From Burkholderiales bacterium PBB2 (GTDB lineage Bacteria; Pseudomonadota; Gammaproteobacteria; Burkholderiales; Burkholderiaceae_C): DNA of 62,290 nucleotides. Position numbers and translations under genes: made by a program. Below the pieces are notes generated by a model, which saw only the letters and a program-made list of their open reading frames with translations, was not told where the DNA came from and searched no databases. Below, one piece after another: positions 1 to 62,290 of this stretch (its first letter is position 1; every line of letters starts with the position of its first letter). The stretch spans positions 1-62,290 of the forward strand of contig NKIM01000030.1 in assembly GCA_002255955.1 (NCBI GenBank), read 5' to 3'.

Positions 1-3000
1 TGCCGTCCGCGCCGAGGTTCAGAAGGCCGGTCTGGGTGATGCTGCCGGTGTTGCTGGTCGCGATCAGCTTGCCGCCGACCGTGCTGGCGGCGAACTTGAG
101 CGTGTCGGCGCTGATGCTGGCATCGGCACCGCTGTTGAGCGCCATGGTCTTGTCGTTGAGCACATTGGCGCTGTCCAGCGTGATGGCCTGGCCGGCGGCG
201 GTCGAGAAGCTGTTGCCGTCGGCGCCGAGGTTCAATGCCCCGGTTTGGCTGATGCTGCCGCTGCTCGCCGTGGCAACGAGCTTGCCGCTGATGGTGCTGG
301 CGGCGAACTTGAGCGCGTCGGCGGTGAGGCTGGCGTCGGCACCGCTGTGGATCGCGACCGTCTTGCCGTTGAAGGCATTGGCCAAGGAAAGGGTGACGTC
401 CTGGCCTGCTGCGCTGGTGGTGAAGCTGCTGCCGTCGGCGCCGACGTTGAAGGCTCCGGTCTGGCTGATGGCGCCCGTGTCGGAGGTGAGGACCAGGTTG
501 CCGCTGACCGTGGTGCTGCCGAGCTGGATGCCGGCCAGGTTTCTCAGGCCGAGATTGCCTTGGGTGTTGAACACATCGCTGCCGTTGACCAGCCCGGCCA
601 GGCTGTTGGCCTGCGTGGACAGGTCGATCGATTGGCCGGCGGTGAGGACGGAGAAGCTGCTGCCCGTGGCCCCGGTGGTGCCCGCCCCGGTTTGGCTGAT
701 GCCACCGCTGCTGGCGATGGCTGTCAGTGCCCCGCCGACCGTGCTCGTGGCCAGGTTCAAGCTGCTGCTCTTGATCGCAGCGGCAGCGGAACCGCTGGTG
801 TTCAGAGAGACCGCTCCCACAAAGCTGTTTGCGTTTTCGGTCAGCGTGATCGCAGCAGCACCGGCTTGGATGTTGCTGCTGCCGCCCACCGTCAAACCGC
901 CTGAAGCCTGCGTGATGGCGCTACCGTTGGAAGCCGCGACCAGCGTGCCGCCCACCGTGCCCGTGCCCAGACTCAACGCGCCCGTAGAGTTCACGGTCAG
1001 GTTGCCCGCGGCGACATTCAGCGTCCCGAGCGTCATGGCGTTGGTGTCGGTCAGCTGGATGTGGTTTGCCCCTGTGTTGCTGAGGCTCACCGCGCCGCTG
1101 AAGTTGTTGCTGTTCTCAGTCAGCGTGATCGCGGCCGCTCCGGCTTGCAGGCTGCTGCTGCCGCCCACCGTCAAGCCGCCTGCAGTTTGCGTGATTGCGC
1201 CACCGTTGGATGCTGCGACCAGATTGCCGCCCACGGTGCCCGTGCCAAGATTCAGCGCGCCGGTCGAATTCACGGTCAGGTTGCCCGCGGCCACATTCAG
1301 CGTCCCGAGCGTCAAGGCGCTGGCGTCAGTCAGCTGGACGTTGTTCGCTCCGCTATTGCTCAGACTTACTGTGCCGGTGAAATTGTTGCTGCTCTCAGTC
1401 AGCGTGATTGCTGCCGCACCGGCTTGCAGGTTGCTATTGCCACCCACACTCAAGCCGCCAGCAGCCTGCGTGATGGCGCCGCCGTTGGAGGCCGCGACCA
1501 GGTTGCCACCCACCGTGCCGGTGCCCAGGTTCAGGGCGCCCGTCGAATTCACGGTCAGGTTGCCCACGGCCACATTCAGCGTCCCGAGCGTCAAGGCGTT
1601 GGCGTCAGTCAGCTGGACGTTGTTCGCTCCGCTATTGCTCAGACTCACCGCGCCGGTGAAGTTGTTGCTGCCGTGGGTCAGGGTGATCGGGTTATTGCCC
1701 GCGTTGAACGTGGCTGCGGCGGCTTGAATCGGACCGCTCTGAGTGATGGCCAGACCGTTCCGGAAACTGAAGCTCTGACCGGCCGCGTTGATCGCAGCCA
1801 GGGTGCCGACTTGATTGACCGAGCTCGAAAGATTGGTCGCTGCAGAGGTGTTACTCACACTCAAGCTGCTCGCCGTGATCACGCCGCTCTGCGAAAGGAG
1901 CCCTCCGGCGTTCAAGGTGACTTGCCCCCCGCTGCCCACAGCACCGCTGCCACTGCCCGCACCGCCGGCACTGCTGATGGCGCCGCCCAGCGTGAGGGCC
2001 AGGCCGCTGTTCAGGGTCACTGCCCCAGCTGCTCCGCCGTTGTTGTTCCCGGTGGCTGCGCCGCCGCTAGAGCTCAGGGCCAGGGTGGTCAAACTGCCGC
2101 CGGTCTTGATGTCGATGGCTCCGCCCGCCCCATTGGCACCACCGCTTGTGGTGATCGTGCCCCCCGTGTTCGCAAGGAACGATGAGGCCGAGGCCACGCC
2201 GTCCGTTCCCCTCACGGTGAAAGCGCCCCCGACCAGATTGATGGGCGCTCTGACGACCACATTGCCGTCTGTGAACAGATTGAGCCTGCCGGTGCCGGCG
2301 TTGGAGATGCCGGCCCCGGCTTCAACGGTGATGGCGCTTGAGGCTTTCAGGGTCAGGCTTCTGACGCTGGACCAGGACACCGGGTCCACGATCGTGATCG
2401 AGCCGCTGCCGTTGGCGCCACCGGCGGTGGCATCCACGGTGACGTTGTTGGTGGCAAGCGCAGTTTGCAGCGTCGTGGTGTTCAGCACGGACGAATCGGT
2501 GGATCCGGTGAATCCCCCGAGGCCATCATCGTCCGCATCGTTCGCGTCCGTGGAGATGGTGATGTCGCTGGGGTCCAGGAGCAAGGTGCCGGTCTTGCCT
2601 TGCGGCGCCAGGGTATTGACCTGCCCTTTGAAAGTCAGCGTTTGTTTGCCCGAGGTTTCGACCCGCCCGCCATCGCCTCCACGGACACCGCCCCGTGCTT
2701 CAATGCTGCCAGCGAAAGTGGTGTGGCCATCGGCCCAGACCACCACCTGCCCGCCATCGCCCTTGTCCGTCGCGCTGGCCTGGATGCTTGCCCGGGCGCC
2801 CACCACGGTCATGCTGGCATTCAGTGGCTCGCCCTGCCCCTGGAAGCCGCCGCCCACATGCACCAGTCCGCCGCCCGCGGCGCCCGAGGCGTCGATCAGG
2901 GCCGAGCCAAACAGCCCCACCCGTTCTCCCAGCACCCTCACCTCGCCGCCGCGTTCGCCCGTTGCGGCACCGCTGACGTCGATCTTGCCCGTGATGACCG

Positions 3001-3883
3001 TGTCACCGACGGCGCCACCATTGATGAAGACCTGGCCATTGCGCGTGCCGATGGTGCGCGCCTGCACCAGGCCATCCATGTTCAAGACCGTGTCGGCCAA
3101 GCCCGCCCGCGCCGCGGCGCGCAAGTCAACGACACCACCGTCGGCTTTGATGGAGCCCAGGACCTTGAGCTTGGCATCGAGTTGCTCGTCGTTGCGCGGC
3201 TTGAAAAAGACCAGGCCGTCGCCATCGATATCGATGTGCACCGCATTGACCGCGGCGGCGGCCACCCGCTGCGCTTCCAGCTGGCCACCGAGGGTGATTT
3301 GCGGGCCGGCGAAGGCGAGCAGGCCGCCGGGTGCGCGCAGCTGACCTTCGACCACGATGCTGCCGGGTGCCTCGCTGCTGCCGGTTGCCTCGCTGCTGCC
3401 GCTCAGGCTGTATTGCGAGCCACCGCCGGAAATGGCCAAGGTGGTGGCGAGCAGGCCACCCACGTCCACCACAGCATCGCGGCCGAACAAAATGCCGCGC
3501 GGGTTGCTGAGGAAAACACGGCCGTTGGCATCGAGTCGGCCCAGGATCTGGCTGGGATCATTGCCGATCACGCGGTTGACCAGCACCGATTGGCTCGACG
3601 GTTGAACGATGCGCAGCGACTCGTTGCTGCCGATGGAAAAACTGCGCCAGTCGATGCTGGCGGTGTCGCTGCCTTGCCGGATCTCCATCTGGCCGGCCTT
3701 GGGTGTGAGGATGGTCGCGGTGCCGGCAGTCACCGTGCCACCTTGCGGCGTGGCGCTGGCAGACGGCACAACCCCTGCCAGCCCGCTTGCCACCAGGGCG
3801 GCCAGGCACACCGGACTCAGGCGCAGGGACTCGACCGAGGTCGGCAAGGTCGTTCGGTCCAGCTTGAAAGTGGGGGTGCGCAT
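1..3883 (-). CDS. Filamentous-haemagglutinin-like TPS exoprotein (TpsA), 3' end outside window
   Basis: Large secreted beta-helix exoprotein of a two-partner secretion system, exported through the TpsB encoded just upstream. The frame opens at an ATG at 3883 and stays open to the window edge, giving at least 1,294 residues with the C-terminus missing. Residues 1-45 look like a signal peptide ending near ASA-TP. The haemagglutination-activity (TPS) domain follows, with NPSQILG and the hallmark NPRGILFG. The rest is Gly/Ser/Thr/Asn-rich repeats typical of a right-handed beta-helix, including a 93-residue tandem repeat near the left edge. It lies 47 nt after the tpsB stop, so the two are probably co-transcribed. 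I see no strong Shine-Dalgarno before the ATG. Long plus-strand open frames here are antisense to it. Whether it is an adhesin, a haemolysin or a CDI-type toxin cannot be told without the C-terminus. Confidence 0.88.
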   Translation of the reverse strand, partial: MRTPTFKLDRTTLPTSVESLRLSPVCLAALVASGLAGVVPSASATPQGGTVTAGTATILTPKAGQMEIRQGSDTASIDWRSFSIGSNESLRIVQPSSQSVLVNRVIGNDPSQILGRLDANGRVFLSNPRGILFGRDAVVDVGGLLATTLAISGGGSQYSLSGSSEATGSSEAPGSIVVEGQLRAPGGLLAFAGPQITLGGQLEAQRVAAAAVNAVHIDIDGDGLVFFKPRNDEQLDAKLKVLGSIKADGGVVDLRAAARAGLADTVLNMDGLVQARTIGTRNGQVFINGGAVGDTVITGKIDVSGAATGERGGEVRVLGERVGLFGSALIDASGAAGGGLVHVGGGFQGQGEPLNASMTVVGARASIQASATDKGDGGQVVVWADGHTTFAGSIEARGGVRGGDGGRVETSGKQTLTFKGQVNTLAPQGKTGTLLLDPSDITISTDANDADDDGLGGFTGSTDSSVLNTTTLQTALATNNVTVDATAGGANGSGSITIVDPVSWSSVRSLTLKASSAITVEAGAGISNAGTGRLNLFTDGNVVVRAPINLVGGAFTVRGTDGVASASSFLANTGGTITTSGGANGAGGAIDIKTGGSLTTLALSSSGGAATGNNNGGAAGAVTLNSGLALTLGGAISSAGGAGSGSGAVGSGGQVTLNAGGLLSQSGVITASSLSVSNTSAATNLSSSVNQVGTLAAINAAGQSFSFRNGLAITQSGPIQAAAATFNAGNNPITLTHGSNNFTGAVSLSNSGANNVQLTDANALTLGTLNVAVGNLTVNSTGALNLGTGTVGGNLVAASNGGAITQAAGGLSVGGNSNLQAGAAAITLTESSNNFTGTVSLSNSGANNVQLTDASALTLGTLNVAAGNLTVNSTGALNLGTGTVGGNLVAASNGGAITQTAGGLTVGGSSSLQAGAAAITLTENSNNFSGAVSLSNTGANHIQLTDTNAMTLGTLNVAAGNLTVNSTGALSLGTGTVGGTLVAASNGSAITQASGGLTVGGSSNIQAGAAAITLTENANSFVGAVSLNTSGSAAAAIKSSSLNLATSTVGGALTAIASSGGISQTGAGTTGATGSSFSVLTAGQSIDLSTQANSLAGLVNGSDVFNTQGNLGLRNLAGIQLGSTTVSGNLVLTSDTGAISQTGAFNVGADGSSFTTSAAGQDVTLSLANAFNGKTVAIHSGADASLTADALKFAASTISGKLVATASSGSISQTGALNLGADGNSFSTAAGQAITLDSANVLNDKTMALNSGADASISADTLKFAASTVGGKLIATSNTGSITQTGLLNLGADG
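881..1690 (-). repeat. 279-bp tandem repeats within tpsA
   Basis: Near-identical blocks begin at 881, 1160 and 1439 on the plus strand, exactly 279 bp (93 codons) apart, with the third copy incomplete. The unit length is a multiple of three and stays in the tpsA frame, so each block encodes one 93-residue beta-helix module containing a conserved SNNFTG and NLTVNSTG type core. Recombination between copies could change the length of the exoprotein. Confidence 0.9.
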
Positions 3884-3930
3884 GGTGTGGAGCAGGTTGG
3901 GCAAACGGTGGGAGGCGGCGGATCGAGGCT

Positions 3931-5670
3931 TCAAAAGAAGGCGCTGAACTGTGCGTACAGCCGCGGATCTTTCTTCACGGTGTCACCCGTGGGCGTGCCC
4001 TTGATCGGTTTGGCGATGCTCAGTCGCAGGGCATACAAGCCCGGTCGCGCCCAGGCCAGGCCCAAACCTACGCCCGAGTACGACGCAGAGTTGCCCGAGC
4101 TGGATGCGCTGCTTGCGCCAGTTGCGCTTTGCCCGCTTGCCGGGTGGCGGCGAAAGGTCACCTGGCCGTAATCCGCGAACAGGGCCAACACCGTTTCTTG
4201 CGCCCATTGGCTGGTGAGCAGGGTGCTCAGCGGCGAGCGGAGTTCGAGGCTGGCGAGCAGGCCCGAGTCACCCGTGCCCTCACCGTTGGCAAACGCGCGC
4301 ACACCATCGGGGCCGCCCAGGCGGAACTGCTCGGTGGTGTCCAGATTGTTGAGGCTGTACTGGCCGCGCACACTCAGGTAGGCGAGCAAACGGCCGGTCA
4401 ACAGGTTTTGCAGGCGGGATACTGAAACATTCAGTTTGGTATATCGATCTTCGTCCGTCAAACCCGTGGGGCGATTGGTGATGTATTTGACTTGGCCGCT
4501 CGAAATATTCAGGTCATAACTGTTCACGCCGCCCGTCAATAAACTGTCACGAATATCTCCGTTGCCAGCAATACTGATACTCTGAACTTGTTTTTTGGTT
4601 TGTGAGGCCGAGGCTTCCTCACGGTCGTCGTAGTGTTTGGCGTCATACGCCACCAAGGCGAACCAGTTGAGATTGCGGGAGCGGATCACCGGGTACAGGC
4701 CAAAGGCGTTGAGGTTGACCGCACTGCCGTTTCGGCCAATCGGGAATTCCTTTTTGTCCAGTGCGTAACGCACCAGGGTGAGCGCCCCACCGCCCCGCAG
4801 GCCGCGTGCGCCGATCGGGCTGCTGTAGCTGCCGAGCAGGAATTTCATGCCTGCGTTGACGGAGCTCAGGCCGCTGAGAGAGGCGCTGTCGCCCCGGCCG
4901 AATGGGCTGGCGATCGTCATTTGGGCGCCGACGCGGCCCAGGCCGATGAAACGCGAGCCGTTCAGGTCGGCATCCACCTTGTAGGCCAGGCGGCGCTCTC
5001 GCTGCGGCCGAACGACCAGGGTGGCGGTTCCGGGGCGTCGCCCCGGTTCAATTTCAAAGCTGGCCACCACGCCCCGCAGATCGTTGAGCAGGAACACGAT
5101 GCGCTCCACCTGGCTGACCGTGAGGATGCTGCCAGGCTCCAGCTGCGCCAGATAGGACTCGACCACCGCCTTGTCCACCAACCAAGGCTGTTCATCCCAG
5201 ACCAAGCGAACCTGATCGAGGCGCCCTTCGAGCACGGCCAATTGAATGATGTTCCGGTCTGGCGTTTGCTCCGGGATGAAGGCATAGCCCAGGTAATAGC
5301 CCAACTCGCTCTGCAGAAAGCGTGTCACCGCGTCCTTGGCGTTCACCAGGTCTTCCCAGCTCTTGTTTTTGCCGACATACGGCGCGGTGAGGCGAGCCAA
5401 GGCAAGCTTCAAGGCCTCCGGTGCGTCGTCGGGGACGGCATAGCCTTCCACGTCGAGCACAACCTCGTCTTCAGGTTTCTGAAGCTCGCGCGGGACCGCG
5501 CGTTGCGGCAGCAGGCGCCGATCGCTGTCTGCAGGCTCCAGCTTGGGGCTGAGATCGGACGCCCGCGGAACCACGACAGGCGTGCTGACGCCCTGCGCCA
5601 GTGCTGCGGATGAATGCAGCGCCAGTGCCAGCAGCGAGACCGGCCATACCACTTGAACCTGTTTTTTCAC
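3931..5670 (-). CDS. TpsB outer-membrane transporter, FhaC/ShlB family
   Basis: Outer-membrane beta-barrel that secretes the adjacent TpsA. The 579-residue length fits the family. Residues 1-25 are a signal peptide ending ALAQG. Periplasmic POTRA-type domains lie at roughly 70-225 and the 16-strand barrel follows. The family signature near the C-terminus reads FRLGGPDGVRAF followed by GTGDSG, equivalent to the VRGY motif, and the protein ends in Phe as Omp85-type barrels do. The start is GTG at 5670, preceded by an AGGG Shine-Dalgarno about six bases away; the next residues are KKQVQVVW, a normal signal-peptide n-region. It is first in a two-gene operon with the left-edge tpsA. Confidence 0.93.
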   Translation of the reverse strand: MKKQVQVVWPVSLLALALHSSAALAQGVSTPVVVPRASDLSPKLEPADSDRRLLPQRAVPRELQKPEDEVVLDVEGYAVPDDAPEALKLALARLTAPYVGKNKSWEDLVNAKDAVTRFLQSELGYYLGYAFIPEQTPDRNIIQLAVLEGRLDQVRLVWDEQPWLVDKAVVESYLAQLEPGSILTVSQVERIVFLLNDLRGVVASFEIEPGRRPGTATLVVRPQRERRLAYKVDADLNGSRFIGLGRVGAQMTIASPFGRGDSASLSGLSSVNAGMKFLLGSYSSPIGARGLRGGGALTLVRYALDKKEFPIGRNGSAVNLNAFGLYPVIRSRNLNWFALVAYDAKHYDDREEASASQTKKQVQSISIAGNGDIRDSLLTGGVNSYDLNISSGQVKYITNRPTGLTDEDRYTKLNVSVSRLQNLLTGRLLAYLSVRGQYSLNNLDTTEQFRLGGPDGVRAFANGEGTGDSGLLASLELRSPLSTLLTSQWAQETVLALFADYGQVTFRRHPASGQSATGASSASSSGNSASYSGVGLGLAWARPGLYALRLSIAKPIKGTPTGDTVKKDPRLYAQFSAFF

Positions 5671-6030
5671 GAAAACCCTGTCAAAGCCCGATTTCTAGAA
5701 TCGATCGCAAATTCTAGGGTTGGATATATCGCCATCTGGGGTGGTGTGCATATTCCCGCGCAAGCGTGGGAGCGGAAACTTGCGCCGAAAAGTGGCAAGG
5801 TGGACTGACCGGCGCCCCGGGTTTTTTGGGCCCTCGCCTTTCGTGAATTTGTCGCAAAGCGACTTCGGGTCATTCCGATATTCCGTGCGCTGATCAATAA
5901 TCCGGCATTGCTATGGAAAACCCTAGTTTCCATGCGCTTGCTTGAGTTTCCCTGCTTCAAAATCGCCCAGGCCAAACGGCTGACCGCCGCTCAATTTCAG
6001 CGGCTTCTCCGCACGAGGAACGCACACACC
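5671..6030. promoter_or_regulatory. Divergent intergenic region between tpsB and the OmpA-like gene
   Basis: This 360-base stretch separates the leftward TPS operon from the rightward ompA-like gene and must hold promoters for both. It is richer in A/T than the flanking genes around 5690-5740. A dyad lies at 5695-5717. The core CTAGGGTT at 5714-5721 recurs in inverted orientation as AACCCTAG at 5919-5926, about 200 bases away. No unambiguous -35/-10 pair was assigned. Confidence 0.5.
5695..5717. promoter_or_regulatory. Perfect inverted repeat, possible operator upstream of tpsB
   Basis: CTAGAAT, nine bases, ATTCTAG: a perfect 7+7 dyad 25-47 bases upstream of the tpsB GTG. The arm spacing suits a dimeric repressor. 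The position would overlap the promoter or leader of the TPS operon. Inference only; no regulator gene is adjacent. Confidence 0.4.
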
Positions 6031-6660
6031 ATGTCCACCGAACACATCCCCACTTTGACGGCCGCCACCTCCTTGAGCTCGCGGGTTCGTGGCGTGTATG
6101 CGGCGGCGCTTGTGGCTTGTGCCGCGGTTGCCGCCGGGGCTGCGCAGGCGGCACCGGCGGCAGCACCGACCCCGCCGGCCTCGGCTGCCTCGGCTGCTGC
6201 GCCTGCGGTGCTCGACCTGGGCAGCAAAGTGCCCGACCTGACTGCCGTCAAGGAAGGCCTGTTCCCCGAGGACATGTGTGAGGAGTTGATCAAGAACGGC
6301 TTCAAGTGCATGGGCTTCAAGCCCGCCACCACCTTCTCGCTGAGCGCCGTGGCCTTTGCCCTGGGCTCGGCCGTGCTGCCGGATTCGCTGAAGCAACAGC
6401 TGGACGTGTTTGCCGAAGTCTTGAAAGCCAAGCGCGGCGCCGCACAGAAGATTCGCATCGTCGGCCATGCCGACAGCAGCGGCAACGCCGCCGGAAATTT
6501 GCAGCTGTCGCAGCGCCGCGCTGAGGAAGTGAAACGTTATCTGGTCAACAAGGGTGCGGATGCTGGCATGCTGGAAGTGACGGGCGTCGGTTCCAAAGAC
6601 CTGCTGCGCCCAGATGCTCCGACCGCAGCGGAGAACCGTCGCGTCACGCTGGGCCGCTGA
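6031..6660 (+). CDS. OmpA-like peptidoglycan-binding protein
   Basis: A 209-residue exported protein with a C-terminal OmpA/MotB-type domain that should bind peptidoglycan non-covalently. The start at 6031 (MSTEHIPT) is chosen over an in-frame ATG at 5908 because GAGGAA lies 10 bases upstream and a hydrophobic signal segment then follows at about residues 20-40 (AAALVACAAVAAG). Residues 42-65 are Ala/Pro-rich. The OmpA domain covers about 105-209 and shows the diaminopimelate-contacting Asp and Arg positions in GHADSSG and ENRRV. Two cysteines (DMCEE, FKCMG) could form a disulphide. It stands alone before the TPR-methyltransferase gene. It may anchor an envelope machine such as the nearby T6SS, which lacks a visible TssJ, but that is speculation. 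Confidence 0.85.
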   Translation: MSTEHIPTLTAATSLSSRVRGVYAAALVACAAVAAGAAQAAPAAAPTPPASAASAAAPAVLDLGSKVPDLTAVKEGLFPEDMCEELIKNGFKCMGFKPATTFSLSAVAFALGSAVLPDSLKQQLDVFAEVLKAKRGAAQKIRIVGHADSSGNAAGNLQLSQRRAEEVKRYLVNKGADAGMLEVTGVGSKDLLRPDAPTAAENRRVTLGR

Positions 6661-6785
6661 GCCCCGGTCTGGGCTGATGGCCGGTGTTGGCGTGTGACAG
6701 CGTCAGCAGCCGGCCTTTCTTTTTGGCGTCTGCGCCGCCGTTCGATCGATCGAGCGAATAGGCTGCGCTTGCACGGTAGCGCCCG

Positions 6786-8129
6786 ATGAACTCTCGCAAA
6801 CACAAGCGGTCCAGCACGAATGCTCCGGCCTCCCAGCTGCAGCAGGGCCTCAAGGCCGCCATGAGCAAGCACCAGCAGGGCCAGATCCAGGCGGCCGCGG
6901 ATCACTACCGGGTCTTGCTCCAGTTCGCGCCAGACATGCCAGACGCCTTGCATTACCTCGGTGTGGCCGAGCACCAGCTCGGCCACCCGCAGGAGGCGGT
7001 GCGCATGATTCGGCGGGCGGTCGAGCTCGTGCCAGCTTATGTGGATGCCCACAACAACCTCGGCAATGTCCACAAAGAGCTGGGCCAGTTTGAAGAGGCA
7101 GAGGCCAGTTACCGGGCAGCCCTGGCCCTGCGCCCCGAGTTCGTGATGGCGCACAGCAATCTGGGCGTGGTCCTGGCCAAGCTCAAGCGCCATGAGGAAG
7201 CGCGCGCGAGCTACCAGAAGGCCATCGACCTCAAGCCCGACTTTGCCGATGCCTGGCACAACCTGGGCAATATGCTGAGCAAATGCGGGCGGCTGGAGGA
7301 GGCGCTTACGGCGTTCCGCCGAGCCATCGAGCTGGCGCCCTACACGGCCAGCGCCTACCAGGACCTGGGTAGTGCCCTGGCCGCCAGCGGGCGTGCCCCA
7401 GAAGCTCTGGCTGTGTACCAGCAGTGGCAAAAGATCGATCCTGACAATGCCGTGGTGGAGCACTTGATTGCTTCATGCGGTGGCGAGGCCAGGCACACGC
7501 GTGCATCGGACGGCTACGTCAAAGACGTCTTCGACCGTTTCTCTGAGACTTTCGACACCGTGCTCGCGGGCCTTGACTACCGCGCACCGGCGCAGGCCGC
7601 CGAGCTGATGGCTGAGCTGCTGGGCAAGCCCCGGGCCGCGCTGCAGGTGCTCGATGCCGGTTGCGGCACGGGCTTGTGCGCGCCCTACCTCAAGCCCTAC
7701 GCCCAGCAGCTGACCGGCGTGGACCTCTCGCAAGGCATGCTGGACAAAGCAGCGCTACGCAAGAGCTACGACCAACTGGAGCAGGCGGAGTTGAGCGCCT
7801 ATCTTGCTGAGCACCCCTCGGCCTTCGAACTCATCGTCTCCACCGACACGCTGATCTATTTCGGTGTCCTGCAGCAGGTCTTGGAGGCCGCAGCCGCAGC
7901 GCTGCGCCCGTCCGGGCATTTGGTGTTCACGCTTGAGGCACGCGAGGACGCGAGTGCACCGGGTTACAGCCTGCAACTGCACGGGCGCTACGGCCACAGC
8001 GAAAGCTATGTCCGCGGCGTTCTCGAAAAAGCGGGCCTAAGCATCCAGGCCATTCGCCGGGTGACGCTGCGCACCGAAAGCCATCGGCCCGTGTCGGGCT
8101 ATGTGTTCGCGGCTCAACGAGGGGCCTGA
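6786..8129 (+). CDS. TPR-repeat protein fused to a class I SAM methyltransferase
   Basis: A 447-residue fusion. Residues 20-225 hold about five to six tetratricopeptide repeats with regular 34-residue spacing (ALHYLGVAEHQLG, AHNNLGNVHKELG, AHSNLGVVLAKL, AWHNLGNMLSKC). Residues 240-447 are a Rossmann methyltransferase with SAM motif I VLDAGCGTG at 288-296 and the acidic loop GVDLSQGML. The layout matches the predicted TPR-containing methyltransferases of COG4976, whose substrate is unknown. It has no signal peptide, so it is cytoplasmic. It lies 41 nt upstream of the sheath-like fusion gene on the same strand and is probably co-transcribed, which makes that protein or another T6SS part a candidate target. 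That link is inference. Confidence 0.85.
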   Translation: MNSRKHKRSSTNAPASQLQQGLKAAMSKHQQGQIQAAADHYRVLLQFAPDMPDALHYLGVAEHQLGHPQEAVRMIRRAVELVPAYVDAHNNLGNVHKELGQFEEAEASYRAALALRPEFVMAHSNLGVVLAKLKRHEEARASYQKAIDLKPDFADAWHNLGNMLSKCGRLEEALTAFRRAIELAPYTASAYQDLGSALAASGRAPEALAVYQQWQKIDPDNAVVEHLIASCGGEARHTRASDGYVKDVFDRFSETFDTVLAGLDYRAPAQAAELMAELLGKPRAALQVLDAGCGTGLCAPYLKPYAQQLTGVDLSQGMLDKAALRKSYDQLEQAELSAYLAEHPSAFELIVSTDTLIYFGVLQQVLEAAAAALRPSGHLVFTLEAREDASAPGYSLQLHGRYGHSESYVRGVLEKAGLSIQAIRRVTLRTESHRPVSGYVFAAQRGA

Positions 8130-8170
8130 ACCTGGGCCACCCCCATCACAAGTTCAAGGGAGCACACACC

Positions 8171-9658
8171 ATGGCAGGACGTCTGGAATTCAATTTTTCG
8201 AGCCCTTCTGCTGCATCGCAGGCGCGGGCGCGAGGCCAAGATGAGGCACAGCCCATGCGCATCCTCCTGCTCGGCAACTTCAGCGGCCGCCGTGGTGTAG
8301 CGGCTGCTGCCGACCTTGCGACACGGCCGACGCATCGGGTGGACACAGACACCCTGCCCGATCTGCTGCGCCGCTTGGCGCCCAGGGTGCCCGTCGGCGC
8401 CACGGCCTTCGAGGCTCAAGACATTGACGACTTCCATCCCGACAGCTTGTACGCACGCGTGCCGGTGTTCGCCTCGCTGCGCGAGCTGCGCCGCCGGCTG
8501 CAAGACCCGGCACAGTTTGCGCAAGCCGCGGCGGAGCTCGGCATGAACCCAGCAAAGCCTGATGTCAAGGCGGGCACAGCTCCGGCAGACACTGCGGGTG
8601 ATCTGTTGGCCGGATTGCTGGGTGGCCGGCCGGGTGCCGCCGCTGCTTACAGGGAAACACCGGCTGCCGCTCAAGCAGCGCCCGCCGGCATCGGTGCCTT
8701 CATACGCCAGATCGTCGCGCCCCATGTCGTGCCTGACCATGGGGCGCAGCAGGCGGCGCTGCTGGCGTCGGTCGATCTGGCGATTGCCGAGCAGATGCGG
8801 CAGCTGCTGCATGCGCCTGAATTCCAGGCCATCGAGTCCGCCTGGCGCGGTCTGCACTTGCTGCTGTCCCAGCTCGAACTTGATGAACAACTGCAGCTGC
8901 ATCTCTTGGATGTGAGCCGCGAGGAGGTGATCGCCGATCTTGTCTCGGCGCAGGGCGATGTCCCGCGCACCGGCCTGTTCCGCACCCTCGTCGAGCGCCA
9001 CCTTGGCGCGCCAGACGCGCAGGCCTGGAGCCTTTTCGTCGGCCTCATTAGTTTCGGCCCCTCGGACACCGACATCGGCCTGTTGGCCGCGCTGGGCGTG
9101 CTCGCATCCAAAGCCAGTGCCCCATTCCTGGCCGCGGCCGATATGGAGCTGGCACTGGCCGAACCTGCAGCCTTGACGGGCTGGCAGCGCTTGCGCCGCA
9201 GCGCTGAGCTAGCGCCCTGGATCGGCCTCTCGGCCCCTCGCCTGCTTTTGCGCGCACCCTACGGCCGCCGCAGCGACCCCATCACGGCCTTTGCCTTCGA
9301 AGAGCTCCCTGCCGGAGTGCCCGAGCATGAGCTCCTGCTCTGGGGGCCCTCCTCCTTGGTAACCGCCCTGCTCATCGCCCGCGCCTTCCGTCAACAGGGC
9401 TGGAACTTCGAGCCCGGCGATGAATGCGAACTGGGAGAGCTGCCGAGCTTCACCTACGAGCGCGATGGCGAAAAGGAGCTGCAAGCCTGCGCCGAAACCT
9501 ATCTCAGCGAACGCGCGGCTCAAGTGATCTTGGACGCGGGTTTGATGCCGTTGCTGAGCCACCGAAACCGGCATGCGGTGACGGTGATGCGGTTTCAGTC
9601 GATTTCAGAGCCGGCCGGCGGGCTGGCTGGGTTGGATTCAGACTCGACTCCGGTCTGA
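8171..9658 (+). CDS. TssB-TssC-like sheath fusion lacking the C-terminal sheath domain
   Basis: A 495-residue relative of the T6SS contractile sheath. Residues 1-115 resemble TssB/VipA: a basic start, MRILLLGNFSG at 29-39 (compare FVMGVLADLSG in TssB), then RVDTDTLPDLLRRLAPRV. Residues 190-480 align by eye with TssC/VipB: AWRGLHLLLSQLELDE against AWRGLHYMVNNTETDE, WQRLRRSAELAPWIGL against WRSLRESEDSKYIGL, and APYGRRSDPITAF against LPYGAKTNPVEAF. It stops where TssC reaches about residue 360, so the roughly 135-residue C-terminal region that supplies interlocking strands in sheaths is absent. An Ala/Pro linker (about 125-175) joins the halves. Separate tssB and tssC lie at 22229-24261, so this is an extra copy. 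It may cap, anchor or regulate the sheath. RBS AAGGGAG lies 12 bases upstream. Confidence 0.78.
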   Translation: MAGRLEFNFSSPSAASQARARGQDEAQPMRILLLGNFSGRRGVAAAADLATRPTHRVDTDTLPDLLRRLAPRVPVGATAFEAQDIDDFHPDSLYARVPVFASLRELRRRLQDPAQFAQAAAELGMNPAKPDVKAGTAPADTAGDLLAGLLGGRPGAAAAYRETPAAAQAAPAGIGAFIRQIVAPHVVPDHGAQQAALLASVDLAIAEQMRQLLHAPEFQAIESAWRGLHLLLSQLELDEQLQLHLLDVSREEVIADLVSAQGDVPRTGLFRTLVERHLGAPDAQAWSLFVGLISFGPSDTDIGLLAALGVLASKASAPFLAAADMELALAEPAALTGWQRLRRSAELAPWIGLSAPRLLLRAPYGRRSDPITAFAFEELPAGVPEHELLLWGPSSLVTALLIARAFRQQGWNFEPGDECELGELPSFTYERDGEKELQACAETYLSERAAQVILDAGLMPLLSHRNRHAVTVMRFQSISEPAGGLAGLDSDSTPV

Positions 9659-9675
9659 CTTCGCCATTGGGCTCG

Positions 9676-9692
9676 CAAGCAACCCTTGCTTG
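9676..9692. terminator. Small hairpin between convergent genes
   Basis: CAAGCAA-CCC-TTGCTTG, a perfect 7-bp stem, lies in the 43-base gap between the sheath-like gene (plus) and the lipase gene (minus). There is no clean T-run, so bidirectional termination is only possible. Confidence 0.35.
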
Positions 9693-9701
9693 ATTACTCT
9701 C

Positions 9702-10901
9702 TTACTCAAGGAATGCCATGGCCCGCTGCGCGACGGCGCGAACCGAGCTGTAAAGCAGGCCCAACACCCAGCGCAAAAAGGCCACCGTCAACTCAGCCAT
9801 TTGCATGGCTTTGCGTCCGAGAAAAGCCCAGATGGCGCTTAGCAGGGCCTTGATGTGCACGCCTAGCTCCTTGGACAGCGCAGCACCCTGTGACAAGCCC
9901 CAGGCGAGTTGGTCCAGCACCGTGGCCCCCGCCACCAGAGCACCGCCCACGGCATGCAGCATGAGCTTGCCTGCCTGTTTCATCAGCCAAACCAGCGCGC
10001 GGCTGATCATGGTGAGCAGATGGGCCGAACCCATCAAAAAGCTGCCCTTGCCTTGAGCCGCGGTTTCCAGCCAGCTCTTGACTTGAGCAGCCTCTGAGCC
10101 ATACGCCATCGCGTCGCCTTCCAGATCTGCCCAGCTCTTGTTTGCACCCACGCCTTTGATGTAGCTGTCGGCCATGCTGTGGGCGTCTGCATTAATCAGC
10201 CCGCTGATGGAATTGCTGATCTGCAGGCCGGCGCGGCCAAAAGGCATGTGCCAAAAGGGGAACAAGGGAATCATCGGAACCGGGTCCGATGCGTGATAGA
10301 CGCGGTAGACACGGGGTGCACTGTCCGCCTGCAGTCTGCGCGTCAGCGAGCGTGCGAAAACGCCGTCGCCGATCCGCGGGGCGCCAAAGGTGTAGAGCGA
10401 CACCGGTGCCACATGCCTGTCGGTCAAACTGTCCGCGTTGAGCGAAGCCAGGGCACCGCCAAGACTGTGCCCCACGCAATGCACATGCCGAGGTCTTCGC
10501 CCATCGAGAAACTCCAGCAGCTTTCTCGAGAAGGTTTTCCAGATCTCGTGGAAGCCGGCATGCACCGGCAAGCCGCTGGGTCCGAGCTGAATGCCGATGT
10601 TGTAGTTGCTGATCCAGTCTGGCCCCGTCTTGGCGCCCAAAGTTCCGCGCGTTGCGACCAGCACATGGGCTTCGAACGGCGTGCCAGGTTCTCCTTCGGC
10701 GACGTAGCCAAATCCGGACAACTGCTTCCAGCGCAGGGCTCCGGAACAACCCTTCAAATAACCGGCACCGCGAGTCTGGAACAAGCCCTCGCAGCCGAGA
10801 TCCTGCTGATTCGCCGCCAGTTCCTCCAGCGTGGTGTGCTGCAGCTTGTAAACCCCACTGGCGATGGCCGCCGCTTGCTGCGGTGAGAGTGTCTGTGTCA
10901 T
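9702..10901 (-). CDS. Class 3 lipase, candidate T6SS phospholipase effector
   Basis: A 399-residue alpha/beta hydrolase of the fungal-lipase-like class 3 family. The nucleophile is Ser146 in GHSLGG. Asp206 (HASDPVPMIP) and His241 (DAHSMADSY) fit the remaining triad. Residues 290-395 hold several hydrophobic stretches (MLHAVGGALVAGATVL, ALLSAIWAFLG, FLRWVLGLLY) that could insert in or dock on a membrane. There is no signal peptide, as expected for a T6SS passenger. The start at 10901 (MTQTLSPQ) is preferred to 10931 because AGGGG sits five bases before it. It follows the DUF6795-like exported protein, an effector-immunity style arrangement. Class 3 lipase domains occur among T6SS Tle effectors; that role is inferred here from the neighbourhood. 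Confidence 0.82.
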   Translation of the reverse strand: MTQTLSPQQAAAIASGVYKLQHTTLEELAANQQDLGCEGLFQTRGAGYLKGCSGALRWKQLSGFGYVAEGEPGTPFEAHVLVATRGTLGAKTGPDWISNYNIGIQLGPSGLPVHAGFHEIWKTFSRKLLEFLDGRRPRHVHCVGHSLGGALASLNADSLTDRHVAPVSLYTFGAPRIGDGVFARSLTRRLQADSAPRVYRVYHASDPVPMIPLFPFWHMPFGRAGLQISNSISGLINADAHSMADSYIKGVGANKSWADLEGDAMAYGSEAAQVKSWLETAAQGKGSFLMGSAHLLTMISRALVWLMKQAGKLMLHAVGGALVAGATVLDQLAWGLSQGAALSKELGVHIKALLSAIWAFLGRKAMQMAELTVAFLRWVLGLLYSSVRAVAQRAMAFLE

Positions 10902-10940
10902 GCTGCCCCTCCGAAGAATTCGCTCGAACAAGCCGTCAAA

Positions 10941-11441
10941 TCACTGCAACTCGCAGATGCCAAACACCTCACCGTGTTTCGCGGGTTCTCGCTCTAACCT
11001 GCACACCATTTGGATCGGGCGGCCATCCAGTTCGCCGTTGTCCTTGTAATTGCGCTTGAAGAAATACCAAGCCTTGTAGCTTTTGCCCTCGTGGACGATC
11101 AAGATGGTTTGCTTGACCATGGGTTCACTGGGAAGCAAGCGATCCAGAAGCGAAGCCTTGCGAGTCAAGGCGGGCAGCACGAAGCTGCCATCCGCCGCCG
11201 TATTGGCGCGGTCGGTCGATTTCTCGTCGTTCCACTCGACCTGGCGCTCGATCACGGCCCCCACCACGGCCCGCCCTTGCTCCAGGACGGTGCCCTTGAC
11301 CTGCGAAAAAATGACTCTTGGACTGCTGTTTGCCATGGCGGCTCCTTGGAATGACAGGCAGGCCACGATGGCAGGGCCTGCGACTTTCTTCAGTGCCCAC
11401 GAAAACTTGCTTCTGCGGCTGGTTTGAGCAAATTTTTTCAT
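10941..11441 (-). CDS. Small exported protein resembling DUF6795, candidate lipase immunity protein
   Basis: A 166-residue protein with an N-terminal signal peptide (basic start MKKFAQTSRRSKF, hydrophobic core IVACLSFQG, cleavage near AMA-NS). The mature part has a carboxypeptidase-regulatory-like beta fold: SQVKGTVLEQGRAVVGAVIER, followed by GSFVLPAL. I recognise this pattern as DUF6795-like. An in-frame TTG at 11468 is possible, but ATG 11441 gives a better signal peptide. It ends 39 nt before the lipase start and shares its strand. Periplasmic location and tight linkage make it a plausible neutraliser of the lipase. An alternative role is a chaperone or accessory protein. Confidence 0.65.
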   Translation of the reverse strand: MKKFAQTSRRSKFSWALKKVAGPAIVACLSFQGAAMANSSPRVIFSQVKGTVLEQGRAVVGAVIERQVEWNDEKSTDRANTAADGSFVLPALTRKASLLDRLLPSEPMVKQTILIVHEGKSYKAWYFFKRNYKDNGELDGRPIQMVCRLEREPAKHGEVFGICELQ

Positions 11442-11628
11442 GAACGAATTGGGCGGATTTTGAGTCAACTGGGAATCATATTCACCAGCTCAGAATTCCT
11501 GATTGGAAATGTGCCTCAGTTGCTGCACTTCACGAGCAAGTAATGCCATAAACTGAGTGTTCAGTCATGAAAGAGCGAGCCTCATGTCCAGTCACCGCAT
11601 TCTTTAGGACCTGCCCCGGATTCGCTTG

Positions 11629-12774
11629 TCAAATCGGAGCCACGTGCTTTCTCGCAGCGTGCCCCTTATTCCAGTTCTTGCTTTCAATCAGAGCGGCCGC
11701 GACTTTGCCGATCAATTTGTCTAGCTTTTGCATCGCAGGCTTCAAAATATTGACGGGATCATGCAGCGCTGCGCAACCCTTCAAGTCCGCTTCTGATCGA
11801 TTGGGGCGGTTTTCAAGTTCCTCTCTTAATTTGATGTAGTCGGTGGTCAATGACTTCATGATTTCAAGCCAATCCACTGCGTTCCAAGCAGCTATTGGGT
11901 TGACTTTGTTAGCGACCTTGATACCGCTTGCCCCTCCATGAACTGCTATGACCCCGCCGCCAATACCAAGCCCAGTGCTTGTCACGGCGACGGCCGCAGC
12001 ATCGCCCCCCAGGCTGCCGACGACTGGGGTCAAAGCAAACTTTTTGGCTGCAGTAACGCCGGCGACTGTTGCAGTTTCCTTACCACCCGTCGTCATAACG
12101 GACAAAGTGCTGCCACCACTGTCTCCCACCAAGCCGCTTCCGGCGAGCAACTTCTCTTTGGCACATGATGTCCCGATGCCGATTGCCGTGGTGGATAAAG
12201 CAACATAGCCAAAGGCCACAAGAAGCGGGGCGGCCAAACCGCCTGAGAAAAACAGCGCTGCCGCGCCCAAACCAATCATGGCCACTCCGCCGAGTATTTG
12301 AAGCGCACCGAGCTTTTTGACGCGCGGTCCCCATTTCTCAGCATTGGTCTCACGACTCATACACAAGTCCAAGACGCCCTCGATGGCATCCCAGTACTTC
12401 ATATTCATGGCGACCTCTTCCCAGAGAACATCGTCGACGGTCTTGCCATTTTTTCCAACGTGCCCGCCTAGGCCATTCAGGCTGGGTTTGGTCAACAGCA
12501 GTGCATCCTTGATGGCCGCACTGCTCAGTGTCAGCTTGGCAGTCCTGATGTAGCCAATATCATTGATCGCCCACCCTCTCGGCAGTTCACCATTGAACGG
12601 AAAGACAATTTTGACTCGCGTCATTCCAGGAACAGCTGTTTCATCCGATAGGGTATCTACTTCTGAACCGGCCTTCATGCGCTGACGAGTAAATCCGCTC
12701 ACAAACTTCTCGCAACGACCTTCGCTTGCATTCTTGTGAATGTACGCGTCACAATTTAGCTTTGCTTTTGCCAC
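11629..12774 (-). CDS. Unknown protein with glycine-rich membrane segments, candidate effector
   Basis: A 381-residue protein of no family I recognise. The GTG at 12774 is chosen because GGAGG lies five bases upstream; the TTG at 12786 overlaps that site. The N-terminal 150 residues are soluble with several cysteines. Residues about 155-205 hold two long hydrophobic, Gly-rich stretches (LGGVAMIGLGAAALFF, PLLVAFGYVALSTTAIGIG). A third Gly/Val-rich stretch lies near 265-290 (GLGIGGGVIAVHGG). The C-terminal 80 residues are charged and helical (DYIKLREELENRPNR, MQKLDKLIGKV). The gene has visibly lower GC and more ATT/AAA/TTG codons than the tss genes, suggesting acquisition. Position beside a lipase-immunity pair suggests a pore-forming effector or a protective membrane protein, unproven. 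Confidence 0.6.
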   Translation of the reverse strand: MAKAKLNCDAYIHKNASEGRCEKFVSGFTRQRMKAGSEVDTLSDETAVPGMTRVKIVFPFNGELPRGWAINDIGYIRTAKLTLSSAAIKDALLLTKPSLNGLGGHVGKNGKTVDDVLWEEVAMNMKYWDAIEGVLDLCMSRETNAEKWGPRVKKLGALQILGGVAMIGLGAAALFFSGGLAAPLLVAFGYVALSTTAIGIGTSCAKEKLLAGSGLVGDSGGSTLSVMTTGGKETATVAGVTAAKKFALTPVVGSLGGDAAAVAVTSTGLGIGGGVIAVHGGASGIKVANKVNPIAAWNAVDWLEIMKSLTTDYIKLREELENRPNRSEADLKGCAALHDPVNILKPAMQKLDKLIGKVAAALIESKNWNKGHAARKHVAPI

Positions 12775-12906
12775 GACAGCCTCCAAAGAGAAACAGGGAA
12801 TGAAAATTTAGATGGATGGAATTCGGTTTTCAACGATGGTGCCGGGCCCTGAATATGACGGGTTAATATTTGAGAACTGACCCAATACTCTTCGGTCAAT
12901 GTGGCG
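12775..12906. other. AT-richer upstream region of the membrane-protein gene
   Basis: Together with the pseudogene to its right this is a 447-base stretch without an intact gene. It is A/T-rich for the window. On the minus strand it contains TTGACC at 12896-12901, a possible -35 element, but no convincing -10 at normal spacing. It probably carries the promoter of the lower-GC gene. Confidence 0.3.
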
Positions 12907-13210
12907 TCATCCACCTATGGCGCGCAGTTCTAGCAGGATGCCCCAAGGCTTCGGCATTTCGGTTTTTGCTAAAACGAACAGTATTGAGACCAGGCCTGAC
13001 CCTGAATTCGCGGCTTCGTCACGCTCTGCCGGCTCGCCACGCTGATAGAGCAGCATGCCCAGGAAGTTCTGGGCGTTGGCGTCGTCGGGCTGCAACTGCA
13101 TCAGGCGCCGATACAGCGTCTCGGCGGCCACCAGCTTGCCTTCGCGGTGCAGGCCGATGACCATGAGCAGCGCGTCGTCAAAAGTTCAATTCAAGTTGCT
13201 GGGACGTCAT
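12907..13210 (-). pseudogene. Frameshifted TPR-protein remnant
   Basis: An ATG at 13210 begins MTSQQLELNF and stops in a TTTTGA run at 13178. Removing one T would continue as DDALLMVIGLHREGKL, then AETLYRRLMQLQPDDANAQNFLG, a clear TPR module. The TPR-like part ends near 13035; the frame then runs through unrelated sequence (SILFVLAKTEMPKPWG) to a stop at 12907. This looks like the first 55-60 residues of a TPR protein left after a one-base frameshift and loss of its 3' end. It begins 11 nt after the calpain-like gene stop, so a once-intact gene could have been translationally coupled to it. A sequencing error could explain the extra T but not the missing C-terminal part. Confidence 0.55.
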
Positions 13211-13221
13211 GCCGCACAGGC

Positions 13222-14148
13222 TCAAACCGCATTGCCAAGGGCCTCGTCCACGTGGTCCACACAGTCGAAGAAGATCTCGAACGCCGTCCAAGGGATCCAG
13301 AAATCGCCCTGGCCCGCGGTGGTGACGGCCTGCCAGGTGGTGGTGGTGGTGTAGCGCTTGATGTGGCTGCCCCAGGGGTTGTAAAGCCGTACCGCGGGCA
13401 CCGGCGGGTTGTCCACGCCCACCGGGCCAAACTGGTGGGTGCCCACCTCCCACACTGCGTAGGCGTGGCTGCCCACAATGCCTTTGATGATGGTGTGGTT
13501 CAAGGCAATGCCGCCCGGGCCGGGAAACATGCCTTGCAGCACCGGCGTCTGTTTGGACTGCACCACCATCGGGTAGCCCGCCGCGTGGTGGCCCAGCATG
13601 GCGTTGTACTGGCCGGCGATGGCGGTGCGCACCGCGTCTTTGCCGGTCAGCATGGCAAGGGCACATTTGGGAAAGCCCGAGTTCATGCGGATCAAGTTCG
13701 GGTTCTTGGGCTCGTAGACGATCTTGGTGGCGTCAAAGCTGTTGCTCATGAAAGCCGCGCCAAACACCTGAAACATCGACACCCACAGCGCGCTGTTCTC
13801 GGTCTTCATCGCTGCGCCAGAGCCGCTTTCCTGCAGCGCAAACTGCTTCTTGGCCTTCATCAAATGTTGCCGCTTGCCGCCGTCCCACAGGCTGCAAAAT
13901 ACAAACTCGTCGCCGTTGTCCAGCATGCGGTCTTGCAGAAAGGTGGCACCGTTTTGCCGCAGCGCGATGCTCAGCAAGCTGGACAGGTACCAGCAATTGC
14001 CCAACTGGCCTTGGGTGATGTCGGTGTACACGACAACACCGCCGCTGGGGTAGAGCGTGCCGGTGCCAGCCAGCTTGGTCCACCACTTGCCTTCCGCACG
14101 CACGTCAATGCGCTGAGCCTTGGTCTTGTCTGCCACTGTCAAAGCCAT
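13222..14148 (-). CDS. Calpain-like (C2-type) cysteine peptidase, candidate T6SS effector
   Basis: A 308-residue protein with the calpain protease core. The Cys52 motif QGQLGNCWYLSSL matches calpain QGxxGDCWxLxxL. His228 lies in KGIVGSHAYAV, matching the GHAY motif. Asn257 lies in RLYNPWG, matching RxRNPWG. All three catalytic residues are thus present in the right order. There is no signal peptide, no EF-hand and no other domain, so it is a free-standing catalytic unit. It is the last intact gene of the tss operon, starting 57 nt after the tssH stop, a common place for cargo genes. It could act on eukaryotic or bacterial targets, or process a T6SS component. No immunity gene is obvious; the downstream gene is a broken TPR remnant. 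Confidence 0.8.
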   Translation of the reverse strand: MALTVADKTKAQRIDVRAEGKWWTKLAGTGTLYPSGGVVVYTDITQGQLGNCWYLSSLLSIALRQNGATFLQDRMLDNGDEFVFCSLWDGGKRQHLMKAKKQFALQESGSGAAMKTENSALWVSMFQVFGAAFMSNSFDATKIVYEPKNPNLIRMNSGFPKCALAMLTGKDAVRTAIAGQYNAMLGHHAAGYPMVVQSKQTPVLQGMFPGPGGIALNHTIIKGIVGSHAYAVWEVGTHQFGPVGVDNPPVPAVRLYNPWGSHIKRYTTTTTWQAVTTAGQGDFWIPWTAFEIFFDCVDHVDEALGNAV

Positions 14149-14205
14149 GGTGTACCTCTGTGGGTTGCGTTTGAATGATCAGGCAGAGCCTGCGGCGTCT
14201 GCCGC

Positions 14206-16947
14206 TCAGGCGGCCTCGCCAAAGCGGTAGACAAAGTCAGCTCCCTGGGTTTGCACCGTCACGCTGGTGATGGGCTTGCCTTCCATCATGCGGTTGAGAA
14301 ACTCGCGGCTGATGTCTGGCAACATCGTGTTGGTCAAAATCGCATCAATCATCCGTCCACCCGATTCCGACTCGGTGCAACGCGAAACCACCAGCTTCAC
14401 CACCTCATCGCTGTACTCAAACGGAATCTTGTAGCGCGCCTCCACCCGCTTCTTGATGCGGTTCAGTTGCAGACGAACGATCTGGCCGAGCATTTCGTCA
14501 GACAGCGGGTAATAGGGAATCGCAACCAGGCGACCCAACAAGGCCGGCGGGAAGATCTTCAGCAGCGGCTCGCGCAAAGCCTTGGCCATGCCCTCGGGAT
14601 CGGGCATCAGGTCCGGGTCTTTGCACAGCCCGGCGATCAGGTCGGTGCCGGCGTTGGTGGTCAGCAGAATCAGGGTGTTCTTGAAGTCGATGAAGCGGCC
14701 TTCGCCGTCTTCCATAAAACCTTTGTCGAAGACCTGGAAGAACATTTCGTGGACGTCGGGGTGGGCTTTTTCCACCTCGTCCAGCAACACCACGCTGTAG
14801 GGTTTGCGGCGCACGGCTTCGGTCAGCACGCCGCCTTCGCCATAGCCCACATAGCCCGGGGGCGCGCCTTTGAGCGTGCTGACCGTGTGGGCCTCCTGGT
14901 ACTCGCTCATATTGATGGTGATGAGGTTTTGCTCACCGCCGTAGAGCGCCTCGGCCAGGGCCAGGGCCGTCTCGGTCTTGCCCACGCCCGAGGTGCCGGC
15001 CAGCATGAAGACGCCAATCGGTTTGCTCGGGTTGTCCAGGCCGGCGCGGCTGGTCTGGATGCGCTTGGCGATCATCTCCATCGCATGGTCCTGGCCGATC
15101 ACGCGCTGGCCCAGATGCTCGGCCACCTTGAGGATCGTCTCGATCTCGTTGCGGGCCATGCGGCCGACCGGGATGCCGGTCCAGTCGCCTACCACCGCGG
15201 CCACGGCCTGGTAGTCCACCGTGGGCAGGATCAGCGGGTTCTCGCCTTGCAGCGCGGCCAGCTTTTCCTGCACCGCGTTCAGCTGTGTCAACAGGCCTTG
15301 GCGCTCGGCCTCTCGGTCGCTGTCGGTCAGGCCTTCGGTTGCGGCTTCGGCAGCCGCGTCGGCCTCCAGCTTGCTGCCCGTGCCCTCGACCGGGCGGATG
15401 CCGGCGCGCAGCTTGCCGCGCAGATCCAGCAGCTGGTCGACCAGGGCCTTTTCTTCGCCCCAGCGCAGGTCCAGCGCGGCCAGGCGGGCGCGCTCTTCGG
15501 CCAGGGCCAGCGACGCTTCTTCCTCGCGCTTGCCGATGGCGATGCCAATGGCCTTCTCGCGCGCGATGATGCCCAGCTCCACCTCCAGCGCTTCGATGCG
15601 CTTGCGGCTGTCGTCCACCTCGGCGGGCGTGGCATGGAGGCTCACGGCCACGCGGGCGCAGGCGGTGTCCAGCAGGCTGACGCTCTTGTCGGGCAGTTGG
15701 CGGGCCGGGATGTAGCGGTGGCTGAGCTTGACGGCGGCTTCCAGCGCTTCATCGAGGATCTGCACCTGGTGGTGCTTTTCCATGGTGCTGGCCACGCCGC
15801 GCATCATCAGGATGGCCTTGGGCTCGTCGGGCTCGTCCACCTGCACGGTCTGGAAGCGGCGGGTCAGGGCCGGGTCCTTCTCGATGTGCTTTTTGTACTC
15901 GGCAAAAGTGGTGGCGCCGATGGTGCGCAGGGTGCCGCGGGCCAGGGCCGGCTTCAGCAGATTGGCTGCGTCGCCCGTGCCGGCCGCGCCGCCGGCGCCG
16001 ACCAGGGTGTGGGTTTCGTCAATGAACAGGATGATGGGCTTGGGGCTGGCCTGCACCTCGTCAATCACGGAGCGCAGGCGTTGCTCGAACTCGCCCTTCA
16101 TGCTGGCGCCGGCCTGCAGCAGGCCCACGTCGAGCGCGCGCAGCTCCACCTCCTTGAGGCTGGGCGGCACATCGCCACGGGCAATGCGCTGGGCAAAGCC
16201 TTCCACCACCGCGGTCTTGCCCACGCCGGCCTCGCCCACCAGGATGGGGTTGTTCTGACGGCGGCGCATGAGGATGTCCACCACCTGGCGGATCTCGTCA
16301 TCACGGCCGACGATGGGGTCCATCTTGCCGTTGCGCGCTTGCTCGGTCAGGTCGACGGTGAACTTCTTCAAGGCTTCTTGCTTGCCCATGGCCGCCGGGG
16401 CCACGGCGCCGCTCTCCTCGCCGGGGCTGCTGCCTGCGGCGGAGGAGCCGTCGGTGGCGCCCTGCCCTTCCTCGGGCGAACCGGCCAGCACCTGGGCCAG
16501 GCGGTCGCTCAGGTCTTCCACCTTGAGCTTCTCGAACTGGCGGCTGATGGCGATCAGCGCATTGCGCAAGGTCTTGGTCTTGAGCATGCCCACCAGCACA
16601 TAGCCGGTTCGCACCGTGTTGTCGCCGTACAGCAGCGTGCCGTAGACCCAGCCGCGCTCGATGGAATCGGCGATGTTTTCGGCAATGTCCGAGATGCTGG
16701 TGGCGCCACGCGGCAGGCGGTCGAGCGCGGCCGTCAAGTCCTTGGCCAGGGCGGCGGTGTCGAGCTCGCCGAACTTGATGATGCGGTGCCAGTCCGAATC
16801 GGCGAGCTGCAGGATCTGCGCAATCCAATGCTCCAGCTCGACATAGGGGTTGCCGCGCAGCTTGCAGAAGACGGTGGCGCCCTCAACCGCTTTGTAGGCG
16901 GTGCTGTTCAACTTGCCGAAGAGGGTCACGCGGTTGATGTCCGCCAT
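14206..16947 (-). CDS. tssH: T6SS sheath-recycling AAA+ ATPase ClpV
   Basis: Hexameric ATPase that disassembles contracted TssB/TssC sheath. It is 913 residues long, normal for the family. Residues 1-150 form the Clp N-domain, followed by a Ser/Gly/Glu-rich linker (156-187). AAA1 carries Walker A GEAGVGKT at 238-245 and Walker B ILFIDETHT. A coiled-coil middle domain spans about 445-570. AAA2 carries Walker A GTSGVGKT at 651-658 and Walker B VVLLDEVEKAH. The pore-loop GYVGYGEGG is present. It lies 70 nt after tssG in the tssA-to-tssH run. The long plus-strand open frame over it is an antisense shadow. Confidence 0.97.
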   Translation of the reverse strand: MADINRVTLFGKLNSTAYKAVEGATVFCKLRGNPYVELEHWIAQILQLADSDWHRIIKFGELDTAALAKDLTAALDRLPRGATSISDIAENIADSIERGWVYGTLLYGDNTVRTGYVLVGMLKTKTLRNALIAISRQFEKLKVEDLSDRLAQVLAGSPEEGQGATDGSSAAGSSPGEESGAVAPAAMGKQEALKKFTVDLTEQARNGKMDPIVGRDDEIRQVVDILMRRRQNNPILVGEAGVGKTAVVEGFAQRIARGDVPPSLKEVELRALDVGLLQAGASMKGEFEQRLRSVIDEVQASPKPIILFIDETHTLVGAGGAAGTGDAANLLKPALARGTLRTIGATTFAEYKKHIEKDPALTRRFQTVQVDEPDEPKAILMMRGVASTMEKHHQVQILDEALEAAVKLSHRYIPARQLPDKSVSLLDTACARVAVSLHATPAEVDDSRKRIEALEVELGIIAREKAIGIAIGKREEEASLALAEERARLAALDLRWGEEKALVDQLLDLRGKLRAGIRPVEGTGSKLEADAAAEAATEGLTDSDREAERQGLLTQLNAVQEKLAALQGENPLILPTVDYQAVAAVVGDWTGIPVGRMARNEIETILKVAEHLGQRVIGQDHAMEMIAKRIQTSRAGLDNPSKPIGVFMLAGTSGVGKTETALALAEALYGGEQNLITINMSEYQEAHTVSTLKGAPPGYVGYGEGGVLTEAVRRKPYSVVLLDEVEKAHPDVHEMFFQVFDKGFMEDGEGRFIDFKNTLILLTTNAGTDLIAGLCKDPDLMPDPEGMAKALREPLLKIFPPALLGRLVAIPYYPLSDEMLGQIVRLQLNRIKKRVEARYKIPFEYSDEVVKLVVSRCTESESGGRMIDAILTNTMLPDISREFLNRMMEGKPITSVTVQTQGADFVYRFGEAA

Positions 16948-17017
16948 GGTGAATCCTTTGACTGGTAGGAAAGAAGAAGACGAAACGTAGTCGGATGAAT
17001 CAAGTCGAGCAGCGCCG

Positions 17018-18067
17018 CTACAGCGGGCTCGACCTGGGTTGAAGACGAAGCACGGCCGGCTCGGCGCGCGCGTGCGGGCGCCCCAGCCAGCTGGTCCAGC
17101 CCAGCCGGCTGTTGCGGCCCAGCCGGCATGCGGGCACCTGCTCGGGCTTGAGGGTCAGGGCCAGGTCCCAGCCGTACTCCAGACCGATGTACTGGTGCAC
17201 CAGGGCTTGCAACGCCGGCAGGGCCGAGCCCACCGGCAGCAAGGCCTCGAAGGCCGGCAGATCCAGCGGGCCGATGTGGATGCGGAAATGATGCTGGCGG
17301 TCATACACCGCGCGGCCCAGCACGGCACTGACGCCAAGCTGGTGGGTCGAATGGCGGCGCGAGGCGCCCTTGCGGCTTTGGCGTTGCAGGCGGGTGCGCT
17401 CCTGCGCCTGCAGCGGCATCCAGCGCCCCACGAACTGCTCGATGCGCGCCTGCATGCCCAGATAGGCACTGAGAAGCTGGCTCAGGCCATCGGCATTGCG
17501 GGCTTGTCGCGCCTGCACCTGGGCATGGGCAAGGCGCGCATGGTCGGGCGCCGCGTCGCGCCCCTGCCAGGCTTCGCCGGCCATGCCCACCAGTGCGGCC
17601 ACAAAAGCTGCAAAGCGATCGTCCTTGGGGCGGTCGAGGTTGACGGTGGGCTTGCCCTGCGCCCAGGCGCGGTAGAACAGCAGCAGCAGGCGGTGATGGA
17701 AGAGATCGGCAAAGCGCGCAAAGGTCTCGTCGCCCTTGTGCAGCTTGCGTTCATGCGCATAGGAGGTCAGGTGCAGGGGCAAGGGGCCGTTGGGACCGAA
17801 AAGCCCGAAGAAGTTCACCTCCAGCCGCGGTCGGCCGCTGCGATCTTGCAGCTCCAGCGCATGCAGGCTGCTGGGTGCAAAGGCCAGGCTGGTGTTTTGT
17901 CCCAGGCGCACAGCTTCATCGACGGGGCGCTTGGCCGTGCCGAGCAAGGGCTGGTCCTGGTGGTAAGCGTCGATCAGGCGCAGGGCCTGAAAAAATTCGT
18001 AGCGATGCGGGGCGGCCGCGATCTCCGGGATCGGGTTGAGTCGGCGATCGGGCAGCGGCGCGTTCAT
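17018..18067 (-). CDS. tssG: T6SS baseplate wedge protein TssG
   Basis: A 349-residue baseplate component of the ImpH/VasB family that forms wedges with TssE, TssF and TssK around the VgrG hub. Family features are the N-terminal FFQALRLID, the central VNFFGLFGPNGPLP (TssG proteins read FFGLxGPxGPLP) and HYANxxH-like LTSYAHERK. It follows tssF after nine bases, consistent with translational coupling. The last 30 residues are rich in Arg, Ser and Pro. Confidence 0.95.
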   Translation of the reverse strand: MNAPLPDRRLNPIPEIAAAPHRYEFFQALRLIDAYHQDQPLLGTAKRPVDEAVRLGQNTSLAFAPSSLHALELQDRSGRPRLEVNFFGLFGPNGPLPLHLTSYAHERKLHKGDETFARFADLFHHRLLLLFYRAWAQGKPTVNLDRPKDDRFAAFVAALVGMAGEAWQGRDAAPDHARLAHAQVQARQARNADGLSQLLSAYLGMQARIEQFVGRWMPLQAQERTRLQRQSRKGASRRHSTHQLGVSAVLGRAVYDRQHHFRIHIGPLDLPAFEALLPVGSALPALQALVHQYIGLEYGWDLALTLKPEQVPACRLGRNSRLGWTSWLGRPHARAEPAVLRLQPRSSPL

Positions 18068-18076
18068 GGCCTGCGA

Positions 18077-19966
18077 TCAGAGAATGGCCCGGGCGCCCAC
18101 ACGCGGGCGGCCTTGCAGGATGTCACCGCGCGCCGGCGAATGCAGGCGCAGCTGGGTGAAGCCATTGAGCGAGACATGGCGCGCCACATAACGCTCCAAC
18201 ACCAGGCCCAGCAGGAAGGCGCTGCCGCCCTCGAAAGCATGGTCGTCAATCTCCACCCGCACATCCACACCGCGCCCAAAGGTGATGGGGCCGGCCATGG
18301 GCAGCCGGCGCACCACCGAGGACAAGCTCACCGAGCGCACGCCCTCGATCTGGCGCTGCGCGGCGGCATCGCCGCTGGCCGCGTACAGGTGCAGGATCTG
18401 GCGCAGGGCCGCAGCGCCCTGCTGGGCATCGCTGTCGGTCAACGACAGGTGATTCAGCGACAGCTGGTTGATCAGCTTCCAGGCCACACTGCCTTCACGC
18501 ATGGCGGTCTGCGGCCGCGACGGCCCTTTGATCACTTGGATCATCTTGACCGGTGCAGTTTGGTTCAGGGTCAGGTCGCCCTTGGCCTGGCCGGTCGGCA
18601 TGAGGATGGGCAAGTCACGGTTGGTGCACAGCGCCCGCACGGACAGCTGGCGCAGCTCGGCCGGAAACGGCGCCTCTTGCCGGTCCACCACGGACACGAA
18701 CACCTCGCTGCCGATGTAGCTGGTGCGCGGGCCCTCGCGCGTCTGGTGCTGCGACAGCAGGCGCGGTTGGCGCTGCACCGAGTAGTAGGCGGGGTGGCTG
18801 CGGCTTTCGGTGTGGAAGGCGTTGTAGAGCGGTAGGAATTGCCAGTCCGACCCTCCGCCCTTGGCCACACCGCCCTCGCCATAGCCGTTCATCTCGAGGA
18901 TGGAATGCACCTCGTAGTCCATGGGCCGGGTTCGATCGGGCACCACGTGGTATTCCACCTCGCCCGGGCTGGCCTGGATGCGATCGCAGCGGCGCTCCAG
19001 CAAATTGATGGCCGGGACGCAATGCAGGGCCAAACTCTCCGCGTCGACGGACTGCAGCAAGGCACTGTCGGTGCGCGAGAACAGAATGACAAGGTCAACT
19101 TCCTGCTCGCTGTGCGAGCGCAGGGCCTCGCCGAGCTCGTGAATGTCGAAGAACAGGAAGCGCTGCGGCAGAGCAAAGTACTCCTGCAGCAAACGGTAGC
19201 CCTGGAAACCTTGCAAGGTCTGGGGCAGCAAGGCCTCGTCGTCCTCAAAACCCGCCGGGCTCAGGCATTCCGCGTCCAGGGTTTCAAACCAGGCGGCGGA
19301 GCGCTGCGTCGGCAGCACAAACACACCCAGCGCATGGCCACAAATCAGCTCGTGCAGACGGAATGCCGTGTCATCCAGCCCTGCGCAATGCAGGCGCAGG
19401 CTGTCGAGGCTCAGCTTGGAAAAATCGGTCTCCGCCGTGCAGCGCAGGCGGATGCGCAAGCCCGAACGGTATTTGCGCCACTCGGGCACAGACGCCAGAG
19501 GCAGATCGGCCGCCTGCTGAAAGTACTCGACCTGGCTGATCTCCAGCGGCCACATCGTCAGCGCATGGGCGGTGCGGAACTCGCAGGCCGTGAGGCCGCT
19601 TTTGCCCGGCTGGCTTTGCATCACGCTGCCGCGCTCCAGGCGCAGGCCGGTGGCCAGGCTGGGGTCCTTGAGGTCTGGCGTCAGCTTGGCGATCAGCATG
19701 GACGGCGTCGGCGCCAGGAACTGCGGGTAGATGATTTCCAGCAGGGCCTGGGTGAAATGCGGGAACTCGGCGTCGAGCTTGAGCTGGATGCGGCCGGCGA
19801 GAAAGGCGAAGCCCTCGAGCAGGCGCTCGACATAGGGGTCGGTGACCTCCAGGCCTTCCAGGCCCAGGCGGGCAGCGATCTTGGGAAACTGCTGGGCGAA
19901 CTCGCCGCCCATCTCGCGCAGATGGCGCAGTTCCTCGTTGTAGTAGCGGAGCAGGCGGGGATCCAT
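18077..19966 (-). CDS. tssF: T6SS baseplate protein TssF
   Basis: A 629-residue baseplate component of the ImpG/VasA family. It begins with MDPRLLRYYNEELRHLREMG and continues with DPYVERLLEGFAFLAGRIQLKLDAEFP, the conserved TssF N-terminal pattern. The length is typical. It interacts with TssG, TssE and TssK in the wedge complex. The gene starts 12 nt after the tssE stop and ends nine nt before tssG, within the same operon. Confidence 0.96.
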   Translation of the reverse strand: MDPRLLRYYNEELRHLREMGGEFAQQFPKIAARLGLEGLEVTDPYVERLLEGFAFLAGRIQLKLDAEFPHFTQALLEIIYPQFLAPTPSMLIAKLTPDLKDPSLATGLRLERGSVMQSQPGKSGLTACEFRTAHALTMWPLEISQVEYFQQAADLPLASVPEWRKYRSGLRIRLRCTAETDFSKLSLDSLRLHCAGLDDTAFRLHELICGHALGVFVLPTQRSAAWFETLDAECLSPAGFEDDEALLPQTLQGFQGYRLLQEYFALPQRFLFFDIHELGEALRSHSEQEVDLVILFSRTDSALLQSVDAESLALHCVPAINLLERRCDRIQASPGEVEYHVVPDRTRPMDYEVHSILEMNGYGEGGVAKGGGSDWQFLPLYNAFHTESRSHPAYYSVQRQPRLLSQHQTREGPRTSYIGSEVFVSVVDRQEAPFPAELRQLSVRALCTNRDLPILMPTGQAKGDLTLNQTAPVKMIQVIKGPSRPQTAMREGSVAWKLINQLSLNHLSLTDSDAQQGAAALRQILHLYAASGDAAAQRQIEGVRSVSLSSVVRRLPMAGPITFGRGVDVRVEIDDHAFEGGSAFLLGLVLERYVARHVSLNGFTQLRLHSPARGDILQGRPRVGARAIL

Positions 19967-19978
19967 GGCCGGGCTTCT

Positions 19979-20485
19979 TCAGCGGTCGAGTTCGCGCACG
20001 GCGACTCGCCCAGTTTCAAGATCGATGTCGGTCTTCAGCAGCAGTTCCAGGGGCACGGGCTGAGCCCAGAGCTGGCCGGCGATGCGAAAGCCGATCTGGT
20101 TGTGGTGGTCCAGCTGCTGGGCCGAGACCACGGCTTCGACGACCAGGGTCTCGGGCAGGATGCGCGGCTCATGGTCGAGGATGGCCTGGCGCACGTTCTG
20201 CTGCAACAAAAGCAGGTCCACATTGGAGACGCTGCTGCCGGAGAGCGGTGGCAGGCCGAAACTGAGCACCGACTTGTGCGCATGCTCGGCGCCCTGCCAG
20301 TCGATGTGAGCGCTGGGTGAGGTGGCATTGAACAACCAGGCCAGGTCACGCAAGACCATCTCGCGCAGCTGGCTGCGACCGATCACGCGCGACTCGGAGC
20401 TTTCGACTTGCGACAGCGGTTCATCGTCAGTCAGGCGGTCCAGCAGTGCGGGCTGGAGCCTATCTCGGGCGCGCAACTGGGCCAT
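19979..20485 (-). CDS. tssE: T6SS baseplate protein TssE, gp25-like
   Basis: A 168-residue gp25/lysozyme-fold-like wedge protein that nucleates sheath assembly. Recognisable parts are LRDLAWLFNATS, HKSVLSFGLPPLSG and the C-terminal ETGRVAVREL. The start at 20485 (MAQLRARDRLQ) is chosen because it follows the tagJ stop by 22 nt and restores the usual family length; an upstream in-frame ATG at 20548 would overlap tagJ and add an unrelated Pro/Arg-rich extension. Confidence 0.92.
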   Translation of the reverse strand: MAQLRARDRLQPALLDRLTDDEPLSQVESSESRVIGRSQLREMVLRDLAWLFNATSPSAHIDWQGAEHAHKSVLSFGLPPLSGSSVSNVDLLLLQQNVRQAILDHEPRILPETLVVEAVVSAQQLDHHNQIGFRIAGQLWAQPVPLELLLKTDIDLETGRVAVRELDR

Positions 20486-20507
20486 GGTGCAATCGCTTTG
20501 CAGGGGC

Positions 20508-21353
20508 TCAGCCGGCCGCCGAGGGCTGCTCGGCGGCCGCCGTGCCATCGGTGGATGCCGACAGCACCACGGTGCGAACGTCCATCAGGGCCAGATCGCC
20601 GTGGTCGGTGGCCCACAGGCGTTGCCCGAGGCCGGTGAAGTCATCGTCGCCCCGCGCACGCCATTCGGTCGCGCGCGACAAGGCCAGCGCGTCACCGCGC
20701 TCCAGGTCGGTGTCGGGGTAGCGGGTCGGGATCAGGCCCACGACTTCGCCGCCATTGCTGAAGACGAAGTGACCGGGCATCCAGACGGCATCGCGCAGGT
20801 CCTGGGGCGGGTCCAGTTCCAGCCGCTCAATGCGGTTCCAGGGCAGCCAGTAGTACTTGCCGTTGATGATGGCCTCGATCACGGGGCCAAGCCGGCTGTC
20901 GGCATCGGCAATCCATTCAAAGGGCTGATCGTTGATCTGTCCGGCGCTGGTTGGCGCCTGTTCCAGCGCTTGGGCGCGGAGTTGGCAGCCGGCGGCCACG
21001 TCACCCTGCCCTTCGCGCAGCAAGGCTTCGATCAGCAAGGCCACCCAGGGCTCAGGCTCGCCAAAGAGCATGGGCACTTTTTCGCCAGCAAACACCTTCA
21101 TGCGCAGTGCTTCGCAGGCGATGGCTTCGCGGTAGGTCTGCACCATGGGCAACATGCCTGCATCCAGCTCCAGCGCCACATTGAGCTGGTTCAAAGCGCG
21201 CTGCCACTGGCCGCTGACGCACAGGAGCTGGAACAGGAACACACGCAGCTTGGCGTCTTGTGGCTGGCTGCGAATCTGCTCGCTCAAGAGTTTGAGAGCC
21301 GCCTTGGCGTCACCGTCTTTGAGGGCTTGTTCGGCGGGAGATGGGTGGGCCAT
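20508..21353 (-). CDS. tagJ: T6SS accessory protein TagJ (ImpE family)
   Basis: A 281-residue ImpE/SciE-type accessory protein. In other T6SSs TagJ binds the N-terminal helix of TssB and influences ClpV action on the sheath. The N-terminal third is helical (QALKDGDAKAALKLLSEQI); the C-terminal part has FEWIADADSRLGPVIEA and INGKYYWLPW, typical of the family. The ATG at 21353 (MAHPSPAEQAL) is chosen over the far upstream start because the extra upstream frame is low-complexity and crosses the intergenic hairpin. It lies between hcp and tssE. Confidence 0.93.
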   Translation of the reverse strand: MAHPSPAEQALKDGDAKAALKLLSEQIRSQPQDAKLRVFLFQLLCVSGQWQRALNQLNVALELDAGMLPMVQTYREAIACEALRMKVFAGEKVPMLFGEPEPWVALLIEALLREGQGDVAAGCQLRAQALEQAPTSAGQINDQPFEWIADADSRLGPVIEAIINGKYYWLPWNRIERLELDPPQDLRDAVWMPGHFVFSNGGEVVGLIPTRYPDTDLERGDALALSRATEWRARGDDDFTGLGQRLWATDHGDLALMDVRTVVLSASTDGTAAAEQPSAAG

Positions 21354-21594
21354 ATGAGGTTTCCGTTCGCCTTGGAGCAGGACAGCGCGGGGAATTCGGG
21401 TCAGGTATCGAGCCGTGCGACACAGCGGTGACGGCTCAACAGAGAAATTCAAGAGGGGAACATGTCCCCGGCCCCAACACGGCGGCGCCGATGCTGGGGC
21501 GGGTGACCGTGGGCGCAACACGGTGACTGCTGTGACCTGCCGCTGGCAGAAAAAAGCACGCCGGTCGCAGCCCTGCTTCCCTGGCTGGGAAACT

Positions 21595-21625
21595 GGCCGG
21601 CGCATGCGGTGCAGCAGCGCCGGCC
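21595..21625 (-). terminator. Strong hairpin downstream of hcp, possible attenuator
   Basis: A perfect 9-bp stem GGCCGGCGC/GCGCCGGCC with a 13-base loop lies 13 bases beyond the hcp stop on the minus strand and is followed by CAGTTTCCC. The hcp-tagJ gap is 285 bases, the longest inside this tss run. A partial terminator here would let Hcp be made in excess over downstream baseplate genes. The lack of a long T-run lowers confidence. Confidence 0.45.
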
Positions 21626-21638
21626 CATCGCGGACCAA

Positions 21639-22118
21639 TTACTTGGTGTTTTCGGCGATGTTGTAGGTGAAAGGCAGCGGTGTATCGCCGGTGCCGTCCG
21701 CCTTCTGCGGCACGTAGGAGAGCTTCACCTTGGCGAAGTTCAGGGAGATGTTCTCCGTCAGACGATCTTCACCGCCCGAGCCACCGGTGCTGACCGACGT
21801 CACCAGGATTTCTTCCAGCTCGATGATGAGGTACTCAAGCGGCTTGTCACCGGCCTTGCGAACGACCAACTTGGCCTTCTTGATGTGCTTGCCGGTCGCG
21901 CAGCCGTCGAGCAGGGCGTGCGAGGCCTTGTCGATGTACTTGGTGATCGAGATGTCCTGGAAGTTGGCCTTGCCAGCACCAGCGCCGCCACCCTGGTGGG
22001 CGGTGCCGCTGTTCGATACGCCCCAGCTCCAAGCCAGGATGTCGATCTCGCCTACGTACTTCTTGTCCCTCGACTCGCCCTTGATGCCGTCAAGGACCAG
22101 AAACATGTCAACAGCCAT
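21639..22118 (-). CDS. hcp: T6SS inner-tube protein Hcp
   Basis: A 159-residue hexamer-forming tube protein (TssD) stacked inside the sheath and expelled on contraction. It begins MAVDMFLVLDGIKGES and contains ANFQDISITKYIDKASHALL and YLIIELEEILVTSV, all standard Hcp motifs. A good RBS (AAGGAG, six bases before the ATG) suits high expression. It lies 110 nt after tssC, and a strong hairpin follows its stop. There is no C-terminal toxin extension, so effectors would travel inside the tube or on the spike. Confidence 0.97.
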   Translation of the reverse strand: MAVDMFLVLDGIKGESRDKKYVGEIDILAWSWGVSNSGTAHQGGGAGAGKANFQDISITKYIDKASHALLDGCATGKHIKKAKLVVRKAGDKPLEYLIIELEEILVTSVSTGGSGGEDRLTENISLNFAKVKLSYVPQKADGTGDTPLPFTYNIAENTK

Positions 22119-22228
22119 GGGAATCTCCTTTGTGCCCGTTCTGGGGCGGTTAAAAACTGGGTGACCCAGTGATGATGAAGTGATGGCTCAGCGCGGGCGC
22201 TGAGCTGAGCAATGGGATAACTTCGTGC

Positions 22229-23719
22229 TCAAGCGGCCTTGGCCGAGGGCAGCTTGGACACCAGACGCAGGGACACGGTCAGGCCTTCGAGCTGGTAGTG
22301 CGGGCGGAGGTAGAACTTCGAGCTGTAATAGCCAGGGTTGCTCGGGTCTTCCTCCACCACCACCTCGGCGGCCGAGAGCGGGTGGCTGGCCTTGTACTCT
22401 TCCGACGAACGCGACGGGTCGCCGTCCACGTACTGGGTGATCCACTGAGACAGCCAGCGCTGCACCTCATCGCGCTCCTTGAACGAGCCGATCTTGTCGC
22501 GCACGATGCACTTCAGGTAGTGCGCGAATCGGCAGGTGGCGAAGAGGTAAGGCAGGCGCGCGGCCAGATTGGCGTTGGCCGTGGCGTCCGGGTCGTCATA
22601 CTCGGCCGGCTTGTGCAGAGACTGGGCGCCGATGAAGGCGGCGAAATCGCTGTTCTTGCGGTGCACCAGGGGCATGAAGCCGTTCTTGGCCAGCTCGGCT
22701 TCGCGACGGTCTTCGATCGCGATTTCGGTCGGGCACTTCATGTCCACGCCGCCGTCGTCGGTCGGGAAGGTGTGGGTGGGCAGGTTCTGCACCGCACCGC
22801 CCGATTCAATGCCGCGGATGCGCGTGCACCAGCCGCTTTCCTTGAAGGAGCGGTTGATGTTGGTGGCCATGGCGTAGGCGGCGTTGGCCCAGGTGTACTT
22901 GCCATGGTCGGCCGAACCGGTGTCTTCCTCGAAGTCGAAGGCCTCGACCGGGTTGGTCTTGGCACCGTAAGGCAGGCGCGACAGGAAACGCGGCATGGCC
23001 AGACCGATGTACTTGGAATCTTCCGACTCGCGCAGCGAGCGCCAGGCGGCATAGTCTGGCGTGGAGAAGATCTTGGTCAGGTCGCGCGGGTTGGCAAGCT
23101 CCTGCCAGGAGTCCATCTGCAGCAGCGTGGGCGAACCGCCGGTGATGAAGGGCGCATGGGCCGCAGCGGCAATCTTGGCCATCTCCGACAGAAGCTCCAC
23201 ATCGGGCGCGCTTTGGTCAAAGTGGTAGTCGCCCACCAGGCAACCGAAGGGCTCGCCACCAAACTGGCTGAACTCTTCTGAGTAGATCTTCTTGAAGATC
23301 GGGCTTTGGTCCCAGCTGGTGCCCTTGTAGCGCTTGAGCGTCTTGCCGAGTTCGGCCTTGGACACATTCATCACGCGGATCTTCAGCGACTCGTCGGTCT
23401 CGGTGTTGTTCACCATGTAGTGCAGACCGCGCCAGGCGCCTTCGAGCTTCTGATAGTCCTGGTGATGCAGGATCAGATTGATCTGATCGGACAGCTTCTT
23501 GTCGATGGCGGCGATCATGGCCTCGATCGAGGACACCACATCGCTGCCGATCAGCTGGGTCTGGGCCAGGGCTTGCTGGGCCAGGGTCTGCACGGCTTGT
23601 TCGACCGCGCCCTTGGCGTCATCCGACTTGGGCTTGAATTCCTTCTGCAGCAAGGAGGCCAGGTCGCTGCCTTCGAAGCTGACGCCAGCCAGCGCGGCGG
23701 AGGCTTGGGTTTCTGCCAT
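22229..23719 (-). CDS. tssC: T6SS sheath large subunit TssC
   Basis: A 496-residue VipB/ImpC-type sheath protein that forms the contractile cylinder with TssB. Conserved stretches are LEGAWRGLHYMVNNTETDE, FGCLVGDYHFD, YIGLAMPRFLSRLPYG and the C-terminal FYLRPHYQLEGLTVSLRLVS. The complete C-terminal domain (about 365-496) is present, in contrast to the fusion protein at 8171-9658. It lies 44 nt after tssB, the usual order. Confidence 0.97.
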   Translation of the reverse strand: MAETQASAALAGVSFEGSDLASLLQKEFKPKSDDAKGAVEQAVQTLAQQALAQTQLIGSDVVSSIEAMIAAIDKKLSDQINLILHHQDYQKLEGAWRGLHYMVNNTETDESLKIRVMNVSKAELGKTLKRYKGTSWDQSPIFKKIYSEEFSQFGGEPFGCLVGDYHFDQSAPDVELLSEMAKIAAAAHAPFITGGSPTLLQMDSWQELANPRDLTKIFSTPDYAAWRSLRESEDSKYIGLAMPRFLSRLPYGAKTNPVEAFDFEEDTGSADHGKYTWANAAYAMATNINRSFKESGWCTRIRGIESGGAVQNLPTHTFPTDDGGVDMKCPTEIAIEDRREAELAKNGFMPLVHRKNSDFAAFIGAQSLHKPAEYDDPDATANANLAARLPYLFATCRFAHYLKCIVRDKIGSFKERDEVQRWLSQWITQYVDGDPSRSSEEYKASHPLSAAEVVVEEDPSNPGYYSSKFYLRPHYQLEGLTVSLRLVSKLPSAKAA

Positions 23720-23763
23720 ATCGTTCTCTCCTACTCTTGTCTGTGATGTCGGGGCTGTGCGTC

Positions 23764-24261
23764 TCAGGCGTCGCTGGGCTTGGCCGTGGAGGCCAGGGAG
23801 CCGAGCAGGGCCGGGTCGGCCATCAGCTTGCCGATCAGTTCTTCAGCGCCGCCCTTGCCGTCCATATAGGTCACCAGGTTTTGCAGCTGTTGGCGGGCTT
23901 CGAGCAGCTTGCTCAGCGAATCGACCTTGCGGGCCACGGCGTCGGGCGAGAAGTCGTCCATGCTGTCGAAGGTGATGTCCACGCTCAGATTGCCTTCACC
24001 GGTCAAGGTGTTGGGCACCTGGATGGCCACGCGCGGCTTCATGGCCTTCATGCGGGCATCGAAGTTGTCGACATCGACTTCCAGGAACTTGCGATCAGCC
24101 ACGGGCGCCAGAGGCTCGGCCGGCGTGCCGGACAGGTCTGCCAGCACACCCATCACGAAGGGCAGCTGCACCTTCTTCTCGGCGCCATAGACCTCGACGT
24201 CATATTCGATCTGCACCCGCGGTGCGCGATTGCGGGCGATGAATTTTTGGCTGCTACTCAT
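23764..24261 (-). CDS. tssB: T6SS sheath small subunit TssB
   Basis: A 165-residue VipA/ImpB-type sheath protein. The start at 24261 (MSSSQKFIARNRAPRVQIEYD) has AGGAG seven bases upstream; an upstream in-frame start at 24294 adds eleven residues without support. Conserved features are VQLPFVMGVLADLSG, FLEVDVDNFDARM and a C-terminal helical region (KLLEARQQLQNLVTYMDGK) that contacts TssC. It lies between tssA and tssC. Confidence 0.97.
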   Translation of the reverse strand: MSSSQKFIARNRAPRVQIEYDVEVYGAEKKVQLPFVMGVLADLSGTPAEPLAPVADRKFLEVDVDNFDARMKAMKPRVAIQVPNTLTGEGNLSVDITFDSMDDFSPDAVARKVDSLSKLLEARQQLQNLVTYMDGKGGAEELIGKLMADPALLGSLASTAKPSDA

Positions 24262-24339
24262 TCCAGGCTCCTGTGCGACGTAGAAGAAAGTCAAAAAACT
24301 CGCGGCACTGTGGTGTCATGGGGGCCGCGAATTGAAGGG

Positions 24340-25377
24340 TCAGTTGTTGTCGTTGTTGTAGGGATCGATGCCCACCAGGCCAGCCACACCGGCCAGGGCA
24401 TCGGGGGCCAACATCCTCACCAGCTGGAGGAAGTTCTGGTTGATCAATTCACTGCCTCGACGCAAAAACAAGGGGGCGGGATTCGAGGGCTCCACCCGCT
24501 CTAGGTACTCGCAAACCATGGCGATGGCCTTCAGCGCATCCTCGCGCGAGTTGACACTGCCGGACAGCCCCCGCTCCGGCGCCCTAACGCCGGAAGCCAT
24601 GGACTGCTCACCCTGCGCGGAAGTATCCGCCGCAGCCGCTTCCGCGTGCGCTTCGGCGGGAAAAGTACCGAAGACTCCCTGCACCAGGTTTTGCAGCGGA
24701 CGCAGGTCGGGCGCTTGGTCGTGGCCGAGCTTGTCGAGCAGCAGCGAGCGCAGGGTTTTCAGCTGCTGCAATGCGGCTTCGCAGGCGGCGCGCAGGCCCG
24801 GCTTCTTGCCCTCGGCCGCAGCCGCCATCTGGCTCAAGGCGGCGGTGCTCAGCACCTCTTCGTTTTCCCACGCGGGTGACAGGCCGAGCGCCACTTCCAC
24901 CTGGCGCCCGGTCACCAGGCCGATGCTGCGATCCTCGATCAGGCGGGATTCACGCAAATCGCCGATCAGCCCCTCCGCCTCACGCAGCAAGGTCAGAGCA
25001 TTGACCCGGGCGTACGGGTCGCCGTCATCGGGGTCCGGCAGCGGGTGCACGTGCTCCCACAGGCCATCGACCATGCGCTGCAGCAACTCCAGGCCGACAG
25101 CGAGGCTGGCATAGCCCTCCAAATGCACCAAAGAGCGCAGCCAAAAGATGGCGAGGCGCAGATCGCGGCTGCGATCCAGCAAGGCCTCGGACAGCTCCAT
25201 CACCTCTCGCCACGCTGGTGGCTCGGCCGCACCAAACTGCGACTCCGGCTTGCCTGCCGCAGCACGGGTCAGGCTCAGGAAGTCGTTGTCGTACTCGAGG
25301 TCGGGGCCGCAGGGCGCGCTGTCGTCGGCCAGCGGTGTCGCCCAGCGCTCGATCTTCTCGCGCTCGTTCTCAGTCAT
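24340..25377 (-). CDS. tssA: T6SS assembly protein TssA
   Basis: A 345-residue ImpA-domain protein that caps and primes tail assembly. The N-terminal ImpA domain includes PCGPDLEYDNDFL and WREVMELSEALLDRSRDLRLA. The C-terminal part ends PSNPAPLFLRRGSELI and FLQLVRMLAPDAL, the pattern of the short-form TssA class. The ATG at 25377 (MTENEREKIERW) is preferred to the GTG at 25386 because AAGG lies eight bases before it. It follows ppkA after 39 nt. Confidence 0.94.
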   Translation of the reverse strand: MTENEREKIERWATPLADDSAPCGPDLEYDNDFLSLTRAAAGKPESQFGAAEPPAWREVMELSEALLDRSRDLRLAIFWLRSLVHLEGYASLAVGLELLQRMVDGLWEHVHPLPDPDDGDPYARVNALTLLREAEGLIGDLRESRLIEDRSIGLVTGRQVEVALGLSPAWENEEVLSTAALSQMAAAAEGKKPGLRAACEAALQQLKTLRSLLLDKLGHDQAPDLRPLQNLVQGVFGTFPAEAHAEAAAADTSAQGEQSMASGVRAPERGLSGSVNSREDALKAIAMVCEYLERVEPSNPAPLFLRRGSELINQNFLQLVRMLAPDALAGVAGLVGIDPYNNDNN

Positions 25378-25416
25378 ATCAAACACCTTGTCTCAAGAGT
25401 CTTCCCATCGATCGCC

Positions 25417-27366
25417 TCAGCGCACCACGTCGGCGGTGAAACGCGTGGCACCGTAGTCGTCGCAGGCTGGGGTTTTGCAGGCGGTGCTGCGGCCCAGTAG
25501 AAAGGGGACGTTGCTCGTGCTGGCCTGATCGCGCATCAACGACATGGCCTTGCCGCCGGTGGGCAGCTTCAGGAACACATCCTCACGTTCGCTGCTCAGC
25601 GCGCTGTAGTCGCGCGGCTCGGCGCTGACGATGATCAGGAACTGCTGGCGGCCCGGGGGCTCGGCCGCCTCGACGGGCCATGATTTGGGCGGCAGCTCCA
25701 GCTCCTGGCCGGCCTTGATCTTCAATTGCGGGATCTGGGCGTTGGGCAGGAACTGCAGCAGGGAGCCATCCTGGCCCAGCAGCAGCACCTGCACATGGCC
25801 ATCACGGGCGGACTTGATCCGGAAGGACAAACGGTCTTTGCCGATCACAAACTGCTCGCGCGGCAGTTTGGCTTCCACGGTGAAGCCTGCGCTCTGTCGC
25901 TGCACGACGTCGGCAAAAGCCTGCGCAGGGTCGAAGCTCGACGGGCTCATCGCAGAGGCGCTGGGCTGCGGCGCAGGGGCTGCGGGCACGGCGGTATCCG
26001 CCGCCACAACTGCGGTCACAGGTGACTGCGCAGGGTTGTCATTGGCCGGGGGAGCCGACCCACCCAACCAGGCGGTGATGGCAATGCCCAGCAGCCCCAG
26101 CGAAGCCCCCAAGATCAGCCAGCGCTTGCGACCCGGGTTGGCTTCCGCACTGGCGGTCTGCGCAGCCACGTGGCCTGCTTGGAGGGTTCGACCCTCAAAA
26201 CTGGATGGCAGCCCCTCATGCGCTGCCGGCCGCTCATCGTCGCCTTCTCCCTCGCCCTTGATCAAGGGGCGCAGCCCCAGGTCTTGCCGAAGCTCCGCAA
26301 TCGACGGGGTTCGCTCTTCCGGACGCACGCGCAAGGCCCGGTCCAGCGCGCGCAAGAACGGGGCGCTGTAGCGCCCCGCGGCGGCCTGCTCCAGTGGCAC
26401 ATAGCTGTCACTCATCAGCCGGCTGACCGAGGTCGGCGGCGTGCGCCCCATGATGGCAAAGTGCACCGAAGCCGCCAGGGCGTAGACATCCGTCCAGGGG
26501 CCCTGCTTCATATTGGGCGCTTCGGCGTACTGCTCGACGGGCGCATAGCCGGGCTTGAGGATCACTGTCAGCGCCTGCGTCATGTCGCCAATCACGCGGC
26601 GTGCGGCGCCGAAGTCCAGCAGCAAGGGCTTCTGCCGCTCACCGATCAGGATCACGTTGTCGGGCGCGATGTCGCGGTGAAAGCAATTCTGGGCATGGAT
26701 CACCGCCAGCGCTTCGGTCAGGGGCGCCAGCAGGCCCATCAACCAGGCTTCGCTGGGCGGCTCACCCAGCTCGCGCAGCTTGTCCTTGAGTGTGACGCCT
26801 TCGTAGAAGGGCATGACCATATAGGCCGTGCCATTCGCTTCCCAGAAGCGATAGACCTTCACCAGGGAGGGATGATCGAAGGAGGCCAGCAGCTTGGCTT
26901 CGTTCACAAAGCTCTTGAGGCCGGCCTCGAAGGTGTCTCGGTGCCGTTCGGATTTCACCTGGACCTGGGTGTTGCCCAGGCGCGCCGACAAGGCCGCTGG
27001 CATGTATTCCTTGAGGGCCACACGCCGCTCCAGCGAATGGTCCCAGGCCAGATAGACGATGCCGAAGCCCCCCTCCCCCAGCACGCTGGTCAGCTCGAAT
27101 TCACCGAGGTAGGTGCCCAGCGGCAGGGCATTGCCGCTGTCGCCGGCGCTGGAGGCGGCGCTGGAAACTGGGGCTTGAGCTCGCAAGCCCACCGCATCGA
27201 CCGCAGGCGTCGCCGCTGCTGGAATGGGCAGGCGTGCTTGCGGCGAAATCAGCGTGGCCATATCGGCCAGGGCAGGCGCAGACGCGGACGCCGGCGTGGC
27301 GCCGGGCGGAGGCGACTTCAAAGGCCGAATGACCGTGCGATCGTCATCGGAGTTATCACTGCTCAT
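25417..27366 (-). CDS. ppkA: T6SS Ser/Thr protein kinase PpkA with DUF4384-like C-terminus
   Basis: A 649-residue inner-membrane kinase that triggers the T6SS through threonine phosphorylation. Residues 9-15 are DRTVIRP, a likely phospho-threonine/FHA docking motif (Thr11). The kinase domain spans about 90-365 with Gly loop GEGGFG (97-102), Lys119, HRDIAPDN (230-237) and DFG (251-253). One membrane helix lies at 415-434. The periplasmic part (about 495-610) resembles DUF4384 (FRIKSARDGHVQVLLLGQDG). The start at 27366 (MSSDNSDDDR) is chosen because the frame upstream is intergenic in character. It heads the ppkA-tssA-tssB run. Its partner phosphatase and FHA protein are at 36508-39035. Confidence 0.94.
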   Translation of the reverse strand: MSSDNSDDDRTVIRPLKSPPPGATPASASAPALADMATLISPQARLPIPAAATPAVDAVGLRAQAPVSSAASSAGDSGNALPLGTYLGEFELTSVLGEGGFGIVYLAWDHSLERRVALKEYMPAALSARLGNTQVQVKSERHRDTFEAGLKSFVNEAKLLASFDHPSLVKVYRFWEANGTAYMVMPFYEGVTLKDKLRELGEPPSEAWLMGLLAPLTEALAVIHAQNCFHRDIAPDNVILIGERQKPLLLDFGAARRVIGDMTQALTVILKPGYAPVEQYAEAPNMKQGPWTDVYALAASVHFAIMGRTPPTSVSRLMSDSYVPLEQAAAGRYSAPFLRALDRALRVRPEERTPSIAELRQDLGLRPLIKGEGEGDDERPAAHEGLPSSFEGRTLQAGHVAAQTASAEANPGRKRWLILGASLGLLGIAITAWLGGSAPPANDNPAQSPVTAVVAADTAVPAAPAPQPSASAMSPSSFDPAQAFADVVQRQSAGFTVEAKLPREQFVIGKDRLSFRIKSARDGHVQVLLLGQDGSLLQFLPNAQIPQLKIKAGQELELPPKSWPVEAAEPPGRQQFLIIVSAEPRDYSALSSEREDVFLKLPTGGKAMSLMRDQASTSNVPFLLGRSTACKTPACDDYGATRFTADVVR

Positions 27367-27700
27367 GGCGTGCTGGCTGACCCTTGCTTTCGTTCCCCGC
27401 ATCTGCGGCTGGCGTGAATTCTGATAGACGAATGTGGCGCCAATCGGCTGCAAACCCCGGCTCGTGAATAAGCACGCGAATGGCAGCTGTTCGCCTCCTG
27501 CTCGGCCCACTATGGTGTGGGGCGGTGTGTGGGGCCGCACCAGAGGCGCAGTGATCGGGCTGCGCGTGTGGCCCTCCCGCTTGAACGGGCTCTTGGAGCT
27601 TTCTGTGATGTGGAAGACCCGAACCATCGGGTCCTTGGTACGAGGGGATGGAGCCCTGTGATGTTGATTCCGTCAAGCCGCTTGCCTGCGGCCTTCGGCC
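27367..27700. promoter_or_regulatory. Divergent intergenic region between ppkA and the HExxH gene
   Basis: A 334-base gap between the leftward tss operon and the rightward HExxH gene. It should contain the promoter of the ppkA-to-tssH operon. Base composition is G/T-rich around 27510-27540. The only clear structure is the dyad at 27616-27633. No confident -35/-10 or sigma-54 site was found. Confidence 0.5.
27616..27633. promoter_or_regulatory. Perfect 7-bp inverted repeat, possible operator
   Basis: GACCCGA-ACCA-TCGGGTC: a perfect palindromic dyad with a four-base loop, 68-85 bases upstream of the HExxH gene and about 250 bases upstream of ppkA. It could be an operator or a transcript hairpin; no T-run follows on either strand. 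Confidence 0.35.
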
Positions 27701-28981
27701 ATGGCGCTTGAAGGACGCATGAGTTCGCGCCTGCGCTCGCGATCAAAGGACGGCGGCGCCGAGCTGTCCTCAGGGTCGTCAGCCGAAGCTGCAGCGCCAC
27801 GCCGCCGCCTGGGTGCCCGTCGCCGTCGCCACAAGGGCGAGCCGGAGTCCGGCGCATCGCAGGCCTCAGCGCTTGCCTCATCGCCAGCCCGCGCGCCGCG
27901 GCGGGCTGTTCCGGTGCCCGCTACGCCTGTGCTGACGCGGGGCACGGCTTGGCGTCACGCCCTGCTCTGGGGTCTGGCCGGCGTGGTGCTGGTGCTCGCT
28001 GCCTGGCTGGGGTTCAGGGCGTGGTCGGCCCGCGATCCAGAATCCGGTGTGCAGACAGACGCGAAGTCCGCCGCGCCCCTGACCGCCAACGCGAAGGAGT
28101 CGTCGCCCATTCGGCCAAGCTCTGCGGCCACGCCGCCGCTGAGCCTGCTCAGCGTGGAAGGCATGCTGGCGCGTGACAGCCGCAGCGCCCAAGACCTCGG
28201 CACGTTCGCCAATACTTCCAATGCCTCCGACACCTCCGATGCCGTCTGGCCCCTGGTTCGCTTGCAAAGCAACCCTGCCGTGCTGGTGCTTGAGTTCCCG
28301 AGCCTGCACGAGCAAGGTCTGGCACTCAACCGCGCGGCCGCCTTCATCGAGAAAAAACACAGCGCCGGTGGGCAGGTGCTGGGGGATGCGGAGATGCAGC
28401 GCCTGCTGGCCCGTTCGGGCGATTCGGTGGCGACGTTTTACTTCGGCCACGACTACAGCGCCGAGCAGCTGCAGCGCTTCTTCGATCGCGCGCAGGCCCA
28501 GGGGCTGGCGCTCAACGCGCAGGAACGCCGGCTGCAAGCCCTTCTGCAGGCACATGGTCTGCTGAACGTGTCAAACCCATCCGCTGCAGGACGCAACCTG
28601 GCCTTGGTGAGCTTCACCGCCATTCAGGACGACGACCCCGCCACCCCGAGCGACGAACAGGTCGATGCCCTGCGCCGCGAGTCCACCCTGCGTCATGAAC
28701 TCAGCCACGGCGAGTTCTTCACGGATGCGCGCTACCGGCGCCAATGCTGGGCCTTTTGGCAGCACGGCCTGAGCGAGGCGGAGCGCGCCCGCTTCCGGCA
28801 GCTGCTGTCCAGCATGGACTACGACCCCGCCAACGAAGAGCTGATGGTCAACGAAACCCAGGCCTTGCTCATGCACACGCCCGATCAGCGCGCCTTCAAT
28901 GCCGGCAGCCTGGGTCTCAGCAGCGCGCAGCTCGAGGCTTTGCGCGATCGATTCCGGCAGCAGCAGCGCGCCGGAGATTGA
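27701..28981 (+). CDS. Membrane-anchored protein with HExxH (putative zinc peptidase) motif
   Basis: A 426-residue protein of no family I can name. The cytoplasmic N-terminus (1-85) is short of structure and strongly basic (RRRLGARRRRHK). A single membrane helix at about 87-106 (LLWGLAGVVLVLAAWLGF) places the rest in the periplasm. HELSH at 332-336 fits the HExxH zinc-peptidase motif, and Glu385 in VNETQALLMHT is a candidate third ligand. An alternative start at 27719 (MSSRLRS) has GAAGGA only three bases upstream, so the choice is open. It is the only plus-strand gene inside the T6SS block, divergent from ppkA and convergent with tagF (5-nt gap). Envelope remodelling for the T6SS is a guess; catalytic activity is unproven. 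Confidence 0.72.
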   Translation: MALEGRMSSRLRSRSKDGGAELSSGSSAEAAAPRRRLGARRRRHKGEPESGASQASALASSPARAPRRAVPVPATPVLTRGTAWRHALLWGLAGVVLVLAAWLGFRAWSARDPESGVQTDAKSAAPLTANAKESSPIRPSSAATPPLSLLSVEGMLARDSRSAQDLGTFANTSNASDTSDAVWPLVRLQSNPAVLVLEFPSLHEQGLALNRAAAFIEKKHSAGGQVLGDAEMQRLLARSGDSVATFYFGHDYSAEQLQRFFDRAQAQGLALNAQERRLQALLQAHGLLNVSNPSAAGRNLALVSFTAIQDDDPATPSDEQVDALRRESTLRHELSHGEFFTDARYRRQCWAFWQHGLSEAERARFRQLLSSMDYDPANEELMVNETQALLMHTPDQRAFNAGSLGLSSAQLEALRDRFRQQQRAGD

Positions 28982-28986
28982 GCCTC

Positions 28987-29709
28987 TCAGTCGCTGCCGC
29001 CGAGCAAGTCAGCCGCACGCGTGGGCATGCCGGCGCCAACGCGCCAGATGGCGTCCTGGCCCACCGCTTGGCTGCGCCAGTAGGAGCGGGCCGTGTCTGG
29101 CGCCCCTGCAGCCCGCTGGGCCCAGAGCAGCAGGGCCTCGTCCAGAACGGGGTCGGCGTGTGAGTGCACGGGCTGGGGCCCCGCATCGACCCATTGGCCA
29201 GGAACTGCCGCACTGCTTTCCGTAGCGCGGCTGGGCGGCAAGAGAGGCGAGCGGCGCAGGGCCTCAGCCAGTTCGGCCTCCAGCTGTTCCACGCCCCAAT
29301 CGTGGTCCAGTGCATCCGCCGCACAGGCATCCAGCTGCTGCATGCGCGCCAGCACGGCACGCCAGGCGTGGCCCGTCTGAGGCAAGGCGCTCAGCGGCTG
29401 CACGATCAGAAAAGGAAAGTAGCGGCCGACCCGGTCGACCGAGGGCATGAGGCTGCCCAGCCAGGGCAAGCGCCCGAGTGCGCCCGGCAGGCAGCCGGGG
29501 CTCAACAGAAACTGCCAGCTGGGGCTGACCAGGTAGGCGTCCAGCCAGGCGCTGCCTCGCAAGCGGTGCTGCTCCTGCAGATCGATCAAGCCCTGGGCCA
29601 GCCAGGCATCCCACCAGGTCAGCAAGGCCGAGTCCATGCGGCGAGAGGCAAAGTCACCCAGTGCGGGCAATTTGCCAAACCAGGCCGGTAGGGTTGCGGC
29701 CTCAATCAC
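28987..29709 (-). CDS. tagF: T6SS post-translational repressor TagF
   Basis: A 240-residue ImpM/DUF2094 protein. In other bacteria TagF blocks T6SS firing independently of, or together with, the PpkA/Fha switch. Family features are WFGKLPALGDFASRRM at the N-terminus, LLSPGCLPG and DRVGRYFPFLI. The start codon overlaps the tssM stop by four bases (ATGA), so translation is coupled. It is the last gene of the vgrG-to-tagF run. Confidence 0.93.
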   Translation of the reverse strand: MIEAATLPAWFGKLPALGDFASRRMDSALLTWWDAWLAQGLIDLQEQHRLRGSAWLDAYLVSPSWQFLLSPGCLPGALGRLPWLGSLMPSVDRVGRYFPFLIVQPLSALPQTGHAWRAVLARMQQLDACAADALDHDWGVEQLEAELAEALRRSPLLPPSRATESSAAVPGQWVDAGPQPVHSHADPVLDEALLLWAQRAAGAPDTARSYWRSQAVGQDAIWRVGAGMPTRAADLLGGSD

Positions 29710-32700
29710 AGCGCGGCCGGGCAGCGGAATTGCTTGATCTCCCGCAGCTGGAAGGGGTTGAAGACGCTGGCGGCGATGACATCGAGCTTGGCCTTGCGAC
29801 CATCGATCACCACCGGCACGCTGAAGCGCTCGGGTACGTTGGAGGGCTCGATGCCGAAACGATCGAACAGGCGGAACAAGCCCCAGGGCCCTTCAAACAG
29901 TAGGGGCGCGGCCGCGCCCGGGGCGCCGCTGCTCAGCTTGATCTGCGCTGCCACGCGGCTGCTCGGCCAGTTCAGGGTGATGGAGGCACCCCCGGCGCTG
30001 AGCTTGTGGATCTGACCGTCGTTGTCGATCACCAGCTCTTTCAGGGCCGGGTCGATTTCGGACAGGCGCAGCTCGATCTTCAGGCCCGCTTGCTTGCCAC
30101 CGCTGCGGAAGAACACCTCGCGGATGCGGCTGGCGCGCTGGAACTCGGCCAGGGCTGCGGCGGCAACTGGTTTGCTGCCGTCCCCCAGAGGCTTGTAGCT
30201 CCAGCTGGGGGTTGTGGTGTCGACCAGGGTGGCCAGGCGCCGCTGGAAGAATTCGTCCATCAGACCGGCTGCGCCGAAGAACTGGCCGAAGTCCTCCGGC
30301 AGCACATCGGCCCGTGACCCGCTGGCGAAGGGGTAGCGGCCATTGATGGCGCGGGCGCAGAACTCGGAGATGGGTTTGAGCTCGGCCGACAGGCCTTGGA
30401 TCTCGGCCCCGCGGCTCTGGTTGGCGCCGGCATCGGCCAGCTGCTCCAGCATCGAGCGGATGGGCTCGGGCTGCTGCCCGGCCATGGTCTTGATGCGCTC
30501 CGCGCCGCCTCCAGGTGGTGGCGGCGACTTGCTCTTTTGCGCCGCGTCGACCGCGCTCAGCTGGGTGTAGAGCTCGTTGAACATCTTGAGCGTGTCATCG
30601 ATGGGCGCGGGCTGGCCGCTGATCTGGCGATGGATGCCCGCGAAATGGTCATCCACCATGCGCTCCAGCGGCCCTCCCCCGCCGGCGGCGGCGGCGGGCG
30701 CGGCGCCGGCCAGGGCGGCCGCATCACTCTTAGCCTGATTGGCCAGCTTGTCCAGCGCATTGCCGCCACCAGCGGGCGGCACCAGGCGGGTCTCGGCGCT
30801 GACGCCGCGCAGGTAGGCGGCCAGCGGCGAATCGACGGCTGACAGGATGCGCGCCACAGCAATGCTGCGCTCCAGCCCGGCCAGCTTGACCAGGCGCACG
30901 TCGGCCAGGAAACGGTCCCAGGTCTTGATGTAGTCCTCGAAGTAGAGGCGGCGCACCTTGTCGCTGAGTTGCGTGCCCACGGCCAGGTCCTTGAGTCGCG
31001 CCGGGTCGCTCTTGATGCCCAGCACCCAGGGCTCTTCCTGCGCCAGGCGCAGGGCGGACTTCTGCACCTGCGATTTCACCAGCTTCTCGTAGCCTTGCTT
31101 GGTGTACAGGCCCGAAACGCCCTTGGTCAGTGGCTCGCCGCTGGCACGCACAAAGACCTGCGCGGCATTGGGGCCAGCGGCGCCGGCCACCGTGAACTCA
31201 GGCACATCGCCGGCACGGTACTGGCGCTTGATGCGGCTGTAGACGCGGTATTCCAGCGGGTAAGCGGCCAGCATCTCGCGCACGCCGGCGACCAGGCTCT
31301 CGTCCATGGCCACCGACGGCCGCACGGTGCCGCGAGACAAGGCCGCGTCCAGATGCGCATCCAGCAACTGACGTTGGGCCGGGTCCATGCGGCTGTAGTT
31401 CTGATCCCAGTCCACACCGATCCAGGCCTTGAGGCTGGCCGGGTCCATCTGCTCGGCTTGGTAGAGCATCAGGTAGTTTTTGAGTGCCTCGTAGGCCTGC
31501 TCCAGGTTGTCACGCGAGGCGGTGCGCAAGCGCTCCTCCAGGCGGCGTGCCAGGCGTGGCATCAGCTGCTGTTCGAGCAGGCGGCCATAGGCTAGCTGCG
31601 CGCCGGCGTCGAGCTTGTCGCTCTGGTACAGGCCCAGGCCTTGCAGCAGCGGTGGGTCTTTCAGATCAAAGGCCTCGCTGTGCGCCGCATCGCGGATCTG
31701 GGCCAGCACCTCGGGCAGCGCGCTGACGTCGGCATTGTTGGCGGCCGGCAGTGCATCCACCGCCGCTTGCAACGCCGGCAGACGCGATTGCACCAGCTCG
31801 GCATGGTCCAGATTGCGCGATCGGCTGATCGCCCAGCCGAGCAGCAGGCTCACGCTGAACAAGCCGATGGCAGCGAAAGCGACGCCGCGCAGCAGACGGC
31901 GGCGGGCCGTGGCTGCCTGGCTGACGGCACCGAGCCCGCGTTCGGCGAACACCACATCGCGCAGCAAGCGGTTCAGGAAAAAGCTCTTGCCCCTGGCGCC
32001 AGCGGGTGCGGCAGCGCGCGCGTCGAAACCAAAAGAGCGGCCGAGTGCGCCCATGACACGCGCAATCGGCGAGCCCTCTTGCGTGCCGCTGGTGAAATAG
32101 ACCCCGCGCAGGCGCGGCGTTTGCTCCAGCTGCCCGCCGCCGGCCAGCACCTGGTTCAAGAACTCGGCCAGCAGCGGCTGCAGGCTCGCAAACTCCTGCG
32201 GGAATGCCAGCATGGCCTGACGGCGGCTCAGATCGCGCTCGGCCTCCAGCCGACCCAGCAGCTGGGCCACCAGGCGCTGCTGCAGCTCGCCGTAGAAGCG
32301 AGCGAAATCGGCCAGCGGATCGCCGGACGGCGTTTCCTCATGCGAGAAGGTGAAACCCCAGACCTGGTCGCGCTCTTCCTTGCCCAGGCCCTCGAAGCTC
32401 TCGTTGAACCCGCCGATCAGGTCGGCCTTGGTCACCAGCACATAGACGGGGGCGCGCACGCCGAGCTTGCTGTGCAGCTCCTGCAGACGCGCGCGCAGCT
32501 GGGCGGCGTGCTGCTTGCGCTCGACCGCGCCCTGCTGCAGCAGGTCTTGCACATTGACCGTCAGCAACACGCCGTTGATGGGCTGGCGCGGGCGGGTCTT
32601 TTTGAGCAGCGAGAGGAAGTTGTCCCAGGCGCTGGCGTCCACCTCGCGGTCGCTCTCCTGCGTGGCATAGCGGCCGGCGGTGTCGATCAAGACGGCGTCC

Positions 32701-33224
32701 TGGGTGAACCACCACTCGCAGTTGCGCGTGCCGCCCACTCCTTTGACGGCCGCGCTCTGGCCCTCTTTGCCTTCGCGCAAAAGGAACTGCAAGCCGGCAT
32801 TCATCAAGGCCGTGGTCTTGCCCGAGCCCGGTGCGCCGACGAACACATACCAGGGCAGCTCGTACAAATACTGCTCGCCCGACCACCAGCTGCGCTTGGA
32901 GGCGGCCTTCAGCCGTTGGCCTGCCTCAGCAAAGCGCTGGCCCAGCAGCTGCGCTTCCTTGTCAGCGGCCGAGGGTCCGGCGCCCAGGCCGGCCAGCAAG
33001 GCGGCATTGGTCTTGCGGCGCTGGTGGGCCTTCCAGAGCAGGCGCGCACCCCAGCACAGCCAGATCAGCAGCAGCAGGCCGGCACGCGGCAGCCAGCCGC
33101 CCAGCGGCGTGGCGCCGGCGATGGCGATCAAGGGGCCCAGCCACCAGATCACGGCCGACAGCAGCAAGAGGGCCAGCGTGCCCATCACGGCGGGGCTCAG
33201 GAGCCATTGCAGAAATCGCTTCAT
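29706..33224 (-). CDS. tssM: T6SS membrane-complex protein TssM (IcmF)
   Basis: A 1,172-residue inner-membrane protein that spans the envelope with TssL. Two hydrophobic hairpin helices lie at about 10-65, then the cytoplasmic NTPase-like domain with Walker A GAPGSGKT at 130-137 and WWFTQDAVLIDTAGRY. A third membrane helix lies around 450-470 (FAAIGLFSVSLLLGWAI). The long periplasmic region ends with the IcmF C-terminal beta domain (ITLNWPSSRVA, GPWGLFRLFD). The ATG at 33224 (MKRFLQWLLSPAV) is chosen; the upstream TTG at 33272 adds a low-complexity tail. The length is typical. The usual TssJ partner is not found nearby. Confidence 0.97.
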   Translation of the reverse strand: MKRFLQWLLSPAVMGTLALLLLSAVIWWLGPLIAIAGATPLGGWLPRAGLLLLIWLCWGARLLWKAHQRRKTNAALLAGLGAGPSAADKEAQLLGQRFAEAGQRLKAASKRSWWSGEQYLYELPWYVFVGAPGSGKTTALMNAGLQFLLREGKEGQSAAVKGVGGTRNCEWWFTQDAVLIDTAGRYATQESDREVDASAWDNFLSLLKKTRPRQPINGVLLTVNVQDLLQQGAVERKQHAAQLRARLQELHSKLGVRAPVYVLVTKADLIGGFNESFEGLGKEERDQVWGFTFSHEETPSGDPLADFARFYGELQQRLVAQLLGRLEAERDLSRRQAMLAFPQEFASLQPLLAEFLNQVLAGGGQLEQTPRLRGVYFTSGTQEGSPIARVMGALGRSFGFDARAAAPAGARGKSFFLNRLLRDVVFAERGLGAVSQAATARRRLLRGVAFAAIGLFSVSLLLGWAISRSRNLDHAELVQSRLPALQAAVDALPAANNADVSALPEVLAQIRDAAHSEAFDLKDPPLLQGLGLYQSDKLDAGAQLAYGRLLEQQLMPRLARRLEERLRTASRDNLEQAYEALKNYLMLYQAEQMDPASLKAWIGVDWDQNYSRMDPAQRQLLDAHLDAALSRGTVRPSVAMDESLVAGVREMLAAYPLEYRVYSRIKRQYRAGDVPEFTVAGAAGPNAAQVFVRASGEPLTKGVSGLYTKQGYEKLVKSQVQKSALRLAQEEPWVLGIKSDPARLKDLAVGTQLSDKVRRLYFEDYIKTWDRFLADVRLVKLAGLERSIAVARILSAVDSPLAAYLRGVSAETRLVPPAGGGNALDKLANQAKSDAAALAGAAPAAAAGGGGPLERMVDDHFAGIHRQISGQPAPIDDTLKMFNELYTQLSAVDAAQKSKSPPPPGGGAERIKTMAGQQPEPIRSMLEQLADAGANQSRGAEIQGLSAELKPISEFCARAINGRYPFASGSRADVLPEDFGQFFGAAGLMDEFFQRRLATLVDTTTPSWSYKPLGDGSKPVAAAALAEFQRASRIREVFFRSGGKQAGLKIELRLSEIDPALKELVIDNDGQIHKLSAGGASITLNWPSSRVAAQIKLSSGAPGAAAPLLFEGPWGLFRLFDRFGIEPSNVPERFSVPVVIDGRKAKLDVIAASVFNPFQLREIKQFRCPAAL

Positions 33225-33315
33225 GGGTAACTTTCTTGCCGCAACCGGCGCAGGGCTGGATCGGCGATGCAATTCTTGGAAGTTCGCGGGCGAGTCATGT
33301 CAGGGCCGTGGCGCT

Positions 33316-34677
33316 TCAGGGCTGAGCCGCCACCGTCAGCACGATGTCGACCCGGCGGTTGCGCGCGCGGCCCTCGGCGCTGGCGTTGTCGGCCACCGGT
33401 TCGCTGTCGGCACGGCCTTCGGCGCCGAGGCGGCTGGCTTCGACCGTCTGGGCCAGCAGCTGACGCACGCTTTGTGCCCGCGCCAGCGACAGATGCCAGT
33501 TCGAGGGGAAACGCAGCGAGCGGATGGCTTGGTTGTCGGAGTGGCCCACCACGGCCACGCGCCCCGGCACCTGCTGCAGGGCCGCGGCAATGCGGCCAAA
33601 CAAAGGCGTGGCCCGGGCGGCCACATCGGCGCTGCCGGGCTCGAACATGGTGTCGCCCAGGACGGTCACCACCGATCGATCGGCCTCGTCGCGCACCTGC
33701 ACCGCACCGGCCTCGATGTCGCTGCGCAGCAGCTGGGCCAGGCGCGGCGGCACTGCCACCGGCGCAATCGCGGCCGCGGGTTTGGCCTCGGCCTTGGCGT
33801 GAAGCGCTTGCAGCGCCATGAAGGACGCATCGGTTTGGGCGCCCAGGGTCAGGCGCAGGAGCAGCAAGATCAGCAGCAGGCCAAAGGCGCTCAGCGCCGC
33901 CACCAGCCAGGGCGAGATGCCATCACGCAGCCGCGCCGGCGCCTGCTGCACGCCTTGCCAATGCGGCGACAGCGTCGGCTCCACCGGCCCGCTCAGCTGG
34001 CGCAGCACCTGGGCCAGGCGTTCGCGAATGGCGTCCAGCTGGGCACGGCCGTTGTCCAGCACCTTGTAGCGGCCTTCGAAACCCAGGGACAGGGTCAGGT
34101 ACATCAGCTCCAGCAGATTGCGGTGCTGAGCCGGGCTTTCCATCAAGCGCGCCAGCAGCTGGAAGACCTTTTCGCCGCCCCAGCTCTCGTTGTGGAACTG
34201 CACCAGCAGGCTTTGCGAAGCCCAGGCACCGGCGCTGCCCCAGGGCGTGCTCGACGCGGATTCGTCCAGGAGAGTGCACAGCACATAGCGCCCGGCCACC
34301 AGCTGCTCATTGGGCAGCTGCTGTTGCTGGGCGCTGAGCTCGAACTGGCGAATCGCCTCCACCAGGCTGGCCCGCAGCGCTTGCGGGTTGGGATGGCGGG
34401 GCATGGCGCGCAAGCGCGGCGCCGTCGACAGCAGGGGCGCGGCTGCATGAACCAGCGGATTCAGGCTGGCCTGGGCACCCAGCTCGGGCAGCGGCGCCGA
34501 AGCCGAGCCGTCGGCGCGCGCGGCGGCCGTCTGGGTGTGCGAACTGCCAGCCTCAGCGGCACGCTCCGCGCCCGCCGGCGCGGCCGATGCGCCGGCACGG
34601 GCACGCCCCGCACTGGGCTTGATGATGGTGCGCTCGGACTCGAACGCGGCAAAGGGGTCGTTCTCGTTCTCGCTCAT
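33316..34677 (-). CDS. tssL: T6SS membrane-complex protein TssL with OmpA-like C-terminus
   Basis: A 453-residue DotU-family protein of the extended type. Residues 1-90 are disordered and Ala-rich with ERTIIKP at 15-21; Thr17 sits where Agrobacterium TssL is phosphorylated by PpkA and bound by Fha. The cytoplasmic DotU domain spans about 70-230 (YVLCTLLDES, ELMYLTLSLGFEGRY). One membrane helix lies at 256-276. Residues 330-453 are an OmpA-like peptidoglycan-binding domain (VVGHSDNQAI, GRARNRRVDIVL). The C-terminal domain may anchor the complex to the wall. It lies nine nt after tssK, with GAGGA before its ATG. Confidence 0.96.
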   Translation of the reverse strand: MSENENDPFAAFESERTIIKPSAGRARAGASAAPAGAERAAEAGSSHTQTAAARADGSASAPLPELGAQASLNPLVHAAAPLLSTAPRLRAMPRHPNPQALRASLVEAIRQFELSAQQQQLPNEQLVAGRYVLCTLLDESASSTPWGSAGAWASQSLLVQFHNESWGGEKVFQLLARLMESPAQHRNLLELMYLTLSLGFEGRYKVLDNGRAQLDAIRERLAQVLRQLSGPVEPTLSPHWQGVQQAPARLRDGISPWLVAALSAFGLLLILLLLRLTLGAQTDASFMALQALHAKAEAKPAAAIAPVAVPPRLAQLLRSDIEAGAVQVRDEADRSVVTVLGDTMFEPGSADVAARATPLFGRIAAALQQVPGRVAVVGHSDNQAIRSLRFPSNWHLSLARAQSVRQLLAQTVEASRLGAEGRADSEPVADNASAEGRARNRRVDIVLTVAAQP

Positions 34678-34686
34678 GACAGGTCC

Positions 34687-36024
34687 TCAACTCCGGATGG
34701 CCCAGAACTCCAGGCTCAGCCCCGGGAAGTCGCCGGCAATGTGCATGGCCAGGCCGCCCGAACTCTCGAGCTGTTTCCAGAGCTCGTTGCCCCGGGTTTC
34801 CAGCTCGAAATAGGTGTAGCCCGCGTTGTAGGGGATCTGGCGCGGTGCCACCGGCATGGGCCGCAGCATCACACCGGGCAGCTGCAGATTGACCAGGTCA
34901 CGGATGCGCTCGGCCGGGCCGATCTTGATCTGGGCCGGGAAGCGCGAACGCAAGGCCTCGCCCGGCATCTGCGCATTGACCGCCAGCACAAAGCTGGCCG
35001 TGCGCTGCAACTCCAGATCGGGGATCAGGGCGACGCGGATGCCGAACTTGCGGTCTTGCAGCTCGATCGGGATGGCGGTCTGCTCCAGCACCATGGACAG
35101 GGACTGGCGCAGGTCCGTCATCACCGCGCGGAAACAGCTGGCCAGGTCCTCGTGCCGGTAAGCCGGATAGGCCAGAGGCCGGCGTTGTTCGCGGAAGGTC
35201 GAGAGATCGCCGGCCAGCTCCAGGCACTGCGCATACAGGCGCTCGGGGTGCAACACCGGCAGGCGCTGCAAATGGGTGAATACGGTCTGCTGGCGGTTGA
35301 CGGTCTGCAGCAGCAAAAAGTCAGCGATCTCACCGACGCCGGCCCGGCCCGGCTGGGCCAGGCGCGCGGCCAGTGCCTCACCGCGCTGGTGCAGCATGCC
35401 CTGCACCTCGCGCAGATGGCTGTCCAGCACGGCATGGGCCGGCGCATGCAGCATGGGCGCGACGTACTGGCTGTCCAGCACCACCCGGCCATCGGCGCGG
35501 CGCTCGATGATGCGCGTCAGGCCCAGCACCGCATAACCCTCTCCCGCATCGCGCTCCAGCATCAGGCGCAGGTTCAGGCGGCCGATCTGCAGCGGCGCCT
35601 CACGCAGGCTGGCCGCGTGGATGTCGGCGGCATCCAGATCGAGAGCGCGAAAGCGTGGCGGCATGGCGCCGTCGGCCGCTTCCACATCGCTCTCGGCCAC
35701 GCCCGGGCGCGACAGCGGCAGGGCCAGCACCAGCACCTGGTCGCGCACATCGGCCGGTACCTCGTAGGCCAGGGGTGCCGGGTCATCGCCAGGGATGTCA
35801 AACACCAGGCCGTCCGGCAAGATGCCCCGCGCGCTAGGCAGGGCCACCCGCCCCTGCAGCAAGGCCGCTTCGTCGATCTGCAAGCGGCTGAAGCCCCAGG
35901 CCCAGGGCAAGGCGGCCTGGATGCGGCCGTCGATCTGCCGGGCCACGTAGCGGTCCTGCTGCTGGAAATGCTGTGGCTGGAGGAACATGCCCTCCGTCCA
36001 CATCACCTTGTTATGCCATGTCAT
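34687..36024 (-). CDS. tssK: T6SS baseplate-membrane connector TssK
   Basis: A 445-residue ImpJ/VasE family protein; trimers connect the baseplate wedges to TssL/TssM. It begins MTWHNKVMWTEGMFLQPQHFQQQDRY, the invariant TssK N-terminus. Further conserved stretches are EIADFLLLQTVNRQ, HPERLYAQCLELAGDLSTF and YNAGYTYFELE. The length is normal. It follows the PAAR-like gene after 72 nt and precedes tssL. Confidence 0.97.
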   Translation of the reverse strand: MTWHNKVMWTEGMFLQPQHFQQQDRYVARQIDGRIQAALPWAWGFSRLQIDEAALLQGRVALPSARGILPDGLVFDIPGDDPAPLAYEVPADVRDQVLVLALPLSRPGVAESDVEAADGAMPPRFRALDLDAADIHAASLREAPLQIGRLNLRLMLERDAGEGYAVLGLTRIIERRADGRVVLDSQYVAPMLHAPAHAVLDSHLREVQGMLHQRGEALAARLAQPGRAGVGEIADFLLLQTVNRQQTVFTHLQRLPVLHPERLYAQCLELAGDLSTFREQRRPLAYPAYRHEDLASCFRAVMTDLRQSLSMVLEQTAIPIELQDRKFGIRVALIPDLELQRTASFVLAVNAQMPGEALRSRFPAQIKIGPAERIRDLVNLQLPGVMLRPMPVAPRQIPYNAGYTYFELETRGNELWKQLESSGGLAMHIAGDFPGLSLEFWAIRS

Positions 36025-36096
36025 AGATTTCTCGTTCCTGAAAATGGGGCGGTCTCGGTCCGGGCTGCGGGAGGTCGGCCCCTCACCCGCAGGGAC

Positions 36097-36483
36097 TCAG
36101 GGAATCATCTCGTTGGTCTGGCCCGGGCTGACAAAGCTGATGACGCCGCCGTAGTTGCACATCAGCTTGCAAGTGTTGTCGAGCCCTGGCTGTTGCAGCA
36201 CCAGCACCGTCGGGGCACCTGGGGTCCAGGGCGCCGTTGTGTTGGGAATGCAGGGCATGGGCGTCAGCACGCCCAGGGCCGCCGCGGTGGCCGAGGCCAC
36301 CGACGGATTGGCTGGGCTCTGGCACATGCCGAAGGTCGGGATGTTGAGCATGGGGACGTGGTCCATGATGTTGCCGGCGATCATGTTGTTGGTCATCACG
36401 GTCTTCGGCGTGGCGCTGAACACCGCGGGCGCCACGCCCATGGAGCACATCATCTGGGCGCCGGTACACACGTGCATGGGCAT
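36097..36483 (-). CDS. PAAR-like spike-tip protein (DUF4280 type)
   Basis: A 128-residue protein that probably sharpens the VgrG spike. It begins MPMHVCTGAQMMCSMGVAPAVF, the family pattern (V-C-x-G-A-x-x-x-C-S-x-G), with conserved Cys positions later (CQSP, MPCIPN, NTCKLMCNYGG) that could bind metal or form disulphides. AAGGAG lies eight bases before the ATG. There is no C-terminal toxin domain, so any effector must bind non-covalently. It lies between pppA and tssK, inside the structural operon. Confidence 0.85.
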   Translation of the reverse strand: MPMHVCTGAQMMCSMGVAPAVFSATPKTVMTNNMIAGNIMDHVPMLNIPTFGMCQSPANPSVASATAAALGVLTPMPCIPNTTAPWTPGAPTVLVLQQPGLDNTCKLMCNYGGVISFVSPGQTNEMIP

Positions 36484-36507
36484 GGTGGCTGCTCCTTGGT
36501 CGCAGGT

Positions 36508-37266
36508 TCAGGCCGCGCCGACCCAGACGGTCAGTGCGGTGAAGTTGTCGTGGCTGTTCTTGTGCGCGGTGCGCCGCCGCACCTCGGCGGCCAGGGTGTC
36601 CAGCCAGGCCTGCTGCGAGGGCGCTGCGGCCAGGCTGTGTTCGAGGACCTCGGCGTCCAGATACTCCCACAGCCCGTCGGTGCACAGCAGGAACACATCG
36701 CCCGGCTGGGCCGGCTGGATGCCATCGCCGCAGCTGACCTCGAGGTCCTCATCGGGCAGGCCCATGGCCGAGCGCAGCTCGCTGCGCTTGGGATGGTTGT
36801 TCATCTGCGCCTCGTCGAGCAGACCGGCATCCACCAGGGTCTGCACCAGGCTGTGATCCTGGGTGCGCTGCAGCAGGCGCGCGGCGCGGAACCAGTACAG
36901 GCGTGAATCACCGACATGGGCCCAGTGCACCTGGCCGCTGGCCAGATCCAGCACCAGACTCACCGCCGTGCTGTGCATGTCCTCGCGCTCGGTGCCGGGC
37001 TCGCGCTCGGCGCGCAGCTGCTGGTTGGTCGAGCGCAGCAGCTCGCCCAGGGCGGCGCCGTTCTGAGACGGCTGGCGCGCGAAATGGCTGACCACGCCCT
37101 GCACCACCAGCTTGGAGGCCACATCGCCGCCGCCATGCCCGCCCGCGCCATCGGCCAGCACGCAGCAGAGCTGGCGCTCGGACTGCCAGTGCCCGCAGGC
37201 GTCCTCGTTGTAGTTGCGCCCGCCTCGGTCCGACAAGAGGGCAATTTCGACATGCAGCGGCATCAT
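36508..37266 (-). CDS. pppA: T6SS PP2C-type Ser/Thr phosphatase PppA
   Basis: A 252-residue metal-dependent phosphatase that reverses PpkA phosphorylation. The PP2C motifs are all present: DRGGRNYNEDACG, ADGAGGHGGGDVAS, WAHVGDSRLY, CTDGLWEYLD and the C-terminal DNFTALTVWV. Its ATG overlaps the fha stop by four bases. Soluble, cytoplasmic. Confidence 0.95.
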   Translation of the reverse strand: MMPLHVEIALLSDRGGRNYNEDACGHWQSERQLCCVLADGAGGHGGGDVASKLVVQGVVSHFARQPSQNGAALGELLRSTNQQLRAEREPGTEREDMHSTAVSLVLDLASGQVHWAHVGDSRLYWFRAARLLQRTQDHSLVQTLVDAGLLDEAQMNNHPKRSELRSAMGLPDEDLEVSCGDGIQPAQPGDVFLLCTDGLWEYLDAEVLEHSLAAAPSQQAWLDTLAAEVRRRTAHKNSHDNFTALTVWVGAA

Positions 37267-39035
37267 GGGCGCTCACGCTCCGCGGCCAGGCGGTCCAGCT
37301 GTTCTTCGTAGGCATCGAGAAAGGCCTGGCCAAACAGGTCCTCGAAATCGTCCTGGGCCTCACTCGAGAGCTGGCTGAACAGCTCCTCGAAGGTGTCCCA
37401 GAGCCGCGCCTTGCGCAGCGAGGGCAGCAGCGCGCTCAGGGCCGAGCGTTGGGTCAGGTCCGCCTCCAGCCGCACCGGGTCGAAGCGCAGCAGCACGCTG
37501 TCCAGGGCCGAGCGCATGCCGGCCATCACCGCCAGTTGGTGGGCGCGCAGATCGTTGAAGGCATCGCGCATGGCCGGCTGGGCCGGCATGAAGCCCGGCA
37601 GCGCCGGCGACAGCAGGTACTGCATGGCCACCTCGGCCGAGGGCGAGAACTTGAGCGGGTTGTTCTCCTTGGCCACGATCATGGTCATCTCAGCCCGCAT
37701 CTCGCGCTTGAGCGCGGCGCGCGCGACCAGCAATTCCACGGCGCCGCGGGTCGATTCGCGCAAGAGGCTGCCGATCAGGCGCATCAGGTCTGGCGTCAAG
37801 GCCTCGAGGCGCAGGCCTGGCGTGGCCAGACCTTCCAGCAAGGCGGCCAGCAAGGCGCCCTCCCCGGCCGCGGCCGTGGGGCTTGCCGTGGCCGTGGGCG
37901 CAGGATGGGGGCCCGCAGCCGGCGCTCCAGCCGGAGCGGCAGCCAATGCTGGCGCCGCAGGTGAACGATCGAGGCTGGACGGCCACGGCGTGGCCAAGGG
38001 ATCTGGCACCGGCGCGGCCTGCACCCGCTCCTGGCGATCGCCCGGCCCGCGCGCCAGAAAACCGGGCACCGTGGTGGGCATCGGGTCCTTGACCTCGTCC
38101 CAGGAGAACACCGCGCCGGGCGGCAGGGCCGGCGCTGCGGGGTTGGCTGCAGGGCTGGCTGCGGGAGTGGGCACCGGCTTGGCCCCCTCGGCGCGCACAC
38201 GCGGCATGGCGGCATTGAGTTCGGAGCCATGGTCGGCCAGGCTGGGCCCGGATCGGGCGGGCGCTGCGCCACCGGGCTGGAGCAGCGGGTCGATGCTCGA
38301 AGGCGCGGGCGCCAGCAAATGAGCAAAGGGATCGGCAGCGCCGGCACCCGTACCCACACTGGCACCGGCTGCGTCCGCCCCGCCCAGGCCGAACAAGGCA
38401 TCCAGCGAGCTCTCGCTGCCACCGCCCAGCAAGCCACCCAGGCCGCCCGATCCGGCAGCCGCTGCGGGGAATGAGGGGGCCGCGCTCGGTGAGGCTGCGC
38501 CGGCTTTGGACGGGCTCAGGTCGGCAAACGGGTCCCAGTCCTCGGGGATCATGGCTGCACCCGCGCCGCCGTGGGCGGCCGGCGCGGCCACCGGGGGCCG
38601 CGATGCCGGCAAGGGCGAGATGGGCGGCGAAGCAGCAGCGGCTGCGGCGGCCACGCCCGGCGCCGCCAGGCCGCCGCTGATGTCGCCGAACAGATCGGCA
38701 AAGGGGTCTGAGCTGGCCGCGGCCTTGTGCTCCTCGCCCACGCTCAAGAGGTAGCCACCGATCTGCAGCTGATCGCCCGCCTGGAGCAGCTGCTCCGCTT
38801 GCGGCGCCAGGGCCTGGCCGTTGTAGAGCACCGGATTGCTGCCGTTGTCGGCCACCACATAACGCCCGGCGCGGAAACTGATGCGGGCATGCTGACGCGA
38901 GATGCTGCGCTCCGGGTCGGGCAACACCAGCTGGTTGCCCTCGGCCCGGCCGATGCTGCCGCCCAGCTCGTCAAAGCTGGCGCTCAAGCCCTGCATGGGC
39001 TCGCCGTTGAAACTGAGCACGGTCAGGCGGATCAT
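37263..39035 (-). CDS. fha: T6SS FHA-domain scaffold protein Fha (TagH)
   Basis: A 590-residue activator that reads phospho-threonine. The FHA domain covers about 1-105 with GSIGRAEGNQLVLPD and ISRQHARI. Residues about 110-395 are a very long Ala/Pro/Gly-rich linker with no visible fold. The TagH-type C-terminal domain (about 395-590) includes LTPDLMRLIGSLLRES, ARAALKREMRAEMTMI and DDFEDLFGQAFLDAYEEQLD. Its likely ligands are PpkA Thr11 and TssL Thr17, both in [DE]RT[VI]I[KR]P. It starts 63 nt after the preceding unknown gene and overlaps pppA by four bases. Confidence 0.94.
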   Translation of the reverse strand: MIRLTVLSFNGEPMQGLSASFDELGGSIGRAEGNQLVLPDPERSISRQHARISFRAGRYVVADNGSNPVLYNGQALAPQAEQLLQAGDQLQIGGYLLSVGEEHKAAASSDPFADLFGDISGGLAAPGVAAAAAAASPPISPLPASRPPVAAPAAHGGAGAAMIPEDWDPFADLSPSKAGAASPSAAPSFPAAAAGSGGLGGLLGGGSESSLDALFGLGGADAAGASVGTGAGAADPFAHLLAPAPSSIDPLLQPGGAAPARSGPSLADHGSELNAAMPRVRAEGAKPVPTPAASPAANPAAPALPPGAVFSWDEVKDPMPTTVPGFLARGPGDRQERVQAAPVPDPLATPWPSSLDRSPAAPALAAAPAGAPAAGPHPAPTATASPTAAAGEGALLAALLEGLATPGLRLEALTPDLMRLIGSLLRESTRGAVELLVARAALKREMRAEMTMIVAKENNPLKFSPSAEVAMQYLLSPALPGFMPAQPAMRDAFNDLRAHQLAVMAGMRSALDSVLLRFDPVRLEADLTQRSALSALLPSLRKARLWDTFEELFSQLSSEAQDDFEDLFGQAFLDAYEEQLDRLAAERERP

Positions 39036-39098
39036 GCCCGGCCCTCCATTTCGCGGCCGGTGGGCGTTAGCAAGCGGCCAGGCGTCTGTGTGTGGTGA

Positions 39099-39917
39099 TC
39101 AGCGCAAGACATAAAACTCTCCCTCAATGGCCGAGACGCGAAGCGGCCAATGCAGCATGCAAGCAGCGCCCGAGGCCGTGCGGCCGGGGCTGCGAAGAAA
39201 CGGTAGGCCATCGGCCCCCAGGCATTCCAGCAGCCGCCCCCCGGCCACCGATCTGAGCTTGAGATTGCCGAGGCTGGGCAGCACGGGCTTCAGCGCCTGA
39301 GCGGCATGGTGACTCTGGACCAGTGCGCGCAGCCGTGCCACTTCGCTGCCCAGCTCACGCTGGTAGGCCTGGGCCAGCTCCTCAAAGCGCAGTCGCGAAG
39401 CGCGAATCAGCGGCTCGGCATCGCCCTTGGCCAGGCCCAGGGCCAAGCCCATGACATGGTCGACCAAACCGGCTCTCACGCTCGGATTGAGGCTCTGAAC
39501 CGGCGCATCCAGCCACCGCCAGCGCGGGAAGCTGATCGGCAGCTCAAAGCGCTGTTGCAAGCGTGTCGGCGAACGGTAGACCTCGGCTTCCGCCGGTGCC
39601 CAGTCCAGGGCCGCCAGGGTGCGTGCATGGCTGGGGTGGGCCAGCGCACCCATGCGCGGCAGCAGCAGACACAGACGTGCGCCCAGCTGGCCATCGGACA
39701 AGGCCGGCTCCGCCTCGGCCTCGCTGCCCTCCGCCAGCACCGGCGCGGGGTTGATGACCAGCTCCAGCTGATTGGCACCGGCCAGCGCGTACTCATGCAC
39801 CGGCAGATTCAGCACCGTGCTTTGCTGGCCGTCCACACGGCCCAGCGGCACCCCGTTGAACCAGGCTTCGGCGCTGCAGCCCAGCGCTTCCAGTCGGAGG
39901 ACGAGCAGGCGTTCCAT
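39099..39917 (-). CDS. T6SS-linked protein of unknown function
   Basis: A 272-residue protein I do not recognise. The ATG at 39917 shares one base with the stop of the preceding gene (TGATG), so the two are translationally coupled; a longer upstream reading is the antisense or overlapping frame. The N-terminal 65 residues look like a beta-sandwich (LVLRLEALGCSAEAWFNGVPLGRV, LNLPVHEYALAGANQLELVI). A helical middle follows (RFEELAQAYQRELGSEVARL), and then a short beta C-terminus (LKLRSVAGGRLLECL, RVSAIEGEFYVLR). There is no signal peptide or membrane helix. Position between vgrG and fha suggests a loading factor or structural accessory protein. Confidence 0.75.
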   Translation of the reverse strand: MERLLVLRLEALGCSAEAWFNGVPLGRVDGQQSTVLNLPVHEYALAGANQLELVINPAPVLAEGSEAEAEPALSDGQLGARLCLLLPRMGALAHPSHARTLAALDWAPAEAEVYRSPTRLQQRFELPISFPRWRWLDAPVQSLNPSVRAGLVDHVMGLALGLAKGDAEPLIRASRLRFEELAQAYQRELGSEVARLRALVQSHHAAQALKPVLPSLGNLKLRSVAGGRLLECLGADGLPFLRSPGRTASGAACMLHWPLRVSAIEGEFYVLR

Positions 39918-41707
39918 CAGGCCATGCTCCAGTCCAGCAGCGGCAAGGCCGGCAGCAGCTGCAAGGTTTGCTGGCAGGGCCCCATCAGCGGGTCCTGGGT
40001 CAGCAGCTCCAGCGACACCGCCTCCAGCTGCAGCTTGGCATACCACTCCCAGCCGCTGCCCACCTTGCTGTTGGGCCGCAAGCCGAGCTCACCAATCAAG
40101 GCGGCCTGGGGCGCCGACACCGGCTGCAAGAGCGCGCCGGTCTCCGAGGCCAGTGGGTCCAGGCTCAGGCTCAGCGGCAGGCGCCAGCGGCTGACGGTTT
40201 GCGCCATCAGCGCCGGCAGAGGCTCGCCGGCCTGGCTGCGATTGAGTTGCGCCTGCAGCTCGGCGCGGCCGGCGCAGCGCAGGCTCAGCCGGCTGCGGGC
40301 GTCTCCCAGCTGCAGCTCGGCACTGAACTCCAGATCGGCCAGACAGGCCTCAAGCTGCAGCTGGGCCTGCAGGCCCATCCAGGCCGATGCCGCCAGGCCC
40401 TCGGCGCCCAGGCGCCAGCCCCAGCTGAACGCGGCCGAGCCGCGCAGCAAGCCCAGGCTGCCCTCCAGCTTGGGCTGCTGCAGCACGGGCACCTGGGCCC
40501 AGGCTTCGGCCAGACGGCACAGGGCTTGGGCGCAGGCGGCGTCCAGTCCTTGGTCCAGCTGTGCTTGCAGAGCCTGGGCGTCCTGCGCTTCGCCGTCGCG
40601 CTCGACACGGCAACGGCTGAGCGACTGCCGCTGGGCCTGGTGGCCGGGCGTGATGAGCTCGCGCTGGTCCAGGGCCAGGCGCGGACGCTGAATCTCGACC
40701 CACCACTGCGCCGCTGGCCAGGCTTGGATCAGGCCATGCAGCGAACCCAGGGCCTCGCCCTGGTCACGCAGGCCGCAGACCTGCAGCTCCAGCTTGTAAT
40801 ACTCGGGCGAGCTCTCTTCCGCCACCAGACAGCCCGGCCCGCTGGCCCGGCTGCTGGGCGCGCGGGAGACCATGGGCCAATTCAGGGCCCGGGTCTCATG
40901 GCCCTGCCAGCGCAGGCGGTCTTGCGGGCCGGTGACGCTCAGGGCCGGATGGTGATCGCCGTTGCAGCTGGCATGGCTGCGGGCGCGCAGCTGCAGCCGG
41001 CAGGGCTCACCCTGGCCCGCCACCGGGGCCAGCACGCTGATCAGGGCCGGCAGCGGGTGCTGGCTGTCAATGCGCAGCGGCGCCGGCTCCGGTCGCGGCA
41101 GTCGCTGCCAGCCGCCGGCCTGCCAGTGGTAATCCTGAGCGACAGGCGCCGGGCGCTCGCCGCCCTCAGCGACTCCAGCAGGCAGGACACGCAGCTCCAC
41201 GGCCTCCAGATCACAGGCGGCGCGCGGCAGGGGCGGCGCGGCGGCGACGCGGGCGATACCGGCGCGCGGCTCGGCCGCCCAGGCCTCGATGGCATCCAGC
41301 AAGCGTGCGTCGGCCGCACGCAGGCTGGCGGCATCGACCTTGGCGCCGGTCATGCCCTGCAACTCGGTGAGCGAGCGCTGCAGCAGCTGATGCAGGCTGG
41401 CCCATTCCGCCATCGCCGGCCGCTCGCTGGCATCGCTCAGATGCTGCGCGGCCCAGGCGTACTCGGGGCGCTCCTGGAAGCTGGGCCCCCAGACAAAGCA
41501 GAGGTTGACGTAACGCCCCACGCTGGCGGGCTGGCGCAAGCCCAGTTTGCGGGCCTGTTCCACCGCCAGCTGGACAAAGGTGTGGTAGCGCTCGGCCAGC
41601 AAGGCTTCCATGGCCGGCCACTGCGCGGCCAGATGCGCGGCCAGGCGCGGCACGAAATCGGGCCACGCCACCAAATCCTGGGCTTCGGAGGAAAGCTGCG
41701 CCTGCAT
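39917..41707 (-). CDS. Large T6SS-linked protein following vgrG, possible adaptor
   Basis: A 596-residue protein without a family I can name. It begins seven bases after the vgrG stop with GAGG before the ATG. The N-terminal 100 residues are helical, with HTFVQLAVEQARKLGLR and GRYVNLCFVWGPSF. This resembles by eye the helical tail that ends DUF4123 effector-loading adaptors (GL-x-x-x-x-x-x-x-F-V-x-L), but the rest is not DUF4123. Residues about 170-596 are rich in Gln, Leu and Trp with beta-prone stretches (CRLQLRARSHA, YYKLELQVCGL). There is no signal peptide. Immediate linkage to vgrG and coupling to the next gene favour a role in spike assembly or cargo loading. Confidence 0.75.
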   Translation of the reverse strand: MQAQLSSEAQDLVAWPDFVPRLAAHLAAQWPAMEALLAERYHTFVQLAVEQARKLGLRQPASVGRYVNLCFVWGPSFQERPEYAWAAQHLSDASERPAMAEWASLHQLLQRSLTELQGMTGAKVDAASLRAADARLLDAIEAWAAEPRAGIARVAAAPPLPRAACDLEAVELRVLPAGVAEGGERPAPVAQDYHWQAGGWQRLPRPEPAPLRIDSQHPLPALISVLAPVAGQGEPCRLQLRARSHASCNGDHHPALSVTGPQDRLRWQGHETRALNWPMVSRAPSSRASGPGCLVAEESSPEYYKLELQVCGLRDQGEALGSLHGLIQAWPAAQWWVEIQRPRLALDQRELITPGHQAQRQSLSRCRVERDGEAQDAQALQAQLDQGLDAACAQALCRLAEAWAQVPVLQQPKLEGSLGLLRGSAAFSWGWRLGAEGLAASAWMGLQAQLQLEACLADLEFSAELQLGDARSRLSLRCAGRAELQAQLNRSQAGEPLPALMAQTVSRWRLPLSLSLDPLASETGALLQPVSAPQAALIGELGLRPNSKVGSGWEWYAKLQLEAVSLELLTQDPLMGPCQQTLQLLPALPLLDWSMA

Positions 41708-41714
41708 GGACGCC

Positions 41715-43787
41715 TCAGCGGTGGGTCAAAGGATCTTCCGGCGCCTCAGGGGCTTGCGGCGCATCCGGATCCAGCGGTGACACCGGGCTGGCGCCGCTGC
41801 CGCTGCCGGGCGAGCCACCCGAGTTCAGCCTCACCAGCGTGCCAGTGATGGACACGCCGTCCGGCCCGAGCACGATGGAGGATTTGCCCGCCTTGATGGT
41901 GATCTGCGTGCCCGCCTCGATGACCACATTCATGCCCGCCTTGAGATGCAGGTTCTGGCTGGCCTCGGCGCCGATATTGGCGCCGATCTTGAGGTGCAGG
42001 TCGGCACTCGATTCCATCGAGATGGCCGCGCCCGATTTGGCCGTGATGTCCTTGTCGGTCTTGAGGCTGAACACCCCGCCGCTCTTGAACACCAGGTCCT
42101 TGCCCACGGTCAGGTCAAGCTTGCCGTCCACCGCCTGCTTCAGGTCCTTGAGCACGCTCAGGTGCATTTCGCCCTCGACCTTGTCGTGGCGGTTGCCTTT
42201 CAGGCTGCGGTGCTCGTCCTTGCCAATCTCGCTCTTGTAGGTTTCCTCGACAAAGTCCAGGCGGTCTTTTTGGGCATGGAGCAGCACATACTCCTCGCCC
42301 TTCTTGTCTTCGAAACGCAGCTCGTTGAACTCGGCCGCGCCGCCCAGCTTGCTGCGGCTCTTCAGGGTGCTGACCGTGGCATGGGCCGGCAGCTCGTAGG
42401 GCGGCTTCTGCTGAGCGTTGTAAACCCGGCCCGTGATCAGCGGGCGGTCCGGGTCGCCTTCCAGAAAGTCGACCACCACCTCTTGGCCCAGGCGCGGCAG
42501 GGAGACCATGCCAAAGCCATTGCCGGCCGAGGGGCTGGCCACGCGCACCCAGCAGCTGCTGGCGGCGGTCTTGGTGCCGATGCGGTCCCAGTGGAACTGG
42601 ATCTTCACCCGGCCATGTTCATCCGTGACGATGTCGCCCGGGTCGGCATCGCCGACCACCACCGCTGTTTGCGGCCCGGCCACGCTGGGTTTGCGCGTCA
42701 GCCGGCGCGACCGGAAGGCCTGGTCAAAGCGCTGCAGTTCGAACTCGCACTGCAGGCCAAAAGCACTGCTGCCATTGCCACCCGAGGCGCCCGACTCATA
42801 CGCACCCCGCTTCATCTCGATGCGGGTGGAAAGCACCAGGTACTCGGCGTTCTGGTCGCTGCGCGGATGCTTGCTCAGCTTGAAGCGGCCACCGGTGCAC
42901 AGCCCCGGCGTATCGCCCTTGCCGCGGTAGCGGCCGAACTGTGCCTGCGCTTCATCAAGCTGAATCAAGGCCCGTGCATCGCCACCGGCCTTGGCCTCGT
43001 AGCCGCCCGGGTAGTCATAGACCTCGTGGCTGGCTTCTGCGTGGCTGCGGCTGGCGACGGCCGGCGAGCTGCTGAGATCGGTGTCCGGCGTGAGGTAGTT
43101 GTAGTCGCGCAGCACGACCTTGCCGGTCTGCACCTCGCTGCGCATCTGCCACTCGTGGATGGCGGTCTGCTGGGTCAGGGCATTGCCCTCGGCCAGGAAA
43201 GGGATGGTTTCGAAACCGGCCATGGCCACATGGGCGCTGGAGGCGTCGGCGATCACCAACTCATGGCGCGATTCGCTGTGGCGGAAGAAATAGAAGATGC
43301 CCTCTTCTTCCATCAGGCGCGAGACGAAATTGAAGTCACTCTCGCGGTACTGCACGCAAAAGCCGCGTTTGGCATAGCTGCCGCTGAGCTGCTGAACCAC
43401 GCTGCCGCTGTAGTCGGCAAACACCTGCTCCAGGATCTCGGGCACGCTGAGGTCCTGAAAGATGCGCAGATCGCTGGATCGGGTCAGCATCCACAGCGCC
43501 GGTCGCAAGGTCAGCTGGTAGCTGAAGTTACGGCCGTCCATGCCCTGGAATGCAAAGGCGCTGACCAGACCGTGGAACCAGCGCGTGCTGGACGCATCGA
43601 CACGCAGCGACACCGCCACGGCCGTGCCCAGCAAGTCATCGGCCGACAGATTGGACTCCGTCGAGATGGCCGACACCTGGAACTCAAAGGGCTGCGACAG
43701 CTGCTCGACCGCCGTCATGGCGCGAAAGCGCAAGCTGGCACCAGCCGCGCTGTTCATTCCCATCAGAAACCCGGTCGGTGCTGGCAT
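41715..43787 (-). CDS. vgrG: T6SS spike protein VgrG
   Basis: A 690-residue TssI trimer that forms the puncturing spike. The N-terminal gp27-like part has ISTESNLSADDLLGTAVAV, YQLTLRPALWML and ESDFNFVSRLMEEEGIFYFF. The gp5/OB part has GRVKIQFHWDR, CWVRVASPSAGNGFG and PDRPLITGRVYN. The C-terminal beta-prism (about 560-655) shows the KSGGVFSLKTDKDI and AGKSSIVLGPDGVSI repeats. The tail (655-690) is only Pro/Ser/Ala-rich, so there is no fused effector domain. GAGGACTT precedes the ATG. It is the first gene of the run ending with tagF. Confidence 0.97.
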   Translation of the reverse strand: MPAPTGFLMGMNSAAGASLRFRAMTAVEQLSQPFEFQVSAISTESNLSADDLLGTAVAVSLRVDASSTRWFHGLVSAFAFQGMDGRNFSYQLTLRPALWMLTRSSDLRIFQDLSVPEILEQVFADYSGSVVQQLSGSYAKRGFCVQYRESDFNFVSRLMEEEGIFYFFRHSESRHELVIADASSAHVAMAGFETIPFLAEGNALTQQTAIHEWQMRSEVQTGKVVLRDYNYLTPDTDLSSSPAVASRSHAEASHEVYDYPGGYEAKAGGDARALIQLDEAQAQFGRYRGKGDTPGLCTGGRFKLSKHPRSDQNAEYLVLSTRIEMKRGAYESGASGGNGSSAFGLQCEFELQRFDQAFRSRRLTRKPSVAGPQTAVVVGDADPGDIVTDEHGRVKIQFHWDRIGTKTAASSCWVRVASPSAGNGFGMVSLPRLGQEVVVDFLEGDPDRPLITGRVYNAQQKPPYELPAHATVSTLKSRSKLGGAAEFNELRFEDKKGEEYVLLHAQKDRLDFVEETYKSEIGKDEHRSLKGNRHDKVEGEMHLSVLKDLKQAVDGKLDLTVGKDLVFKSGGVFSLKTDKDITAKSGAAISMESSADLHLKIGANIGAEASQNLHLKAGMNVVIEAGTQITIKAGKSSIVLGPDGVSITGTLVRLNSGGSPGSGSGASPVSPLDPDAPQAPEAPEDPLTHR

Positions 43788-44049
43788 AAGTCCTCGAATA
43801 CCTGGGCGTTCCTGGCGAGCAGGCGGCCCCGCTCGATACGCCTCGTGCCGAGACTATACGGTCGCCTGGCCCCTGAAATTTCGTGATTAAGCCCGCAGAA
43901 AACTGCCTCGGCGCCACAGCCTCCTGAGCACAATCGGCGTCGCCAGCGGGGCCGCATCCAGGCCGGCGCCGGGCTCCACCGCGACCCCGTGTTTCTAGCC
44001 GCCACTCAGCAGTGGAGCGCGCCGCAGCGCCTCTGAAGGCGCAAGCTGC
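43788..44049. other. Intergenic region upstream of vgrG
   Basis: A 262-base gap between the JmjC gene stop and vgrG, both on the minus strand. It should contain the promoter for the vgrG-to-tagF operon. Short open frames inside it have no family signals. No clear promoter or terminator motif was seen. Confidence 0.35.
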
Positions 44050-45105
44050 TCACCAGTTACCGATGCTGGGATTGGCGTAGCTGAACCGGTTGGGGATGTC
44101 CAGATTGGTGAAGGAGAAGGACATGCTCAGCTCCAGCGCGCTGACCTGGTGCCACCAGCCCAGGGGCAGGAAGAGCGTGTCGCCAGGTGCCAGCACGGTC
44201 TCCAGCACCGTGGCCTGGCGGAACAAGGGGTAGCGCTCGAAGTCGGGCCGGTCCAGATCGATGGGGCTGTAGACGCCCATGCGGTTGTAGAGCAGCGGCG
44301 TCTGCCAGGGCGAGACGAAGCGCCAGCGCTTGCGGCCGACGACCTGGGTGTGGAAGAGCATCAAGGTGTCGTGATGCAGGGGCGTGTGCGTGCCGCCGGG
44401 CCCGAACCAGAAGGATGCAGCACCCGGCAGCAGGCTGGGGTCGCACAGTGGCGGCATGCTGCCGATATCGGCCAGCAAGGGCAGGAACTCGGGCCGGCGC
44501 AACATCTCGTCATTGGCCGTCAGGTAGTGATCGTTGCTGTCACCGGCGCTCTGCACCAGTTCCACAAACTCGCTCACCCGCATGCGCTGGCGCAGCGCTC
44601 CCTTGTTCTGCTCGAACAAAGGGTCCCGCGCGCGGCCGCGCTGCACATCCACCTCCAGCTGCCCAAACCGCGTGGCAAAGTCGGCCGGTGACCAGCGCTG
44701 CAGCGCCGGCCAGTCTGCGGCCACATCCTCCAACACCACCGGGCGGCAGCCCAGCACATAGCGCTCCAGCAACTCTTCGCGGCTCACACCGCAGCGCCGC
44801 TCGATCTCGCGGTAGGCCGGCGCGCTTTCCAGCAGCTTCTGGTGGCTGGCCATCAGGGATTCCAGCTTGCGCTGCATCTGCTTGTGCTTTTGCGCGGCGA
44901 TGAAAGCCGGGCTGGTCAGCACACTGGCGATGGCGGCCTCGCAGGCGGCGGGGTTCAGGCCGGCCGACTGCATCACCGTACGCATCGAGGCCGGCTCGCC
45001 CTCCCACATCAAGCAATCGGCCACCCATTGCAGCCATTCAGGCGGCAGCACCGGCGGAACCGCGTTCAGCGGGCGTGGTGGTGAGAGCGTGGGCAGCTGC
45101 TGCAT
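44050..45105 (-). CDS. JmjC/cupin-8 family 2-oxoglutarate-dependent oxygenase
   Basis: A 351-residue protein with a cupin-like JmjC fold at about 115-351. The Fe(II) ligands are His244 and Asp246 in THTPLHHDTLML and His319 in LGWWHQV; GGTHTPLHHDT and VVGRKRWRFVSPWQ are family hallmarks. Residues 1-110 are a helical extension. Such bacterial proteins hydroxylate protein side chains or small molecules; the substrate here is unknown. It lies 11 nt after an exported subtilase gene on the same strand, so the two are probably co-transcribed, although one is exported and the other cytoplasmic. Confidence 0.88.
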   Translation of the reverse strand: MQQLPTLSPPRPLNAVPPVLPPEWLQWVADCLMWEGEPASMRTVMQSAGLNPAACEAAIASVLTSPAFIAAQKHKQMQRKLESLMASHQKLLESAPAYREIERRCGVSREELLERYVLGCRPVVLEDVAADWPALQRWSPADFATRFGQLEVDVQRGRARDPLFEQNKGALRQRMRVSEFVELVQSAGDSNDHYLTANDEMLRRPEFLPLLADIGSMPPLCDPSLLPGAASFWFGPGGTHTPLHHDTLMLFHTQVVGRKRWRFVSPWQTPLLYNRMGVYSPIDLDRPDFERYPLFRQATVLETVLAPGDTLFLPLGWWHQVSALELSMSFSFTNLDIPNRFSYANPSIGNW

Positions 45106-45116
45106 GGCGGCGCGTC

Positions 45117-47009
45117 TCAGTGCTCCGCCGTGGGCTTGTTGCCTTCACGCCGACGCGGTGCGCGCAGCGCCACCGCGGCCAAGGCCAGGCCGGCCAGCCA
45201 CCAGGGTGAGGCCGCGCCACCACCGCCGCCGCCCGAGCTGGGCGCGGGGGCGGGCGTGGGGCTGGGTGCTGGAGCCGGCGTGGGGGCCGGTGCGGGCGCA
45301 GGGGCCGGTGCCGGAGCAGGCACGGGGATGGGCGTGCTGCCCTGGGCCTGGCCGCAGCGACTCAAGGCCGTGCTTTGCAGAGTCTGGGCACTGCGCACCG
45401 GCGGCGTGTAGCTGCCCGGCGCCTGGGCGTATTTCACCGCCTCGGCTGCGTCCAGCAAGCCGCTGCCGCAGGTCTCGGTGGTGCAGGTGCAGCGGCTGGA
45501 ATTGCTGCTGCTGCAGTAGCCCAGGGCGTAGGCGGTCACATGGGGCCGCGCGCTGAGCTTGAGGCCGGATTCGATCTGATTGAGGCTCAAGCCCGGGTTG
45601 AGAGACCACATCAGCGCCGCCGCGCCGGCCACCTGAGGCGCGGCAAAGCTGGTGCCGCTGACGGCGCTGTAGCCAGCCTCGGCGGGTGCCGTCTTGCCCT
45701 TGTTGCTGGCCGAGACCAAGCCGCTGTCGGCCAGCTCGGCGTCGCAGGTACGTCCGCTGTCCGCGTCGCCTCCCGGGGCCAGCAGCTGCACTTCCTTGCC
45801 GAAGTTGGAGTAAATGGCCTTGAAGCCCTGGCGGTTGGCCGCGGCCACGCCGAACACACCGGCGCAATTGGCCGGGCGGCCCACCGCGCCGCGGTAGTTG
45901 CCGGCGGCGGCCACCACCATGACGCCGAGCTTGCGCAGCTCCTCGATGGCGTCGCGGTAGAGGCGCGCGGCCGCGGCCACATCGGCATTGGCGTCGTTGA
46001 TGTCGCAGGAGGTCACGCCGGAGAAACCGATCACCACGATCTTGGCCGGGTTGGCATTGGCCGGCGCACCGGCCACGGGCAGGCCGGCGGCCCAGCGCAT
46101 GCCGTCCACCATATCGCCGACCGAGGCACCGCATTTGCCAGACACGCGCACCGGCAGCACGCGGCCGTTCCAGTTCATGCCGGCCACGCCGCCGCCGTTG
46201 TTGGTCACGGCCGCCAGCTGGGCTGCCACCAGGGTGCCGTGCCAGCTGCTGCTCTCATTCACCAGGCAGCCGTCCCACAGGGCCAGGTTGGCGTCATGCT
46301 CGGCCTTGCTCAGGGCGTCGCCGGGGTCGGCCGCGCCTTCGCTGCGGCCCACGCCGTTGTTGGCGTATTCGGGCTTGCTGACGAAGGTGTGCCCCTTCAG
46401 CGCATTCGCATTGAGATCGCCGTGCGAGGTGATGCCGGAATCCAGCACCGCCACCACCACCGAGGCCGAGCCCTTGCTCAGATCCCAGGCCTTGCTGAAG
46501 CCAGCGGCCGCCGGGTTGCTCTCGGCCGCCTGCTCGTCCAGCCACCACTGGCTGTTCTTCGGATCGCTGCTGTTGCGAAACATGGGGTCGTTGGGCACGG
46601 CCGCGCGCTGTTCGCGCATGTCAGGCATGGCGTGGCCGATGCGGGCATCGGCGCGCAGGGCCTGCAGCCATTGCTCACGCTGGCTCGCCGCTGCCGGGGC
46701 TGCAGCCTTGGCCTGCAAGCGCCACCAGCCGGAACCCAGGGGCTGCTGCGCGCGCAGCGGCAGGCCGTGCTCGGCCAGCAGATGGCGCAGCTGGGCTTCT
46801 TGCTGGGCGCGGTCACGGCCGGCATCGGCCAGCTTGACGATCAGCTCGGTGCCGGCCGCAGCGGTCGGGGCCCGGCCCGGTTTGGGCGGCTGCACTTGTG
46901 CGGCCAGGGCCCAGGCACCCAGGCCCACGGCGGTGGCCAGGCCCAGGCTGGCGGGGGTCTTGCGCAGCAGGCGCGTGAACAAAAAGGCGGAGCGATGTGG
47001 CGTTCTCAT
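45117..47009 (-). CDS. Exported S8 subtilisin-like serine peptidase with C-terminal sorting tail
   Basis: A 630-residue peptidase. Residues 1-40 are a signal peptide (hydrophobic LGLATAVGLGAWALAAQ); a propeptide follows to about 115. The catalytic triad is seen as Asp in VVAVLDSGI, His in SSWHGTLVA and Ser in SGTSFAAPQVAGA; the oxyanion Asn is in VVAAAGNYRG. After the catalytic domain comes a Pro/Ala linker, then SSGGGGGG, the helix WWLAGLALAAVAL and an Arg-rich end. This tripartite tail resembles GlyGly-CTERM rhombosortase substrates. Starts at 47009 or 47021 (MVRAMRTPH) are both possible; neither has a strong RBS. It leads a two-gene unit with the JmjC gene. Confidence 0.9.
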   Translation of the reverse strand: MRTPHRSAFLFTRLLRKTPASLGLATAVGLGAWALAAQVQPPKPGRAPTAAAGTELIVKLADAGRDRAQQEAQLRHLLAEHGLPLRAQQPLGSGWWRLQAKAAAPAAASQREQWLQALRADARIGHAMPDMREQRAAVPNDPMFRNSSDPKNSQWWLDEQAAESNPAAAGFSKAWDLSKGSASVVVAVLDSGITSHGDLNANALKGHTFVSKPEYANNGVGRSEGAADPGDALSKAEHDANLALWDGCLVNESSSWHGTLVAAQLAAVTNNGGGVAGMNWNGRVLPVRVSGKCGASVGDMVDGMRWAAGLPVAGAPANANPAKIVVIGFSGVTSCDINDANADVAAAARLYRDAIEELRKLGVMVVAAAGNYRGAVGRPANCAGVFGVAAANRQGFKAIYSNFGKEVQLLAPGGDADSGRTCDAELADSGLVSASNKGKTAPAEAGYSAVSGTSFAAPQVAGAAALMWSLNPGLSLNQIESGLKLSARPHVTAYALGYCSSSNSSRCTCTTETCGSGLLDAAEAVKYAQAPGSYTPPVRSAQTLQSTALSRCGQAQGSTPIPVPAPAPAPAPAPAPTPAPAPSPTPAPAPSSGGGGGGAASPWWLAGLALAAVALRAPRRREGNKPTAEH

Positions 47010-47493
47010 GGCGCGCACCATAGGCCGTTCGCATGAAGGCCCCGTGACAAGCGCTCGGGCTGGGGCGAGCGGGCGAACAAGCCGCCGCCCTCGCTCACGG
47101 CCATGAACAGGGCACGGCAAGCCCTCCCCTGCGTCGCTAACACGCCACAACCCTAGTCCGTTCGGCGCGCAAACCTCGAATTTGCACGCATACGAGCGTC
47201 ACTTCTCGCTGCCACAGTCCGCCCTGTCGCAGGACGACACCTGTTCTTTGTCTTTGCTTCGGGAAGCCCCGGGCACCCAGTGCCACCGCCGAGTCCGAGC
47301 GTCCTTCTGTTGGGTCATCCAAACGGGGAAGCTCTCACTCCATCGGTGATGTCCAGGTGCTGCGCCCGCTGCCCGTGGCCGGTGCATCCACGCCGGGCCT
47401 CGGACGAGGGCTGATGTCATCCCTCCGTGTTTCTTCCGGGCCACTGGCCTTCACTTGTCTTTCCTTCAAACCTCTGTACTGGAGTACTCACCC
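47010..47493. promoter_or_regulatory. Divergent intergenic region, subtilase and PEP-CTERM genes
   Basis: A 484-base stretch between the leftward peptidase gene and the rightward PEP-CTERM gene. It should hold two promoters. Pyrimidine-rich segments occur at 47240-47260 and 47430-47470. I looked for a sigma-54 (GG-N10-GC) site and for a cyclic-di-GMP riboswitch core and saw neither. Confidence 0.35.
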
Positions 47494-48303
47494 ATGAAGC
47501 TGAAACTCATCGCGGCCGTCGCCGCCCTGGCCGCTGTTGCCAGCACCCCCGCTTTCGCCACCATCAAGGCCGTGTCCGTTGGCTCCGAGCTGTTCCTGGT
47601 GGTTGGTGACAACAACGGCTCCTATGTGCTGGACACCGGCGTCACCTTCCAGCAAATGCTGGGTCTGGCCAGCGCCGGCACCCCGGGCACCCTGCTGAGC
47701 CAAAGCGTGGTCGGCACCGCCGGCTGGTCCGAGTTCGTGTCCACCCGCCCTGACCTGTTCAACGGCGCTTCCAACAGCATCAACGGCATCCGCTGGTCGC
47801 TGTTCGTCTACGAAGGCGCAGGCACTTTCGACCTGACCGACAAGCATGTGCTGACCACGGTCGGCACCGGCGTCAGCGCCGCCACCATCAGCAACAGCCT
47901 GACCGCCAACAGCTTCGACGGCAGCTTCAGCGGCTCGACCGGCCTCATCATTGCAGGCGGCGGCACGGGCACTCACCCGACCCAGCTCAACGGCTCCAGC
48001 TACAACGCCGTGGGCACCGCGGGCTATGCCGGTGACCGCTTCTTCAACTGGGGCAGCGCTTTCACCAAGATCGGCAACAAGGTCGGCGTCGATTCCGCCC
48101 TGGTCCATGTCAACCCGACCGATCCGGAAGACTATGACATCTATGTGGGCGCCCAAGCCTTCGAGAACGTCAAGGTCAGCTTCGACGGCCAGACCCTCGC
48201 TGTGACCAATGTCTCCGCCGTGCCGGAGCCAGAGACCTATGCCCTGATGCTGGCTGGCCTGGGCGCCGTGGCCTTCATGGCTCGCCGCCGCCGCGCCGTC
48301 TGA
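47494..48303 (+). CDS. PEP-CTERM exported protein
   Basis: A 269-residue exported protein. The ATG at 47494 (MKLKLIAAVAALAAVAS) gives a clean signal peptide cleaved near AFA-TI, with GGAG nine bases upstream. The C-terminus has the exosortase sorting signal VPEPETYALMLAGLGAV followed by RRRR. The mature part is rich in Gly, Ser, Thr and Asn with few charges, typical of extracellular matrix-associated PEP-CTERM proteins; no enzymatic motif is visible. No exosortase or PEP-CTERM polysaccharide locus is in the window, so sorting must rely on genes elsewhere. Confidence 0.9.
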   Translation: MKLKLIAAVAALAAVASTPAFATIKAVSVGSELFLVVGDNNGSYVLDTGVTFQQMLGLASAGTPGTLLSQSVVGTAGWSEFVSTRPDLFNGASNSINGIRWSLFVYEGAGTFDLTDKHVLTTVGTGVSAATISNSLTANSFDGSFSGSTGLIIAGGGTGTHPTQLNGSSYNAVGTAGYAGDRFFNWGSAFTKIGNKVGVDSALVHVNPTDPEDYDIYVGAQAFENVKVSFDGQTLAVTNVSAVPEPETYALMLAGLGAVAFMARRRRAV

Positions 48304-48517
48304 TTTGGGCCGGCGCTCGCCGAAGCGCCCTGTGAGGGGCGTTCAGGCGGCCGCTTGCGTGCCAAGACGCGGCCGGCCGCTGCGAGCCGGCGGCGCCACA
48401 ACAGCCCAGCCCTTCCCTCCGCCACGCATCGGCGGGGAGGGGCTGAACTGCCCCCCAACAAGCAAGGCCCCGTCCATTCGTTTTTTTGTTTCCACTCTGA
48501 CGAAAGCTCTCTTCATC

Positions 48518-49969
48518 ATGAAGCTCCGCCTCCTCGCCATCGCCGCCGGCCTGGCCGCTGTGTCCAGCGCCCACGCCCTGACCCCGGCCCAAATCGCTGA
48601 CGCGCGCACTGCCGGCACCCTGAAGGAAGTCACCTTCTCGGGCGCCTCGGCCCTGCGCCTGTCCCTGGGTGCTTACGTCCAGGAAATCTGCGACACGAGC
48701 ACCATGCACGTGTTCTTCAACAACGCCGCCGGCGCCAACCACCGCGCCTACAGCTGCAACCTCGGCGTGGCCGTGGGCAACTATGCTGCCGGCACCCCGG
48801 TGCTGGTCACCAAGCGCGACCAAGGCGGCTCCGGCCAAGGCGTGGCCCCCATCGCCCTGAACACGCCCATCGCCCACATGAATGTGGACGCCTCCTGCGT
48901 GGTCACCGCCACCCCCAACTTCACCGACATCCAGGTGCCCAACTACACCTGCGGCACCACCAGCAACCGCGTGTCTGACGCCGGCATCTCCGACGTCGAA
49001 CCCGGCCTGTTGAACGCCACCGTCAATCTGGCCGACAACACCCCCGGTGATCCGACCAGCGGCCCCTCCTCGCCGGTGGACCTGAGCAATCTGGACGTCA
49101 AGCCTTTTGTGCAAGGCATCTTCGGCGTGGCCGTGAATCTGCGCGCCTATCGCGCCCTGCAAGCCACCCAAGGCCTGACCCAGGACGACAGCGACGCCAA
49201 CCGCCCCAGCCTGCCCACCACCTGGGTGCGCGGCGCCCTGACCGGCGGCCTGACCGCCTCCAACACCAGCCAGCGCGGCTGGGGCATGGTGATCAGCCCG
49301 GCCGTGGACGCCTCGGTGCACACCAAGACCCTGAACATCTGCCGCCGCCAGCCCAGCTCGGGCACCCAAGCTGCGTCCAACGCCTACTTCGCCCAGAACC
49401 CCTGCGGCCTGTCCGCCGCCAACGCTCTGCGCCAGGCCAGCGCTGCCGCGCCGGTGCACACCGCCACCGGCGGCACCTATGTGGTCAATGAAGGTGCCGG
49501 CACCGGCAACGTCGAGACCTGCATCGGCAGCACCGTGGAAAACATTGCCGGCGCCTACGCCATCGGCGTGCTGGGCCGCGAGAACAACCCCCTGGCCAAT
49601 GGTGGCGACAAGAAGTACCGCTATGTCAAGCTCGATGGTGCTCAGCCCCTGCGTTATGACGCCAGCACCGGCCGCGGCGCCATCTTCGGTGACTACGACT
49701 TCGTCTACGAGTCCACCCTGCAGTACAACACCACCAACCCCAACCTGAACGCCGACAAGATCGCCTTCATCGCTGCCATCCGCAGCGGCGCACCAAAGCC
49801 CGCTTCGCTGGCCAAGGCCGATGTGGACACGCAACAAGGCGTGATGGCCCCGTCCTCGACCTGGGCCCCCGCCCAGTACGCGGCCCTGCCAGCTGCCGAC
49901 AAGCCCTTCGCCTCGCGCGTGGCTCGCTTGGCCGGTGACAGCTGCTCGGTGCTGAAGCTGACACGCTGA
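48518..49969 (+). CDS. Exported protein, possibly periplasmic-binding-protein-like
   Basis: A 483-residue exported protein. The ATG at 48518 (MKLRLLAIAAGLAAVSS) gives a signal peptide ending AHA-LT; the frame upstream is non-coding in character. The mature N-terminus, KEVTFSGASALRLSL, recalls the start of phosphate-binding-like periplasmic proteins, but the similarity is short. Several cysteines are present (EICDTS, SYSCNLG, ASCVVT, NYTCGTT, NICRRQ, NPCGLS, ETCIGS, DSCSVL), suggesting disulphides. It lacks a PEP-CTERM tail although it lies between two PEP-CTERM genes. A double hairpin terminator follows directly. Confidence 0.75.
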   Translation: MKLRLLAIAAGLAAVSSAHALTPAQIADARTAGTLKEVTFSGASALRLSLGAYVQEICDTSTMHVFFNNAAGANHRAYSCNLGVAVGNYAAGTPVLVTKRDQGGSGQGVAPIALNTPIAHMNVDASCVVTATPNFTDIQVPNYTCGTTSNRVSDAGISDVEPGLLNATVNLADNTPGDPTSGPSSPVDLSNLDVKPFVQGIFGVAVNLRAYRALQATQGLTQDDSDANRPSLPTTWVRGALTGGLTASNTSQRGWGMVISPAVDASVHTKTLNICRRQPSSGTQAASNAYFAQNPCGLSAANALRQASAAAPVHTATGGTYVVNEGAGTGNVETCIGSTVENIAGAYAIGVLGRENNPLANGGDKKYRYVKLDGAQPLRYDASTGRGAIFGDYDFVYESTLQYNTTNPNLNADKIAFIAAIRSGAPKPASLAKADVDTQQGVMAPSSTWAPAQYAALPAADKPFASRVARLAGDSCSVLKLTR

Positions 49970-49983
49970 TCGCCGCGATTGCT

Positions 49984-50051
49984 GCACCCGGCCGCAAGCC
50001 GGGTGCTTCGCAGTACCTGTGAAACGGGGTCGGTGTTCTGACCCCGTTTTT
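49984..50051 (+). terminator. Two tandem hairpins, rho-independent terminator
   Basis: The first hairpin, GCACCCGGC-CGCAA-GCCGGGTGC (49984-50006), is a perfect 9-bp stem 14 bases after the stop codon. The second, AACGGGGTC-8 nt-GACCCCGTT (50023-50048), has a perfect 9-bp stem running into TTTTT, a textbook intrinsic terminator. Together they isolate the upstream gene from the next PEP-CTERM gene. Confidence 0.88.
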
Positions 50052-50262
50052 CATGGCCTCCTGCAGCCGCCGTTGCGCAGCGCAAGCCCTCAGATGGCGC
50101 ATCACAAACCGTCTGAGGGGCTTGGCAGACGGGTTCGCCACGCCCGCTGAGCCGAACGGTCTATTTCCAGCCCTCGGCGCTGGCATCAGGTTTTCACATC
50201 ACTTGCGCACACTGCCGCGCATCGGGCGCCTGCCCGGCATCTCGCCATTGAGGATTGCTTCC

Positions 50263-51435
50263 ATGTTGACCGCTTCTACATCTCGTGCTCCCTTGCTGCG
50301 CCCTCTGTTGGGACTTGTCCTGTGCGCCGCGGCTCTCGCACCTGCGCAGGCCAAACTTGAAGTCACAGCCCAACAGTCAGAGCTGGTGCTGCTGCTGCTG
50401 GATCAGAAAAAGGCGGAGATGACCTATATCAAGGATCTCGGCATCAATGCAAAGGAGTTCTGGATCACGGCGCAGCAGGACATGGGCGCCTCTTTGTTCA
50501 AGTATCTGGACCCCGAGACTGACGAGGCCCTGAAGACCTTTCTCGGCAGTGCAGACCTGGCCAGCGTCCGCTGGATCGTTGCTGCAAGCAACAAAGGTGG
50601 TGGTGAAGGTAAGGAAAGAAACGACTATGTCACCCTGAACAACAGCGGGGACCTGGCCACACAACAAAAGAACTTCAAAGCCATGAGTGAAATGATGTCG
50701 CCTTCGTTGGCAGGAAAGGAGGACATCAACAGGTACCTCACAAATGTGGCGGCTGCCACCGCGCAGACTATTCTCATCACCAACATCCGCACTGAAGAGA
50801 ATGGCAGTGCCCTGGCCAGCAATGCTGCGGGCAACAAGGGCACTTATGCGGGGACTCTCACCAATTTCTTTGCGAGGGGCAGTACCCTGGCCCCTGGAGA
50901 TTGCGTCGTGACCGCCACACTGTGCATGGGCAACCCTCTGGGCATTTCGTCCTGGTTCTACAAACTCACGCCCGCTCTTGACGAGGATGGCAATGTCGAA
51001 TCAGACCTCCCCCTCGTCTACGACGAATTCGACAACCTCAGCGGTGACGGCTACTGGGGCTTGATCAAGGACCCCAATTCCAGCAAGTACGTGCTCAGCT
51101 ACACCCTGGCGGGCTCCAACCCGCGCAGCCTGGTGAGCACAGATTTCGGCCGCAGCCGGCTCTCCTTCACCGACTACAGCGCGCAGAGCGGTTTTGCTCG
51201 CCAGATTCTGGCCCTGGCCGGCGACGATGTGGCCAATGCGCCCGATGCAGCGGCGCTCTTCCTCAACGGCAATCTGGCCGCGCAGCAGCAGGCCGTGACG
51301 GCCGTGCCCGAGCCGCAGAGCTGGGGCCTGATGGTTCTGGGCCTGCTGGGCCTGGCGGCCCATGCGCGCCGCCGCAGCAGCAACAGCAACGGCCTCAGCA
51401 ACAGAAGCAGCAGCAGCGGCGCCTCGCAAGCCTGA
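50263..51435 (+). CDS. PEP-CTERM exported protein
   Basis: A 390-residue exported protein. The ATG at 50263 has GAGGA about nine bases upstream and starts a signal peptide (LGLVLCAAALAPAQA-KL). The sorting signal is VPEPQSWGLMVLGLLGLAA followed by RRRS, then an unusual Ser/Asn-rich extension of some 20 residues past the Arg cluster. The mature part starts with a helical segment (SELVLLLLDQKKAEMTYIKDLG) and has a beta-prone middle (YVLSYTLAGSNPRS). Codon use is slightly less G/C-biased than in the neighbours. No catalytic motif was seen. Confidence 0.88.
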   Translation: MLTASTSRAPLLRPLLGLVLCAAALAPAQAKLEVTAQQSELVLLLLDQKKAEMTYIKDLGINAKEFWITAQQDMGASLFKYLDPETDEALKTFLGSADLASVRWIVAASNKGGGEGKERNDYVTLNNSGDLATQQKNFKAMSEMMSPSLAGKEDINRYLTNVAAATAQTILITNIRTEENGSALASNAAGNKGTYAGTLTNFFARGSTLAPGDCVVTATLCMGNPLGISSWFYKLTPALDEDGNVESDLPLVYDEFDNLSGDGYWGLIKDPNSSKYVLSYTLAGSNPRSLVSTDFGRSRLSFTDYSAQSGFARQILALAGDDVANAPDAAALFLNGNLAAQQQAVTAVPEPQSWGLMVLGLLGLAAHARRRSSNSNGLSNRSSSSGASQA

Positions 51436-51662
51436 TCTGTTCGGCGAGCACGCAGCTGCGCAGCAGGCGGCCCTGCGAGCCCCAGCGGCTCGCGGGCTGA
51501 GCCTGCGCCCTCGCCTGCCACCTCGCTTCGAGCCTTTGCCCCCCTGCCGTTCGGACCACGGCGCTTCATCGCGGATTCACCACGGCTCGGGACACTGCCA
51601 CCTCGCGGGCCAGGTGACTGGCGCTGAGCTCGGGCGTTTGCAGCTCACCGGCAGCGCAGGCG

Positions 51663-51685
51663 TGCTTGCTTGCTTGCTTGCTTGC
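51663..51685 (+). repeat. Tetranucleotide tract (TGCT)n
   Basis: Five full TGCT units plus three further bases in perfect tandem, about 120 bases upstream of tpsB. Slippage in such a tract could change promoter spacing. Confidence 0.9.
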
Positions 51686-51734
51686 CGCTCGCGCTGAGGT
51701 CCAGGTCTTGCTCCTCGCTGCTTCTTCTGCTTTT

Positions 51735-51772
51735 CGTTCGTTCATTCATTCATTCGTCTATTCATCCATCCA
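51735..51772 (+). repeat. Imperfect TTCA/TTCG/TCCA tetranucleotide tract
   Basis: Roughly nine to ten degenerate four-base units (TTCG, TTCG, TTCA x3, TTCG, TCTA, TTCA, TCCA x2), 31-68 bases before the tpsB ATG, where a promoter or leader would lie. Confidence 0.8.
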
Positions 51773-51802
51773 GGGAGTCAGCCTCTAGCCGGGCTGGGAT
51801 TC

Positions 51803-53542
51803 ATGTCGTTCTTGTCCTTGCCGACCTGCCGGATTTCTTGCGCCCTGCCGCGCTCCGTGCTGCAGCCCGCGCCTGGCCGTCTCGCGCCGGCGCTGAGCAC
51901 GGCCGTGCTGGCCTTGCTTTGTGCTGCGCCAGGCTGGGCCCAGGAGGCGCCGCGCGCCACGCCCGAGCCTGCGCCGGCGGCCAGCCCGGAGCAGGCGCCG
52001 CGCTTTGACATCCTGGAGTTCGAGGTCGAGGGCAACACGGTGCTGGGTGCGCTGGTGATCGAGCAGGCCTTGCTGCCCTTCATGGGCCCGCAGCGGGCCC
52101 TGGCTGATGCCGAGGCGGCGCGTGCGGCGCTGGAGAAGGCCTACCAGAGCGCCGGCTTTCTGACCGTCTTCGTGGACCTGCCGGAGCAGCGCGTCGATGG
52201 CGGCGTGATCCGCCTGCAGGTGATCGAGGGCCGGGTCGAGCGCCTGGCGGTGACCGGCGCGCGCTACTTTGACCAGGGCGTGATCCGCAGCCGCGTGGCC
52301 GCGCTGGCACCGGGCCAGGTGCCCAATTTCAACGAGATGCAGGCCCAGCTGGCCACGGTCAACAACAGCGAAGACCGGCGCGTGCAGCCGGTGCTGCGGC
52401 CGGGCCGCCTGCCCGGCACGGTGGAGGCGGAACTGCAGGTGAAAGACCGCCTGCCGCTGAGCGGCTCGCTGGAAGCCAGCAATGCCGGCACGGCCAACAC
52501 CGACCCGCTGCGCGTGACCGGCCAGTTGCGTTACGACAACCTCTGGCAACGCGGCCACAACCTGGGCCTGACCCTGACCACCGCCCCCAACCACAGCGCG
52601 CAGACCAGCGTCTTCGTGCTGAACTACGGCATCCCGCTCGAGGGCGGCGACAACCTAGGCTTCTACGCGGTTCACTCGAACAGCAATATCGACGCCCTGG
52701 GCGGCACCAAGGTGCTGGGCAAGGGCGACACCTTCGGCCTGCGCTACGCGATCAATCTGCCCGGCACCGAGGGCAGCCTGCATAACCTGAGCCTGGGCGC
52801 GGACTACCGCGATGTGCAGGAGCAGATCAGCCTGGGTGAGCTGCGCCTGGCCAAGCCCTTGCGCTACCTGCCGCTGCAAGTGGCCTACACCGGCAACTGG
52901 TTCACGGCCGAGCGCCAGACCCAGCTCAACGCCAGCCTGGGCTTCGGCCTGCGGCCGCTGATGGCGCGGCGCATTGCGGGCTGCGAGCTGGAGGACGGCA
53001 GCATCGGCATCGACGACCAGTTCCGCTGCAAGCGCAAGGGCGCCGATGGCGGCTTTGCGGCCCTGCGCGTGGACCTGCGCCACACCGAGCAAGGGCCCTG
53101 GGGCAGCGCGCTGGCGCGGCTCTCGGGCCAGCTGGCCTCGCAGCAGCTGAGCAGCGCCGAACAGTTCTCGCTGGGCGGTGCCGAATCGGTGCGCGGCTAC
53201 CAGGAAGGCGCGGCGGTGGGCGACCACGGCCTGCTGGTCTCGCTGGAGCTGCGCAGCGCCAACCTGGCCGACTGGCTGCGCCGCCAGCACCCGGGCGCAC
53301 CGCTGGACGATGTGGCCGAGCTGAGCCTCATGGGCTTTGTCGACGCCGGCCGTCTGCAAACCCTGAACCCCGACCCTGGACAGAACCGCCGCCAGCCCCT
53401 GCTGGGCAGCGGCTGGGGCATCCGCTTCGGCAGCCGGGCCGGTTTCAGCATCGAGCTGATCGCGGCCCGCGCCCACAAGGCGATTGCCTTCACCGACACC
53501 CCCCGCCAGCGCGTGCATGCACGCATGGCCGTGAAATTCTGA
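51803..53542 (+). CDS. TpsB outer-membrane transporter, FhaC/ShlB family (second copy)
   Basis: A 579-residue transporter for the giant exoprotein that follows. Residues 1-47 form a long signal peptide ending GWAQE. A POTRA domain starts near RFDILEFEVEGNTVLG and a second near IEGRVERLAVTGARYFD. The barrel contains the signature FSLGGAESVRGYQEGAAVGDHG, and the last residue is Phe. It has the same length as the left-hand TpsB but clearly different sequence, so the two systems are not recent duplicates. The start lacks a strong RBS. It is 19 nt upstream of tpsA. Confidence 0.94.
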   Translation: MSFLSLPTCRISCALPRSVLQPAPGRLAPALSTAVLALLCAAPGWAQEAPRATPEPAPAASPEQAPRFDILEFEVEGNTVLGALVIEQALLPFMGPQRALADAEAARAALEKAYQSAGFLTVFVDLPEQRVDGGVIRLQVIEGRVERLAVTGARYFDQGVIRSRVAALAPGQVPNFNEMQAQLATVNNSEDRRVQPVLRPGRLPGTVEAELQVKDRLPLSGSLEASNAGTANTDPLRVTGQLRYDNLWQRGHNLGLTLTTAPNHSAQTSVFVLNYGIPLEGGDNLGFYAVHSNSNIDALGGTKVLGKGDTFGLRYAINLPGTEGSLHNLSLGADYRDVQEQISLGELRLAKPLRYLPLQVAYTGNWFTAERQTQLNASLGFGLRPLMARRIAGCELEDGSIGIDDQFRCKRKGADGGFAALRVDLRHTEQGPWGSALARLSGQLASQQLSSAEQFSLGGAESVRGYQEGAAVGDHGLLVSLELRSANLADWLRRQHPGAPLDDVAELSLMGFVDAGRLQTLNPDPGQNRRQPLLGSGWGIRFGSRAGFSIELIAARAHKAIAFTDTPRQRVHARMAVKF

Positions 53543-53561
53543 GCCTCGTGCCCCTGCTGCC

Positions 53562-56500
53562 ATGTCGCGTCGTCCTGCCTCTTCGCCTGCCTCCCCGCAC
53601 ACTTCCTCGCAGGCATCTCGCCTGACACCCCCGCCACTGCCGCAGGCGGGCACTCTGTCTCATGCCGCACCGCCGGTGCCGCACTGGGGCCATGCCCTGC
53701 TGCACCCCCTGGTAGCGGCCCTGGCCACGGTGATGCCCTGGCAGGCGCAGGCCCAGACGCAGGCGGCGCCCAAGGTCAACGCCCTGCCCCAACCGGCCCC
53801 GGGCTGGCGCGTCTTCGGCAGCGGCCAGAGCAGCCTGCCGCAAGCGGTGCCCAATGCCCGCGGCGGCGCGGACATGCTCATCAAGCAGGACAGCCAGCGT
53901 GCCATCTACGACTGGCTGAGCTTTGACATCGGCGCGCAGAGCTCGGTCACCTTCGACATGGCGCAGCGCAATGCCAGCGCCCTGAACCGCATCGGCGGCG
54001 CCAACCCCAGCCAGATCTTCGGCAGCCTCAAGGCCACCAACGGCGGCGAGATCCTGCTCTACAACCGCAACGGCATCCTGTTCGGCAGCGGCGCCCGCAT
54101 CGATGTGGGCAGCTTGATCGCCACCTCGCTCAAGCCGCGTGATGAGGACTACAAAAACGGTTTCGCCAACAACATCCTCGGCGGCGACCCGGCCTTCCGC
54201 TACGACGCCGCGGCCGAAGGCGGGCGCACGGGCGCAGCCCTGTTCGCCGACAGCTATGTGCGTGTGGCGCCGGGTGCCGAGCTGCGCAGCGCCGAGGGCG
54301 GCCGCATCTTCCTGTTCGCCAAAAAGGTGGAGAACGCCGGCACGATCAGCGCACCCGGCGGCCAGGTGGTGCTGGGCGCGGGGGCCGAGGTCTATCTGGG
54401 CCTGCCCTCGACCTCCAAAGAGCGGCTGAGCCAGACGCTTTACGCCTCGGAATCCAACCCCGATGTGCCGGCCCTGCGCGGCCTGCTGGTCGAAGTGGGC
54501 CAGGCCGACCTCGGCAAGGACTCGGGCGATGGCACGGTCACCAACGCCGGGCGCGCAGCCGGCGCGGCTGCCGCCAATGCCCAGCCCGGCGTGATCGAAA
54601 CGCCGCGCGGCAACACCACCCTGGTGGGCATGGCGGTGAACCAGCTGGGTCGCGTGTCGGCCACCACCAGCGTGGCGCAGAACGGCTCGATCTTTCTGCT
54701 CGCGCAAGGCAATGCGGCCGGGGCGTCCACCAACACCACGCCGTCGGACGCGCAGTACAAGCGCGCCCGCACAGGCGGCAGCCTGATCCTCGGCGGCGAC
54801 AGCCGCACCGAGATCAAGCCGGACAACACCGGGGCCGACGGCAAACCGCTGAGCTCGGACGACAACGCCGGCTTCACCGCCTCGCGCCTGAACCTGGCCG
54901 GCGCGGCCATCAGCCTGCAGCCCGGCGCCCAGGTCGTGGCCCCGGGCGCACAAGCCTTTGTGCGCGCCAGCCTGACGCCCAATTACGACGGCAGCCCGGG
55001 CGGCGAACATGTGTTCAAGCCCGAGGGCGGCAGCCTGAGCATCGGCGCAGGCGCGGTGATCGATCTCGCCGGCACGACCGACACCCAGGTCGGCGTGGAC
55101 CGCTACTTCGTCACCACCGAGCTGCTGGGCAGCAATGACCTGCGCGATGCGCCGTTGCAGAAAGACGGCCTGCTGTTCCGCAACAAGGTGACGCTGGACA
55201 TCCGCGCCAGCTCGGACATCCTGGGCGATCTGGCCAGCTACCGCCTGGGCCTGCAGCGCACGGCCAGCGAGCGCCTGGCCAAGGGCGGCAGCCTGTCCAT
55301 CCTTTCGGGCGGCACGGTCGATGTGGCCGCGGGAGCGCGGCTCGATGTCAGCGGCGGCCAGGTGCAGGTGGGCGAGGCCAAGGTGCGGCCCAGCCTGCTG
55401 ACCGCGGCCGACGGCCAGGTCTACACCCTCAACAACGCGCCCAAGGATGTGGTGTTCGAAGGCATCAGCAGCGCCTTCGTCAACCGCAGCGCCTGGAAGC
55501 GCAATGGCGCCCGCGTCGGCTTTGGCCTGCAGGGCAGCGAGCGCCTGGAAGCCGGCTATGTGGAAGGCCGCTCCGGCGGCAGCCTGCAGATCGTGGCGCC
55601 GCAGCTGAGCCTGCAGGGCGAGCTGCGCGGCCAGGTGGCGCAGGGGCGCCGCCAGCTCAACGGCCAGGACGCCCGCGCGGACCTGGCCCGCCTGAGCCTG
55701 GGCGCCGCCCGTCATGGCCGCGACTTCGCGGCCGACGCCTATGCCGGCGCCGTGCTGGAGCGCCTGGTGCTGGGCCGCAAGGCCGGCGAGGCAGGCGCCA
55801 ATTTCTCATTGGCGCAGATCGAGGCAGGCGGTTTCGGCCGGGTGCAGATCAGCAGCGTGCAAAGCCTGGAGCTGCCGAGCGAAGCGCGCCTGAGCCTGCC
55901 CGCCCTGGGCCAGCTGGAGCTGAACTCCGAGAAGGGCTCGGTCATCCTGGGCAGCGATCTGCGCCTGCCGGGCGGCAGCCTGCTGGCGCGCAGCCTGGAC
56001 GGCGGCGAGGTGCAGCTGGGTGCGGGCGTGCGCCTGGATGCCTCGGGCAGCTGGACCAATGCCATGCTGGACGGCGTGGGCTCGGGCGCTGGCACGGCCG
56101 GCGGCTCGGTCATGCTGGCCAGCCAGCGTGCGGTCAAGACCGGCGCGGGCGCAGTGATCGATGTCTCGGGCGGCGCCTGGGTGGATGCCGGCGGCACGGT
56201 GCGCAGCGGCGCGGCCGGCAGCATCAGCCTCGGCCAGGACAGCAATGCCGACGATGCCAAGAAGGCGCTCAACACCGTGCGCCTGCAGCTGGACGCCAGC
56301 ACCGAGCTGCGCGCCTACTCGGCCCAGCGCGGCGGCGCGCTGAACCTGACGACGCAGACGATCCAGATCGGCACCAATGCAGACAATGCAGCCGCCGCCG
56401 ATCTGCGCCTGGGCACCGAGTTCTTCAGCCAGGGCGGTTTTGCCAGCTTCTGGCTGGACGGCCATGCCACGCTCGACGTGGCGGCGGGCAGCCGCATCGC

Positions 56501-59500
56501 CCCGATCGCACAAAGCTGGGCCCCGTTGGCCACGGCCCGCCTGGCCCCGAGCGGCTCGGTGGTGGCCACGCAGATGCAGGCCGCTTCGGCCAGCAACGCC
56601 CTGCCCCAGGTGGTCAACCTCAGCCTCAACGCCAATGCGCCCATCCTGGGCAGCCTCAAGGTGGGCGAAGGCGCGGCCATCGAGCTGCGGCCCACGGTCA
56701 GCTTCTCGCTCAATGCCGCGGCGCATCTGCAGTTCGACGGCCGCGTACAAGCCCCGGGCGGCACGGTGGCGATGCGGGTGGCGGCCAGCGACGACAGCAC
56801 GGCCCAGTACCTGTGGCTGGGCGCGAACAGCGTGATCGATGTGGCCGGCACCCGGCTGCTGACGCCCAGCAATGACGGGCTGCTGCGCGGCCAGCTGCTG
56901 GCCGGCGGCACGGTCAACCTCAACGCCAGCGGCAGCTTCGCCAGCAGCCTGGTCTGGAGCCAGGGCAGCCGCATCCATATCGGCGGCGCCCAGGGCGAGC
57001 TCGATGTCAGCCTGCGCGAAAGCGGCGGCACCCGCACACAGCGCCAGACCGTGGCCAGCGGCGGCGGCAGCCTCAACCTCAGCGGCAGCGGTGCACTGAT
57101 CCTGGAAGGCGATCTGCGCGCCCAGGGCGGCGATGCAGCCCAAGCCGGCGGCCGCGCCAGCATCAACCTCACCGCAGGCCGCAGCAGCAGCGGCAGCCTG
57201 CCACCCCTGCGCGAGCTGAGCCTGAGCGTGCAGCGCGGCGAGGCCAGTGGCGGCATGCAAGCCGCACTGCTGCCCAAGCCCGCCGATCTGGGCGGCAACA
57301 GCGCCGCCTCCATCGCCGCCAGCAATGCCCGCATCTCGGCCGCCCAGCTGCAGGCGGCCGGCCTGGCCGACCTGAGCCTCGGCGCGCAGGATGGCCTGCG
57401 CATCGAAAACGGCGTGTCGCTGAACCTAGCCCGCCAGCTGCAGCTCGACAGCCCCAGCCTGCGCATGGACGCGAACGCCCGCGCCGAGCTGGCCGCCACC
57501 GAGCTGATCTGGGCCAATTTCGCCAACAAGGACCGCCCCACCCAGTCCAACGGCACGCCCGCCCCGCTGCTGCAGCCTAGTGCTGGCAGCGGCGCCCTCA
57601 GCCTGAGTGCGAGCCAGAACCTGGTGCTGTCCGACCGCCTGGTGACCCAGGGCCTGGGCAGCCTGGCCCTGAACGCGGGCCAGGATCTGCGCCTGCAAAG
57701 CCGCAGCACCGAAGCCAGTGCCACCGGCGACCGTGTGGCCGGCGCCCTGCTGAGCCCGGCCGATCTGAGCCTGCGCGCCGCCCAGATCTACCCGGCCACT
57801 GACACGCCCTTCACCGTCGATGTGGGCAGCCACCGCGTCAGCATCGCCCGAAGCAGCAACACGCCGGCCGACCAGCCAGCCAGCGCCGGCGGCCAGCTCT
57901 TCATCAAGGCCCGCGAGATCGAACAAGGCGGCGTCGTGCGTGCGCCCTTCGGCCGTATCGAGCTGCAGGCCAGCGAGCGCCTGAGCCTCAAGGCCGACAG
58001 CGAGACCTCGGTCAGCGGTGCCGGCCAGCAGCTCGTCTTCGGCAAGGCCGATGCCAATGGCTGGAGCCAGACGGCCAACCCCAATCTGCTGCTGAGCCAG
58101 CCCTTGGCCAAGCAGTTGCTGCTGCAGGCACCGGCCCTGAACCTGGAAGAGAAAGCCTTGCTCGACCTGAGCGGCGGCGGCCAGCTCAGCGGCTGGCAGT
58201 TCGTGCCCGGCCCGGGCGGCTCCAGCGATGTATTCACGGGCAGCGATGGGGCCTTTGCCCTGCTGCCCTCGCGCCAGTTGCAGGCGCTCTGGGACCCTAG
58301 CCTGGCGGCCGTGACGCCGGCCCTGGGCCGCCAGCTCGAAATCGGCGACGGCGCGGCCGTGCCCGCCGGGCGCTACACCCTGCTGCCGGCGCGTTATGCC
58401 ATGCTGGCCGGCGCCTACCTGGTGCGGCCGCTCAGCGGCACGCCGCTGAATCTGGGCGCCGTGATCCCGCAGGCCGACGGCAGCCAGTGGATCGGTGCGC
58501 GCCTGCGCGACGCCGGCACCGCCTTCCAAAGCACCCTGCCCTCGGGCTGGCTCTTGCTGAGCGCCGAGCAGGCCCGCAAGCGCAGCGAGATCCGCCTGCG
58601 CGATATCGACGGTCACTTTGCCGAGAAGGCCAGCAAGGCCGGTGAAGCCCTGCCGGCCGGCAATCGCGATGCCGCGGCCCTGGTGCTGAATGCGCAGCAG
58701 CTGCAGATGCAGGCCAGCCTGCTCAGCGCCGTGGGCAGCATGAAGCCCGAAGGCGCCAAGGAGGCCACCCCTGGCCGCGGCGCCCAAGTCTTCATCGCCA
58801 GCGAGCGCATCCAGATTGGCGGCACGGCCGATACGGGCTTGCCAAGCACAACCCTGCGACTCGACACCAAGACACTGGAAGGCATCCAGGCCGAGCAGCT
58901 CGTCATCGGTGCCGTGCCGCTGGGCAACAGCAGCGACAGCCTGCAAGCCGTGGCCCGCGAATTAACGGTCAAGGCCGGCAGCTCGCTGAGCAGCCGGGAC
59001 CTGCTTCTGAGCGCCAGCGAAACGCTGCGGCTGGAGGACGGCATCCATCTGAAGGCCGAGGCGTCCGCCACGACCACAAGCCTGTCCGCGGGCAGCGATT
59101 GGAAGCTCAAGGGCGGCGGCGCCGCCGTACGGGTGAGCGCACAAGCCGATGCCGGCCTGCAGCGCCAGGATCTGCCCAAGGCCGATGACAAGGCACCCCC
59201 GGTGCCCGTGGCCAAGCTCGACCTGGGCGCGCAGATCCAACTCGAAGCCGCCGCAGGGCGCGGCAGCATCAGCCTGGACAGCAGCGGCGACAGCCGTGTG
59301 GGCGCCGGGCTGACGCTCGCGGGCCAGGCCCTGGATCTGGGCGCGCGCCAGGTGTTGATCGGTGCGGCGAACGCGCCGAGCGGCAGTCTGAGCCTGGATG
59401 CAGATCTGCTGCAACAACTGAGCGCACAAAAAAGCATCAGCAGCCTGACCCTTCGCAGCTACAGCAGCATCGACTGGAGCGCTGGCGCCAGCTTGGGCCA

Positions 59501-62290
59501 GACCAGCTGGCAGAGCCTGACCCTGGACGCTCCGCTGCTGCGCGCCCCGCAGAACGGGACCGGCAGCGCCCTGGCTCAGCACATCGTGCTGACGCAAAGC
59601 AGCGGTCAGACCGTCAAACCCGCTCTTGAGGGCGCGGCGCTCCCGGCAGGCAGCCTGCTGCTGAGTGCCACCAAGACCCTGACGCGCGAAGCCGGCAGCC
59701 AGCGCATCGACGCCATCAAGACCGACTGGGAGGCCGGCCAGGCCCTGCTGGTGCAGGGCGGCAGCGAAGCCTTCTTCAGCGGCGCCCTGAACGCCACGGC
59801 CCCGCTGCTGGGCCAAAGCGGCAATGCCCGCAGCAGCTGGCAGGTGCGCGACGGCTTTGTCTTCAGCAAGCCATCGGACAGCAAGGTCAATGAAGCGGCC
59901 CTGGCCCTGCTGGAACCGGGAGGTCAGCTCAGCATTGCCGCCCAGACGATTGCACAAGCCAGCCGCATCGAGATGCGCGGCGCTCAGCTGAACCTGGCGG
60001 CCCGCGACGGCCTGGAGTTCAAGAGTGGCTCGGACACCCTCGTGGCGGGCCGAACCCTGAACCTGCACGGCAGCGCGGTGGACTTGCCCGGCGGCAAACT
60101 GGTGGCCAGCAGCGGCCAGAAGAACCTGGTGCTGGAGGCGGGCGCCACATTGAATGTCTCGGGTGCAGGCCTCAGCGATGCGGGCACGCTGCAGCTGAGC
60201 GCGCCCCTGGGCAAGGTGATCCTGGCGGGCAAGCTGAGCGGAGAGTCCAAAGCCAGCGCCCGAGGCGGCCAGCTCGAGATCGACAGCGGCCAGCCGGTGA
60301 AGCTGGAGGATCTGGCCAAGGGCTTGGGCGCCAACAACTTCAGTGGCAGCCTCAGCCTGCGCAATCGCAGCGGCGATCAGCAGCTGGCATCTGGCGTGCT
60401 GCTGGCGGCGGATGAGATCCGTCTCGTCAGCGACGCGGGGGGCCTGGACATTGCCGGCAGCTTGCGCGCCAGCAACAGCGCCGCGCAAGGCAAGGGCGGC
60501 CAGATCGTTCTGGCGGCCGGCCAGAACTTGAACATTGCCGCAGGCGCCCAGCTGCAGGTGCAGGCGCCACTTGGCCAGGGCGGCCGCATCGAGCTGCACA
60601 GCAGCCAGGGCCAGATCGAGGTTCAGGCTGGCTCGATGCTGGATCTGGGCGGCAGCGATCGCGTGCACGGCGGCCAGTTGCTGCTGCGCGCGGGCCGCGA
60701 GGACACGGGCAATGAGAAAGCGCCCGAAGGTCGTGACGTGAAGATCGGCGCGCTCGCCGGCCGCATCGAGGGCGTCTACAGCGTCGACGTCGAGGCGGTC
60801 AAGGTTTACCGCCAGGCCGACACCATCGGCCTGGGCAGCGCCATGCAGCCGGCGCCCACGCCGGGCAATCCGCCCCGCCCCTCCCCCACACCAGCGCCCA
60901 CACCGGTCCCCGAAGAGCCCGAGGCCGAAGCCGAAGGCCTGAGCAGGAACCCGGGCCGGATTTCGCAGGCCGCGGGCCTGCCGCCCGCACCGCTGGCGCT
61001 CAACCTGACCCGCGCCGACGAGGGCAGCACACCCTCGACCGGCAATGGCAATGGCAGCACCCAGGGTCAACTGCCCCCCCGGCCGCCGCTCAAGCCGGGC
61101 GACCCGGTGATCCCGGCGCCACCACCGCCGCCGCCACCACCTCCGCCGCCGCCGCCAACGCCAGTTCCCCCAGGTCCGGTCCCGGCCCCTGTGCCGCCTG
61201 CCCCCATCCCGGGCAAGTTCGGCACCGCCCTGGTCGATGCCGAGAGCCGCGACTATCTGGAAGCCCATGCCGAGGCCGTGACACGCCGCCTGACGGCGCT
61301 GCAGCCCGAGCTGCAGCAACGCCTGCGCGTGCGCGCCGGAGCCGAGCTGCAATCGACCGGCGATATGCGCCTGAGCGTGGACTGGAACCTGCCCCTGCTG
61401 GTGGCAGCCGATCGCGCCGCCATGCCGCATGCGGCCGAAACCTCGATCACCCTGCGCGCCGCCGGCAATGTCTACCTGGAACGTGGCCTGAGCGCCGGTT
61501 TCCAGTCGCCCACCAACCAGTCCAGCACGCCGCTGGACCAATGGCTGGCAGTCAGCGGCATGGCCGGTGACCTGCGCGTCGTGGCCGGTGCCGATCTGAG
61601 CTCGGCCGATGTGATGGCCGCGCGCACGCCCACCGCAGGCGCCACCGGCAATGGCCTCGCCCCGGAGGAGATCAAGCTGCAGATTGGCCGCGCGAGCACG
61701 GGCGGCGAACCGCCCAGCGTGCCGCTGCGCAGCACCACCGGCTCGCTGCAGCTGGCCTCCTCGGGGGATGTGGTCCTGCTCAACGCCGGCGCCAAGGTCT
61801 ACACCACCGGCCGGCCGGTGCTTAGCCGCCAGCCCGAAGATCTGAACCTGCCGCCCAGCCCGCCGGCACCGAACCCCGCGCCGGCTCCCACGCCGAGTCC
61901 GGCGCCCACACCAGCGCCGGCGCCGACACCTTCCCCGGCGCCTGTGCCTGCGCCTGCCCCGAGCCCCGCTCCCACGCCAGCCCCGTCACCGGCACCCACG
62001 CCTGCGCCAGACCCGGATCCCGCGCCGACACCTTCACCGTCGCCCTCGCCCTCGCCCTCGCCCTCGCCTGCCCCGAGCCCTATCCCCAGCCAGCCCAGCG
62101 TCGGCAATGGCAGCAGCACCACGGACGGACGCCTGCCCCCGGCGCCGCCGCTGCCGCCGCGCCCGCCAGAGCCCTCGCAGGGCAATGGCAACGCCAGCAC
62201 GGGCGGCACTTTGCCTCCGCCGCCGCCCATTCAGCCCAGCCCCGTGCCGAGCCCGAGCCCCACCCCCACCCCCACACCCGCTCCCTCCCC
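53562..62290 (+). CDS. Giant filamentous-haemagglutinin-like TPS exoprotein (TpsA), 3' end outside window
   Basis: An open frame from ATG 53562 to the window edge, at least 2,909 residues, stop codon not reached. Residues 1-68 hold an extended signal peptide (HPLVAALATVMPWQAQAQ). The TPS domain follows with IYDWLSFDIG, NPSQIFGSL and LYNRNGILFGSG, where NRNGI replaces the usual NPNGI. A very long Gly/Ala/Ser/Leu beta-helix makes up most of the protein. From about residue 2,420 on, Pro/Ala-rich linkers alternate with short folded segments. The motif GNG..ST.G.LPPxPP occurs three times (61043-61090, 62100-62160, 62178-62231). It is secreted by the adjacent TpsB. Function is probably adhesion or contact; the effector end is not in the window. 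Confidence 0.9.
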   Translation, partial: MSRRPASSPASPHTSSQASRLTPPPLPQAGTLSHAAPPVPHWGHALLHPLVAALATVMPWQAQAQTQAAPKVNALPQPAPGWRVFGSGQSSLPQAVPNARGGADMLIKQDSQRAIYDWLSFDIGAQSSVTFDMAQRNASALNRIGGANPSQIFGSLKATNGGEILLYNRNGILFGSGARIDVGSLIATSLKPRDEDYKNGFANNILGGDPAFRYDAAAEGGRTGAALFADSYVRVAPGAELRSAEGGRIFLFAKKVENAGTISAPGGQVVLGAGAEVYLGLPSTSKERLSQTLYASESNPDVPALRGLLVEVGQADLGKDSGDGTVTNAGRAAGAAAANAQPGVIETPRGNTTLVGMAVNQLGRVSATTSVAQNGSIFLLAQGNAAGASTNTTPSDAQYKRARTGGSLILGGDSRTEIKPDNTGADGKPLSSDDNAGFTASRLNLAGAAISLQPGAQVVAPGAQAFVRASLTPNYDGSPGGEHVFKPEGGSLSIGAGAVIDLAGTTDTQVGVDRYFVTTELLGSNDLRDAPLQKDGLLFRNKVTLDIRASSDILGDLASYRLGLQRTASERLAKGGSLSILSGGTVDVAAGARLDVSGGQVQVGEAKVRPSLLTAADGQVYTLNNAPKDVVFEGISSAFVNRSAWKRNGARVGFGLQGSERLEAGYVEGRSGGSLQIVAPQLSLQGELRGQVAQGRRQLNGQDARADLARLSLGAARHGRDFAADAYAGAVLERLVLGRKAGEAGANFSLAQIEAGGFGRVQISSVQSLELPSEARLSLPALGQLELNSEKGSVILGSDLRLPGGSLLARSLDGGEVQLGAGVRLDASGSWTNAMLDGVGSGAGTAGGSVMLASQRAVKTGAGAVIDVSGGAWVDAGGTVRSGAAGSISLGQDSNADDAKKALNTVRLQLDASTELRAYSAQRGGALNLTTQTIQIGTNADNAAAADLRLGTEFFSQGGFASFWLDGHATLDVAAGSRIAPIAQSWAPLATARLAPSGSVVATQMQAASASNALPQVVNLSLNANAPILGSLKVGEGAAIELRPTVSFSLNAAAHLQFDGRVQAPGGTVAMRVAASDDSTAQYLWLGANSVIDVAGTRLLTPSNDGLLRGQLLAGGTVNLNASGSFASSLVWSQGSRIHIGGAQGELDVSLRESGGTRTQRQTVASGGGSLNLSGSGALILEGDLRAQGGDAAQAGGRASINLTAGRSSSGSLPPLRELSLSVQRGEASGGMQAALLPKPADLGGNSAASIAASNARISAAQLQAAGLADLSLGAQDGLRIENGVSLNLARQLQLDSPSLRMDANARAELAATELIWANFANKDRPTQSNGTPAPLLQPSAGSGALSLSASQNLVLSDRLVTQGLGSLALNAGQDLRLQSRSTEASATGDRVAGALLSPADLSLRAAQIYPATDTPFTVDVGSHRVSIARSSNTPADQPASAGGQLFIKAREIEQGGVVRAPFGRIELQASERLSLKADSETSVSGAGQQLVFGKADANGWSQTANPNLLLSQPLAKQLLLQAPALNLEEKALLDLSGGGQLSGWQFVPGPGGSSDVFTGSDGAFALLPSRQLQALWDPSLAAVTPALGRQLEIGDGAAVPAGRYTLLPARYAMLAGAYLVRPLSGTPLNLGAVIPQADGSQWIGARLRDAGTAFQSTLPSGWLLLSAEQARKRSEIRLRDIDGHFAEKASKAGEALPAGNRDAAALVLNAQQLQMQASLLSAVGSMKPEGAKEATPGRGAQVFIASERIQIGGTADTGLPSTTLRLDTKTLEGIQAEQLVIGAVPLGNSSDSLQAVARELTVKAGSSLSSRDLLLSASETLRLEDGIHLKAEASATTTSLSAGSDWKLKGGGAAVRVSAQADAGLQRQDLPKADDKAPPVPVAKLDLGAQIQLEAAAGRGSISLDSSGDSRVGAGLTLAGQALDLGARQVLIGAANAPSGSLSLDADLLQQLSAQKSISSLTLRSYSSIDWSAGASLGQTSWQSLTLDAPLLRAPQNGTGSALAQHIVLTQSSGQTVKPALEGAALPAGSLLLSATKTLTREAGSQRIDAIKTDWEAGQALLVQGGSEAFFSGALNATAPLLGQSGNARSSWQVRDGFVFSKPSDSKVNEAALALLEPGGQLSIAAQTIAQASRIEMRGAQLNLAARDGLEFKSGSDTLVAGRTLNLHGSAVDLPGGKLVASSGQKNLVLEAGATLNVSGAGLSDAGTLQLSAPLGKVILAGKLSGESKASARGGQLEIDSGQPVKLEDLAKGLGANNFSGSLSLRNRSGDQQLASGVLLAADEIRLVSDAGGLDIAGSLRASNSAAQGKGGQIVLAAGQNLNIAAGAQLQVQAPLGQGGRIELHSSQGQIEVQAGSMLDLGGSDRVHGGQLLLRAGREDTGNEKAPEGRDVKIGALAGRIEGVYSVDVEAVKVYRQADTIGLGSAMQPAPTPGNPPRPSPTPAPTPVPEEPEAEAEGLSRNPGRISQAAGLPPAPLALNLTRADEGSTPSTGNGNGSTQGQLPPRPPLKPGDPVIPAPPPPPPPPPPPPPTPVPPGPVPAPVPPAPIPGKFGTALVDAESRDYLEAHAEAVTRRLTALQPELQQRLRVRAGAELQSTGDMRLSVDWNLPLLVAADRAAMPHAAETSITLRAAGNVYLERGLSAGFQSPTNQSSTPLDQWLAVSGMAGDLRVVAGADLSSADVMAARTPTAGATGNGLAPEEIKLQIGRASTGGEPPSVPLRSTTGSLQLASSGDVVLLNAGAKVYTTGRPVLSRQPEDLNLPPSPPAPNPAPAPTPSPAPTPAPAPTPSPAPVPAPAPSPAPTPAPSPAPTPAPDPDPAPTPSPSPSPSPSPSPAPSPIPSQPSVGNGSSTTDGRLPPAPPLPPRPPEPSQGNGNASTGGTLPPPPPIQPSPVPSPSPTPTPTPAPS
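61043..62231 (+). repeat. Repeated GNG-ST-LPPxPP motif and proline-rich linkers
   Basis: Three copies of a Gly-Asn-Gly motif followed by Ser-Thr and LPPxPP lie at about 61043-61090, 62100-62160 and 62178-62231. Poly-proline (61111-61160) and PAPTPSPAP tracts (61857-62090) lie between them. They look like flexible spacers between C-terminal domains of the exoprotein. Confidence 0.75.

Follow-up and report, generated by a model that had tools for sequence, protein, structure and literature searches.

Why would a genome that encodes a complete TssB/TssC pair also encode a protein in which TssB and TssC parts share one chain and the last domain of TssC is missing? The question is raised by an open reading frame in the window, by which we mean the whole stretch of 62,290 nucleotides of Burkholderiales bacterium PBB2 analysed here (contig NKIM01000030.1).

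The fused gene, its protein and its neighbours

The gene and the parts of its product are located as follows.
8171..9658, plus strand: fused sheath paralogue gene (495 aa), from the open reading frame, Pfam/NCBIfam, homologues and a monomer model
8180..8197, plus strand: TssB-type N-terminal arm strand RLEFNF, residues 4-9, aligned with RVQIEY of the window TssB
8252..8506, plus strand: TssB (VipA) core, residues 28-112, Pfam PF05591
8600..8623, plus strand: linker helix DLLAGLLG, residues 144-151, at the position of the TssC N-terminal helix, from conservation and by-eye comparison with host TssC N-termini
8738..9616, plus strand: TssC core, residues 190-482
9596..9655, plus strand: short C-terminal tail QSISEP..LAG where canonical TssC has VipB_2, with a tail motif found in homologues

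The open reading frame at 8171-9658 (+) holds 495 codons plus a stop. Pfam searches of its product detected both VipA and VipB homology: T6SS_VipA (PF05591) matches residues 28-112 (E 3e-7; profile positions 27-122 of 155) and VipB (PF05943) matches residues 197-477 (E 1e-46), and no VipB_2 match was obtained in the scan of the 495 aa. Scores against the NCBIfam equivalog models stayed under the cut-offs for TssC (TIGR03355, 166.6 against 271.5 bits) and TssB (TIGR03358, 31.6 against 97.25 bits), and in BLASTP residues 196-482 align with residues 67-372 of the window TssC at 29% identity. These searches bear out the reading frame, the coordinates and the two domains given in a preliminary description of the locus, which had seen a TssB-like N-terminus joined to a TssC cut at about residue 360. 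The joining and the truncation are real, but the TssB part is nearly whole, arm strand included, and the cut falls at TssC residue ~372. A complete tssB/tssC pair is indeed present in the window, with the correction that tssC (22229-23719) lies on the minus strand. The absent part, VipB_2, is domain 1 of the sheath and does supply interlocking strands, as had been proposed, according to the roles assigned in PMC5807055 and PMC5813253.

The strand RLEFNF is the sole interlocking element retained. Since the alignment with the window TssB also recovers a stretch corresponding to the C-terminal part of TssB, the fused protein amounts to roughly a whole sheath protomer in one chain minus the handshake domain. 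A polymerising protomer has two linker arms and, in domain 1, an acceptor sheet; of these elements we found the TssB arm by alignment and found the C-terminal part of TssC to be absent. The one-sided sheath interface suggested earlier, as suited to a putative cap, stopper or adaptor, is compatible with this anatomy, in which the TssB arm is retained and the acceptor and the TssC C-terminal arm are missing. A lax alternating hydrophobic pattern is present at the arm in 211 of 213 scorable homologues (of 240). The monomer model gives the arm low confidence and no strand, and residues 1-13 and 15-19 have pLDDT < 50.

The surrounding genes that matter for the argument are these.
6786..8129, plus strand: gene for a protein with TPR and class I methyltransferase domains (Pfam), 41 bp upstream of the fused gene
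14206..16947, minus strand: clpV (AAA_2, AAA_lid_9, ClpB_D2-small; named by context)
19979..20548, minus strand: tssE (gp25-like; Pfam GPW_gp25), a possible arm acceptor
20508..21638, minus strand: tagJ (ImpE)
22229..23719, minus strand: canonical tssC with VipB and VipB_2 (Pfam; genome VipB_2 search)
23764..24294, minus strand: canonical tssB with an H1/TagJ type N-terminus and a full VipA domain (Pfam)
24340..25386, minus strand: tssA, with ImpA_N as its sole Pfam match and as the sole ImpA_N match of the genome

The TPR-methyltransferase gene is likely co-transcribed with the fused gene. In G089 the fused gene is followed by two tandem homologues of it, and in G005 and G006 homologues lie near the T6SS cluster, apart from the fused gene; in G016 (contig C28; L056, 1089-1403), likewise by a T6SS cluster, a broken remnant of the fused gene lies between such a homologue and vgrG. 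We clustered the neighbours of the fused gene over 21 stretches, of which that of the window comprised the first 20 kb only. The resulting counts are lower bounds because frame picking was crude and missed the fused gene itself in four of the 21 (G089, G877, G1000 and Eleftheria). No neighbour cluster was present in all 21 stretches, as a fixed partner gene would be. The commonest cluster unrelated to T6SS, ABC-transporter ATPases in at least 6 of 21, was taken as chance, and vgrG was picked in at least 5 of 21. The fused gene adjoins vgrG in G001, G005, G006, G862, G986 and L099, and is separated from it by one small gene in L100. TPR proteins lie near the fused gene in the window, G089, G847, G1001 and, weakly, G747, and were not counted as a partner because TPR is too common.

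Other contents of the window were recorded in passing. Between the fused gene and the T6SS cluster lie a Class 3 lipase gene (9702-11468, minus strand) and an adjoining DUF6795 gene (Pfam), a pair that looks like an effector candidate with its partner. A calpain-type cysteine protease gene (Peptidase_C2; 13222-14148, minus strand) adjoins clpV, which strikes us as unusual for a T6SS cluster. The left flank (2-5670, minus strand) encodes a two-partner secretion system, with a TPS-domain protein and a ShlB-type transporter, and the right flank (51803-62288, plus strand) a second ShlB-type transporter followed by a 2909-codon open reading frame that runs beyond the window.

Family, descent and occurrence

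Two homologue searches, each scoring about 8000 candidates, returned 775 proteins (E 1e-3) and at least 2000 (E 1e-20), and the family statistics rest on the best 120 listed from each, 240 proteins in all. These are 435-584 aa long; 238 carry PF05591 and PF05943 and two carry PF05943 alone. A QS(L/I)A-like end motif was found in 230 of the 240, with a median start 15 residues before the C-terminus, and an LxGxW-like terminal tail in 115, of which 108 belong to the more distant of the two sets. When 83 members (the window protein, 76 listed homologues and 6 loci) were scanned with Pfam, all had VipA and VipB and none had VipB_2. Within the linker helix, L146, L149, L150 and G151 are invariant across 28 rows, and L149, L150 and G151 are kept in at least 90% of 83 rows. 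The listed compact homologues stem from records named as beta- or gammaproteobacteria, with one each from Rhodospirillales and Rokubacteria. Where named among the listed matches, members mostly appear as an ordinary sheath large subunit or ImpC; the family is therefore easily overlooked and can confuse T6SS typing based on TssC.

A frameshift or truncation artefact was considered and rejected. The sole VipB_2 place in the genome is 22250-22585, inside canonical tssC, which leaves nothing for a frameshift after 9658 to restore, the homologues end at a similar point, and VipB_2 is absent from all 83 scanned members. A family-wide pseudogene was likewise dismissed, the broken copy in G016 notwithstanding, on dN/dS values of 0.21 in the comparison with the nearest relative, over 377 aligned codons, and 0.14-0.15 between three genomes of the window's genus; wider comparisons (window against G005, 0.27; against G089, 0.30) have dS > 1.6 and were not relied on. 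Between G005 and G006 the fused protein is 76% identical, compared with 99% for TssC, 82% for TssA and 77% for the TPR-methyltransferase protein, so that it diverges far faster than TssC and is seemingly not constrained by self-polymerisation. The distance from arm to core is 26-27 residues in canonical TssB (23 distinct sequences) and 26-42 (median 29; at least 30 in 81 of 167) in the fused homologues, a difference that is suggestive only because the pattern missed 73 of the 240.

In a quick maximum-likelihood tree of 96 TssC cores, a single branch with SH-aLRT 100 separates the 46 fused rows from the 50 canonical ones. Each row was labelled according to whether it scored higher in BLAST against the window fused protein or the window TssC, so this split partly restates similarity. 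Identical rows and rows outside the length and coverage limits were dropped, the second TssC proteins of G550 and G620 were included, the root is the midpoint, and the check for a TssB part covered some of the fused rows (L098 starts at a contig end). Under labels and rooting of this kind a single origin of the fused clade is possible rather than proven. Judging by branch lengths and spread, the paralogue would be old.

The heads of L099 (Ruegeria), L100 (Qingshengfaniella) and L101 (Eleftheria) group among the fused rows. A TssCL protein, with TssB-like and VipB parts in one chain besides tssB and tssC, was described from a roseobacter T6SS in 2022 (PMC9515649); that account, in its TssCL passages, reports it only from roseobacters and other Alphaproteobacteria and suggests a recent origin. 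By their architecture of two VipA stretches, one VipB and no VipB_2 match, we take L099 and L100 to be of TssCL type. The open frame of L099 exceeds the annotated CDS and runs from a complete TssB, 79% identical to the cluster TssB, through about 640 residues of acidic repeats and the TssB-TssC head to an acidic tail. The two frames span 15571-19716 (L099) and 16015-19653 (L100), and the annotated starts, 16309 and 16465, omit the complete N-terminal TssB domain. The L099 repeats form a long series of acidic DxLLxDL-like units and are possibly multivalent. On sequence grounds, the TssCL head appears to belong to a much wider family that exists in compact form, the missing piece being the handshake domain, and we found no published account of this compact form in the open-licence PMC literature. 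These findings point to the alphaproteobacterial fusion, reported as recent, being a side branch of a paralogue that is older and widely distributed. The protein first noticed as an extra, odd one is thus extra, but it belongs to a large family whose alphaproteobacterial relatives already have a name. We regard the window protein as a TssCL-type protein in compact form, for which handshake-less sheath pseudo-protomer is the most fitting name.

Of 17 other genomes from the window's genus, four carry the gene (G001, G002, where a contig end cuts the copy, G005 and G006) and G016 has a broken copy; the gene had no match in the T6SS-bearing genomes G011 and G014 (79% complete). Excluding the own genome, carriers numbered 2 of 398 in an order draw (E 1e-75), 2 of 397 in a phylum draw (E 1e-75) and 12 of 368 in a class draw (E 1e-110). 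In a phylum draw of 398 genomes, own genome included, the family alignment matched 88 genomes at E 1e-20, nearly all through canonical TssC. The 12 from the class draw together with G001, G002, G005, G006, G089, G101, G550, G747 and G798 make up the 21 other carriers. Canonical TssC was found in 20 of these, which upholds both the co-occurrence with T6SS that the preliminary description had asked about and its view that the gene is an addition, not a replacement. TssK was found in 19 of the 21. The exception for TssC is G1001 (95% complete, 290 contigs; fused gene at L110, contig C179), in which neither VipB_2 nor TssK was found, and TssK had no match in G995 (87% complete). Of 274 class genomes, own included, 51 have VipB_2, with 8 of 9 carriers having it compared with 42 of 264 others (Fisher p ~6e-6, with G1001 assumed to belong to the draw and kinship uncorrected).

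The fused gene shares a contig with the T6SS cluster, at most about 25 kb away from tssC, in G000, G001, G005, G006, G089, G550, G877 and G1000 and on the Ruegeria, Qingshengfaniella and Eleftheria plasmids. In 13 of the 21 other carriers (G002, G101, G747, G798, G847, G862, G928, G986, G995, G1025, G1084, G1128 and G1135; draft assemblies) it is on a separate contig from the VipB_2 or canonical VipB match, and some of these contigs are of considerable length (G928, 794 kb; G747, 213 kb), so the gene is often encoded away from the T6SS cluster. Under type names (H1/TagJ, Vibrio-like) taken in part from PMC4239648, the carrier TssB N-terminus is of H1/TagJ type (QKFIARNRAPRV) in 17 of 23 carrier sets, of a KPRVHITYD type accompanied by two TssC genes in five, and Vibrio-like in one (G747). 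A single ImpA_N match, no more and no fewer, was found in each of the 19 carriers examined, own included, a count made in carrier genomes only; as ImpA_N is common to TssA-like proteins including TagA (PMC6745524), no separate TagA was found in any of the 19.

Possible roles at the sheath

Considering the domain content, the conservation, the separate clade and the company with T6SS genes described above, we regard as the best explanation, at a probability of roughly 0.4, that the fused protein is an accessory paralogue of the sheath protomer, dedicated to T6SS, that serves as a dead-end subunit. That it is a non-polymerising partner of the T6SS sheath, in whatever manner, is somewhat probable. 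It would dock on the assembled sheath through the TssB arm and the flanks of domains 2 and 3 and would there occupy the position of a normal protomer; as it lacks both the acceptor sheet (beta11/12) and the C-terminal arm of TssC (beta13), no further ring could be built on it, which would make it a dead-end subunit. The site we favour is the distal cap, a tentative placement at somewhat under even odds. In the Rhodobacterales TssCL-type proteins an extra TssB, itself expected in the sheath, is attached to the same head through a long acidic linker. Of the indirect signs that the head acts on the sheath, this natural fusion with a near-canonical TssB is the strongest. A bolder and rather doubtful extension is that the family is an unrecognised, old and widespread T6SS component that ends or holds the sheath as a chain terminator in systems without TagA, with roseobacter TssCL as a tethered, ruler-like version, one end in the sheath and the other capping.

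Several observations speak against a dead-end subunit. One of the two downward linkers is gone, so docking would be weaker than that of a normal ring, and the arm on which it would depend is predicted with low confidence and in non-strand form. According to PMC5807055, the contact made by the TssB strand in the contracted sheath stays within one disc. The single-ImpA_N count covers carriers alone. In addition, G1001 has neither VipB_2 nor TssK, 13 of 21 carriers have the gene on separate contigs and some same-genus T6SS genomes are without it. Divergence that is so much faster than that of TssC would equally suit a regulator or a protein caught in an arms race.

The linker helix lends itself to a different reading, in which the protein is a decoy or adaptor facing ClpV whose outer layer (domains 2 and 3) and TssC-type helix bind ClpV or a partner and tune disassembly. 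VipB binds ClpV through a helix with an LLDEIM motif (PMC4239648), the helix is kept in the family, and read by eye the linker resembles the host TssC N-terminus (G747, FLDSIMQETQ and LLSQIMTETR; L099, SDFQKLIGD and SEFEALLTKEF; window, DLLAGLLGG and DLASLLQKEF), a resemblance that supports this reading as much as the sheath model. But these positions are homologous anyway, the linker was recovered partly or not at all for G877, G986 and G995, and the TagJ-bound TssB segment (QKFIARNRAP) is mostly absent from the fused protein. Moreover, with 17 of 23 carrier sets having H1-type TssB, the reported failure to detect binding between the N-domain of P. aeruginosa H1 ClpV1 and the TssC helix (PMC4239648) counts against a ClpV decoy, which we judge unlikely.

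The vgrG neighbours bear on two further proposals, each of which we consider quite unlikely. The protein might be a baseplate partner: TssE, a handshake gp25-like domain alone, and the fused protein, the rest of a protomer, are complementary in domain content and could form the first, initiating or blocking ring, TssE has been proposed to receive the linkers from the sheath's first ring (PMC5813253), and vgrG adjoins or nears the fused gene in the seven cases listed above. However, TssE is a standard T6SS part, and only two carriers besides the own genome are among the 88 genomes with TssC-type matches. Alternatively, a cytosolic antagonist, chaperone or effector-loading factor would bind free TssB, TssC, Hcp or VgrG cargo and never enter the sheath. 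Evolution as fast as that of the TPR neighbour (76% and 77% between G005 and G006) would suit it, as would the neighbouring vgrG and DUF4123 genes in G862 and vgrG with a homologue of the latter gene in G986, but the Rhodobacterales form includes a near-canonical TssB that is expected to insert into sheaths. A decaying duplicate without function, which the broken copy in G016 might call to mind, is highly improbable in view of dN/dS values of 0.14-0.21 among near relatives and the shared ends of most listed homologues. The dead-end sheath subunit is the reading that we favour; the family is widespread, and it may cap or control the sheath. It bears on what stops sheath growth and occupies the distal end, above all in T6SS without TagA, and the fused protein is a small, testable candidate for such a role.

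Comparison with known systems

The closest published relative is TssCL. Like the window protein it has VipA and VipB in one chain besides separate tssB and tssC, and the VipB parts share common descent, with the L099 and L100 heads on the fused side (quick tree, midpoint root, labels from BLAST similarity). TssCL differs in having two VipA domains in a very long chain, to which a near-canonical TssB has been added and, in the case of L099, extended acidic repeats, whereas the window protein has one VipA match in 495 aa and corresponds to the compact head alone. The TssCL passages of PMC9515649 do not discuss the missing handshake domain.

With the canonical TssB/TssC (VipA/VipB) protomer the fused protein shares the core fold, the order of the cores and the TssB arm, but it is a single chain without VipB_2, forms its own clade and scores below the TIGR03355 and TIGR03358 cut-offs. 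The sheath proteins of eCIS, pyocins and phages likewise have TssB- and TssC-like parts in one chain, but sequence identity in the sheath rows is just 7-15%. These single-chain proteins retain the handshake domain and polymerise.

The tandem second TssC of Agrobacterium (PMC5813230) is, like the fused protein, an additional TssC-type protein in a T6SS genome. Similar pairs, with TssC genes side by side and two VipB_2 places each, occur in G550 (L054), G847, G928, G1025 and G1128, the carriers with the KPRVHITYD type of T6SS; of these the tree includes G550 alone and, unlike the fused protein, both of its TssC proteins group with the canonical rows. TagA and TssA, which act at the distal end (PMC6745524, PMC7545191), may share with the fused protein a role where sheath growth ends; their ImpA_N domain is unrelated to it, and the likeness is one of proposed role only.
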